From Cinclus cinclus (Eukaryota; Chordata; Aves; Passeriformes; Cinclidae), in assembly GCF_963662255.1 (NCBI RefSeq), contig NW_026912178.1, positions 2,108,001 through 2,172,000 of the forward strand: a stretch of 64,000 bases of DNA. The letters are read 5' to 3'. This document shows, piece by piece, positions 1 to 64,000 of the stretch. The notes below the pieces were generated by a model. It had not been told where the DNA came from. It saw only the letters and a program-made list of their open reading frames with translations, and did no database searches. Every line of letters begins with the position of its first letter. Position 1 is the first letter of the stretch. Made by a program: the position numbers and the translations under genes.

Positions 1-181
1 TGTGACCCAATGCAGGCTAACAATCTAATGATCCCTTGTGACACCAGGGTTTGTAAAAGGCCCAGTGTTGGAATGTTACAGCACGGGGACCAATAGAAGC
101 AAGGATCTATTATGCCACCATGGAGGCCAACCATCAAATGATTCATTGTGACATCAACTGGCCTAAAAGGGCATGGGATGC

Positions 182-218
182 ATTGTGACACCACAGAGGT
201 TAAGAGAAGCAAGGAACC
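182..218 (+). repeat. Sub-repeat A (37 bp)
   Basis: Starts ATTGTGACACCA and ends with AGAGAAGCAAGGAACC. Its right half matches that of D (ATAGAAGCAAGGA), which marks A and D as the first units of two related trimers. Variants across the window change the tail to AAACAAGGCACT, usually just before monomers of the AATAAA class. Confidence 0.85.
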
Positions 219-255
219 ATTGTGACCCAAGGGAGGCTAACAATCTAATGATCCC
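219..255 (+). repeat. Sub-repeat B (37 bp)
   Basis: Starts ATTGTGACCCAA and carries CTAACAATCTAATGATC, which resembles CCAAGAATCAAATGATTC in E. Four common versions differ just after GACCC: AATGCAGG, AAGGGAGG, AATGGAGG and AAAGCAGG. A rarer version with TAATAATCCCAGGAT appears near 21190, 31535, 52890, 57740 and 61265. Confidence 0.85.
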
Positions 256-292
256 TTGTGGCACCAGGGGGTATAAAAAGGCCCAGTGATGG
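256..292 (+). repeat. Sub-repeat C (36-37 bp), variable
   Basis: Starts TTGTGGCACCA and carries TATAAAAAGG plus CCAGTGATGG. Its right part matches F (CCTAAAAGGGCATGGGATG). C is one of the two most variable units. The stretch after the CCAGGG is GTATAAAAAG, TTGTAAAAG, TTGTAATAG, GCGCAAAAG, GCGTAAAAG or TTTGTAAAAG in different classes. The versions without GTATAAAAA are usually one base shorter, which is why monomers alternate between 220 and 221 bp. Confidence 0.85.
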
Positions 293-329
293 ATTGTTAC
301 AGCACGGGGACCAATAGAATCAAGGAACG
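293..329 (+). repeat. Sub-repeat D (36-37 bp), variable
   Basis: Starts ATTGTTACAGCACGGGG and continues ACCAATAGAATCAAGG. It pairs with A in sequence. It holds the most regularly retained CpG of the monomer (CACGGGG). Class versions include CCCAATAAAGACATGG, ACCTATAGAAGC, CACAATTAATCATGG, CCAATTAAAACCTGG and CCAATAGATACAAGG. Confidence 0.85.
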
Positions 330-365
330 ATTATGCCACCATGGAGGCCATGAATCCAATGATTC
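330..365 (+). repeat. Sub-repeat E (36 bp)
   Basis: Starts ATTATGCCACCATGGAGGCCA and ends with CAATGATTC; it pairs with B. It is one base shorter than the other units in nearly every monomer, giving the 221-bp total (5 x 37 + 36). In the AATAAA class the start becomes ATTATGACACCATAG. E is well conserved across the window apart from such class changes. Confidence 0.85.
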
Positions 366-368
366 ATT
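358..368. other. 11-bp dyad at the E/F boundary (example of a recurring site)
   Basis: AATGATTCATT has two 5-base arms that are exact reverse complements around a single central T. It lies across the join of E and F and is kept in most monomers, while the AATAAA class breaks the outer pair (AGTGATTCATT). The core TGATTCA differs by one base from the AP-1 site. It is too short for a stable hairpin; if it has a role, it would be as a protein site. Confidence 0.35.
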
Positions 369-402
369 GTGACATCAAGTGGCCTAAAAGGGCATGGGAT
401 GC
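366..402 (+). repeat. Sub-repeat F (37 bp)
   Basis: Starts ATTGTGACATCAAGTGG and ends CTAAAAGGGCATGGGATGC; it pairs with C. It is among the most constant units. Recurrent variants are GTAACACCAAGTGG, GTAAAATGAAGTGG, CCTTAAAGGGC and GGGCTTGGAATGC, which track particular monomer classes. Confidence 0.85.
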
Positions 403-622
403 ATTGTGACACCACAGGGGTTAAGAGAAACAAGGCACTATTGTGACCCAATGCAGGCTAACAATCTAATGATCCCTTGTGGCACCAGGGGTTGTAAAAG
501 GGCCAGGGATGAATTGTGAAAGAATGGGGCCCAATAAAGACATGGAAATATTATGACACCATAGAGGCCAAGAATCAAGTGATTCATTGTAACACCAAGT
601 GGCCTAAAAGGGCATGGGATGC
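403..622 (+). repeat. Representative 'AATAAA' class monomer (220 bp)
   Basis: C has GGGGTTGTAAAAGGG and D has GTGAAAGAATGGGGCCC followed by AATAAAGACATGG. E changes to ATTATGACACCATAG and F to ATTGTAACACCAAG. These changes travel together, so the class is a coherent lineage and not scattered mutation. It often alternates with TATA-class monomers in the first 20 kb. Confidence 0.85.
533..538 (+). promoter_or_regulatory. AATAAA poly(A)-signal-like hexamer in D (example)
   Basis: AATAAA is present in D of every AATAAA-class monomer (e.g. 533-538, and the AATAAAGACATGG of 1417 onward). It could act as a polyadenylation signal if the plus strand is transcribed. There is no clear GT-rich element that I would insist on downstream. 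Treat it as a sequence match only. Confidence 0.15.
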
Positions 623-667
623 ATTGTGACACCATAGAGGTTAAGAGAAGCAAGGAACCATTGAGAC

Positions 668-672
668 CCAAT
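668..672 (+). promoter_or_regulatory. CCAAT motif in B (example of a recurring site)
   Basis: CCAAT in the context GACCCAATGCAGG, 45 bp before the TATA-like motif at 713-720. A second CCAAT lies in D at 752-756 in the context GGACCAATAGA, close to the known NF-Y preference for purines before and after CCAAT. Function is not shown. Confidence 0.15.
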
Positions 673-712
673 GCAGGCTAACAATCTAATGATCCCTTGT
701 GGCACCACGGGG

Positions 713-720
713 TATAAAAA
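713..720 (+). promoter_or_regulatory. TATA-box-like motif in C (example of a recurring site)
   Basis: TATAAAAA in a G-rich setting (GGGG before, GGGCC after) fits the TATA-box consensus. It recurs in every TATA-class monomer, probably over a hundred times in the window. A CCAAT sits at 668-672, 45 bp upstream. Whether any copy drives transcription is unknown; the match alone is weak evidence, since it comes free with the repeat. Confidence 0.2.
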
Positions 721-1285
721 GGGCCAGTGATGGATTGTAACAGCACGGGGACCAATAGAAGCAAGGATCTATTATGCCACCATGGAGGCCAAGAATCAAA
801 TGATTCATTGTGACATCAAGTGGCCTAAAAGGGCATGGGATGGATTGTGACACCACAGGGGTTAAGAGAAGCAAGGAACCATTGAGACCCAAGGGAGGCT
901 AACAATCTAATGATCCCTTGTGGCACCAGGGGGTATAAAAAGGGCCAGGGATGGATTGTTACAGCACGGGGACCAATAGAAACAAGGATCTATTATGCCA
1001 CCATGGAGGCCAACCATCAAATGATTCATTGCGACATCAAGTGGCCTAAAAGGGCATGGGATGCATTTTGACACCACAGGGGTTAAGAGAATCAAGGAAC
1101 CATTGTGACCCAAGGGAGGCTAACAATCTAATGATCCCTTGTGGCACCAGGGGGTATAAAAAGGGCCAGGGAAGGATTGTTGTAGCACGGGGATCAATAG
1201 AAGCAAGGATCTATTATGCCACCATGGAGGCCAACCATCAAATGATTCATTGCGACATCAAGTGGCCTAAAAGGGCATGGACTGC

Positions 1286-3712
1286 ATTGTGACACCACAG
1301 GGGTTAAGAGAAACAAGGCACTATTGTGACCCAATGGAGGCTAACAATCTAATGATCCCTTGTGGCACCAGGGGTTGTAATAGGGCCAGGGATGAATTGT
1401 GAAAGCATGGGGCCCAATAAAGACATGGAAATATTATGACACCATAGAGGCCAAGAATCAAGTGATTCATTGTAACACCAAGTGGCCCAAAATGGCATGG
1501 GATGCATTGTGACAGCATAGAGGTTAAGAGAAGCAAGGAACCATTGAGACCCAATGCAGGCTAACAATCTAATGATCCCTTGTGGCACCAGGGGGTATAA
1601 AAAGGGCCAGGGATGGATTGTTACAGCACGGGGACCAATAGAAGCAAGGATCTATTATGCCACCATGGAGGCCAAGAATCAAATGATTCATTGTGACATC
1701 AAGTTGCCTAAAAGGGCATGGGATGCATTGTGACAGCATAGAGGTTAAGAGAAGCAAGGAAACATTTTGACCCAACGCAGGCTAACAATCTAATCATCCC
1801 TTGTGGCACCAGGGGGTATAAAAAGGGCCAGGGATGGATTGTTACAGCACGGGGACCAATAGAAGCAAGGATCTATTATGCCACCATGGAGGCCAACCAT
1901 CAAATGATTCATTGCGACATCAAGTGGCCTAAAAGGGCATGGGATGCATTTTGACACCACAGGGGTTAAGAGAAGCAAGGAACCATTGTGACCCACGGGA
2001 AGCTAACAATCTAATGATCCCTTGTGGCACCAGGGGGTATAAAAAGGTTCAGGGATGGATTGTTGTAGCACGGGGATCAATAGAAGCAAGGATCTATTAT
2101 GCCACCATGGAGGCCAACCATCAAATGATTCATTGTGACATCAAGTGGCCTAAAAGGGCATGGGATGCATTGTGACACCACAGAGGTTAAGAGAAGCAAG
2201 GAACCATTGTGACCCAATGCAGGCTAACAATCTAATGATCCCTTGTGACACCAGGGTTTGTAAAAGGCCCAGTGATGGAATGTTACAGCACGGGGACCAA
2301 TAGAAGCAAGGATCTATTATGCCACCATGGAGGCCAAGAATCAAATGATTCATTGTGACATCAAGTGGCCTAAAAGGACATGGGATGCATTGTGACAACA
2401 CAGGGGTTAAGAGAAGCAAGGAACCATTGTGACCCAAGGGAGGCTAACAATCTAATGATCCCTTGTGGCACCAGGGGGTATAAAAAGGCCCAGTGATGGA
2501 TTGTTACAGCACGGGGACCAATAGAATCAAGGAACGATTATGCCACCATGGAGGCCAAGAATCAAATGATTCATTGTAACATGAAGTGGCCAAAAAGTGC
2601 ATGGGATGCATTGTGACACCACAGGGGTTAAGAGAAGCAAGGAACCATTGTGACCCATTGGAGGCTATCAATCTAATGATCCCTTGTGGCACCAGGGGGT
2701 ATTAAAAGGGCCAGGGAAGGATTGTTGCAGCACGGGGATCAATAGAAGCAAGGATCTATTATGCCACCATGGAGGCCAAGAATCAAATGATTCATTGCGA
2801 CATCAAGTGGCCTAAAAGGGCATGGGATGCATTGTGACACCACAGGGGTTAAGAGAAACAAGGCACTATTGTGACCCAATGGAGGCTAACAATCTAATGA
2901 TCCCTTGTGGCACCAGGGGTTGTAAAAGGGCCAGGGATGAATTGTGAAAGCATGGGGCCCAATAAAGACATGGAAATATTATGACACCATAGAGGCCAAG
3001 AATCAAGTGATTCATTGTAACACCAAGTGGCCCAAAATGGCATGGGATGCATTGTGACACCATAGAGGTTAAGAGAAGCAAGGAACCATTGTGACCCAAT
3101 GCAGGCTAACAATCTAATGATCCCTTGTGGCACCAGGGGGTATAAAAAGGGCCAGTGATGGATTGTTACAGCACGGGGACCAATAGAAGCAAGGATCTAT
3201 TATGCCACCATGGAGGCCAAGTATCAAATGATTCATTGTGACATCAAGTGGCCTAAAAGGGCATGGGATGCATTGTGACACCACAGGGGTTAAGAGAAGC
3301 AAGGAACCATTGAGACCCAAGGGAGGCTAACCATCTAATGATCCCTTGTGGCACCAGGGGGTATAAAAAGGCCAGTGAGGGATTGTTACAGCACGGGGAC
3401 CAATAGAAGCAAGGATCTATTTTGCCACCATGGAGGCCAACCATCAAATGATTCATTGCGACATCAAGTGGCCTAAAAGGGCATGGGATGCATTGTGACA
3501 CCACAGGGGTTAAGAGAAGCAAGGAACCATTGTGACCCAATGCAGGCTAACAATCTAATGATCCCTTGTGACACCAGGGGGTATAAAAAGGTTCAGGGAT
3601 GGATTGTTGTAGCACGGGGACCAATAGAAGCAAGGATCTATTATGCCACCATGGAGGCCAAGAATCAAATGATTCATTGTGACATCAAGTGGCCTAAAAG
3701 GGCATGGGATGC
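1286..3712. repeat. 11-monomer block, copied at 14,077-16,503
   Basis: This 2,427-bp stretch (11 monomers) matches 14077-16503 at a constant offset of 12,791 bp. Shared private variants include the TTGTAATAGGG C unit (1376 and 14167), the ATTTTGACCCAACGCAGG B unit (near 1762 and 14553) and the GGACATGGG change in F (near 2357 and 15148). Beyond 3712 the two copies belong to different classes. Confidence 0.85.
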
Positions 3713-6700
3713 ATTTTGACACCACAGGGGTTAAGAGAAGCAAGGAACCATTGTGACCCAAGGGAGGCTAACAATCTAATGATCCCTTGTGGCACCAGGG
3801 GTTATAAAAATTGTCAGGGATGGATTGTTGTAGCACGGGGATCAATAGAAGCAAGGATCTATTATGCCACCATGGAGGCCAACCATCAAATGATTCATTG
3901 TGACATCAAGTGGCCTAAAAGGGCATGGGATGGATTGTGACACCACAGAGGTTAAGAGAAGCAAGGCACCATTGTGACCCAATGCAGGCTAACAATCTAA
4001 TGATCCCTTGTGACACCAGGGTTTGTAAAAGGCCCAGTGATGGATTGTTACAGCACGGGGACCAATAGAAGCAAGGATCTATTATGCCACCATGGAGGCC
4101 AACCATCAAATGATTCATTTTGACATCAAGTGTCCTAAAAGGGCATGGGATGCATTGTGACACCACAGGGGTTAAGAGAAACAAGGCACTATTGTGACCC
4201 AATGCAGGCTAACAATTTAATGATCCCTTGTGGCACCAGGGGTGGTAAAAGGGCCAGGGATGAATTGTGAAAGCATGGGGCGCAATAAAGACATGGAAAT
4301 ATTATGACACCATAGAGGCCAAGAATCAAGTGATTCATTGTAACACCAAGTGGCCTAAAAGGGCATGGGATGCATTGTGGCAGCACAGAGGTTAAGAGAA
4401 GCAAGGAACCATTGTGACCCAATGCAGGCTAACAATCTAATGATCCCTTGTGGCACCAGGGGGTATAAAAAGGGCCAGTGATGGATTGTTACAGCACGGG
4501 GACCAATAGAAGCAAGGATCTATTATGCCACCATGGAGGCCAAGAATCAAATGATTCATTGTGACATCAAGTTGCCTAAAAGGGCATGGGATGCATTGTG
4601 ACACCACAGGGGTTAAGAGAAGCAAGGAACAATTGTGACCCACGGGAGGCTAACAATCTAATGATCCCTTGTGACACCAGGGTTTGTAAAAGGGCCAGGG
4701 ATGAATTGTGAAAGCATGGGGCCCAATAAAGACATGGAAATATTATGACACCATAGAGGCCAAGAATCAAATGGTTCATTGTAACACCAAGTGGCCTAAA
4801 TGGGCATGGGATGCATTGTGACACCACTGAGGTTAAGAGAAGCAAGGAAACATTGTGACCCAATGTAGGCTAACAATCTAATGATCCCTTGTGGCACCAG
4901 AGGGTATAAAAAGGGTCAGGGATGGATTGTTACAGCACGGGGACCAATAGAAGCAAGGATCTATTATGCCACCATGGAGGCCAAGAATCAAATGATTCAT
5001 TGCGACATCAAGTGGCCTAAAAGGGCATGGGATGCATTTTGACACCACAGGGGTTAAGAGAAGCAAGGAACCATTGTGACCCACGGGAGGCTAACAATCT
5101 AATGATCCCTTGTGGCACCAGGGGGTATAAAAAGGGTCAGGGAGGGATTGTTACAGCACTGGGACCAATAGAACAAAGGATCTATTATGCCACCATGGTA
5201 GCCAAGAATCAAATGATTCATTGTGACATCAAGTGGCCTAAAAGGGCATGGGATGCATTGTGACACCACAGAGGTTAAGAGAAGCAAGGCACCAGTGTTA
5301 CCCAAGGGAGGCTAACAATCTAATGATCCCTTGTGACACCAGGGTTTGTAAAAGGCCCAGTGATGGAATGTTACAGCACGGGGACCAATAGAAGCAAGGA
5401 TCTATTATGCCACCATGGAGGCCAACCATCAAATGATTCATTGTGACATCAAGTGGCCTAAAAGGGCATGGGATGCATTGTGACACCACAGGGGTTAAGA
5501 GAAGCAAGGAACCATTGTGACCCAAGGGAGGCTAACAATCTAATGATCCCTTGTGACACCAGGGTTTGTAAAAGGCCCAGTGATGGAATGTTACAGCGCG
5601 GGGACCAATAGAAGCAAGGATCTATTATGCCACCATGGAGGCCAAGAATCAAATGATTCATTGTGACATCAAGTGGCCTAAAAGGGCATGGGATGCATTG
5701 TGACACCACAGAGGTTAAGAGAAGCAAGGCACTATTGTGACCCAATGCAGGCTAACAATCTAATGATCCCTTGTGGCACCAGGGGTGGTAAAAGGGCCAG
5801 GGATGAATTGTGAAAGCATGGGGCCCAATAAAGACATGGAAATATTATGACACCATAGAGGCCAAGAATCAAGTGATTCATTGTAACACCAAGTGGCCTA
5901 AAAGGGCATGGGATGCATTGTGGCAGCACAGAGGTTAAGAGAAGCAAGGAACCATTGTGACCCAATGCAGGCTAACAATCTAATGATCCCTTGTGGCACC
6001 AGGGTGTATAAAAAGGCCAGTGATGGATTGTTACAGCACGGGGACCAATAGAAGCAAGGATCTATTATGCCACCATGGAGGCCAACCATCAAATGATTCA
6101 TTGCGACATCAAGTGGCCTAAAAGGGCATGGGATGCATTTTGACACCACTGGGGTTAAGAGAAGCAAGGAACCATTGTGACCCAAGGGAGGCTAACAATC
6201 TAATGATCCCTTGTGGCACCAGGGGTTATAAAAATTGTCAGGGATGGATTGTTGTAGCACGGGGATCAATAGAAGCAAGGATCTATTATGCCACCATGGA
6301 GGCCAACCATCAAATGATTCATTGTGACATCAAGTGGCCTAAAAGGGCATGGGATGGATTGTGACACCACAGAGGTTAAGAGAAGCAAGGCACCATTGTG
6401 ACCCAATGCAGGCTAACAATCTAATGATCCCTTGTGACACCAGGGTTTGTAAAAGGCCCAGTGATGGATTGTTACAGCACGGGGACCAATAGAAGCAAGG
6501 ATCTATTATGCCACCATGGAGGCCAACCATCAAATGATTCATTTTGACATCAAGTGTCCTAAAAGGGCATGGGATGCATTGTGACACCACAGGGGTTAAG
6601 AGAAGCAAGGAACCATTGTGACCCAAGGGAGGCTAACAATCTAATGATTCCTTGTGGCACCAGGGGGTATAAAAAGGGCCAGGGATGGATTGTTCCAGCA

Positions 6701-7680
6701 CGGGGACCAATAGAAGCAAGGATCGATTATGCCACCATGGAGGCCAAGTATCAAATGATTCATTGTGACATCAAGTGGCCTAAAAGGGCATGGGATGCAT
6801 TGTGACACCACAGGGGTTAAGAGAAGCAAGGAACCATTGTGACCCAAGGGAGGCTAACAATCTAATGATCCCTTGTGGCACCAGGGGGTATAAAAAGGTT
6901 CAGGGATGGATTGTTGTAGCACGGGGACCAATAGAAGCAAGGATCTATTATGCCACCATGGAGGCCAAGAATCAAATGATTCATTGTGACATCAAGTGGC
7001 CGAAAAGGGCATGGGATGCATTGTGACACCACAGGGGTTAAGAGAAACAAGGCACTATTGTGACCCAATGCAGGCTAACAATCTAATGATCCCTTGTGGC
7101 ACCAGGGGTGGTAAAAGGGCCAGGGATGAATTGTGAAAGCATGGGGCCCAATAAAGACATGGAAATATTATGACACCATAGAGGCCAAGAATCAAGTGAT
7201 TCATTGTAACACCAAGTGGCCTAAAAGGGCATGGGATGCATTGTGGCAGCACAGAGGTTAAGAGAAGCAAGGAACCATTGTGACCCAATGCAGGCTAACA
7301 ATCTAATGATCCCTTGTGGCACCAGGGTTTGTAAAAGGGCCAGGGATGAATTGTGAAAGCATGGGGCCCAATAAAGACATGGAAATATTATGACACCATA
7401 GAGGCCACGAATCAAATGGTTCATTGTAACACCAAGTGGCCTAAAAGGGCATGGGATGCATTGTTACACCACTGAGGTTAAGAGAAGCAAGGAAACATTG
7501 TGACCCAATGTAGGCTAACAATCTAATGATCCCTTGTGGCACCAGAGGGTATAAAAAGGGCCAGGGATGGATTGTTACAGCACGGGGACCAATAGAAGCA
7601 AGGATCTATTATGCCACCATGGAGGCCAAGAATCAAATGATTCATTGCGACATCAAGTGGCCTAAAAGGGCATGGGATGC

Positions 7681-8640
7681 ATTTTGACACCACAGGGGTT
7701 AAGAGAAGCAAGGAACCATTGTGACCCACGGGAGGCTAACAATCTAATGATCCCTTGTGGCACCAGGGGGTATAAAAAGGGTCAGGGAGGGATTGTTACA
7801 GCACTGGGACCAATAGAATCAAGGATCTATTATGCCACCATGGAGGCCAAGAATCAAATGATTCATTGTGACATCAAGTGGCCTAAAAGGGCATGGGATG
7901 CATTGTGACACCACAGAGGTTAAGAGAAGCAAGGCACCAGTGTTACCCAAGGGAGGCTAACAATCTAATGATCCCTTGTGACACCAGGGTTTGTAAAAGG
8001 CCCAGTGATGGAATGTTACAGCACGGGGACCAATAGAAGCAAGGATCTATTATGCCACCATGGAGGCCAACCATCAAATGATTCATTGTGACATCAAGTG
8101 GCCTAAAAGGGCATGGGATGCATTGTGACACCACAGGGGTTAAGAGAAGCAAGGAACCATTGTGACCCATTGGAGGCTATCAATCTAATGACCCCTTGTG
8201 GCACCAGGGGGTATAAAAAGGGCCAGGGATGGATTGTTGTAGCACGGGGATCAATAGAAGCAAGGATCTATTATGCCACCATGGAGGCCAACCATCAAAT
8301 GATTCATTGTGACATCAAGTGGCCTAAAAGGGCATGGGATGCATTGTGACACCACAGGGGTTAAGAGAAACAAGGCACTATTGTGACCCAATGCAGGCTA
8401 ACAATCTAATGATCCCTTGTGGCACCAGGGGTTGTAAAAGGGCCAGGGATGAATTGTGAAAGCATGGGGCCCAATAAAGACATGGAAATATTATGACACC
8501 ATAGAGGCCAAGAATCAAGTGATTCATTGTAACACCAAGTGGCCTAAAATGGCATGGGATGCATTGTGACATCATAGAGGTTAAGAGAAGCAAGGAACCA
8601 TTGAGACCCAATGCAGGCTAACAATCTAATGATCCCTTGT
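7681..8640. repeat. 8-monomer-offset duplication, copy 1
   Basis: Matches 9446 to about 10405 at offset 1,765 bp (8 monomers). Both copies carry the GGGAGGGATTGTTACAGCAC and CACTGGGACC variants and the CACCAGTGTTACCC A/B junction. Part of the same group (from 5036) occurs a further 2,645 bp upstream. Confidence 0.8.
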
Positions 8641-9445
8641 GGCACCAGGGGGTATAAAAAGGGCCAGTGATGGATTGTTACAGCACGGGGACCAATAGAA
8701 GCAAGGATCGATTATGCCACCATGGAGGCCAAGAATCAAATGATTCATTGTGACATCAAGTGGCCTAAAAGGGCATGGGATGCATTGTGACACCACAGGG
8801 GTTAAGAGAAGCAAGGAACCATTGTGACCCAAGGGAGGCTAACCATCTAATGATCCCTTGTGGCACCAGGGGGTATAAAAAGGGCCAGGGATGGATTGTT
8901 ACAGCACGGGGACCAATAGAAGCAAGGATCTATTATGCCACCATGGAGGCCAACCATCAAATGATTCATTGCGACATCAAGTGGCCTAAAAGGGCATGGG
9001 ATGCATTTTGACACCACAGGGGTTAAGAGAAGCAAGGAACCATTGTGACCCAAGGGAGGCTAACAATCTAATGATCCCTTGTGGCACCAGGGTGTATAAA
9101 AAGGATCAGGGATGGATTGTTGTAGCACGGGGATCAATAGAAGCAAGGATCTATTATGCCACCATGGAGGCCAACCATCAAATGATTCATTGTGACATCA
9201 AGTGGCCTAAAAGGGCATGGGATGCATTGTGACACCACAGAGGTTAAGAGAAGCAAGGAACCATTGTGACCCAATGCAGGCTAACAATCTAATGATCCCT
9301 TGTGACACCAGGGTTTGTAAAAGGCCCAGTGATGGAATGTTACAGCACGGGGACCAATAGAAGCAAGGATGGATTATGCCACCATGGAGGCCAACCATCA
9401 AATGATTCATTGTGACATCAAGTGGCCTAAAAGGGCATGGGATGC

Positions 9446-10405
9446 ATTGTGACACCACAGGGGTTAAGAGAAGCAAGGAACCATTGTGACCCACGGGAGG
9501 CTAACAATCTAATGATCCCTTGTGGCACCAGGGGGTATAAAAAGGGTCAGGGAGGGATTGTTACAGCACTGGGACCAATAGAATCAAGGATCTATTATGC
9601 CACCATGGAGGCCAAGAATCAAATGATTCATTGTGACATCAAGTGGCCTAAAAGGGCATGGGATGCATTGTGACACCACAGAGGTTAAGAGAAGCAAGGC
9701 ACCAGTGTTACCCAAGGGAGGCTAACAATCTAATGATCCCTTGTGACACCAGGGTTTGTAAAAGGCCCAGTGATGGAATGTTACAGCACGGGGACCAATA
9801 GAAGCAAGGATCTATTATGCCACCATGGAGGCCAACCATCAAATGATTCATTGTGACATCAAGTGGCCTAAAAGGGCATGGGATGCATTGTGACACCACA
9901 GGGGTTAAGAGAAGCAAGGAACCATTGTGACCCAAGGGAGGCTATCAATCTAATGACCCCTTGTGGCACCAGGGGGTATAAAAAGGGCCAGGGATGGATT
10001 GTTGTAGCACGGGGAGCAATAGAAGCAAGGATCTATTATGCCACCATGGAGGCCAACCATCAAATGATTCATTGTGACATCAAGTGGCCTAAAAGGGCAT
10101 GGGATGCATTGTGACACCACAGGGGTTAAGAGAAACAAGGCACTATTGTGACCCAATGCAGGCTAACAATCTAATGATCCCATGTGGCACCAGGGGTTGT
10201 AAAAGGGCCAGGGATGAATTGTGAAAGCATGGGGCCCAATAAAGACATGGAAATATTATGACACCATAGAGGACAAGAATCAAGTGATTCATTGTAACAC
10301 CAAGTGGCCTAAAATGGCATGGGATGCATTGTGACATCATAGAGGTTAAGAGAAGCAAGGAACCATTGAGACCCAATGCAGGCTAACAATCTAATGATCC
10401 CTTGT
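9446..10405. repeat. 8-monomer-offset duplication, copy 2
   Basis: Partner of 7681-8640. The copies part at about 10405, where this one switches to the TTTGTAAAAGGCCC class while copy 1 continues with a TATA-class monomer. Confidence 0.78.
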
Positions 10406-12312
10406 GACACCAGGGTTTGTAAAAGGCCCAGTGATGGAATGTTACAGCGCGGGGACCAATAGAAGCAAGGATCTATTATGCCACCATGGAGGCCAAGAAT
10501 CAAATGATTCATTGTGACATCAAGTGGCCTAAAAGGGCATGGGATGCATTGTGACACCACAGGGGTTAAGAGAAGCAAGGAACCATTGTGACCCAAGGGA
10601 GGCTAACAATCTAATGATCCCTTGTGGCACCAGGGGGTATAAAAAGGGTCAGGGATGGATTGTTACAGCACGGGGACCAATAGAATCAAGGAACGATTAT
10701 GCCACCATGGAGGCCTACCATCAAATGATTCATTGTGACATCAAGTGGCCTAAAAGGGCATGGGATGCATTGTGACACCACAGGGGTTAAGAGAAGCAAG
10801 GAACCATTGTGACCCATTGGAGGCTATCAATCTAATGACCCCTTGTGGCACCAGGGGGTATAAAAAGGGCCAGGGATGGATTGTTGTAGCACGGGGAGCA
10901 ATAGAAGCAAGGATCTATTATGCCACCATGGAGGCCAAGAATCAAATGATTCATTGTGACATCAAGTGGCCTAAAAGGGCATGGGATGCATTTTGACACC
11001 ACAGGGGTTAAGAGAAGCAAGGAACCATTGAGACCCAAGGGAGGCTAAAAATCTAATGATCCCTTGTGGCACCAGGGGTTGTAAAAGGGCCAGGGATGAA
11101 TTGTGAAAGCATGGGGCCCAATAAAGACATGGAAATATTATGACACCATAGAGGCCAAGAATCAAGTGATTCATTGTAACACCAAGTGGCCTAAAAGGGC
11201 ATGGGATGCATTGTGACACCATAGAGGGTAAGAGAAGCAAGGAACCATTGTGACCCAATGCAGGCTAACAATCTAATGATCCCTTGTGGCACCAGGGGGT
11301 ATAAAAAGGGCCAGGGATGGATTTTTACAGCACGGGGACCAATAGAAGCAAGGATCGATTATGCCACCATGGAGGCCAACCATCAAATGATTCATTGCGA
11401 CATCAAGTGGCCTAAAAGGGCATGGGATGCATTGTGACATCACAGGGGTTAAGAGAATCAAGGAACCATTGTGACCCAAGGGAGGCTAACAATCTAATGA
11501 TCCCTTGTGGCACCAGGGGGTATAAAAAGGCCCAGTGATGGATTGTTACAGCACGGGGACCAATAGAATCAAGGAACGATTATGCCACCATGGAGGCCAA
11601 GAATCCAATGATTCATTGTGACATCAAGTGGCCTAAAAGGGCATGGGATGCATTGTGACACCACAGGGGTTAAGAGAAACAAGGCACTATTGTGACCCAA
11701 TGGAGGCTAACAATCTAATGATCCCTTGTGGCACCAGGGGTTGTAAAAGGGCCAGGGATGAATTGTGAAAGCATGGGGCCCAATAAAGACATGGAAATAT
11801 TATGACACCATAGAGGCCAAGAATCAAGTGATTCATTGTAACACCAAGTGGCCCAAAATGGCATGGGATGCATTGTGACACCATAGAGGTTAAGAGAAGC
11901 AAGGAACCATTGAGACCCAATGCAGGCTAACAATCTAATGATCCCTTGTGGCACCAGGGGGTATAAAAAGGGCCAGTGATGGATTGTTACAGCACGGGGA
12001 CCAATAGAAGCAAGGATCTATTATGCCACCATGGAGGCCAAGTATCAAATGATTCATTGTGACATCAAGTGGCCTAAAAGGGCATGGGATGCATTGTGAC
12101 ACCACAGGGGTTAAGAGAAGCAAGGAACCATTGAGACCCAAGGGAGGCTAACCATCTAATGATCCCTTGTGGCACCAGGGGGTATAAAAAGGCCAGTGAT
12201 GGATTGTTACAGCACGGGGACCAATAGAAGCAAGGATCTATTATGCCACCATGGAGGCCAAGAATCAAATGATTCATTGCGACATCAAGTGGCCTAAAAG
12301 GGCATGGGATGC

Positions 12313-13194
12313 ATTTTGACACCTCAGGGGTTAAGAGAAGCAAGGAACCATTGTGACCCAAGGGAGGCTAACAATCTAATGATCCCTTGTGGCACCAGGG
12401 GTGGTAAAAGGGCCAGGGATGAATTGTGAAAGCATGGGGCACAATAAAGACATGGAAATATTATGACACCATAGAGGCCAAGAATCAAGTGATTCATTGT
12501 AACACCAAGTGGCCTAAAAGGGCATGGGATGCATTGTGACAGCATAGAGGTTAAGAGAAGCAAGGAACCATTGTGACCCAATGCAGGCTAACAATCTAAT
12601 GATCCCTTGTGGCACCAGGGGGTATAAAAAGTGTCAGGGATGGATTGTTGTAGCACGGGGAACAATAGAAGCAAGGATCTATTATGCCACCATGGAGGCC
12701 AACCATCAAATGATTCATTGTGACATAAAGTGGCCTAAAAGGGCATGGGATGCATTGTGACACCACAGGGGTTAAGAGAAACAAGGCACTATTGTGACCC
12801 AATGCAGGCTAACAATCTAATGATCCCTTGTGGCACCAGGGGTGGTAAAAGGGCCAGGGATGAATTGTGAAAGCATGGGGCACAATAAAGACATGGAAAT
12901 ATTATGACACCATAGAGGCCAAGAATCAAGTGATTCATTGTAACACCAAGTGGCCTAAAAGGGCATGGGATGCATTGTGACAGCATAGAGGTTAAGAGAA
13001 GCAAGGAACCATTGTGACCCAATGCAGGCTAACAATCTAATGATCCCTTGTGGCACCAGGGGGTATAAAAAGTGTCAGGGATGGATTGTTGTAGCACGGG
13101 GAACAATAGAAGCAAGGATCTATTATGCCACCATGGAGGCCAACCATCAAATGATTCATTGTGACATCAAGTGGACTAAAAGGGCATGGGATGC
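12313..13194. repeat. Tandem dimer, two copies of 441 bp
   Basis: 12313-12753 and 12754-13194 are two copies of an AATAAA-class plus TATA-class monomer pair. Both share GTGGTAAAAGGGCC, GGGGCACAATAAAG and TATAAAAAGTGTCAGGG. The homologous place at 16945-17385 (offset 4,632) has only one copy. The flanks to the right then align at 4,191, and the difference is exactly 441 bp. Confidence 0.85.
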
Positions 13195-14076
13195 ATTGTG
13201 ACACCACAGGGGTTAAGAGAAACAAGGCACTATTGTGACCCAATGCAGGCTAACAATCTAATGATCCCTTGTGGCACCAGGGGTGGTAAAAGGGCCAGGG
13301 ATAAATTCTGAAAGCATGGGGCCCAATAAAGACATGGAAATATTATGACACCTTGGAGGCCAAGAATCAAGTGATTCATTGTAACACCAAGTGGCCTAAA
13401 AGGGCATGGGATGCATTGTGACACCATAGAGGTTAAGAGAAGCAAGGAACCATTGTGACCCAATGCAGGCTAACAATCTAATGATCCCTTGTGGCACCAG
13501 GGGGTATAAAAAGGGCCAGTGATGGATTGTTACAGCACGGGGACCAATAGAAGCAAGGATCTATTATGCCACCATGGAGGCCAAGAATCAAATGATTCAT
13601 TGTGACATAAAGTGGCCTAAAAGGGCATGGGATGCATTGTGACACCACAGGGGTTAAGAGAAGCAAGGAATCATTGTGACCCAATGCAGGCTAACAATCT
13701 AATGATCCCTTGTGACACCAGGGTTTGTAAAAGGCCCAGTGTTGGAATGTTACAGCACGGGGACCAATAGAAGCAAGGATCTATTATGCCACCATGGAGG
13801 CCAACCATCAAATGATTCATTGTGACATCAAGTGGCCTAAAAGGGCATGGGATGCATTGTGACACCACAGAGGTTAAGAGAAGCAAGGAACCATTGTGAC
13901 CCAAGGGAGGCTAACAATCTAATGATCCCTTGTGGCACCAGGGGGTATAAAAAGGCCCAGTGATGGATTGTTACAGCACGGGGACCAATAGAATCAAGGA
14001 ACGATTATGCCACCATGGAGGCCATGAATCCAATGATTCATTGTGACATCAAGTGGCCTAAAAGGGCATGGGATGC

Positions 14077-16503
14077 ATTGTGACACCACAGGGGTTAAGA
14101 GAAACAAGGCACTATTGTGACCCAATGGAGGCTAACAATCTAATGATCCCTTGTGGCACCAGGGGTTGTAATAGGGCCAGGGATGAATTGTGAAAGCATG
14201 GGGCCCAATAAAGACATGGAAATATTATGACACCATAGAGGCCAAGAATCAAGTGATTCATTGTAACACCAAGTGGCCCAAAATGGCATGGGATGCATTG
14301 TGACAGCATAGAGGTTAAGAGAAGCAAGGAACCATTGAGACCCAATGCAGGCTAACAATCTAATGATCCCTTGTGGCACCAGGGGGTATAAAAAGGGCCA
14401 GGGATGGATTGTTACAGCACGGGGACCAATAGAAGCAAGGATCTATTATGCCACCATGGAGGCCAAGAATCAAATGATTCATTGTGACATCAAGTTGCCT
14501 AAAAGGGCATGGGATGCATTGTGACAGCATAGAGGTTAAGAGAAGCAAGGAAACATTTTGACCCAACGCAGGCTAACAATCTAATCATCCCTTGTGGCAC
14601 CAGGGGGTATAAAAAGGGCCAGGGATGGATTGTTACAGCACGGGGACCAATAGAAGCAAGGATCTATTATGCCACCATGGAGGCCAACCATCAAATGATT
14701 CATTGCGACATCAAGTGGCCTAAAAGGGCATGGGATGCATTTTGACACCACAGGGGTTAAGAGAAGCAAGGAACCATTGTGACCCACGGGAAGCTAACAA
14801 TCTAATGATCCCTTGTGGCACCAGGGGGTATAAAAAGGTTCAGGGATGGATTGTTGTAGCACGGGGATCAATAGAAGCAAGGATCTATTATGCCACCATG
14901 GAGGCCAACCATCAAATGATTCATTGTGACATCAAGTGGCCTAAAAGGGCATGGGATGCATTGTGACACCACAGAGGTTAAGAGAAGCAAGGAACCATTG
15001 TGACCCAATGCAGGCTAACAATCTAATGATCCCTTGTGACACCAGGGTTTGTAAAAGGCCCAGTGATGGAATGTTACAGCACGGGGACCAATAGAAGCAA
15101 GGATCTATTATGCCACCATGGAGGCCAAGAATCAAATGATTCATTGTGACATCAAGTGGCCTAAAAGGACATGGGATGCATTGTGACAACACAGGGGTTA
15201 AGAGAAGCAAGGAACCATTGTGACCCAAGGGAGGCTAACAATCTAATGATCCCTTGTGGCACCAGGGGGTATAAAAAGGCCCAGTGATGGATTGTTACAG
15301 CACGGGGACCAATAGAATCAAGGAACGATTATGCCACCATGGAGGCCAAGAATCAAATGATTCATTGTAACATGAAGTGGCCAAAAAGTGCATGGGATGC
15401 ATTGTGACACCACAGGGGTTAAGAGAAGCAAGGAACCATTGTGACCCATTGGAGGCTATCAATCTAATGATCCCTTGTGGCACCAGGGGGTATTAAAAGG
15501 GCCAGGGAAGGATTGTTGCAGCACGGGGATCAATAGAAGCAAGGATCTATTATGCCACCATGGAGGCCAAGAATCAAATGATTCATTGTGACATCAAGTG
15601 GCCTAAAAGGGCATGGGATGCATTGTGACACCACAGGGGTTAAGAGAAACAAGGCACTATTGTGACCCAATGGAGGCTAACAATCTAATGATCCCTTGTG
15701 GCACCAGGGGTTGTAAAAGGGCCAGGGATGAATTGTGAAAGCATGGGGCCCAATAAAGACATGGAAATATTATGACACCATAGAGGCCAAGAATCAAGTG
15801 ATTCATTGTAACACCAAGTGGCCCAAAATGGCATGGGATGCATTGTGACACCATAGAGGTTAAGAGAAGCAAGGAACCATTGTGACCCAATGCAGGCTAA
15901 CAATCTAATGATCCCTTGTGGCACCAGGGGGTATAAAAAGGGCCAGGGATGGATTGTTACAGCACGGGGACCAATAGAAGCAAGGATCTATTATGCCACC
16001 ATGGAGGCCAAGTATCAAATGATTCATTGTGACATCAAGTGGCCTAAAAGGGCATGGGATGCATTGTGACACCACAGGGGTTAAGAGAAGCAAGGAACCA
16101 TTGAGACCCAAGGGAGGCTAACCATCTAATGATCCCTTGTGGCACCAGGGGGTATAAAAAGGCCAGTGAGGGATTGTTACAGCACGGGGACCAATAGAAG
16201 CAAGGATCTATTATGCCACCATGGAGGCCAACCATCAAATGATTCATTGCGACATCAAGTGGCCTAAAAGGGCATGGGATGCATTTTGACACCACAGGGG
16301 TTAAGAGAAGCAAGGAACCATTGTGACCCAATGCAGGCTAACAATCTAATGATCCCTTGTGACACCAGGGGGTATAAAAAGGTTCAGGGATGGATTGTTG
16401 TAGCACGGGGACCAATAGAAGCAAGGATCTATTATGCCACCATGGAGGCCAAGAATCAAATGATTCATTGTGACATCAAGTGGCCTAAAAGGGCATGGGA
16501 TGC
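14077..16503. repeat. Second copy of the 11-monomer block
   Basis: Partner of 1286-3712. It differs by scattered single bases, for example TTGTGACATC at about 15588 where the first copy has TTGCGACATC near 2797. The sequence to its left (13675-14076) matches 1-402, so the four monomers 403-1285 are absent from this copy. Confidence 0.85.
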
Positions 16504-19500
16504 ATTGTGACACCACAGGGGTTAAGAGAAACAAGGCACTATTGGGACCCAAGGGAGGCTAACAATCTAATGATCCCTTGTGGCACCAGGGGTGGTAAAA
16601 GGGCCAGGGATGAATTTTGAAAGCATGGGGCCCAATAAAGCCATGGAAATATTATGACACCATAGAGGCCAAGAATCAAGTGATTCATTGTAACACCAAG
16701 TGGCCTAAAAGGGCATGGGATGCATTGTGACAGCACAGAGGTTAAGAGAAGCAAGGAACCATTGTGACCCAAAGGAGGCTAACAATCTAATGATCCCTTG
16801 TGGCACCAGGGGGTATAAAAAGGGCCAGGGATGGATTGTTACAGCACGGGGACCAATAGAAGCAAGGATCTATTATGCCACCATGGAGGCCAAGAATCAA
16901 ATGATTCATTGCGACATCAAGTGGCCTAAAAGGGCATGGGATGCATTTTGACACCTCAGGGGTTAAGAGAAGCAAGGAACCATTGTGACCCAAGGGAGGC
17001 TAACAATCTAATGATCCCTTGTGGCACCAGGGGTGGTAAAAGGGCCAGGGATGAATTGTGAAAGCATGGGGCACAATAAAGACATGGAAATATTATGACA
17101 CCATAGAGGCCAAGAATCAAGTGATTCATTGTAACACCAAGTGGCCTAAAAGGGCATGGGATGCATTGTGACAGCATAGAGGTTAAGAGAAGCAAGGAAC
17201 CATTGTGACCCAATGCAGGCTAACAATCTAATGATCCCTTGTGGCACCAGGGGGTATAAAAAGTGTCAGGGATGGATTGTTGTAGCACGGGGACCAATAG
17301 AAGCAAGGATCTATTATGCCACCATGGAGGCCAACCATCAAATGATTCATTGTGACATCAAGTGGCCTAAAAGGGCATGGGATGCATTGTGACACCACAG
17401 GGGTTAAGAGAAACAAGGCACTATTGTGACCCAATGCAGGCTAACAATCTAATGATCCCTTGTGGCACCAGGGGTGGTAAAAGGGCCAGGGATAAATTCT
17501 GAAAGCATGGGGCCCAATAAAGACATGGAAATATTATGACACCTTGGAGGCCAAGAATCAAGTGATTCATTGTAACACCAAGTGGCCTAAAAGGGCATGG
17601 GATGCATTGTGACACCACAGAGGTTAAGAGAAGCAAGGAACCATTGTGACCCAATGCAGGCTAACAATCTAATGATCCCTTGTGGCACCAGGGGGTATAA
17701 AAAGGGCCAGTGATGGATTGTTACAGCACGGGGACCAATAGAAGCAAGGATCTATTATGCCACCATGGAGGCCAAGAATCAAATGATTCATTGTGACATA
17801 AAGTGGCCTAAAAGGGCATGGGATGCATTGTGACACCACAGGGGTTAAGAGAAGCAAGGAATCATTGTGACCCAATGCAGGCTAACAATCTAATGATCCC
17901 TTGTGACACCAGGGTTTGTAAAAGGCCCAGTGATGGAATGTTACAGCACGGGGACCAATAGAAGCAAGGATCTATTATGCCACCATGGAGGCCAAGAATC
18001 AAATGATTCATTGTGACATCAAGTGGCCTAAAAGGGCATGGGATGCATTGTGACACCACAGAGGTTAAGAGAAGCAAGGAACCATTGTGACCCAAGGGAG
18101 GCTAACAATCTAATGATCCCTTGTGGCACCAGGGGGTATAAAAAGGCCCAGTGATGGATTGTTACAGCACGGGGACCAATAGAATCAAGGAATGATTATG
18201 CCACCATGGAGGCCATGAATCCAATGATTCATTGTAACATGAAGTGGCCAAAAAGTGCATGGGATGCATTGTGACACCACAGGGGTTAAGAGAAACAAGG
18301 CACTATTGTGACCCAATGCAGGCTAACAATCTAATGATCCCTTGTGGCACCAGGGGTTGTAAAAGGGCCAGGGATGAATTGTGAAAGCATGGGGCCCAAT
18401 AAAGACATGGAAATATTATGACACCATAGAGGCCAAGAATCAAGTGATTCATTGTAACACCAAGTGGCCTAAAAGGGCATGGGATGCATTGTGACACCAT
18501 AGAGGTTAAGAGAAGCAAGGAAACATTGAGACCCAATGCAGGCTAACAATCTAATGATCCCTTGTGGAACCACGGGGTATAAAAAGGGCCAGTGATGGAT
18601 TGTAACAGCACGGGGACCAATAGTAGCTAGGATCTATTATGCCACCATGGAGGCCAAGAATCAAATGATTCATTGTGACATCAAGTGGCCTAAAAGGGCA
18701 AGGGATGGATTGTGACACCACAGGGGTTAAGAGAAGCAAGGAACCATTGAGACCCAAGGGAGGCTAACAATCTAATGATCCCTTGTGGCACCAGGGGGTA
18801 TAAAAAGGGCCAGTGATGGATTGTTACAGCACGGGGACCAATAGAAACAAGGATCTATTATGCCACCATGGAGGCCAACCATCAAATGATTCATTGCGAC
18901 ATCAAGTGGCCTAAAAGGGCATGGGATGCATTTTGACACCACAGGGGTTAAGAGAAGCAAGAAACCATTGTGACCCAAGGGAGGCTAACAATCTAATGAT
19001 CCCTTGTGGCACCAGGGCGTATAAAAAGGGTCAGGGATGGATTGTTGTAGCACGGGGACCAATAGAAGCAAGGATCTATTATGCCACCATGGAGGCCAAC
19101 CATCAAATGATTCATTGTGACATCAAGTGGCCTAAAAGGGCATGGGATGCATTGTGACACCACAGGGGTTAAGAGAAACAAGGCACTATTGTGACCCAAT
19201 GCAGGCTAACAATCTAATGATCCCTTGTGGCACCAGGGGTGGTAAAAGGGCCAGGGATGAATTGTGAAAGCATGGGGCCCAATAAAGACATGGAAATATT
19301 ATGGCACCATAGAGGCCAAGAATCAAGTGATTCATTGTAACACCAAGTGGCCTAAAAGGGCATGGGATACATTGTGACACCATAGAGGGTAAGAGAAGCA
19401 AGGAATCATTGAGACCCAATGCAGGCTAACAATCTAATGATCCCTTGTGGCACCAGGGTTTGTAAAAGGCCCAGTGATGGATTGTTACAGCACGGGGACC

Positions 19501-22500
19501 AATAGAAGCAAGGATCTATTATGCCACCATGGAGGCCAAGAATCAAATGATTCATTGTGACATCAAGTGGCCTAAAAGTGCATGGGATGCACTGTGACAC
19601 CACAGGGGTTAAGAGAAGCAAGGAACCATTGTGACCCAAGGGAGGCTAACAATCTAATGGTCCCTTGTGACACCAGGGGTTGTAAAAGGGCCAGGGATGG
19701 ATTGTTACAGCACGGGGACCAATACAAGCAAGGATCTATTATGCCACCATGGAGGCCAACCATCAAATGATTCATTGCGACATCAAGTGGCCTAAAAGGG
19801 CATGGGATGCATTTTGACACCACAGGGGTTAAGAGAAGCAAGGAACCATTGTGACCCAATGCAGGCTAACAATCTAATGATCCCTTGTGGCACCAGGGGG
19901 TATAAAAAGGGCCAGGGATGGATTGTTGTAGCACGGGGATCAATAGATGCAAGGATCTATTATGCCACCATGGAGGCCAACCATCAAATGATTCATTGTG
20001 ACATCAAGTGGCCTAAAAGTGCATGGGATGCATTGTGACACCACAGGAGTTAAGAGAAACAAGGCACTATGTTGACCCAATGCAGGCTAACAGTCTAATG
20101 ATCCCTTGTGGCACCAGGGGTTGTAAAAGGGGCAGGGATGAATTGTGAAAGAATGGGGCCCAATAAAGGCATGGAAATATTATGACACCATAGAGGCCAA
20201 GAATCAAATGATTCATTGTAACATCAAGTGGCCTAAAAGGGCATGGGATGCATTGTGACAGCATAGAGGTTAAGAGAAGCAAGGAACCATTGTGACCCAA
20301 TGCAGGCTAACAATCTAATGATCCCTTGTGGCACCAGGGGGTATAAAAAGTGTCAGGGATGGATTGTTGTAGCACGGGGACCAATAGAAGCAAGGATCTA
20401 TTATGCCACCATGGAGGCCAAGAATCAAATGTTTCATTGCGACATCAAGTGGCCTAAAAGGGCATGGGATGCATTTTGACACCACAGGGGTTAAGAGAAG
20501 CAAGGAACCATTGTGACCCAATGCAGGCTAACAATCTAATGATCCCTTGTGGCACCAGGGGGTATAAAAAGGGCCAGTGATGGATTGTTGCAGAACGGGG
20601 ACCAATAGAAGCAAGGATCTATTATGCCACCATGGAGGCCACGAATCAAATGATTCATTGCGACATGAAGTGGCCTAAAAGGGCATGGGATGCATTTTGA
20701 CACCATAGTTGCTACGAGAATCAAGGAACCATTGTGACCCAATGCAGGCTAAAAATCTAATGATCCCTGTTGACACCAGGGGTTGTAATAGGGCCAGGGA
20801 TGAATTGTGGAAGCATGGGGCCCAATAAAGACATGGAAATATTATGACACCATGGAGGCCAAGAATCAAATGATTCATTGTAACACCAAGTGGACTAAAA
20901 GGGCATGGGATGCATTGTGACACCACAGAGGTTAAGAGAAGCAAGGAACCATTGTGACCCAATGCAGGCTAACAATCTAATGATCCCTTGTCACACAAGG
21001 TGTTGTAAAAGGGCCAGGGATGAATTGTGAAAGCATGGGGCCCAATAGAAGCAAGGATCTATTATGCCACCATGGAGGCCAAGAATCAAATGATTCATTG
21101 TGACATCAAGTGGCCTAAAAGGGCATGGGATGCATTGTGACACCACAGGGGTTAAGAGAAGCAAGGATCCATTGTGACCCAATGGAGGGTAATAATCCCA
21201 GGATGCCATTTGACACCAGGGGGCGTAAAAGGGCCAGGGATGAATTGTGACAGCATGGGGCCCAATAGAAACAAGGAACCATTATGCCACCATGGAGGCC
21301 AAGAATCAAATGATTCATTGTGACATCAAGTGGCCTAAAAGGGCATGGGATGCATTGTGACACCACTGAGGTTAAGAGAAACAAGGCACTATTGTGACCC
21401 AATGCAGGCTAACAATCTAATGATCCCTTGTGACACCAGGGTTTGTAAAAGGCCCAGTGATGGAATGTTACAGCACGGGGACCAATAGAAGCAAGGATCT
21501 ATTTTGCCACCATGGAGGCCAAGAATCAAATGATTCATTGTGACATCAAGTGGCCTAAAAGGGCATGGGATGCATTGTGACACCACAGAGGTTAAGAGAA
21601 GCAAGGAACCATTGTGACCCAAGGGAGGCTAACAATCTAATGATCCCTTATGGCACCAGGGGGTATAAAAAGCGTCAGGGATGGATTGTTACAGCACGGG
21701 GACCAATAGAATCAAGGATCTATTATGCCACCATGGAGGCCAAGAATCAAATGATTCATTGTAAAATGAAGTGGCCAAAAAGTGCATGGGATGCATTGTG
21801 ACACCACAGGTGTTAAGAGAAGCAAGGAACAATTGTGACCCAATGGAGGTTATCAATCTAATGACCCCTTGTGGCACCAGGGGATATTAAAAGGGCCAGG
21901 GATGGATTGTTGTAGCACGGGGACCAATAGAAGCAAGGATCTATTATGCCACCATGGAGGCCAACCATCAAATGATTCATTGTGACATCAAGTGGCCTAA
22001 AAGGGCATGGGATGCATTGTGACACCACAGGGGTTAAGAGAAACAAGGCACTATTTTGACCCAAGGGAGGCTAACAATCTAATGATCCCTTGTGACACCA
22101 GGGGTTGTAATAGGGCCAGGGATGAATTGTGACAGCATGGGGCCCAATAGAAACAAGGAGCGATTATGCCACCATCGAGGCCAAGAATCAAGTGATTCAT
22201 TGTAACACCAAGTGGCCTAAAAGGGCATGGGATGCATTGTGACACCATAGAGGTTAAGAGCAGCAAGGAGCCATTGAGAACCAAAGCAGGCTAACAATCT
22301 AATGATCCCTTGTGGCACCAGGGGGTTTAAAAAGGTCCAGAGATGGATTGTTACAGCACGGGGACCAATAGAAGCAAGGATCTATTATGCCACCATGAAG
22401 GCCAAGAATCAAATGATTCATTGCGACATGAAGTGGCCTAAAAGGGCATGGGATGCATTTTGACACCACAGGGGCTACGAGAATCAAGGAACCATTGTGA

Positions 22501-22580
22501 CCCAATGCAGGCTAAAAATCTAATGATCCCTGTTGACACCAGGGGTTGTAATAGGGCCAGGGATGAATTGTGGAAGCATG

Positions 22581-24270
22581 GGGTACAATAAAAACATGGA
22601 AATATTATGACACCATAGAGGCCAAGAATCAAATGATTCATTGTAACACCAAGTGGCGTAAAAGGGCTTGGAATGCATTGTGACACCACAGAGGTTAAGA
22701 GAAGCAAGGAACCATTGTGACCCAATGCAGGCTAACAATCTAATGATCCCTTGTCACACAAGGTGTTGTAAAAGGGCCAGGGATGAATTGTGAAAGCATG
22801 GGGCCCAATAGAAGCAAGGATCTATTATGCCACCATGGAGGCCAAGAATCAAATGATTCATTGTGACATCAAGTGGCCTAAAAGGGCATGGGATGCTTTG
22901 TGACACCACTGAGGTTAAGAGAAGCAAGGCATCATTGTGACCCAATGCAGGCTAACAATCTAATGATCCCTTGTGACACCAGGGTTTGTAAAAGGCCAAG
23001 TGATGGATTGTTACAGCACGGGGACCAATAGAAGCAAGGATCTATTATGCCAACATGGAGGCCAAGAATCAAATGATTCATTGTGACATCAAGTGGCCTA
23101 AAAGGGCATGGGATGCATTGTGACACCATTGAGGTTAAGAGAAGCAAGGCACCATTGTGACCCAATTCAGGCTAACAATCTAATGATCCCTTGTGACACC
23201 AGGGTTTGTAAAAGGCCCAGTGATGGAATGTTACAGCACGGGGACCAATAGAAGCAAGGATCTATTATGTCACCATGAAGGCCAAGAATCAAATGATTCA
23301 TTGTGACATCAAGTGGCCTAAAAGGGCATGGGATGCATTGTGACACCACAGAGGTTAAGAGAAGCAAGGAACCATTGTGACCCAAGGGAGTATAAAAATC
23401 TAATGATCCCTGTTGACACCAGGGTTTGTAAAAGGCCCAGTGATGGAATGTTACAGCACGGGGTACAATAAAAACATGGAAATATTATGACACCATAGAG
23501 GCCAAGAATCAAATGATTCATTGTAACACCAAGTGGCGTAAAAGGGCTTGGAATGCATTGTGACACCACAGAGGTTAAGAGAAGCAAGGAACCATTGTGA
23601 CCCAATGCAGGCTAACAATCTAATGATCCCTTGTCACACAAGGTGTTGTAAAAGGGCCAGGGATGAATTGTGAAAGCATGGGGCCCAATAGAAGCAAGGA
23701 TCTATTATGCCACCATGGAGGCCAAGAATCAAATGATTCATTGTGACATCAAGTGGCCTAAAAGGGCATGGGATGCTTTGTGACACCACTGAGGTTAAGA
23801 GAAGCAAGGCATCATTGTGACCCAATGCAGGCTAACAATCTAATGATCCCTTGTGACACCAGGGTTTGTAAAAGGCCAAGTGATGGATTGTTACAGCACG
23901 GGGACCAATAGAAGCAAGGATCTATTATGCCAACATGGAGGCCAAGAATCAAATGATTCATTGTGACATCAATTGGCCTAAAAGGGCATGGGATGCATTG
24001 TGACACCATTGAGGTTAAGAGAAGCAAGGCACCATTGTGACCCAATTCAGGCTAACAATCTAATGATCCCTTGTGACACCAGGGTTTGTAAAAGGCCCAG
24101 TGATGGAATGTTACAGCACGGGGACCAATAGAAGCAAGGATCTATTATGTCACCATGAAGGCCAAGAATCAAATGATTCATTGTGACATCAAGTGGCCTA
24201 AAAGGGCATGGGATGCATTGTGACACCACAGAGGTTAAGAGAAGCAAGGAACCATTGTGACCCAAGGGAG
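22581..24270. repeat. Four-monomer (880-bp) tandem duplication
   Basis: 22581-23390 matches 23461-24270 at offset 880 bp. The match is almost perfect: one difference I noticed is G at 23093 against T at 23973 (AAGTGG/AATTGG). The 70 bases between (23391-23460) are a chimera that joins a GTTGACACC-type C to a GGATGTTACAGCACG-type D. Such near identity indicates a recent event. Confidence 0.88.
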
Positions 24271-25320
24271 GATAACAATCTAATGACCCCTTGTGACACC
24301 AGGGGTTGTAAAAGGGCCAGGGATGAATTGTGAAAGCATGGGGCCCAAGAAAAACATGGAAACATTATGACACCATAGAGGCCAAGACTCAAATGATTCA
24401 TTGTAACACCAAGTGGCCTAAAAGGGCATGGGATGCATTGTGACACCACAGAGGTTAAGAGAAGCAAGGAACCATTGTGACCCAATGCAGGCTAACAATC
24501 TAATGATCCCTTTTGACACCAGGGGGCGCAAAAGGACCACGGATGAACTGTGACAGCATGGGGACGTATAGAAGCAAGGATCTATTATGACACCATGAAG
24601 GCCAAGAATCAAATGATTCATTGTGACATCAAGTGGCCTAAAAGGGCTTGGAATGCATTGTGACACCACAGAGGTTAAGAGAAGCAAGGAACCATTGTGA
24701 CCCAATGGAGGCTAACAATCTAATGATCCCCTGTGACACCAGGGGTTGTAATAGGGCCAGGGATGAATTGTGAAAGCATGGGGCACAATAAATCATGGAA
24801 ATATTATGACACCTTAGAGGCCAAGACTCAAATGATTCATTGTAACACCAAGTGGCCTAAAAGGGCATGGGATGCATTGTGACACCACAGGGGTTAAGAG
24901 AAGCAAGGATCCATTGTGACCCAATGCAGGCTAACAATCTAAGAATCCCTTTTGACACCAGGGGTCGTAAGAGGACCACGGATGAACTGTGACAGCATGG
25001 GGACCTATAGAAGCCAGGATCTATTATGACACCATGAAGGCCAAGAATCAAATGATTCATTGTGACATCAAGTGGCCTAGAAGGGCTTGGAATGCATTGT
25101 GACACCACAGAGGTTAAGAGAAGCAGGGAACCATTGTGACCCAATGCAGGCTAACAATCTAATGATCCCTGTTGACACCAGGGTTTGTAAAAGGCCCAGT
25201 GATGGAATGTTACAGCACGGGGACCAATAGAGGCAAGGATCTATTATGCCACCATGAAGGCCAAGAATCAAATGATTCATTGTGACATCAAGTGGCCTAA
25301 AAGGGCATGGGATGCATTGT

Positions 25321-26150
25321 GACACCACAGAGGTTAAGAGAAGCAAGGAACCATTGTGACCCAAGGGAGGCTAACAATCTAATGATCCTTTGTGACACCA
25401 GGGTGCCCAAAAGAGCCAGGGATGAATCGTGAAAGCATGGGGCCCAATAAAAACCTGGTACAATTACGCCACCATGGAGGCCAAGAATCAAATGATTCAT
25501 GGTGACATCAAGTGGCCTAAAAGGGCATGGGATGCATTGTGACACCACAGGGGTTAAGAGAAGCAAGGAACCATTGTGACCCAATGGAAGATAACATTCT
25601 AATGATCCCTTGTGACACCCATGGGCCTAAAAGGACATGGGATGAATTGTGAAAGAACAGGCGTTAAGAGAAGCAAGGAACGATTGTGACCAATAGAGGC
25701 TAATATTCTACTCATCCCTTGTGACGCCACGGGGCATAAAAGGGCCCTGGATGAATTGTGAAAGCATGGTTCCCAATAAACACATGGAAATATTACGACA
25801 CCATGAAGGCCAAGAATCAAATGATTCATTGTGACATCAAGTGACCTAAAAGGTCATGGGATGCATTGTGACACCACAGGGGTTAAGAGAAGCAAGGAAC
25901 CATTGTGACCCAATGCAGGCTAACAATCTAATGATCCCTTGTGGCACCAGGGGGTATAAAAAGGGCCAGGGATGGATTGTTTCAGCACGGGGACCAATAG
26001 AAGCAAGGATCTATTATGCCACCATGGAGGCCAACCATCAAATGATTCATTGTGACATCAAGTGGCCTAAAAGGGCTTGGAATGCATTGTGACACCACAG
26101 AGGTTAAGAGAAGCAAGGAACCATTGTGACCCAAGGGACGCTAACAATCT
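25321..26150. repeat. 7.5-monomer (1,651-bp) duplication, copy 1
   Basis: Matches 26972 to about 27800 at offset 1,651 bp. The offset equals six normal monomers plus one 1.5-length monomer. Shared private variants include GGTGCCCAAAAGAGCC and ATTCATGGTGACATC. The copy edges are approximate, since neighbouring monomers are similar anyway. Confidence 0.8.
25536..25864 (+). repeat. 1.5-length monomer (329 bp, nine sub-repeats), copy 1
   Basis: Unit order is A 25536-25572, B 25573-25609, a C/F-like unit 25610-25645 (CATGGGCCTAAAAGGACATGG), an A/D-like unit 25646-25682, a B-like unit 25683-25718, C 25719-25754, D 25755-25791, E 25792-25827 and F 25828-25864. Three extra units are present, so the register slips by half a monomer. 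This is what an exchange between C of one copy and F of another would give. Confidence 0.88.
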
Positions 26151-26971
26151 AATGATCCATTGTGACACCAGGGGTTGTAATAGGGCCAGGGATGAATTGA
26201 GAAAGCATGGGGCACAATAAAAACATTGAAATATTATGCCACCATGGAGGCCAAGAATCAAATGATTCATTGTGACATGAAGTGGCCTAAAAGTGCATGG
26301 AATACATTGTGACACCACAGAGGTTAAGAGAAGCAAGGAACCATTGTGACCCAATGCAGGCTAACAATCTAATGATCCCTTGTGACACCAATGGTCCTAA
26401 AAGTGCCGGGGATGAATTGTGAAAGAATGGGGCCCAATTGAAACCTGGTACAATTAAGCCACCATGGAGGCCAGGACTCAAATGATTCATTGTAACACCA
26501 AGTGGCCTAAAAGGGCTAGGAATGCATTGTGACACCACAGAGGTTAAGAGAAGCAAGGAACCATTGAGACCCAATGCAGGTTAACAATCTAATGATCCCC
26601 TGTGACACCAGGGGTTATAAAAAGGGCCAGGGATGGATTGTGACAGCACGGGGACCAATAGAAGCAAGGATATATTATGCCAACATGGAGGCCAAGAATC
26701 AAATGATTCATTGTGACATCAAGTGGCCTAAAAGGGTATGGGATGCATTGTGACACCACAGAGGTTAAGAGAAGCAAGGATCCATTGTGACCCAATGCAG
26801 GCTAACAATCTAGGAATCCCTTTTGACACCAGGGGGCGCAAAAGGACCACGGATGAACTGTGAGAGCATGGGGACCTATAGAAGCAAGGATCTATTATGA
26901 CACCATGAAGGCCAAGAATCAAATGATTCATTGTGACATCAAGTGGCCTAAAAGGGCATGGGATGCACTGT

Positions 26972-27800
26972 GACACCACAGAGGTTAAGAGAAGCAAGGA
27001 ACCATTGTGACCCAAGGGAGGCTAACAATCTAATGATCCTTTGTGACACCAGGGTGCCCAAAAGAGCCAGGGATGAATCGTGAAAGCATGGGGCCCAATA
27101 AAAACCTGGTACAATTACGCCACCATGGAGGCCAAGAATCAAATGATTCATGGTGACATCAAGTGGCCTAAAAGGGCATGGGATGCATTGTGACACCACA
27201 GGGGTTAAGAGAAGCAAGGAAACATTGTGACCCAATGGAAGATAACATTCTAATGATCCCTTGTGACACCCATGGGCCTAAAAGGACATGGGATGAATTG
27301 TGAAAGAACAGGCGTTAAGAGAAGCAAGGAACGATTGTGACCAATAGAGGCTAATATTCTACTCATCCCTTGTGATGCCACGGGGCATAAAAGGGCCCGG
27401 GATGAATTGTGAAAGCATGGTTCCCAATAAACACATGGAAATATTATGACACCATGAAGGCCAAGAATCAAATGATTCATTGTGACCTCAAGTGACCTAA
27501 AAGGTCATGGGATGCATTGTGACACCACAGGGGTTAAGAGAAGCAAGGAACCATTGTGACCCAATGCAGGCTATCAATCTAATGATCCCTTGTGGCACCA
27601 GGGGGTATAAAAAGGGCCAGGGATGGATTGTTTCAGCACGGGGACCAAGAGAAGCAAGGATCTATTATGCCACCATGGAGGCCAACCATCAAATGATTCA
27701 TTGTGACATCAAGTGGCCTAAAAGGGCTTGGAATGCATTGTGACACCACAGAGGTTAAGAGAAGCAAGGAACCATTGTGACCCAAGGGAGGCTAACAATC
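26972..27800. repeat. 7.5-monomer (1,651-bp) duplication, copy 2
   Basis: Partner of 25321-26150. It diverges after about 27800, where its B/C junction reads GATCCCTTGTGGCACC and copy 1 reads GATCCATTGTGACACC. Confidence 0.8.
27187..27515 (+). repeat. 1.5-length monomer (329 bp), copy 2
   Basis: Same nine-unit order as 25536-25864, at offset 1,651 bp, with few differences. Two are TpG here where copy 1 has CpG (27376-27377 against 25725-25726, and 27447-27448 against 25796-25797). The surrounding monomers are copied too. Confidence 0.88.
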
Positions 27801-30800
27801 TAATGATCCCTTGTGGCACCAGGGGTTGTAATAGTGCCAGGGATGAATTGTGACAGCATGGGGCCCAATAAAAACCTGGTACAATTACGCCACCATGGAG
27901 GCCAAGAATCAAATGATTCATTGCGACATCAAGTGGCCTAAAAGGGCATGGGATGCATTGTGACAACACAGGGGTTAAGAGAAGCAAGGAACCATTGTGA
28001 CCCAATGCAGGCTAACAATCTAAGAATCCCTTTTGACACCACGGGGCGCAAAAGGACCACGAATGAACTGTGACAGCATGGGGACCTATAGAAGCAAGGA
28101 TCTATTATGACACCATGAAGGCCAAGAATCAAATGATTCATTGTGACATCAAGTGGCCTAAAAGGGCTTGGAATGCATTGTGACACCACAGAGGTTAAGA
28201 GAAGCAAGGAACCATTGTGACCCAATGGAGGCTAACAATCTAATGATCCATTGTGACACCAGGGGTTGTAATAGGGCCAGGGATGAATTGTGAAAGCATG
28301 GGGCACAATAAAAACATGGAAATATTATGACACCATAGAGGCGAAGACTGAAATGATTCATTGTAACACCAAGTGGCCAAAAAGGGCTTGGAAGGCATTG
28401 TGACATCACAGAGGTTAAGAGAAGCAAGGATCCATTGTGACCCAAAGCAGGCTAACAATCTAAGAATCCCTTTTGACACCAGAGGGCGGAAAAGTACCAC
28501 GGTTGAACTGTGACAGCATGGGGACCTATAGAAGCAAGGATCTATTATGACACCATGAAGGCCAAGAATCAAATGATTCATTGTGACATCAAGTGGCCTA
28601 AAAGGGCTTGGAATGCATTGTGACACCACAGAGGTTAAGAGAAGCAAGGAACCATTGTGACCCAATGCAGGCTAACAATCTAATGATCCCTTGTGACACC
28701 AGGGGGCCCAAAAGGTCCAGGGATGAATTGTGAAAGCATGGGGCCCAATTAAAACCAGGTACAATTACGCCACTATGGAGGCCAAGAATCAAATGATTCA
28801 TTGTGGCATCAAGTGGCCTAAAAGGGCTTGGAATGCATTGTGACACCACAGAGGTTAAGAGAAGCAAGGAACCATTGTGACCCAATGCAGGCTAACAATC
28901 TAAGAATCCCTTTTGTCCCCAGGGGGCGCAAAAGGACCACGGATGAACTGTGACAGCATGGGGACCTATAGAAGCAAGGGTCTATTATGACACCATGAAG
29001 GCCAAGAATCAAATGATTCATTGTGACATCAAGTGGCCTAAAAGGGCTTGGAATGCATTGTGACACCACAGGGGTTAAGAGAAGCAAGGAACCATTGTGA
29101 CCCAATGGAGGCTAACAATCTAATGATCCCCTGTGACACCAGGGGTTGTAATAGGGCCAGGGATGAATTGTGAAAGCATGGGGCACAATAAATCATGGAA
29201 ATATTATGACACCATAGAGGCCAAGACTCAAATGATTCATTGTAACACCAAGTGGCCTAAAAGGGCATGGGATGCATTGTGACACCACAGAGGTTAAGAG
29301 AAGCAAGGAACCATTGTGACCCAATGCAGGCTAACACTCTAATGATCCCTTGTGACACCAGGGGTTGCAAAAGGGCCAGGGATGAATTGTGAAAGCATGG
29401 GGCCCAATTAAAACCAGGTACAATTACGCCACCATGAAGGCCAAGAATCAAATGATTCATTGTGACATCAAGTGGCCTAAAAGGGCTTGGAATGCATTGT
29501 GACACCACAGAGGTTAAGAGAAGCAAGGATCCATTTTGGCCCAATGGAGACTAACAATCTAATGATCCCTTGTGACACCAGGGGTTGTAATAGGGCCAGG
29601 GATGAATTGTGAAAGCATGGGGACCAATTAAAACCAGGTACAATTACGCCACCATGAAGGCCAAGAATCAAATGATTCATTGTGGCATCAAGTGGCCTAA
29701 AAGGGCATGGGATGCATTGTGACAGCACAGGGGTTAAGAGAAGCAAGGATCCATTGTGGCCCAATGGAGGGTAATAATCCCTGGATCCCATTTGACACCA
29801 GGGGGCGTAAAAGGGCCAGGGATGAATTGTGACAGCATGGGGCCCAATAGAATAAAGGAACCATTATGATAACAGGGAGGCCAAGAATCAAATGATTCAT
29901 TGTGACATCAAGTGGCCTAAAAGGGCATGGGATGCATTGTGACACCACAGGGGTTAAGAGAAGCAAGGAACCACTGTGACCCAATGGAGGCTATCAATCT
30001 AATGATCCCTTGTGGCACCAGGGGGTATAAAAAGGCCCAGTGATGGATTGTTACAGCGCGGGGACCAATAGAAGCAAGGATCTATTATGCCAATATGGAG
30101 GCCAAGAATCAAATGATTCATTGTAACATGAAGTGGCCAAAAAGTGCATGGGATGCATTGTGACACCACAGGGGTTAAGAGAAGCAAGGAACCACTGTGA
30201 CCCAAGGGAGGCTATCAATCTAATGACCCCTTGTGGCACCAGGGGGTATAAAAAGGGCCAGGGATGGATTGTTGTAGCACGGGGACCAATAGAAGCAAGG
30301 ATCTATTATGCCACCATGGAGGCCAACCATCAAATGATTCATTGTGTCATCAAGTGGCCTAAAAGGGCATGGGATGCATTGTGACACCACAGGGGTTAAG
30401 AGAAACAAGGCACTATTGTGACCCAATGCAGGCTAACAATCTAATGATCCCCTGTGGCACCAGGGGTTGTAAAAGGGCCAGGGATGAATTGTGAAAGCAT
30501 AGGGCCCAATAAAGACTTGGAAATATTATGACACCATAGAGGCCAAGAATCAAGTGATTCATTGTAACACCAAGCGGCCTAAAAGTGCATGGGATGCATT
30601 GTGACACCATAGAGGTTAAGAGAAGCAAGGAACCATTGTGACCCAAGGGAGGCTAACAATCTAATGATCCCTTGTAACACCAGGGTTTGTAATAGGGCCA
30701 GGGATGAATTGTGACAGCATGGGGCCCAAATAAAACCTGGTACAATTATGCCACCATGGAGGCCAAGACTCAAATGATTCATTGTAACACCAAGTGGCCT

Positions 30801-33800
30801 AAAAGGGCATGGGATGCATTGTGACACCACAGGGGTTAAGAGAAGCAAGGAACCATTGTGACCCAATGTATGTTCACAATCTAACGATCTCTTGTGGCAC
30901 CAGGGTGTATAAAAATGGCCAGGGATGGATTGTGACAGCATGGGGCCCAACAGAAACAAGGAACCATTACGACACCATAGAGGCCAAGAATCAAATGGTT
31001 CATTGTGACATCAAGTGGCCTAAAAGGGCATGGGATGCATTGTGACACCACAGAGGTTAAGAGCAGCAAGGAACCATTGTTACCCAAGGGAGGCTTGCAA
31101 TCTAATGATCCATTGTGACACCAGGGGTTGTAATAGGGCCAGGGATGAATTGTGAAATATGGGGCCCAATAGAAGCAAAGATCTATTATGCCACCATGGA
31201 GGCCAAGTATCAAATGATTCATTGTGACACCAAGTGGCCTAAAAGGTCATGGGATGCATTGTGACACCACAGAGTTTAAGAGAAGCAAGGAACCATTGTG
31301 ACCCAAGGGAGGCTAACAATCTAATGATCCCTTGTGACACCAGGGGTTGTAATAGGGCCAGGGATGAATTGTGACAGCATGGGGCCCAATAGAAACAAGG
31401 ATCTATTATGCCACCATGGAGGCCAAGAATCAAATGATTCATTGTGACATCAAGTGGCCTAAAAGGGCATGGGATGCATTGTGACACCACAGGGGTTAAG
31501 AGAAGCAACGATCCATTGTGACCCAGTGGAGGGTAATAATCCCAGGATGCCATTTGACACCAGGGGGCTTTAAAGGGCCAGGGATGAATTGTGACAGCAT
31601 GGGGCCCAATAGAAACAAGGAACCATTATGCCACCATGGCGGCCAAGAATCAAATGATTCATTGTGACATCAAGTGGCCTAAAAGGGCATGGGATGCATT
31701 CAGACACCACTGAGGTTAACAGAAGCAAGGCACTATTGTGACCCAATGCAGGCTAACAATCTAATGATCCCTTGTGACACCAGGGTTTGTAAAAGGCCCA
31801 GTGATGGATTGTTACAGCACGGGGACCAATAGAAGCAAGGATCTATTATGCCACCATGGAGGCCAAGAATCAAATGATTCATTGCGACATCAAGTGGCCT
31901 AAAAGGGCATGGGATGCATTGTGACACCACAGGGGTTAAGAGAAGCAAGGAACCATTGTGACCCAATGCAGGCTAACAATCTAATGATCCCTTGTGGCAC
32001 CAGGGGGTATAAAAAGGGTCAGGGAGGGATTGTTGTAGCACGGGAACCAATAGAATCAAGGAACGATTTTGCCACCATGGAGGCCAAGAATCAAATGATT
32101 CATTGTGACATCAAGTGGCCTAAAAGGGCATGGGATGCATTGTGACACCACAGGGGTTAAGAGAAGCAAGGCACTATTGTGACCCAATGCAGGCTAACAA
32201 TCTAATGATCCCTTGTGACACCAGGGGTTGTACTGGGGCCAGGGATGAATTGTGACCTCATGGGGCCCAATAGAAACAAGGAGCGATTATGACACCATCG
32301 AGGCCAAGAATCAAATGATTCATTGTGACATCAAGTGGCCTAAAAGGGCATGGGATGCATTGTGATACCACAGAGGTTAAGAGAAGCAAGGAACCATTGT
32401 GACCCAAGGGAGGCTAACAATCTAATGATCCCTTGTGACACCAGGGTTTGTAATAGGGCCAGGGATGAATTGTGAAAGCATGGGGCCCAATAGAAGCAAA
32501 GATCTATTATGCCACCATGGAGGCCAAGAATCAAATGATTCATTGTTACACCAAGTGGCCTAAAAGGGCATGGGATGCATTGTGACACTACAGAGGTAAA
32601 GAGAAGCAAGGAACCATTGTTACCCAAGGGAGGCTAACAATCTAATGATCCCTGTTGACACCAGGGGTTGTAATAGGGCCAGGGATGAATTGTGACGGCA
32701 TGGGGCCCAATAGAAACAAGGAGCGATTATGACACCATGGAGGGCAAGAATCAAATGATTCATTGTGACATCAAGTGGCCTAAAAGGGCATGGGATGCAT
32801 TGTGACACCACAGGGGTTAAGAGAAGGAAGGAACCATTGTGACCCAAGGGGGGCTAACAATCTAATGATCCCTTGTGACACCAGGGTTTGTAAAAGGGCC
32901 AGGGATGAATTGTGAAAGCATGGGGCCCAATAAATACATGGAAATATTATGACACCATAGAGGCCAAGACTCAAATGATTCATTGTAACACCAAGTGGCC
33001 TAAAAGTGCATGGGATGCATTGTGACACCACAGAGGTTAATAGAAGCAAGGAACCATTGTGACCCAATGCAGGCTAACAATCTAATGATCCCTTGTGACA
33101 CCAGGGTTTGTAAAAGGCCCAGTGATGGAATGTTACAGCACGGGGACCAATAGAAGCAAGGATCTATTATGCCACCATGGAGGCCAAGAATCAAATGATT
33201 CATTGTGACATCAAGTGGCCTAAAAGGGCATGTGATGCATTGTGACACCACAGGGGTTAAGAGAAGCAAGGAACCATTGTGACCCAATGCAGGCTAACAA
33301 TCTAATGATCCCTTGTGGCACCAGGGGGTATAAAAAGGCCTAGTGATGGATTGTTACAGCACGGGGACCAATAGAAGCAAGGATCTATTATGCCACCATG
33401 GAGGCCAAGAATCAAATGATTCATTGTGACATCAAGTGGCCTAAAAGGGCATGGGATGCATTGTGACACCACAGGGGTTAAGAGAAACAAGGCACTATTG
33501 TGACCCAATGCAGGCTAACAATCTAATGATCCCTTGTGGCACCAGGGGTTGTAAAAGGGCCAGGGATGAATTGTGAAAGCAAGGGGCGCAATAAAGACTT
33601 GGAAATATTATGACACCATAGAGGCCAAGAATCAAGTGATTCATTGTAACACCAAGTGGCCTAAAAGGGCATGGGATGCATTGTGACACCATAGAGGTTA
33701 AGAGAAGCAAGGAACCATTGAGACCCAATGCAGGCTAACAATCTAATGATCCCTTGTGGCACCAGGGGGTATAAAAAGGGCCAGGGATGGATTGTTACAG

Positions 33801-35440
33801 CACGGGGACCAATAGAAGCAAGGATCTATTATGCCACCATGGAGGCCAAGAATCAAATGATTCATTGTGACATCAAGTGGCCTAAAAGGGCATGGGATGC
33901 ATTGTGACACCACAGGGGTTAAGAGAAGCAAGGAACCTTTGTGACCCAAGGGAGGCTAACAATCTAATGGTCCCTTGTGACACCAGGGGTTTTAAAAGTG
34001 CCAGGGATGAATTGTGAAAGCATGGGGCCCAATAAAGACATGGAAATATTATGACACCATAGAGGCCAAGAATCAAATGGTTCATTGTAACATCAAGTGG
34101 CCTAAAAGGGCATGGGATGCATTGTGACACCACAGAGGTTAAGAGAAGCAAGGCACCATTGTGACCCAATGCAGGCTAACAATCTAATGATCCCTTGTGA
34201 CACAAGGGTTTGTAAAAGGCCCAGTGATGGAATGTTACAGCACGGGGACCAATAGAAGCAAGGATCTATTATGCCACCATGGAGGCCAAGAATCAAATGA
34301 TTCATTGTGACATCAAGTGGCCTAAAAGGGCATGGGATGCATTGTGACACCACAGTGGTTAAGAGAAGCAAGGAACCATTGTGACCCAAGGGAGGCTAAC
34401 AATCTAATGATCCCTTGAGGCACCAGGGGGTATAAAAAGCATCAGGTATGGATTGTTACAGCACGGGGAACAATAGAATCAAGGAAAGATTATGCCACCA
34501 TGGAGGCCAAGCATCAAATGATTCATTGTAAAATGAAGTGGCCAGAAAGTGCATGGGATGCATTGTGACACCACAGAGGTTAAGAGAAGCAAGGAGCCAT
34601 TGTGACCCAAGGGAGGCTAATAATCTAATGATCACCTGTGGCACCAGGGTTTGTAATAGGGCCAGGGATGAATTGTGAAAGCATGGAGCCAAGAAAAACA
34701 TGGAAACATTTTGACACCATAGAGGCCAAGACTCAAATGATTCATTGTAACACCAAGTGGCCTTAAAGGGCATGGGATGCATTGTGACACCACAGACGTT
34801 AAGAGAAGCAAGGAACCATTGTGACCCAAGGGAGGCTAACAATCTAATGATCCCCTGTGACACCAGGGGTTGTAATAGGGCCAGGGATGAGTTGTGAATG
34901 CATGGGGCACAATTAATCATGGAAATATTATGACACCATGGAGGCCAAGACTCAAATGATTCATTGTAACACCAAGTGGCCTTAAAGGGCATGGGATGCA
35001 TTGTGACACCACAGAGGTTAAGAGAAGCAGGGAACCATTGTGACCCAATGCAGGCTAACAATCTAAGAATCCCTTTTGACACCAGGGGGTATAAAAAGGA
35101 CCACGGATGAACTGTGACAGCATGGGGACCTATAGAAGCAAGGATCTATTATGACACCATGAAGGCCAAGAATCAAATGATTCATTGCGACATCAAGTGG
35201 CCTAAAAGGGCTTGGAATGCATAGTGACACCACAGAGGTTAAGAGAAGCAAGGAACCATTGTGACCCAAAGCAGGCTAACAATCTAATGATCCCCTGTGA
35301 CACCAGGGGTAGTAATAGGGCCAGGGATGAATTGTGAAAGCATGGGGCCCAAGAAGAACATGGAAACATTATGACACCATAGAGGCCAAGACTCAAATGA
35401 TTCATTGTAGCACCAAGTGGCCTTAAAGGGAATGGCATGC

Positions 35441-35660
35441 ATTGTGACACCACAGGGGTTAAGAGAAGCAAGGAACCATTGTGACCCAATGCAGGCTAAC
35501 TATCTAAGAATCCCTTTTGACACCAGGGGGCGCAAAAGGACCACGGATGAACTGTGACAGCATGGGGACCTATAGAAGCAAGGATCTATTATGACACCAT
35601 GAAGGCCAAGAATCAAATGATTCATTGTGACATCAAGTGGCCTAAAAGGGCTTGGGATGC
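35441..35660 (+). repeat. Representative 'GCGCAAAAG' class monomer (220 bp)
   Basis: C reads GGGGGCGCAAAAGGACCACGG and D reads CTGTGACAGCATGGGG then ACCTATAGAAGC. B usually has TCTAAGAATCCC just upstream. I see this class only from about 24.5 kb onward. It is a main component of the 7.7-7.9-kb units between 33.5 and 52 kb. It also brings a GCGC pair of CpG-type steps not found in the TATA class. Confidence 0.82.
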
Positions 35661-35879
35661 ATTGTGACACCACAGAGGTTAAGAGAAGCAAGGAACCATT
35701 GTGACCCAAGGGAGGCTAACAATCTAATGATCCCCTGTGACACCAGGGGTTGTAATAGGGCCAGGGATGAATTGTGAAAGCATGGGGCACAATTAATCAT
35801 GGAAATATTATGACACCATAGAGGCCAAGACTCAAATGATTCATTGTAACACCAAGTGGCCTTAAAGGGCATGGGATGC
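35661..35879 (+). repeat. Representative 'AATTAATCATGG' class monomer (219 bp)
   Basis: C has TTGTAATAGGGCC and D has GGGGCACAATTAATCATGG, one base shorter than the AATAAA class it resembles. F usually carries CCTTAAAGGGC. It tends to sit next to GCGCAAAAG-class monomers in the 33-52-kb units (e.g. near 39970, 43500, 47680, 50100, 50990). Confidence 0.8.
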
Positions 35880-38800
35880 ATTGTGACACCACAGAGGTTA
35901 AGAGAAGCAGGGGACCATTGTGACCCAATGCAGGCTAACAATCTAAGAATCCCTTTTGACACCAGGGGGCGCAAAAGGACCACGGATGAACTGTGACAGC
36001 ATGGGGACCTATAGAAGCAAGGATCTATTATGACACCATAGAGGCCAAGAATCAAATGATTCATTGTGACATCAAGTGGCCTAAAAGGGCATGGGTTGCA
36101 TTGTGACACCACAGAGGTTAAGAGAAGCAAGGCACCATTGTGACCCAATGCAGGCTAACAATCTAATGATCCCCTGTGACACAAGGGTTTGTAAAAGGAC
36201 CAGTGATGGAATGTTACAGCATGGGGACTAATAGAAGCAAGGATCTATTATGCCACCATGGAGGCCAAGAATCAAATGATTCATTGTGACATCAAGTGGC
36301 CTAAAAGGGCATGGGATGCATTGTGACACCACAGGGGTTAAGAGAAGCAGGGAACCATTGTGACCCAATGCAGGCTAACAATCTAATGATCCCTTTTGAC
36401 ACCAGGGGGTATAAAAAGGACCACGGATGAACTGTGACAGCATGGGGACCTAGAGAAACAAGGATCTATTATGCCACCATGGAGGCCAAGAATCAAATGA
36501 TTCATTGTGACATCAAGTGGCCTAAAAGGGCTTGGAATGCATAGTGACACCACAGGGGTTAAGAGAAGCAAGGAACCATTGTGACCCAAAGCAGGCTAAC
36601 AATCTAATGATCCCCGTTGACACCAGGGGTAGTAATAGGGCCAGGGATGAATTGTGAAAGCATGGGGCCCAAGAAAAACATGGAAACATTATGACACCAT
36701 AGAGGCCAAGACTCAAATGATTCATTGTAGCACCAAGTGGCCTTAAAGGGAATGGGATGCATTGTGACACCACAGGGGTTAAGAGAAGCAAGGAACCATT
36801 GTGACCCAATGCAGGCTAACAATCTAAGAATCCCTTTTGACACCAGGGGGCGCAAAAGGACCACGGATGAACTGTGACAGCATGGGGACCTATAGAAGCA
36901 AGGATCTATTATGACACCATGAAGGCCAAGAATCAAATGATTCATTGTAACACCAAGTGGCCTTAAAGGGCATGGGATGCATTGTGACATCACAGAGGTT
37001 AAGAGAAGCAGGGGACCATTGTGACCCAATGCAGGCTAACAATCTAAGAATCCCTTTTGACACCAGGGGGCGCAAAAGGACCACGGATGAACTGTGACAG
37101 CATGGGGACCTATAGAAGCAAGGATCTATTATGACACCATAGAGGCCAAGAATCAAATGATTCATTGTGACATCAAGTGGCCTAAAAGGGCATGGGTTGC
37201 ATTGTGACACCACAGAGGTTAAGAGAAGCAAGGCACCATTGTGACCCAAGGGAGGCTAACAATCTAATGATCCCTTGTGACACAAGGGTTTGTAAAAGGC
37301 CCAGTGATGGAATGTTACAGCACGGGGACCAATAGAAGCAAGGATCTATTATGCCACCATGGAGGCCAAGAATCAAATGATTCATTGTAAAATGAAGTGG
37401 CCAGAAAGTGCATGGGATGCATTGTGACACCACAGAGGTTAAGAGAAGCAAGGAGTCATTGTGACCCAAGGGAGGCTAATAATCTAATGATCCCCTGTGA
37501 CGCCAGGGGTTGTAATAGGGCCAGGGATGAATTGTGAAAGCATGGAGCCCAAGAAAACATGGAAACATTTTGACACCATAGAGGCCAAGACTCAAATGAT
37601 TCATTGTAACACCAAGTGGCCTTAAAGGGCATGGGATGCATTGTGACACCACAGAGGTTAAGAGAAGCAGGGAACCATTGTGACCCAATGCAGGCTAACA
37701 ATCTAAGAATCCCTTTTGACAGCAGGGGGTATAAAAAGGACCACGGATGAACTGTGACAGCATGGGGACCTATAGAAGCAAGGATCTATTATGACACCAT
37801 GAATGCCATGAATCAAATGATTCATTGTGGCATCAAGTGGCCTAAAAGGGCTTGGAATGCATAGTGACACCACAGAGGTTAAGAGAAGCAAGGAACCATT
37901 GTGACCCAAAGCAGGCTAACAATCTAATGATCCCCTGTGACACCAGGGGTAGTAATAGGGCCAGGGATGAATAGTGAAAGCATGGGGCCCAAGAAAAACA
38001 TGGAAACATTATGACACCATAGAGGCCAAGACTCAAATGATTCATTGTAACACCAAGTGGCCTTAAAGGGCATGGGATGCATTGTGACACCACAGGGGTT
38101 AAGAGAAGCAAGGAACCATTGTGACCCAATGCAGGCTAACAATCTAAGAATCCCTTTTGACACCAGGGGGCGCAAAAGGACCACGGATGAACTGTGACAG
38201 CATGGGGACCTATAGAAGCAAGGATCTATTATGACACCATGAAGGCCAAGAATCAAATGATTCATTGTGACATCAAGTGGCCTAAAAGGGCTTGGAATGC
38301 ATTGTGACACCACAGAGGTTAAGAGAAGCAAGGAACCATTGAGACCCAATGCAGGCTAACAATCTAATGATCCCTTGTGGCACCAGGGGGTATAAAAAGG
38401 GCCAGGGATGGATTGTTATAGCACGGGAACCAATACAAGCAAGGATCTATTATGCCACCATGGAGGCCAAGAATCAAATGATTCATTGTGACATCAAGTG
38501 GCCTAAAAGGGCATGGGATGCATTGTGACACCACAGGGGTTAAGAGAAAGTAGGCACTATTGTGACCCAATGCAGGCTAACAATCTTATGATCCCTTGTG
38601 GCACCAGGGGTTGTAAAAGGGCCAGGGATGAATTGTGAAAGCATGGGGCGCAATAAAGACTTGGAAATATTATGACACCATAGTGGCCAAGAATCAAGTG
38701 ATTCATTGTAACACCAAGTGGCCTAAAAGGGCATGGGATGCATTGTGACACCATAGAGGTTAAGAGAAGCAAGGAACCATTGAGACCCAATGCAGGCTAA

Positions 38801-41385
38801 CAATCTAATGATCCCTTGTGGCACCAGGGGGTATAAAAAGTGTCAGGGATGGATTGTTACAGCACGGGGACCAATAGAAGCAAGGAGCGATTATGCCACC
38901 ATGGAGGCCAAGAATCAAATGATTCATTGTGACACCAAGTGGCCTAAAAGGGCATGGGATGCATTGTGACACTACAGAGGTTAAGAGAAGCAAGGTATCA
39001 TTGTGACCCAATGCAGGCTAACAATCTAATGATCCCTTGTGACACCAGTGTTTGTAAAAGGCCCAGTGATGGAATGTTACAGCACGGGGACCAATAGAAG
39101 CAAGGATCTATTATGCCACCATGGAGGCCAAGAATCAAATGATTCATTGTGACATCAAGTGGCCTAAAAGGGCATGGGATGCATTGTGACACCACAGAGG
39201 TTAAGAGAAGCAAGGAACCATTGTGACCCAAGGGAGGCTAACAATCTAATGATCCCTTATGGCACCAGGGGGTATAAAAAGCGTCAGGGATGGATTGTTA
39301 CAGCACGGGGACCAATAGAATCAAGGATCTATTATGCCACCATGGAGGCCAACCATCAAATGATTCATTGTAAAATGAAGTGGCCAAAAAGTGCATGGGA
39401 TGCATTGTGACACCACAGAGGTTAAGAGAAGCAAGGAACCATTGTGACCCAAGGGAGGCTAATAATCTAATGATCCCCTGTGACACCAGGGGTTGTAATA
39501 GGGCCAGGGATCAATTGTGAAAGCATGGAGCCCAAGAAAAACATGGAAACATTTTGACACCATAGAGGCCACGACTCAAATGATTCATTGTAACACCAAG
39601 TGGCCTAAAAGGGCATGGGATGCATTGTGACACCACAGAGGTTAAGAGAAGCAGGGAACCATTGTGACCCAATGCAGGATAACAATCTAAGAATCCCTTT
39701 TGACACCAGGGGGTATAAAAAGGACCACGGATGAACTGTGACAGCATGGGGACCTATAGAAGCAAGGATCTATTATGACACCATGAAGGCCAAGAATCAA
39801 ATGATTCATTGTGACATCAAGTGGCCTAAAAGGGCTTGGAATGCATTGTGACACCACAGAGGTTAAGAGAAGCAGGGAACCATTGTGACCCAAGGGAGGC
39901 TAACAATCTAATGATCCATTGTGACACCAGGGGTTGTAATAGGGCCAGGGATGAATTGTGAAAGCATGGGGCACAATTAATCATGGAAATATTATGACAC
40001 CATAGAGGCCAAGACTCAAATGATTCATTGTAACACCAAGTGGCCTTAAAGGGCATGGGATGCATTGTGACACCACAGAGGTTAAGAGAAGCAGGGAACC
40101 ATTGTGACCCAATGCAGGCTAACAATCTAAGAATCCCTTTTGACACCAGGGGGCACAAAAGGACCACGGATGAACTGTGACAGCATGGGGACCTATAGAA
40201 GCAAGGATCTATTATGACACCATGAAGGCCAAGAATCAAATGATTCATTGTGACATCAAGTGGCCTAAAAGGGCATGGGTTGCATTGTGACACCACAGAG
40301 GTTAAGAGAAGCAAGGAACCATTGTGACCCAATGCAGGCTAACAATCTAAGAATCCCTTTTGACACCAGGGGGCGCAAAAGGACCACGGATGAACTGTGA
40401 CAGCATGGGGACCTATAGAAGCAAGGATCTATTATGACACCATGAAGGCCAAGAATCAAATGATTCATTGTGACATCAAGTGGCCTAAAAGGGCTTGGAA
40501 TGCATTGTGACACCACAGAGGTTAAGAGAAGCAAGGAACCATTGAGATCCAATGCAGGCTAACAATCTAATGATCCCTTGTGGCACCAGGGGGTATAAAA
40601 AGGGCCAGGGATGGATTGTTGCAGCACGGGGACCAATAGAAGCAAGGATCTATTATGCCACCATGGAGGCCAAGAATCAAATGATTCATTGTAAAATGAA
40701 GTGGCCAAAAAGTGCATGGGATGCATTGTGACACCACAGAGGTTAAGAGAAGCAAGGAACCATTGTGACCCAATGGACGCTAACAATCTAATGATCCCTT
40801 GTGGCACCAGTGGGTATAAAAAGGGCCAGGGATGGATTGTTGTAGCACGGGGACCAATAGAAGCAAGGATCTATTATGCCACCATGGAGGCCAACCATCA
40901 AATGATTCATTGTGACATCAAGTGGCCTAAAAGGGCATGGGATGCATTGTGACACCACAGGGGCTAAGAGAAGCAAGGAACCATTGTGACCCAATGCAGG
41001 CTAAAAATCTAATGATCCCTGTTGACACCAGGGGTTGTAATAGGGCCAGGGATGAATTGTGGAAGCATGCGGCACAATAAAAACATGGAAATATTATGAC
41101 ACCATAGAGGCCAAGAATCAAATGATTCATTGTAACACCAAGTGGCGTAAAAGGACTTGGAATGCATTGTGACACCACAGAGGTTAAGAGAAGCAAGGAA
41201 CCATTGTGACCCAATGCAGGCTAACAATCTAATGATCCCTTGTCACACAAGGTGTTGTAAAAGGGCCAGGGATGAATTGTGAAAGCATGGGGCCCAATAG
41301 AAGCAAGGAACTATTATGCCACCATGGAGGCCAAGAATCAAATGATTCATTGTGACATAAAGTGGCCTAAAAGGGCATGGGATGC

Positions 41386-44300
41386 ATTGTGACACCACAG
41401 GGGTTAAGAGAAACAAGGCACTATTGTGACCCAATGCAGGCTAACAATCTAATGATCCCTTGTGGCACCAGGGGTTGTAAAAGGGCCAGGGATGAATTGT
41501 GAAAGCATGGGGCGCAATAAAGACATGGAAATATTATGACACCATGGAGGCCAAGAATCAAGTGATTCATTGTAACACCAAGTGGCCTAAAAGGGCATGG
41601 GATGCATTGTGACACCATAGAGGTTAAGAGAAGCAAGGAACCATTGAGACCCAATGCAGGCTAACAATCTAATGATCCCTTGTGGCACCAGGGGGTATAA
41701 AAAGGGTCAGGGATGGATTGTTACAGCACGGGGAACAATAGAAGCAAGGATCTATTATGCCACCATGGAGGCCAAGAATCAAATGATTCATTGTGACATC
41801 AAGTGGCCTAAAAGGGCATGGGATGCATTGTGACACCACAGGGGTTAAGAGAAGCAAGGAACCTTTGTGACCCAAGGGAGGCTAACAATCTAATGGTCCC
41901 TTGTGACACCAGGGGTTGTAAAAGGGCCAGGGATGAATTGTGAAAGCATGGGGCCCAATAAAGACATGGAAATATTATGACACCATAGAGGCCAAGAATC
42001 AAATGGTTCATTGTAACATCAAGTGGCCTAAAAGGGCATGGGATGCATTGTGACACCACAGAGGTTAAGAGAAGCAAGGCACCATTGTGACCCAATGCAG
42101 GCTAACAATCTAATGATCCCTTGTGACACAAGGGTTTGTAAAAGGCCCAGTGATGGAATGTTACAGCACGGGGACCAATAGAAGCAAGGATCTATTATGC
42201 CACCATGGAGGCCAAGAATCAAATGATTCATTGCGACATCAAGTGGCCTAAAAGGGCATGGGATGCATTGTGACACCACAGTGGTTAAGAGAAGCAAGGA
42301 ACCATTGTGACCCAAGGGAGGCTAACAATCTAATGATCCCTTGAGGCACCAGGGGGTATAAAAAGCGTCAGGTATGGATTGTTACAGCACAGGGACCAAT
42401 AGAATCAAGGAACGATTATGCCACCATGGAGGCCAAGAATCAAATGATTCATTGTAAAATGAAGTGGCCAGAAAGTGCATGGGATGCATTGTGACACCAC
42501 AGAGGTTAAGAGAAGCAAGGAGCCATTGTGACCCAAGGGAGGCTAATAATCTAATGATCCCCTGTGGCACCAGGGGTTGTAATAGGGCCGGGGATGAATT
42601 GTGAAAGCATGGAGCCCAAGAAAAACATGGAAACATTTTGACACCATAGAGGCCAAGACTCAAATGATTCATTGTAACACCAAGTGGCCTTAAAGGGCAT
42701 GGGATGCATTGTGACACCACAGACGTTAAGAGAAGCAAGGAACCATTGTGACCCCATGCAGGCTAACAATCTAAGAATCCCTTTTGACACCAGGGGGCGC
42801 AAAAGGACCACGGATGAACTGTGACAGCATGGGGACCTATAGAAGCAAGGATCTATTATGACACCATGAAGGCCAAGAATCAAATGATTCATTGTGACAT
42901 CAAGTGGTCTAAAAGGGCTTGGAATGCATAGTGACACCACAGAGGTTAAGAGAAGCAAGGAACCATTGTGACCCAAAGCAGGCTAACAATCTAATGATCC
43001 CCTGTGACACCAGGGGTAGTAATAGGGCCAGGGATGAATTGTGAAAGCATGGGGCCCAAGAAGAACATGGAAACATTATGACACCATAGAGGCCAAGACT
43101 CAAATGATTCATTGTAGCACCAAGTGGCCTTAAAGGGAATGGGATGCATTGTGACACCACAGGGGTTAAGAGAAGCAAGGAACCATTGTGACCCAATGCA
43201 GGCTAACAATCTAAGAATCCCTTTTGACACCAGGGGGCGCAAAAGGACCACGGATGAACTGTGACAGCATGGGGACCTATAGAAGCAAGGATCTATTATG
43301 ACACCATGGAGGCCAAGAATCAAATGATTCATTGTGACATCAAGTGGCCTAAAAGGGCTTGGGATGCATTGTGACACCACAGAGGTTAAGAGAAGCAAGG
43401 AACCATTGTGACCCAAGGGAGGCTAACAATCTAATGATCCCCTGTGACACCAGGGGTTGTAATAGGGCCAGGGATGAATTGTGAAAGCATGGGGCACAAT
43501 TAATCATGGAAATATTATGACACCATAGAGGCCAAGACTCAAATGATTCATTGTAACACCAAGTGGCCTTAAAGGGCATGGGATGCATTGTGACACCACA
43601 GAGGTTAAGAGAAGCAGGGGACCATTGTGACCCAATGCAGGCTAACAATCTAAGAATCCCTTTTGACACCAGGGGGCGCAAAAGGACCACGGATGAACTG
43701 TGACAGCATGGGGACCTATAGAAGCAAGGATCTATTATGACACCATAGAGGCCAATAATCAAATGATTCATTGTGACATCAAGTGGCCTAAAAGGGCATG
43801 GGTTGCATTGTGACACCACAGAGGTTAAGAGAAGCAAGGCACCATTGTGACCCAATGCAGGCTAACAATCTAATGATCCCCTGTGACACAAGGGTTTGTA
43901 AAAGGACCAGTGATGGAATGTTACAGCACGGGGACTAATAGAAGCAAGGATCTATTATGCCACCATGGAGGCCAAGAATCAAATGATTCATTGTGACATC
44001 AAGTGGCCTAAAAGGGCATGGGATGCATTGTGACACCACAGGGGTTAAGAGAAGCAGGGAACCATTGTGACCCAATGCAGGCTAACAGTCTAAGAATCCC
44101 TTTTGTCACCAGGGGGTATAAAAAGGACCACGGATGAACTGTGACAGCATGGGGACCTAGAGAAGCAAGGATCTATTATGCCAGCATGGAGGCCAAGAAT
44201 CAAATGATTCATTGTGGCATCAAGTGGCCTAAAAGGGCTTGGAATGCATAGTGACACCACAGGGGTTAAGAGAAGCAAGGAACCATTGTGACCCAAAGCA

Positions 44301-47300
44301 GGCTAACAATCTAATGATCCCCGTTGACACCAGGGGTAGTAATAGGGCCAGGGATGAATTGTGAAAGCATGGGGCCCAAGAAAAACATGGAAACATTATG
44401 ACACCATAGAGGCCAAGACTCAAATGATTCATTGTAGCACCAAGTGGCCTTAAAGGGAATGGGATGCATTGTGACACCACAGGGGTTAAGAGAAGCAAGG
44501 AACCATTGTGACCCAATGCAGGCTAACAATCTAAGAATCCCTTTTGACACCAGGGGGCGCAAAAGGACCACGGATGAACTGTGACAGCATGGGGACCAAT
44601 AGAAGCAAGGATCTATTATGACACCATGAAGGCCAAGAATCAAATGATTCATTGTAACACCAAGTGGCCTTAAAGGGCATGGGATGCATTGTGACATCAC
44701 AGAGGTTAAGAGAAGCAGGGGACCATTGTGACCCAATGCAGGCTAACAATCTAAGAATCCCTTTTGACACCAGGCGGCGCAAAAGGACCACGGATGAACT
44801 GTGACAGCATGGGGACCTATAGAAGCAAGGATCTATTATGACACCATAGAGGCCAAGAATCAAATGATTCATTGTGACATCAAGTGGCCTAAAAGGGCAT
44901 GGGTTGCATTGTGACACCACAGAGGTTAAGAGAAGCAAGGCACCATTGTGACCCAAGGGAGGCTAACAATCTAATGATCCCTTGTGACACAAGGGTTTGT
45001 AAAAGGCCCAGTGATGGAATGTTACAGCACGGGGACCAATAGAAGCAAGGATCTATTATGCCACCATGGAGGCCAAGAATCAAATGATTCATTGTAAAAT
45101 GAAGTGGCCAGAAAGTGCATGGGATGCATTGTGACACCACAGAGGTTAAGAGAAGCAAGGAGTCATTGTGACCCAAGGGAGGCTAATAATCTAATGATCC
45201 CCTGTGACGCCAGGGGTTGTAATAGGGCCAGGGATGAATTGTGAAAGCATGGAGCCCAAGAAAACATGGAAACATTTTGACACCATAGAGGCCAAGACTC
45301 AAATGATTCATTGTAACACCAAGTGGCCTTAAAGGGCATGGGATGCATTGTGACACCACAGAGGTTAAGAGAAGCAGGGAACCATTGTGACCCAATGCAG
45401 GCTAACAATCTAAGAATCCCTTTTGACAGCAGGGGGTATAAAAAGGACCACGGATGAACTGTGACAGCATGGGGACCTATAGAAGCAAGGATCTATTATG
45501 ACACCATGAAGGCCATGAATCAAATGATTCATTGTGGCATCAAGTGGCCTAAAAGGGCTTGGAATGCATAGTGACACCACAGAGGTTAAGAGAAGCAAGG
45601 AACCATTGTGACCCAAAGCAGGCTAACAATCTAATGATCCCCTGTGACACCAGGGGTAGTAATAGGGCCAGGGATGAATAGTGAAAGCATGGGGCCCAAG
45701 AAAAACATGGAAACATTATGACACCATAGAGGCCAAGACTCAAATGATTCATTGGAACACCAAGTGGCCTTAAAGGGCATGGGATGCATTGTGACACCAC
45801 AGGGGTTAAGAGAAGCAAGGAACCATTGTGACCCAATGCAGGCTAACAATCTAAGAATCCCTTTTGACACCAGGGGGCGCAAAAGGACCACGGATGAACT
45901 GTGACAGCATGGGGACCTATAGAAGCAAGGATCTATTATGACACCATGAAGGCCAAGAATCAAATGATTCATTGTGACATCAAGTGGCCTAAAAGGGCTT
46001 GGAATGCATTGTGACACCACAGAGGTTAAGAGAAGCAAGGAACCATTGAGACCCAATGCAGGCTAACAATCTAATGATCCCTTGTGGCACCAGGGGGTAT
46101 AAAAAGGGCCAGGGATGGATTGTTACAGCACGGGAACCAATACAAGCAAGGATCTATTATGCCACCATGGAGGCCAAGAATCAAATGATTCATTGTGACA
46201 TCAAGTGGCCTAAAAGTGCATGGGATGCATTGTGACACCACAGGGGTTAAGAGAAAGTAGGCACTATTGTGACCCAATGCAGGCTAACAATCTTATGATC
46301 CCTTGTGGCACCAGGGGTTGTAAAAGGGCCAGGGATGAATTGTGAAAGCATGGGGCGCAATAAAGACTTGGAAATATTATGACACCATAGTGGCCAAGAA
46401 TCAAGTGATTCATTGTAACACCAAGTGGCCTAAAAGGGCATGGGATGCATTGTGACACCATAGAGGTTAAGAGAAGCAAGGAACCATTGAGACCCAATGC
46501 AGGCTAACAATCTAATGATCCCTTGTGGCACCAGGGGGTATAAAAAGGGTCAGGGATGGATTGTTACAGCACGGGGACCAATAGAAGCAAGGAGCGATTA
46601 TGCCACCATGGAGGCCAAGAATCAAATGATTCATTGTGACACCAAGTGGCCTAAAAGGGCATGGGATGCATTGTGACACTACAGAGGTTAAGAGAAGCAA
46701 GGTATCATTGTGACCCAATGCAGGCTAACAATCTAATGATCCCTTGTGACACCAGTGTTTGTAAAAGGCCCAGTGATGGAATGTTACAGCACGGGGACCA
46801 ATAGAAGCAAGGATCTATTATGCCACCATGGAGGCCAAGAATCAAATGATTCATTGTGACATCAAGTGGCCTAAAAGGGCATGGGATGCATTGTGACACC
46901 ACAGAGGTTAAGAGAAGCAAGGAACCATTGTGACCCAAGGGAGGCTAACAATCTAATGATCCCTTATGGCACCAGGGGGTATAAAAAGCGTCAGGGATGG
47001 ATTGTTACAGCACGGGGACCAATAGAATCAAGGATCTATTATGCCACCATGGAGGCCAACCATCAAATGATTCATTGTAAAATGAAGTGGCCAAAAAGTG
47101 CATGGGATGCATTGTGACACCACAGAGGTTAAGAGAAGCAAGGAACCATTGTGACCCAAGGGAGGCTAATAATCTAATGATCCCCTGTGACACCAGGGGT
47201 TGTAATAGGGCCAGGGATCAATTGTGAAAGCATGGAGCCCAAGAAAAACATGGAAACATTTTGACACCATAGAGGCCACGACTCAAATGATTCATTGTAA

Positions 47301-49092
47301 CACCAAGTGGCCTAAAAGGGCATGGGATGCATTGTGACACCACAGAGGTGAAGAGAAGCAGGGAACCATTGTGACCCAATGCAGGCTAACAATCTAAGAA
47401 TCCCTTTTGACACCAGGGGGTATAAAAAGGACCACGGATGAACTGTGACAGCATGGGGACCTATAGAAGCAAGGATCTATTATGACACCATGAAGGCCAA
47501 GAATCAAATGATTCATTGTGACATCAAGTGCCCTAAAAGGGCTTGGAATGCATTGTGACACCACAGAGGTTAAGAGAAGCAGGGAACCATTGTGACCCAA
47601 GGGAGGCTAACAATCTAATGATCCATTGTGACACCAGGGGTTGTAATAGGGCCAGGGATGAATTGTGAAAGCATGGGGCACAATTAATCATGGAAATATT
47701 ATGACACCATAGAGGCCAAGACTCAAATGATTCATTGTAACACCAAGTGGCCTTAAAGGGCATGGGATGCATTGTGACACCACAGAGGTTAAGAGAAGCA
47801 GGGAACCATTGTGACCCAATGCAGGCTAACAATCTAAGAATCCCTTTTGACACCAGGGGGCACAAAAGGACCACGGATGAACTGTGACAGCATGGGGACC
47901 TATAGAAGCAAGGATCTATTATGACACCATGAAGTCCAAGAATCAAATGATTCATTGTGACATCAAGTGGCCTAAAAGGGCATGGGTTGCATTGTGACAC
48001 CACAGAGGTTAAGAGAAGCAAGGAACCATTGTGACCCAATGCAGGCTAACAATCTAAGAATCCCTTTTGACACCAGGGGGCGCAAAAGGACCACGGATGA
48101 ACTGTGACAGCATGGGGCCCAATAGAAACAAGGATCTATTATGACACCATGAAGGCCAAGAATCAAATGATTCATTGTGACATCAAGTGGCCTAAAACGG
48201 CTTGGGATGCATTGTGACACCACAGAGGTTAAGAGAAGCAAGGAACCATTGTGACCCAAGGGAGGCTAACAATCTAATGATCCCTTGTGGCACCAGGGGG
48301 TATAAAAACGGCCAGGGATGGATTGTTGCAGCACGGGGACCAATAGAAGCAAGGATCTATTATGCCACCATGGAGGCCAAGAATCAAATGATTCATTGTA
48401 AAATGAAGTGGCCAAAAAGTGCATGGAATGCATTGTGACACCACAGAGGTTAAGAGAAGCAAGGAACCATTGTGACCCAATGGACGCTAACAATCTAATG
48501 ATCCCTTGTGGCACCAGTGGGTATAAAAAGGGCCAGGGATGGATTGTTGTAGCACGGGGACCAATAGAAGCAAGGATCTATTATGCCACCATGGAGGCCA
48601 ACCATCAAATGATTCATTGTGACATCAAGTGGCCTAAAAGGGCATGGGATGCATTGTGACACCACAGGGGCTAAGAGAAGCAAGGAACCATTGTGACCCA
48701 ATGCAGGCTAAAAATCTAATGATCCCTGTTGACACCAGGGGTTGTAATAGGGCCAGGGATGAATTGTGGAAGCATGCGGCACAATAAAAACATGGAAATA
48801 TTATGACACCATAGAGGCCAAGAATCAAATGATTCATTGTAACACCAAGTGGCGTAAAAGGACTTGGAATGCATTGTGACACCACAGAGGTTAAGAGAAG
48901 CAAGGAACCATTGTGACCCAATGCAGGCTAACAATCTAATGATCCCTTGTCACACAAGGTGTTGTAATAGGGCCAGGGATGAATTGTGAAAGAATGGGGC
49001 CCAATAGAAGCAAGGAACTATTATGCCACCATGGAGGCCAAGAATCAAATGATTCATTGTGACATAAAGTGGCCTAAAAGGGCATGGGATGC
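41386..49092. repeat. Long higher-order unit 2 (7,707 bp, 35 monomers)
   Basis: Second copy of the unit at 33460. Both carry the same rare markers, for example GAGAAAGTAGGCACT (38545 and 46252), AATCTTATGATCCC (38582 and 46289) and GGAAGCATGCGGCAC (41061 and 48768). Small differences include GTATAAAAACGGCC near 48305 against GTATAAAAAGGGCC near 40598. Confidence 0.88.
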
Positions 49093-51940
49093 ATTGTGAC
49101 ACCACAGGGGTTAAGAGAAACAAGGCACTATTGTGACCCAATGCAGGCTAACAATCTAATGATCCCTTGTGGCACCAGGGGTTGTAAAAGGGCCAGGGAT
49201 GAATTGTGAAATCATGGGGCGCAATAAAGACATGGAAATATTATGACACCATGGAGGCCAAGAATCAAGTGATTCATTGTAACATGAAGTGGCCTAAAAG
49301 GGCATGGGATGCATTGTGACACCATAGAGGTTAAGAGAAGCAAGGAACCATTGAGACCCAATGCAGGCTAACAATCTAATGATCCCTTGTGGCACCAGGG
49401 GGTATAAAAAGGGTCAGGGATGGATTGTTACAGCACGGGGAACAATAGAAGCAAGGATCTATTATGCCACCATGGAGGCCAAGAATCAAATGATTCATTG
49501 TGACATCAAGTGGCCTAAAAGTGCATGGGATGCATTGTGACACCACAGGGGTTAAGAGAAGCAAGGAACCTTTGTGACCCAAGGGAGGCTAACAATCTAA
49601 TGGTCCCTTGTGACACCAGGGGTTGTAAAAGGGCCAGGGATGAATTGTGAAAGCATGGGGACCAATAAAGACATGGAAATATTATGACACCATAGAGGCC
49701 AAGAATCAAATGGTTCATTGTAACACCAAGTGGCCTTAAAGGGCATGGGATGCATTGTGACACCACAGACGTTAAGAGAAGCAAGGAACCATTGTGACCC
49801 CATGCAGGCTAACAATCTAAGAATCCCTTTTGACACCAGGGGGCGCAAAAGGACCACGGATGAACTGTGAGAGCATGGGGACCTATAGAAGCAAGGATCT
49901 ATTATGACACCATGAAGGCCAAGAATCAAATGATTCATTGTGACATCAAGTGGCCTAAAAGGGCTTGGAATGCATTGTGACACCACAGAGGTTAAGAGAA
50001 GCAGGGAACCATTGTGACACAAGGGAGGCTAACAATCTAATGATCCCCTGTGACACCAGGGGTTGTAATAGGGCCAGGGATGAACTGTGAAAGCATGGGG
50101 CACAATTAATCATGGAAATATTATGACACCATGGAGGCCAAGACTCAAATGATTCATTGTAACACCAAGTGGCCTTAAAGGGCATGGGATGCATTGTGAC
50201 ACCACAGAGGTTAAGAGAAGCAGGGAACCATTGTGACCCAATGCAGGCTAACAATCTAAGAATCCCTTTTGACACCAGGGGATATAAAAAGGACCACGGA
50301 TGAACTGTGACAGCATGGGGACCTATAGAAGCAAGGATCTATTATGACACCATGAAGGCCAAGAATCAAATGATTCATTGTGACATCAAGTGGCCTAAAA
50401 GGGCTTGGAATGCATAGTGACACCACAGAGGTTAAGAGAAGCAAGGAACCATTGTGACCCAAAGCAGGCTAACAGTCTAATGATCCCCTGTGACACCAGG
50501 GGTAGTAATAGGGCCAGGGATGAATTGTGAAAGCATGGGGCCCAAGAAAAGCATGGAAACATTATGACACCATAGAGGCCAAGACTCAAATGATTCATTG
50601 TAGCACCAAGTGGCCTTAAAGGGCATGGGATGCATTGTGACACCACAGGGGTTAAGAGAAGCAAGGAACCATTGTGACCCAATGCAGGCTAACAATCTAA
50701 GAATCCCTTTTGACACCAGGGGGCGCAAAAGGACCACGGATGAACTGTGACAGCATGGGGACCTATAGAAGCAAGGATCTATTATGACACCATGAAGGCC
50801 AAGAATCAAATGATTCATTGTGACATCAAGTGGCCTAAAAGGGCTTGGGATGCATTGTGACACCACAGAGGTTAAGAGAAGCAAGGAACCATTGTGACCA
50901 AGGGAGGCTAACAATCTAATGATCCCCTGTGACACCAGGGGTTGTAATAGGGCCAGGGATGAATTGTGAAAGCATGGGGCACAATTAATCATGGAAATAT
51001 TATGACACCATAGAGGCCAAGACTCAAATGATTCATTGTAACACCAAGTGGCCTTAAAGGGCATGGGATGCATTGTGACACCACAGAGGTTAAGAGAAGC
51101 AGGGGACCATTGTGACCCAATGCAGGCTAACAATCTAAGAATCCCTTTTGACACCAGGGGGCGCAAAAGGACCACGGATGAACTGTGACAGCATGGGGAC
51201 CTATAGAAGCAAGGATCTATTATGACACCATAGAGGCCAAGAATCAAATGATGCATTGTGACATCAAGTGGCCTAAAAGGGCATGGGTTGCATTGTGACA
51301 CCACAGAGGTTAAGAGAAGCAAGGCACCATTGTGACCCAATGCAGGCTAACAATCTAAGAATGCCTTTTGACACCAGGGGGCGCAAAAGGACCACGGATG
51401 AACTGTGACAGCATGGGGACCTATAGAAGCAAGGATCTATTATGACACCATGAAGGCCAACAATCAAATGATTCATTGTGACATCAAGTGGCCTAAAAGG
51501 GCTTGGAATGCATTGTGACACCACAGAGGTTAAGAGAAGCAAGGAACCATTGAGATCCAATGCAGGCTAACAATCTAATGATCCCTTGTGGCACCAGGGG
51601 GTATAAAAAGGGCCAGGGATGGATTGTTACAGCACGGGGACCAATAGAAGCAAGGATCTATTATGCCACCATGGAGGCCAAGAATCAAATGATTCATTGT
51701 AAAATGAAGTGGCCAAAAAGTGCATGGGATGCATTGTGACACCACAGAGGTTAAGAGAAGCAAGGAACCATTGTGACCCAATGGACGCTAACAATCTAAT
51801 GATCCCTTGTGGCACCAGTGGGTATAAAAAGGGCCAGGGATGGATTGTTGTAGCACGGGGACCAATAGAAGCAAGGATCTATTATGCCACCATGGAGGCC
51901 AACCATCAAATGATTCATTGTGACATCAAGTGGCCTAAAA
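49093..51940. repeat. Long higher-order unit 3, shortened (~2.85 kb)
   Basis: Starts as the others (offset 7,707 to unit 2) but steps through several offsets. Near 49.77 kb it aligns to 42.72 kb (7,046, three monomers lost). From about 50.4 kb the offset is 7,486. From about 51.34 kb it jumps to a match with 40.33 kb onward (offset 11,008). It ends near 51940. It therefore keeps about 13 monomers of the 35, joined at homologous points. One base is missing near 50899 (GTGACCAAGGG). Confidence 0.8.
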
Positions 51941-54900
51941 GGGCTTGGAATGCATAGTGACACCACAGAGGTTAAGAGAAGGGAGGAACCATTGTGACCC
52001 AATGCAGGCTAACAATCTAATGATCCCTTGTGACACCCATGGGCCTAAAAGAGCCAGGGATGAATTGCGAAAGAATGGGGCCCAATTAAAACCTGGTACA
52101 ATTATGCCACGATGGAGGCCAAGACTCAAATGATTCATTGTAACACCATGTGGCCTAAAAGGGCTTGGAATGCATTGTGACACCACAGAGGTTAAGAGAA
52201 GCAAGGAACCATTGTGACCCAATGCAGGCTAACAATCAAATGATCCCTTGTGACACCAGGGGGCCCAAAAGGGCCAGGGATGAATTGTGAAAGCATGGGG
52301 CCCAATTAAAACCAGGTAAAATTACGCCACCTTGGAGGCCAAGAATCAAATGATTCATTGTGGCATCAAGTGGCCTAAAAGGGCATGGGATGCATTGTGA
52401 CACCACAGGGGTTAAGAGAAGCAAGGAACCATTGTGACCCAATGCAGACTAACAATCTAAGAATCCCTTTTGAAACCAGGGGGCGCAAAAGGACCACGGA
52501 TGAACTGTAACAGCATGGGGACCTATTGAAGCAAGGGTCTATTATGACACCATGAAGGCCAAGAATCAAATGATTCATTGTGACATCAAGTGGCCTAAAA
52601 GGGCTTGGAATGCATTGTGACACCACAGAGGTTAAGAGAAGCAAGGAACCATTGTGACCCAATGCAGGCTAACAATCTAATGATCCCCTGTGACACCAGG
52701 GGTTGTAATAGGGCCAGGGATGAATTGTGAAAGCATGGGGCCCAATAAATCATGGAAATATTATGACACCATAGAGGCCAAGACTCAAATGATTCATTGT
52801 AACACCAAGTGGCCTAAAAGTGCATGGGATGCATTGTGACAGCACAGGGGTTAAGAGAAGCAAGGATCCATTGTGACCCAATGGAGGGTAATAATCCCAG
52901 GATCCCATTTGACACCAGGGGCAGTAAAAGGGCCAGGGATGAATTGTGACTGCATGGGGCCCAATAGAATAAAGGAACCATTATGATACCATGGAGGCCA
53001 AGAATCAAATGATTCATTGTGACATCAAGTGGCCTAAAAGGGCATGAGATGCATTGTGACAGCACAGGGGTTAAGAGAAGCAAGGAACCATTGTGACCCA
53101 ATGCAGGCTAACAATCTAATGATCCCTTGTGACACCAGGGGGTATAAAAATTGCCAGTGATGGATTGTTACAGCACGGGGACCAATAGAAGCAAGGATTA
53201 ATTATGCCACCATGCAGGCCAAGAATCAAATTATTCATTGTAAGACCAAGTGGCCTAAAAGGGCATGGGATGGATTGTGACAGCACAGGGGTTAAGAGAA
53301 GCAAGGATCCATTGTGACCCAATGGAAGCTAATAATCCCAGGATCCCTTTTGACACAAGGGGGGGTAAAAGGGCCAGGAATGAATTGTGACTGCAGGGGG
53401 CCAATAGATACAAGGAACTATTATGACACCATGGAGGCCAAGAATCAAATGATTCATTGTGACATCAAGTGGCCTAAAAGGGCATGGGATTCATTGTGAC
53501 ACCACAGAGGTTACGAGAAGCAAGGAACAATTGTGACCCAATGGAGGCTAACAATCTAACAATCCCTTTTGATACCAGGGGGCGCAAAAGGACCACTGAT
53601 GAACTGTGACAGGATGGGGACCTATAGAAACAAGGAACCATTATGCCACCATGGAGGCCAAGAATCAAATGATTCATTGTGACATCAAGTGGCCTAAAAG
53701 GGCATGGGATGCATTGTGACACCACTGAGGTTAAGAGAAGCAAGGAACCAATGAGACCCAAGGGAGGCTAACAATCTAATGATCCCTTGTGGCTCCAGGG
53801 TTTGTAAAAGGCCCAGTGATGGATTGTTACAGCACGGGGACCAATAGAAGCAAGGATCTATTATGCCACCATGGAGGCCAAGAATCAAATGATTCATTGT
53901 GACATCAAGTGGCCTAAAAGGGCATGGGATGCATTGTGACACCACAGAGGTTAAGAGAAGCAAGGAACCATTGTGACCCAAGGGAGGCTAACAATCTAAT
54001 GATCCCTTGTGACACCAGGGGGTATAAAAATTGCCAGTGATGGATTGTTACAGCACGGGGACCAATAGAAGCAAGGATAAATTATGCCACCATGGAGGCC
54101 AAGAATCAAATGATTCATTGTGACATCAAGTGGCCTAAAAGGGCATGGGATGCATTGTGACAGCACAGGGGTTAAGAGAAGCAAGGATCCATTGTGACCC
54201 AATGGAAGCTAATAATCCCAGGATCCCTTATGACACAAGGGGGGGTAAAAGGGCCAGGAATGAATTGTGACAGCAGGGGGCCAATAGATACAAGGAACTA
54301 TTATGCCACCATGGAGGCCAAGAATCAAATGATTCATTGTGACATCAAGTGGCCTAAAAGGGCATGGGATTCATTGTGACACCATTGAGGTTAAGAGAAG
54401 CAAGGCACCATTGTGACCCAAATGCTGGCTAACAATCTAATGATCCCTTGTGACACCAGGGTTTGTAAAAGCCCCAGTGATGGAATGTTACAGCACGGGG
54501 ACCAATAGAAACAAGGATCTATTATGCCACCATGGAGGCCAAGAATCAAATGATTCATTGTCACATCAATTGGCCTAAAAGTGCATGGGATGCATTGTGA
54601 CACCACAGGGGTTAAGAGAAGCAAGGAACCATTGTAACCCAAGGGAGGCTAACAATCTAATGAGCCCTTGTGGCACCAGGCGGTATAAAAAGGCCCAGTG
54701 ATGGATTGTTACAGCACGGGGACCAATAGAATCAAGGAACGAATATGCCACCATGGAGGCCAAGAATCAAATTATTCATTGTAACATGAAGTGGCCAGAA
54801 AGTGCGTGGGATGCATTGTGACACCACAGGGGTTAAGAGAAGCAAGGAACCATTGTGACCCAATGGAGGCTATCAATCTATATGACCCCTTGTGGTACCA

Positions 54901-55698
54901 GGTGGTATAAAAAGGGCCAGGGATGTATTGTTGTAGCACGGGGACCAATAGAATCAAGGAACGATTATGCCACCATGGAGGCCAACCATCAAATGATTCA
55001 TTGTGACATCAAGTGGCCTAAAAGGGCATGGGATGCATTGTGACACCACAGGGGTTAAGAGAAACAAGGCACTATTGTGACCCAATGCAGGCTAACAATC
55101 TAATGATCCCTTGTGGCACCAGGGGTGGTAAAAGGGCCAGGGATGAATTGTGAAAGCATGGGTCCCAATAAAGACATGGAAATATTATGACACCATAGAG
55201 GCCAAGAATCAAGTGATTCATTGTTAGACCAAGTGGCCTAAAAGCGCATGGGATGCATTGTGACACCATAGAGGTTAAGAGAAGCAAGGAACCATTGAGA
55301 CCCAATGCAGGCTAACAATCTAATGATCCCTTGTGGCACCAGGGTGTATAAAAAGGCCCAGTGATGGATTGCTACAGCACGGGGACCAATGGAAGCAAGG
55401 ATCTCTTATGCCACCATGGAGGCCAAGAATCAAATGATTCATTGTGACATCAAGTGGCCTAAAAGGGCATGAGATGCATTGTGACACCACAGGGGTTAAG
55501 AGAAGCAAGGAACCATTGTGACCCAATGCAGGCTAACAATCTAATGATCCCTTGTGACACCAGGGCGTATAAAAATTGCCAGTGATGGATTGTTACAGCA
55601 CTGGGACCAATAGAAGCAAGGATAAATTATGCCACCATGGAGGCCAAGAATCAAATTATTCATTGTAAGACCAAGAGGCCTAAAAGGGCATGGGATGG
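51941..55698. repeat. Region III: mixed monomers with an 880-bp repeat, no gene
   Basis: About 17 monomers of several classes. 53116-53499 resembles 53996-54379 at offset 880 bp (four monomers), both with TATAAAAATTGCCAGTG and a TAATAATCCCAGGATCCC B unit. C at 52028-52063 has the CATGGGCCTAAAAG start seen in the hybrid unit of the 1.5-length monomers. Nothing but satellite is visible. Confidence 0.78.
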
Positions 55699-55917
55699 AT
55701 TGTGACTCGACAGGGGTTAAGAGAAGCCAGGATCCATTGTGACCCAATGGAAGCTAATAATCTCAGGATCCCTTTTGACACAAGGGGGGGTAAAAGGGCC
55801 AGGAATGAATTGTGACTGCAGGGGGCCAATAGATACAAGGAACTATTATGACACCATGGAGGCCAAGAATCAAATGATTCATTGTGACATCAAGTGGCCT
55901 AAAAGGGCATGGGATTC
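55699..55917 (+). repeat. Representative 'AATAGATACAAGG' class monomer (219 bp)
   Basis: A begins with a GTGACTCGACAGG variant, C has a run of seven G then TAAAAGGGCCAGGAATG, and D reads CTGCAGGGGGCCAATAGATACAAGG. I find this D only at the right end of the window, near 53404, 54284, 55830, 59348 and 63748, so it marks a locally amplified lineage. Confidence 0.82.
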
Positions 55918-56137
55918 ATTGTGACACCACAGAGGTTACGAGAAGCAAGGAACAATTGTGACCCAATGCAGGCTAACAATCTAACAATACCTTTTGACAC
56001 CAGGGGGCGCAAAAGGACCACTGATGAACTGTGACAGGATGGGGACCTATAGAAGCAAGGATCTATTATGACACCATGAAGGCCAAGAATCAAATGATTC
56101 ATTGTGACATCAAGTGGCCTAAAAGGGCATGGGATGC

Positions 56138-56357
56138 ATTGTGACACCACAGAGGTTAAGAGAAGCAAGGAACCATTGTGACCCAATGCAGGCTAACAAT
56201 CAAATGATCCCTGTTGACACCAGGGGTTGTAATAGGGCCAGGGATGAATTGTGAAAGAATGGGGCCCAATTAAAACCTGGTACAATTATGCCACCATGGA
56301 GGCCAAGACTCAAATGATTCATTGTAACACCAAGTGGCCTAAAAGGGCTTGGAATGC
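56138..56357 (+). repeat. Representative 'AAAACCTGG' class monomer (220 bp)
   Basis: D reads CCCAATTAAAACCTGGTACA and runs into ATTATGCCACC. Related copies are near 25450, 26435, 27100, 27870, 28750, 29410, 29630, 30735, 52085, 52310 and 59790. The class is absent before about 25 kb. Confidence 0.8.
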
Positions 56358-57680
56358 ATTGTGACACCACAGGGGTTAAGAGAAGCAAGGAACCATTGTG
56401 ACCCAATGAAGGTTAAAAATCTAATGATCCCTTGTGGCACCAGGGGGTATAAAAATGGCCAGGGATGCATTGTGACAGCATGGGGCCCAAGAGAAACAAG
56501 GAACCCTTATGACACCATAGAGGCCAAGAATCAAATGATTCATTGTGACATCAAGTGGCCTAAAAGGGCATGGGATGCATTGTGACACCACAGAGGTTAA
56601 GAGCAGCAAGGAACCATTGTTACCCAAGGGAGGCTAACAATCTAATGATCCATTGTGACACCTGGGATTTTAATAGGGCCAGGGATGAATCGTGAAAGCA
56701 TGGGGCCCAATAGAAGCAAAGATCTATTATGCCACCTTGGAGACCAAGAATCAAATGATTCATTGTGACACCAAGTGGCCTAAAAGGGCATGGGATGCAT
56801 TGTGACACCACAGAGGTTAAGAGAAGCAAGGAACCATTGTGACCCAACGGAGGCTAACAAACTAATGACCCCTTGTGACACCCGGGGTTGTAAAAGGGCC
56901 AGGGATGAAGTGTGAAAGCATGGGGCCCAATAAAGACATGGAAATATTATGACACCATAGTGGCCAAGACTCAAATGATTCATTGTAACACCAAGTGGCC
57001 TAAAAGGGCATGGGATGCATTGTGACACCACAGAGGTTAAGAGAATCAAGGAACCATTGTGACCCAATGCAGGCTAACAATCTAATGATCCCTTGTGGCA
57101 CCAGGGGGTATAAAAAGGGCCAGTGATGCATTGTTACAGCACGGGAACCAATACAAGCAAGGATTTATTATGCCACCATGGAGGCCAAGAATCAAATGAT
57201 TCATTGCGACATCAAGTGGCCTAAAAGGGCATGGGATGCATTTTGACACCACAGGGGCTAAGAGAAGCAAGGAACCATTGTGACCCAATGCAGGCTAAAA
57301 ATCTAATGATCCCTGTTGACACCAGGGGTTGTAATAGGGCCAAGGATGAATTTTGGAAGCATGGATGCAAAATAAAAACATGGAAATATTATGACACCAT
57401 AGAGGCCAAGAATCAAATGATTCATTGTAACACCAAGTGGCCTAAAAGGGCTTGGAATGCATAGTGACACCACAGAGGTTAAGAGAAGGAAGGAACCATT
57501 GTGACCCAATGCAGGCTAACAATCTAATGATCCCTTGTCACACAAGGTGTTGTAAAAGGGCCAGGGATGAATTGTGAAAGCATGGGGCCCAATAGAAGCA
57601 AGGATCTATTATGCCACCATGGAGGCCAAGAATCAAATGATTCATTGTGACATCAAGTGGCCTAAAAGGGCATGGGATGC

Positions 57681-57900
57681 ATTGTGACACCACAGGGGTT
57701 AAGAGAAGCAAGGAACCATTGTGACCCAATGGAGCGTAGTAATCCCAGGATCCCATTTGACACCAGGGGGCGTAAAAGGGCCAGGGATGAATTGTGACAG
57801 CATGGGGCCCAATTAAAACAAGGAACCATTATGCCACCATGGAGGCCAAGAATCAAATGATTCATTGTGACATCAAGTGGCCTAAAAGGGCATGGGATGC
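57681..57900 (+). repeat. Representative 'CCCAGGATCCC' class monomer (220 bp)
   Basis: B ends AATCCCAGGATCCCA in place of the usual AATCTAATGATCCCT, and C has GGGGGCGTAAAAGGG. The rest matches the common monomer. Related copies lie near 21190, 29775, 31535, 52890, 58840, 61265 and 63240, always as single monomers inside other classes. Confidence 0.8.
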
Positions 57901-59220
57901 ATTGTGACACCACTGAGGTTAAGAGAATCAAGAACCATTGTGACCCAAGGGAGGCTAACAATCTAATGATCCCTTGTGGCACTAGGGTTTGTAAATGGCC
58001 CAGTGATGGATTGTTACAGCACGGGGACCAATAGAAGCAAGGATCTATTATGCCACCATGGAGGCCAAGAATCAAATGATTCATTGTGACATCAAGTGGC
58101 CTAAAAGGGCATGGGATGCATTGTGACACCACAGAGGTTAAGAGAAGCAAGGCACCATTGTGACCCAATGCAGGCTAACAATCTAATGATCCCTTGTGAC
58201 ACCAGGGTTTGTAAAAGGGCCAGTGATGGAATGTTACAGCACGGGGACCAATAGAAGCAAGGATCTATTATGCCACCATGGAGGCCAAGAATCAAATGAT
58301 TCATTGTGACATCAAGTGGCCTAAAAGGGCATGGGATGCATTGTGACACCACAGAGGTTAAGAGAAGCAAGGCACCATTGAGACCCAAATGCAGGCTAAC
58401 AATCTAATGATCCCTTGTGACACCAGGGTTTGTAAAAGGCCCAGTGATGGAATGTTACAGCACGGGGACCAATAGAAGCAAGGATCTATTATGCCACCAT
58501 GGAGGCCAAGAATCAAATGATTCATTGTGACATCAATTGGCCTAAAAGGGCATGGGATGCATTGTGACACCACAGGGGTTAAGAGAAGCAAGGAACCATT
58601 GTAACCCAATGCAGGCTAACAATCTAATGATCCCTTGTCCCACAAGGTGTTGTAAAAGGGCCAGGGATGCATTGTGAAAGCATGGGGCCCAATAGAAACA
58701 AGGAACCATTATGCCACCATGGAGGCCAAGAATCAAATTATTCATTGTAAGACCAAGAGGCCTAAAAGGGCATGGGATGGATTGTGACTCGACAGGGGTT
58801 AAGAGAAGCCAGGATCCATTGTGACCCAATGGAGGGTAATAATTCCAGGATCACATTTGACACCAGGGGGCGTAAAAGTGCCAGGGATGAATTGTGACAG
58901 CATGGGGCCCAATAGAAACAAGGAACCATTATGCCACCATGGAGGCCAAGAATCAAATGATTCATTGTGACATCAAGTGGCCTAAAAGGGCATGGGATGC
59001 ATTGTGACACCACAGAGGTTAAGAGAAGCAAGGCACCATTGTGACCCAATGCAGGCTAACAATCTAATGATCCCTTGTGACACCAGGGTTTGTAAAAGCC
59101 CCAGTGATGTAATGTTACAGCACGGGGACCAATAGAAGCAAGGATCTATTTTGACACCATGGAGGCCAAGAATCAAATGATTCATTGTAAGACCAAGAAG
59201 CCTAAAAGGGCATGGGATGG

Positions 59221-62200
59221 ATTGTGACTCGACAGGGGTTAAGAGAAGCCAGGATCCATTGTGACCCAATGGAAGCTAATAATCTCAGGATCCCTTTTGA
59301 CACAAGGGGTGGTAAAAGGGCCAGGAATGAATTGTGACTGCAGGGGGCCAATAGATACAAGGAACTATTATGACACCATGGAGGCCAAGAATCAAATGAT
59401 TCATTGTGACATCAAGTGGCCTAAAAGGGCATGGGATTCATTGTGACACCACAGAGGTTACGAGAAGCAAGGAACAATTGTGACCCAATGAAGGCTAACA
59501 ATCTAACAATACCTTTTGACACCAGGGGGCGCAAAAGGAACACTGATGAACTGTGACAGGATGGGGACCTATAGAAGCAAGGATCTATTATGACACCATG
59601 AAGGCCAAGAATCAAATGATTCATTGTGACATCAAGTGGCCTAAAAGGGCATGGGATGCATTGTGACACCACAGAGGTTAAGAGAAGAAAGGAACCATTG
59701 TGACCCAATGCAGGCTAACAATCAAATGATCCCTGTTGACACCAGGGGTTGTAATAGGGCCAGGGATGAATTGTGAAAGAATGGGGCCCAATTAAAACCT
59801 GGTACAATTATGCCACCATGGAGGCCAAGACTCAAATGATTCATTGTAACACCAAGTGGCCTAAAAGGGCTTGGAATGCATTGTGACACCACAGGGGTTA
59901 AGAGAAGCAAGGAACCATTGTGACCCAATGAAGGTTAAAAATCTAATGATCCCTTGTGGCACCAGGGGGTATAAAAATGGCCAGGGATGCATTGTGACAG
60001 CATGGGGCCCCAGAGAAACAAGGAACCCTTATGACACCATGGAGGCCAAGAATCAAATGATTCATTGTGACATCAAGTGGCCTAAAAGGGCATGGGATGC
60101 ATTGTGACACCACAGAGGTTAAGAGAAGCAAGGCACCATTGTGACCCAATGCAGGCTAACAATCTAATGATCCCTTGTGACACCAGGGATTTTTATAGGG
60201 CCAGGGATGAATCGTGAAAGCATGGGGCCCAATAGAAGCAAAGATCTATTATGCCACCTTGGAGACCAAGAATCAAATGATTCATTGTGACACCAAGTGG
60301 CCTAAAAGGGCATGGGATGCATTGTGACACCACAGAGGTTAAGAGAAGCAAGGAACCATTGTGACCCAACGGAGGCTAACAAACTAATGACCCCTTGTGA
60401 CACCAGGGGTTGTAAAAGGGCCAGGGATGAAGTGTGAAAGCATGGGGCCCAATAAAGACATGGAAATATTATGACACCATAGAGGCCAAGACTCAAATGA
60501 TTCATTGTAACACCAAGTGGCCTAAAAGGGCATGGGATGCATTGTGACACCACAGAGGTTAAGAGAATCAAGGAACCATTGTGACCCAATGCAGGCTAAC
60601 AATCTAATGATCCCTTGTGGCACCAGGGGGTATAAAAAGGGCCAGTGATGCATTGTTACAGCACGGGAACCAATACAAGCAAGGATTTATTATGCCACCA
60701 TGGAGGCCAAGAATCAAATGATTCATTGCGACATCAAGTGGCCTAAAAGGGCATGGGATGCATTTTGACACCACAGGGGCTAAGAGAAGCAAGGAACCAT
60801 TGTGACCCAATGCAGGCTAAAAATCTAATGATCCCTGTTGACACCAGGGGTTGTAATAGGGCCAGGGATGAATTTTGGAAGCATGGATGCAAAATAAAAA
60901 CATGGAAATATTATGACACCATAGAGGCCAAGAATCAAATGATTCATTGTAACACCAAGTGGCCTAAAAGGGCTTGGAATGCATTGTGACAACACAGAGG
61001 TTAAGAGAAGCAAGGAACCATTGTGACCCAATGCAGGCTAACAATCTAATGATCCCTTGTCACACAAGGTGTTGTAAAAGGGCCAGGGATGAATTGTGAA
61101 AGCATGGGGCCCAATAGAAGCAAGGATCTATTATGCCACCATGGAGGCCAAGAATCAAATGATTCATTGTGACATCAAGTGGCCTAAAAGGACATGGGAT
61201 GCATTGTGACACCACAGGGGTTAAGAGAAGCAAGGAACCATTGTGACCCAAAGGAGCGTAGTAATCCCAGGATCCCATTTGACACCAGGGGGCGTAAAAG
61301 GGCCAGGGATGAATTGTGACAGCATGGGGCCCAATTAAAACAAGGAACCATTATGCCACCATGGAGGCCAAGAATCAAATGATTCATTGTGACATCAAGT
61401 GGCCTAAAAGGGCATGGGATGCATTGTGACACCACTGAGGTTAAGAGAATCAAGGAACCATTGTGACCCAAGGGAGGCTAACAATCTAATGATCCCTTGT
61501 GGCACCAGGGTTTGTAAATGGCCCAGTGATGGATTGTTACAGCACGGGGACCAATAGAAGCAAGGATCTATTATGCCACCATGGAGGCCAAGAATCAAAT
61601 GATTCATTGTGACATCAAGTGGCCTAAAAGGGCATGGGATGCATTGTGACACCACAGAGGTTAAGAGAAGCAAGGCACCATTGTGACCCAATGCAGGCTA
61701 ACAATCTAATGATCCCTTGTGACACCAGGGTTTGTAAAAGGGCCAGTGATGGAATGTTACAGCACGCGGACCAATAGAAGCAAGGATCTATTATGCCACC
61801 ATGGAGGCCAAGAATCAAATGATTCATTGTGACATCAAGTGGCCTAAAAGGGCATGGGATGGATTGTGACACCACAGAGGTTAAGAGAAGCAAGGAACCA
61901 TTGTGACCCAATGCAGGCTAAAAATCTAATGATCCCTGTTGACACCAGGGGTTGTAATCGGGCCAGGGATGAATTGTGGAAGCATGGGGCACAATAAAAT
62001 CATGGAAATATTATGACACCATAGAGCCCAAGAATCAAATGATTCATTGTAACACCAAGTGGCCTAAAAGGGCTTGGAATGCATTGTGACACCACAGAGG
62101 TTAAGAGAAGCAAGGAACAATTGTGACCCAATGCAGGCTAACAATCTAATGATCCCTTGTCATACAAGGTGTTGTAAAAGGGCCAGGGATGAATTGTGAA

Positions 62201-63623
62201 AGCATGGGGCCCAATAGAAGCAAGGATCTATTATGCCACCATGGAGGCCAAGAATCAAATGATTCATTGTGACATCAAGTGGCCTAAAAGGGCATGGGAT
62301 GCATTGTGACACCACTGAGGTTAAGAGAAGCAAGGAACCATTGTGACCCAAGGGAGGCTAACAATCTAATGATCCCTTGTGGCACCAGGGTTTGTAAATG
62401 GCCCAGTGATGGATTGTTACAGCACGGGGACCAATAGAAGCAAGGATCTATTATGCCACCATGGAGGCCAAGAATCAAATGATTCATTGTGACATCAAGT
62501 GGCCTAAAAGGGCATGGGATGCATTGTGACACCACAGAGGTTAAGAGAAGCAAGGCACCATTGTGACCCAATGCAGGCTAACAATCTAATGATCCCTTGT
62601 GACACCAGGGTTTGTAAAAGGGCCAGTGATGGAATGTTACAGCACGGGGACCAATAGAAGCAAGGATCTATTATGCCACCATGGAGGCCAAGAATCAAAT
62701 GATTCATTGTGACATCAAGTGGCCTAAAAGGGCATGGGATGCATTGTGACACCACAGAGGTTAAGAGAAGCAAGGCACCATTGAGACCCAAATGCAGGCT
62801 AACAATCTAATGATCCCTTGTGACACCAGGGTTTGTAAAAGGCCCAGTGATGGAATGTTACAGCACGGGGACCAATAGAAGCAAGGATCTATTATGCCAC
62901 CATGGAGGCCAAGAATCAAATGATTCATTGTGACATCAATTGGCCTAAAAGGGCATGGGATGCATTGTGACACCACAGGGGTTAAGAGAAGCAAGGAACC
63001 ATTGTAACCCAATGCAGGCTAACAATCTAATGATCCCTTGTCCCACAAGGTGTTGTAAAAGGGCCAGGGATGCATTGTGAAAGCATGGGGCCCAATAGAA
63101 ACAAGGAACCATTATGCCACCATGGAGGCCAAGAATCAAATTATTCATTGTAAGACCAAGAGGCCTAAAAGGGCATGGGATGGATTGTGACTCGACAGGG
63201 GTTAAGAGAAGCCAGGATCCATTGTGACCCAATGGAGGGTAATAATTCCAGGATCACATTTGACACCAGGGGGCGTAAAAGTGCCAGGGATGAATTGTGA
63301 CAGCATGGGGCCCAATAGAAACAAGGAACCATTATGCCACCATGGAGGCCAAGAATCAAATGATTCATTGTGACATCAAGTGGCCTAAAAGGGCATGGGA
63401 TGCATTGTGACACCACAGAGGTTAAGAGAAGCAAGGCACCATTGTGACCCAATGCAGGCTAACAATCTAATGATCCCTTGTGACACCAGGGTTTGTAAAA
63501 GCCCCAGTGATGTAATGTTACAGCACGGGGACCAATAGAAGCAAGGATCTATTTTGCCACCATGGAGGCCAAGAATCAAATGATTCATTGTAAGACCAAG
63601 AGGCCTAAAAGGGCATGGGATGG
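59221..63623. repeat. Same unit, copy b, expanded to 20 monomers (4,403 bp)
   Basis: Follows copy a up to about 61.9 kb. There four extra monomers appear: one like 60.83 kb, one like 61.06 kb, and repeats of the 61.40- and 61.62-kb monomers. It then rejoins copy a at 62.5 kb (offset 4,403). The insert is an integral four monomers (881 bp) and looks like a five-monomer duplication that lost one. Confidence 0.83.
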
Positions 63624-64000
63624 ATTGTGACTCGACAGGGGTTAAGAGAAGCCAGGATCCATTGTGACCCAATGGAAGCTAATAATCTCAGGATCCCTTT
63701 TGACACAAGGGGGGGTAAAAGGGCCAGGAATGAATTGTGACTGCAGGGGGCCAATAGATACAAGGAACTATTATGACACCATGGAGGCCAAGAATCAAAT
63801 GATTCATTGTGACATCAAGTGGCCTAAAAGGGCATGGGATTCATTGTGACACCACAGAGGTTACGAGAAGCAAGGAACAATTGTGACCCAATGAAGGCTA
63901 ACAATCTAACAATACCTTTTGACACCAGGGGGCGCAAAAGGAACACTGATGAACTGTGACAGGATGGGGACCTATAGAAGCAAGGATCTATTATGACACC
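63624..64000. repeat. Same unit, copy c, cut by the window edge
   Basis: The last 377 bases match 59221 (offset 4,403) and 55699 (offset 7,925) with few differences, so a third copy of the 16-20-monomer unit begins here and continues past the window. Confidence 0.83.

What the first reader, a model, noticed from the sequence alone, without database searches (positions are those of the whole stretch)
182..402. The 221-bp monomer is a doubled trimer of a 37-bp ancestor
Six units of 37, 37, 37, 37, 36 and 37 bp each start with a form of ATTGTGACACCA. The tails pair up three apart: A with D (AGAGAAGCAAGGA / ATAGAAGCAAGGA), B with E (CTAACAATCTAATGATC / CCAAGAATCAAATGATTC), C with F (TATAAAAAGGGCCAGGGATG / CCTAAAAGGGCATGGGATG). 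The simplest history is 37 bp, then a 111-bp trimer, then a 221-bp double trimer, then higher-order units. This gives four visible levels of amplification in one array.
Basis: seen in the sequence. Interest (0 to 1): 0.75.

Follow-up and report, generated by a model that had tools for sequence, protein, structure and literature searches.

The report
Songbird satellite built in nested steps
A huge tandem repeat in what looks like a songbird genome was built from a 37-base unit, then a block of three, then two such blocks, and older layers found at two other places in the genome still show earlier stages; the kind of process is known, but this record of it is unusually readable.

Summary
The 64-kb window is wholly one satellite array, 292 monomers or partial monomers of mostly 220/221 bp, each of six ~37-bp units. 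B-E and C-F are firm (98 and 91% bootstrap); A-D is not (51% by NJ; no clade by ML). Corrections: units are 37, 36, 37/38, 37, 36, 37; the trimer lag is 110, not 111; the window shows no regular higher-order unit but local block duplications of up to 31 monomers. New here: a genome search with the majority 37-mer led to one array edge and one layer boundary where 37 bp is the strongest lag, 36-bp type-2 units already precede type 3, and (at the edge) trimers stand in non-alternating order. Host: a bird, by RAG1 most likely a passerine. Family size by extrapolation ~44 Mb, 3.8% of the assembly. A new member of a known kind (layered higher-order satellite, like alpha satellite); history largely supported; centromere role untested.

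The parts
1..64000 (+). one continuous satellite array, 292 monomers or partial monomers, mostly 220/221 bp; the stretch fetched directly after the window (L018) is the same satellite
   Evidence: TRF 290.5 copies; cyclic profile alignment; L018 and other probes of the contig
182..218 (+). unit A, 37 bp (type 1)
219..254 (+). unit B, 36 bp (type 2)
   Evidence: 36 bp in 285 of 288 monomers
255..292 (+). unit C, 38 bp in this copy, 37 in 189 of 288 (type 3)
293..329 (+). unit D, 37 bp (type 1)
330..365 (+). unit E, 36 bp (type 2)
   Evidence: 36 bp in 288 of 288 monomers
366..402 (+). unit F, 37 bp (type 3)
25561..25800 (+). half monomer: about 111 bases missing, C start runs into F end (jumps at 25619-25624), giving ABC ABC order; exchange in the trimer register
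27211..27450 (+). second, nearly identical copy of that half-monomer junction (jumps at 27270-27275), probably carried by a block duplication
52037..52055 (+). the same C-to-F jump, returning from F to C after about 18 bases: a conversion-like patch without loss of length
   Evidence: piece w6, 4037-4055, plus 48000
35221..42046 (+). 31-monomer block, repeated at 42928-49753 (lag 7707 bp), 99.4% identical
1286..3712 (+). 11-monomer block, repeated at 14077-16503 (lag 12791 bp), 99.8% identical
55699..58339 (+). 12-monomer block, repeated at 59221-61862 (lag 3522 bp), 99.1% identical

Best explanation
It is a hierarchical satellite, most likely of a songbird, that grew by repeated capture and amplification. 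A 37-bp tandem array diversified into several unit types; three neighbours (types 1-2-3, the middle one already 36 bp) were captured and spread as a 110-bp trimer; two trimers, after a first divergence, became the 220/221-bp monomer ABCDEF, which spread over many contigs; blocks of several to 31 monomers were later duplicated locally. Mechanism (inferred): unequal exchange or conversion favours the best-matching register, so once units within a block differ, further exchange moves by whole blocks and the next level up is born. Role (inferred, untested): centromeric or pericentromeric heterochromatin.
For: Pairing three apart. Shared 36-bp length of B and E. Lag ladder 37/110/220. Identity ladder: units one or two apart 0.63-0.64, three apart 0.74, monomers 0.887 on average, nearest relative in the window 0.991 median, the four longest duplicated blocks 0.991-0.998. 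Jumps inside the monomer in the window and 16 further 10-kb array stretches: apart from a 27-column jump at the very start of L012 and a 213-column jump in L030, all lie in or sum to the trimer register, C to F or A to D. L085: lag 37 strongest (0.529), canonical order only from base 2644. L084: a non-satellite stretch, then degenerate 37-mers, then mixed types, then trimers in the order EF ABC DEF DEF ABC DEF DEF ABC DEF ABC DEF ABC. In the older layer of L085, 22 of 34 typed transitions follow 1>2>3>1 (0 of 5000 shuffles as high), and 7 of 7 typed followers of 36-bp units are type 3. Older-layer states divide the B/E and C/F differences between both partners. Block duplication: 18 runs of 4 or more monomers at 96% and over, against 0.05 on average in 20 shuffled orders.
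Against: A-D is weak. Older layers were read at two places only, 3.1 kb each, cut because they match the majority 37-mer best, so not a random sample; only L084 shows a true array edge. Part of the L085 older layer is itself repeated 2177 bp on, so its counts are not all independent. In L084 the older zone alone shows 5 of 12 cyclic transitions (469 of 5000 shuffles as high). The non-alternating trimers in L084 could be later losses of ABC rather than a relic. Independent exchange events are few (perhaps 2-3). No CENP-A data.
Confidence: 0.8

Rival explanations
1. The six-unit monomer was captured at once from an old 37-mer array that already held two diverged trimers side by side; no fresh doubling of one trimer took place.
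For: Each of the six units has at least one older-layer unit nearer to it on the tree than its partner (for E only just, 0.27 against 0.29); A-like and D-like states are weakly linked among older units (246 of 5000 shuffles as high); six-unit and ten-unit periods already occur in the older layer of L085 (TRF 221 and 370).
Against: For B/E and C/F there is no linkage of states among older units (2928 and 3177 of 5000 shuffles as high) and each partner carries its own apparently derived changes, as after a doubling; nearness to older units is expected if those sit near the ancestor.
Confidence: 0.3
2. The three-apart likeness is not old: ongoing conversion in the trimer register keeps A like D, B like E and C like F.
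For: C-F and A-D patches exist.
Against: Such events are few in the 224 kb examined, several of them copies of one event; partners still differ at 9-10 of 36-37 sites; B is 36 bp in 285 and E in 288 of 288 monomers. It also presupposes a trimer register.
Confidence: 0.08
3. The 37-bp layers are decayed ABCDEF monomers, not ancestors.
For: In L084 they lie at an array edge, where decay is expected.
Against: Point decay does not change the order of units; these zones hold unit types outside A-F and lack the ABCDEF order, and 37 is the top lag of both loci.
Confidence: 0.08

Closest known systems
Primate alpha satellite (higher-order arrays with layered monomeric flanks)
   Same: Multi-unit repeats; younger, more homogeneous arrays inside, divergent monomeric layers outside (passages of PMC9859433).
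   Different: Founding unit 37 bp, not 171 bp; nested levels inside the 221-bp monomer; bird genome; kinetochore binding unknown; 0 matches of the CENP-B box pattern on the + strand of the window.
Cervid and bovine satellite I with 31-bp subrepeats
   Same: A long monomer made of diverged short subrepeats; subrepeats at one position are more alike between species than subrepeats within one monomer (passages of PMC7835801).
   Different: 31-bp subrepeats, 18-21 per monomer of about 0.9 kb; here 36-38 bp, six per monomer, with a trimer level. Sequences not compared.
Songbird satellitome of Turdus leucomelas (TleSat01-1220 and others)
   Same: Major tandem repeats of a passerine; one pair (TleSat02-145 / TleSat05-21) is described as a higher-order relation (PMC11375038 section 5).
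   Different: None of the ten listed repeat lengths is 37, 110, 220/221 or 1377; sequences not compared.
Galliform 41-42-bp repeats (CNM, PO41), recalled, from no call
   Same: Short founding unit in birds.
   Different: 41-42 bp against 36-38 bp here; sequences not compared.

Membership tests
Satellite DNA | Head-to-tail array of many similar copies over 100 kb or more | tested here: met
   Window wholly array; every probe of contig C187 from base 1 to 2.46 Mb is this satellite; between probes not read
Higher-order satellite of the alpha type | Units within a repeat more diverged than whole repeats from each other | tested here: met
   0.63-0.74 within against 0.887 between monomers
Higher-order satellite of the alpha type | Older, less ordered layers beside the ordered core | tested here: met
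   One edge (L084) and one layer boundary (L085) read; other arrays not read at their edges
Higher-order satellite of the alpha type | Regular multi-monomer unit above the 221-bp level | tested here: not met
   No fixed offset stands out in the window; a two-monomer period does in L015 (lag 440, 0.91)
Primate alpha satellite proper | 171-bp alphoid monomer | tested here: not met
   220/221 bp of 36-38-bp units
Functional centromere repeat | Binds CENP-A / kinetochore | not testable with these tools
   No chromatin data held
Cervid satellite I | 31-bp subrepeat | tested here: not met
   Units are 36-38 bp in nearly all copies
Galliform 41-bp repeats (recalled) | 41-42-bp unit | tested here: not met
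   Unit lengths; sequences not compared

The most novel reading that the evidence does not exclude
This is the main centromeric repeat of a songbird, shared by large and small chromosomes, and it evolved in layers just as primate alpha satellite did but independently and from a 37-bp founder, keeping founder, trimer, double-trimer and block-duplication stages in one genome.
Probability: 0.4. Interest if true: 0.6.

Novelty: new member of a known kind. Interest (0 to 1): 0.42.

Why it matters
How satellite arrays climb from short to long repeat units is usually inferred from the end product. Here intermediate stages appear to survive in the same genome, so the order of events and the rule 'exchange follows the best-matching register' can be tested on sequence. 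It also describes a repeat that, by extrapolation, makes up about 4% of a bird assembly, and a second 1377-bp satellite beside it.

Tried and rejected
Genome-wide count of non-alternating trimer junctions by 28-base patterns: abandoned. At one mismatch the patterns gave 6 F-to-D and 1 C-to-A hits in the window, where the alignment shows no F-to-D neighbours, and at two mismatches 32 and 125; they do not tell the junctions apart. Abundance from the 22-mer: dropped, because its density in the stretches I hold (23 in 224 kb) is uneven and gave an absurd 217 Mb; the 32-mer was used instead. First tree and shuffle test with a 38-bp C unit gave weaker support (AD/BE/CF best in 1432 of 2000 bootstraps, 1 of 20,000 shuffles as high); repeated with the commoner 37-bp form (2893 of 3000, 0 of 50,000), and without the gap column. 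Sub-repeats inside the majority 37-mer: no evidence (947 of 2000 shuffles as high). Rfam: no match over the gathering scores. COX1 search to name the host: no match. Six 13-17-base pieces of the repeat in the paper library: ten papers held one of them (the 13-base piece), by their titles unrelated; only listings seen. Paper searches (listings and starts of abstracts seen) showed me no description of this satellite; supplements were not searched, and the library holds only open-licence papers. Passages of PMC8687609 and PMC10234393 gave no repeat lengths to compare.

Idea not followed: 220.5 bp is 21 turns of 10.5 bp; probably chance.

After the first try at handing in, I mended: 'gene-rich' contigs (genes were not tested), 'array edges' (one of the two loci is only a layer boundary), the gap column in the shuffle test, and the host (passerine by taxonomy; 'oscine' is recalled). 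Confidence in the best explanation went from 0.82 to 0.80 because only one true edge was read; that in the third rival from 0.07 to 0.08.

Full report
What was checked. The window is G000:C187:2108001-2172000 of a 1,170,691,195-base assembly in 277 contigs. All 64 kb are one tandem array, period 220/221. I aligned the window to a cyclic 221-column profile and got 292 monomers or partial monomers, commonest lengths 220 (163) and 221 (102); column identity to the consensus averages 0.92.

The six units. Cut at the ATTGTGAC-like starts, the consensus gives A 37, B 36, C 38 (37 in most copies), D 37, E 36, F 37. Identical sites of 37 (the gap shared by B and E counted as one): BE 28, CF 28, AD 27, next CD 24, down to BC 17. 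Characters shared by one pair alone: BE 7 (the gap included), CF 6, AD 4, and DE, AE, AF 1 each. Without the gap column BE is 27 of 36 and the shuffle result stands (82 of 108 cells, null 65.0 +/- 3.0, 0 of 50,000). NJ bootstrap of 3000: BE 0.995, CF 0.956, AD 0.51, next AC 0.017. ML with 200 bootstraps: BE 98, CF 91, and a short branch placing D beside CF with 56, so A-D is unresolved. All 15 pairings were scored; A-D, B-E, C-F came first, and in 2893 of 3000 bootstraps.

Periods. Lag identities: 37 0.467, 73 0.452, 74 0.357, 110 0.595, 111 0.366, 147 0.426, 148 0.330, 183 0.421, 220 0.636, 221 0.511, 441 0.577; mean over lags 1-6000 0.264, sd 0.029. The predicted trimer excess is there, at 110.

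Above the monomer. No fixed multi-monomer period: the best offset (35 monomers, of 1-119 tried) averages 0.900 against 0.887 overall. Instead there are 18 runs of at least four monomers at 96% and over; 20 shuffles of monomer order gave 0.05 on average. The longest is 31 monomers at lag 7707 bp, 99.4% identical. Elsewhere local periods appear, for example 440 bp (0.91) in L015.

Register of exchange. In the window and 16 further 10-kb array stretches I listed jumps of more than 5 columns. The half monomer at 25.6 kb and its copy at 27.3 kb lose about 111 bases from C to F; the same junction, returning from F to C, is at one place in the window (about 52.04 kb) and three in L025; L012 has a C-to-F and an A-to-D jump, plus a 27-column jump at its very start that I take for an end effect; L030 has one jump of 213 columns, not in the trimer register. 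Some junctions are split into steps of 74 and 37, or 38, 36 and 37, that sum to 111. So most exchanges inside the monomer run in the trimer register, but independent events are few, perhaps two or three.

Older layers. The majority 37-mer of the six consensuses, three times over, was searched in the genome; 40 of 1635 candidates were scored, and the 139 matches listed lie on C22, C23, C37, C194, C17, C7, C20 and C252, none on the window's contig. Two loci were cut. L085 (C22): strongest lag 37 (0.529), then 221 (0.499), 74 (0.498) and 111 (0.482); the canonical order begins at base 2644. It is a boundary between layers; whether the array ends nearby was not seen. L084 (C23, read on the reverse strand) does show an edge: about 480 bases that I recognise from memory as CR1-like, then degenerate 37-mers, then mixed types from 949, then from 1834 the order EF ABC DEF DEF ABC DEF DEF ABC DEF ABC DEF ABC; its strongest lags are 37 (0.457) and 110 (0.451). 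Typing units 1 (A/D), 2 (B/E), 3 (C/F), with uncertain ones left blank: L085 older zone 22 of 34 transitions cyclic (0 of 5000 shuffles as high); L084 older zone 5 of 12 (469 of 5000), not significant alone; inner zones 34 of 34 and 12 of 12. In the L085 older zone 8 of 10 units of 36 bp are type 2 (2 untyped), and 7 of 7 typed followers are type 3 (2 further followers untyped, one unit at the end of the zone). Part of that zone is repeated 2177 bp on, so these counts are not all independent. Taken together the trimer order and its 36-bp middle unit appear to predate the 221-bp monomer.

One doubling, or two trimers already apart? Among 84 distinct older units, sites that differ between partners were scored. 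B/E (10 units) and C/F (16 units) show no linkage (2928 and 3177 of 5000 shuffles as high), and the commoner older state is sometimes B's, sometimes E's (likewise C and F): two branches from one ancestor. A/D (58 units) shows weak linkage (246 of 5000). On the tree each unit has older units nearer than its partner, which fits either view. I favour doubling, with some prior A-D difference possible.

Host. 5S rRNA genes, 34 of the 37 scored matches in one cluster on C13 (sequence); globin exons, of which L033 is closest, after six fused chains, to chains labelled alpha-A and L037, likewise after six fused chains, to hemoglobin D; RAG1 98.9% identical over 639 residues to a Lamprotornis superbus record (Passeriformes, Sturnidae) against 95.6% over 661 residues of the same part for Dromas ardeola (Charadriiformes). 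Over the full length Dromas scores best (91.6%), because the Lamprotornis record lacks a part. The protein database is clustered at 90%, so this says passerine, not species or family.

Extent. A 32-mer of the F-A junction with up to 2 mismatches occurs 97,860 + 86,173 times, reversed control 0; in 224 kb of array held here it occurs 263 + 674 times. That extrapolates to about 44 Mb, 3.8% of the assembly. The 100 places listed lie on C6 (107 Mb) and C7 (71-72 Mb); the list (22-mer) names many more contigs. On C63 probes run from non-satellite sequence, mostly GC-rich (1 to 0.32 Mb), into this satellite (0.325-0.6 Mb), a 1377-bp satellite (0.8-1.0 Mb) and this satellite again (1.2-4.03 Mb); on C35 the 1377-bp satellite (2.55-2.9 Mb) precedes this one (2.95-3.79 Mb, minus strand); C187 is this satellite to 2.46 Mb and the 1377-bp one at 2.5 Mb. 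Probes are points, not full readings; genes were not sought there.

Known kinds. Layered higher-order arrays are established for primate alpha satellite (passages of PMC9859433), and long monomers of diverged short subrepeats for deer and cattle satellite I (passages of PMC7835801). The Turdus leucomelas satellitome lists lengths of 21 to 1644 bp, none matching (PMC11375038 section 5). A preprint passage says that 94% of recurrent satellite families were restricted to a single species (PMC13320880, passages). This is a new member of a known kind, with an unusually complete set of stages.

Noticed in passing
L020, L024 and probes on C187 (2.5-2.57 Mb), C63 (0.8-1.0 Mb), C35 (2.55-2.9 Mb): A second satellite of about 1377 bp, GC about 0.56; probes 91.6-99.3% identical to a copy in L020, no strong internal period, beside the 220-bp arrays on all three contigs probed.
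   Followed up: partly
L085 26-2643: The older layer holds recurrent unit types outside A-F, local periods of 184, 221 and 370 bp, and a stretch repeated at 2177 bp: an older, different higher-order arrangement.
   Followed up: partly
L084, reverse strand, about 1-486: The array edge abuts a stretch that I recognise from memory as CR1-like; the first 37-mers beside it look the most degenerate. Possible birthplace of the 37-mer, untested.
   Followed up: no
window 1-64000: CpG observed/expected 0.105, suggesting long methylation.
   Followed up: no
G000:C17 about 754-760 kb: Hits of a D-like 22-mer exactly 110 bp apart at three places, hinting at neighbouring DEF trimers on another contig too.
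   Followed up: no
contigs C187 and C63: Lengths are round (2,575,000 and 4,028,000), which may point to an assembly or gap-size convention; C35 (3,794,658) is not.
   Followed up: no
G000:C13 19.73-19.74 Mb: Tandem 5S rRNA genes with spacings of 395 or 414 bp.
   Followed up: no
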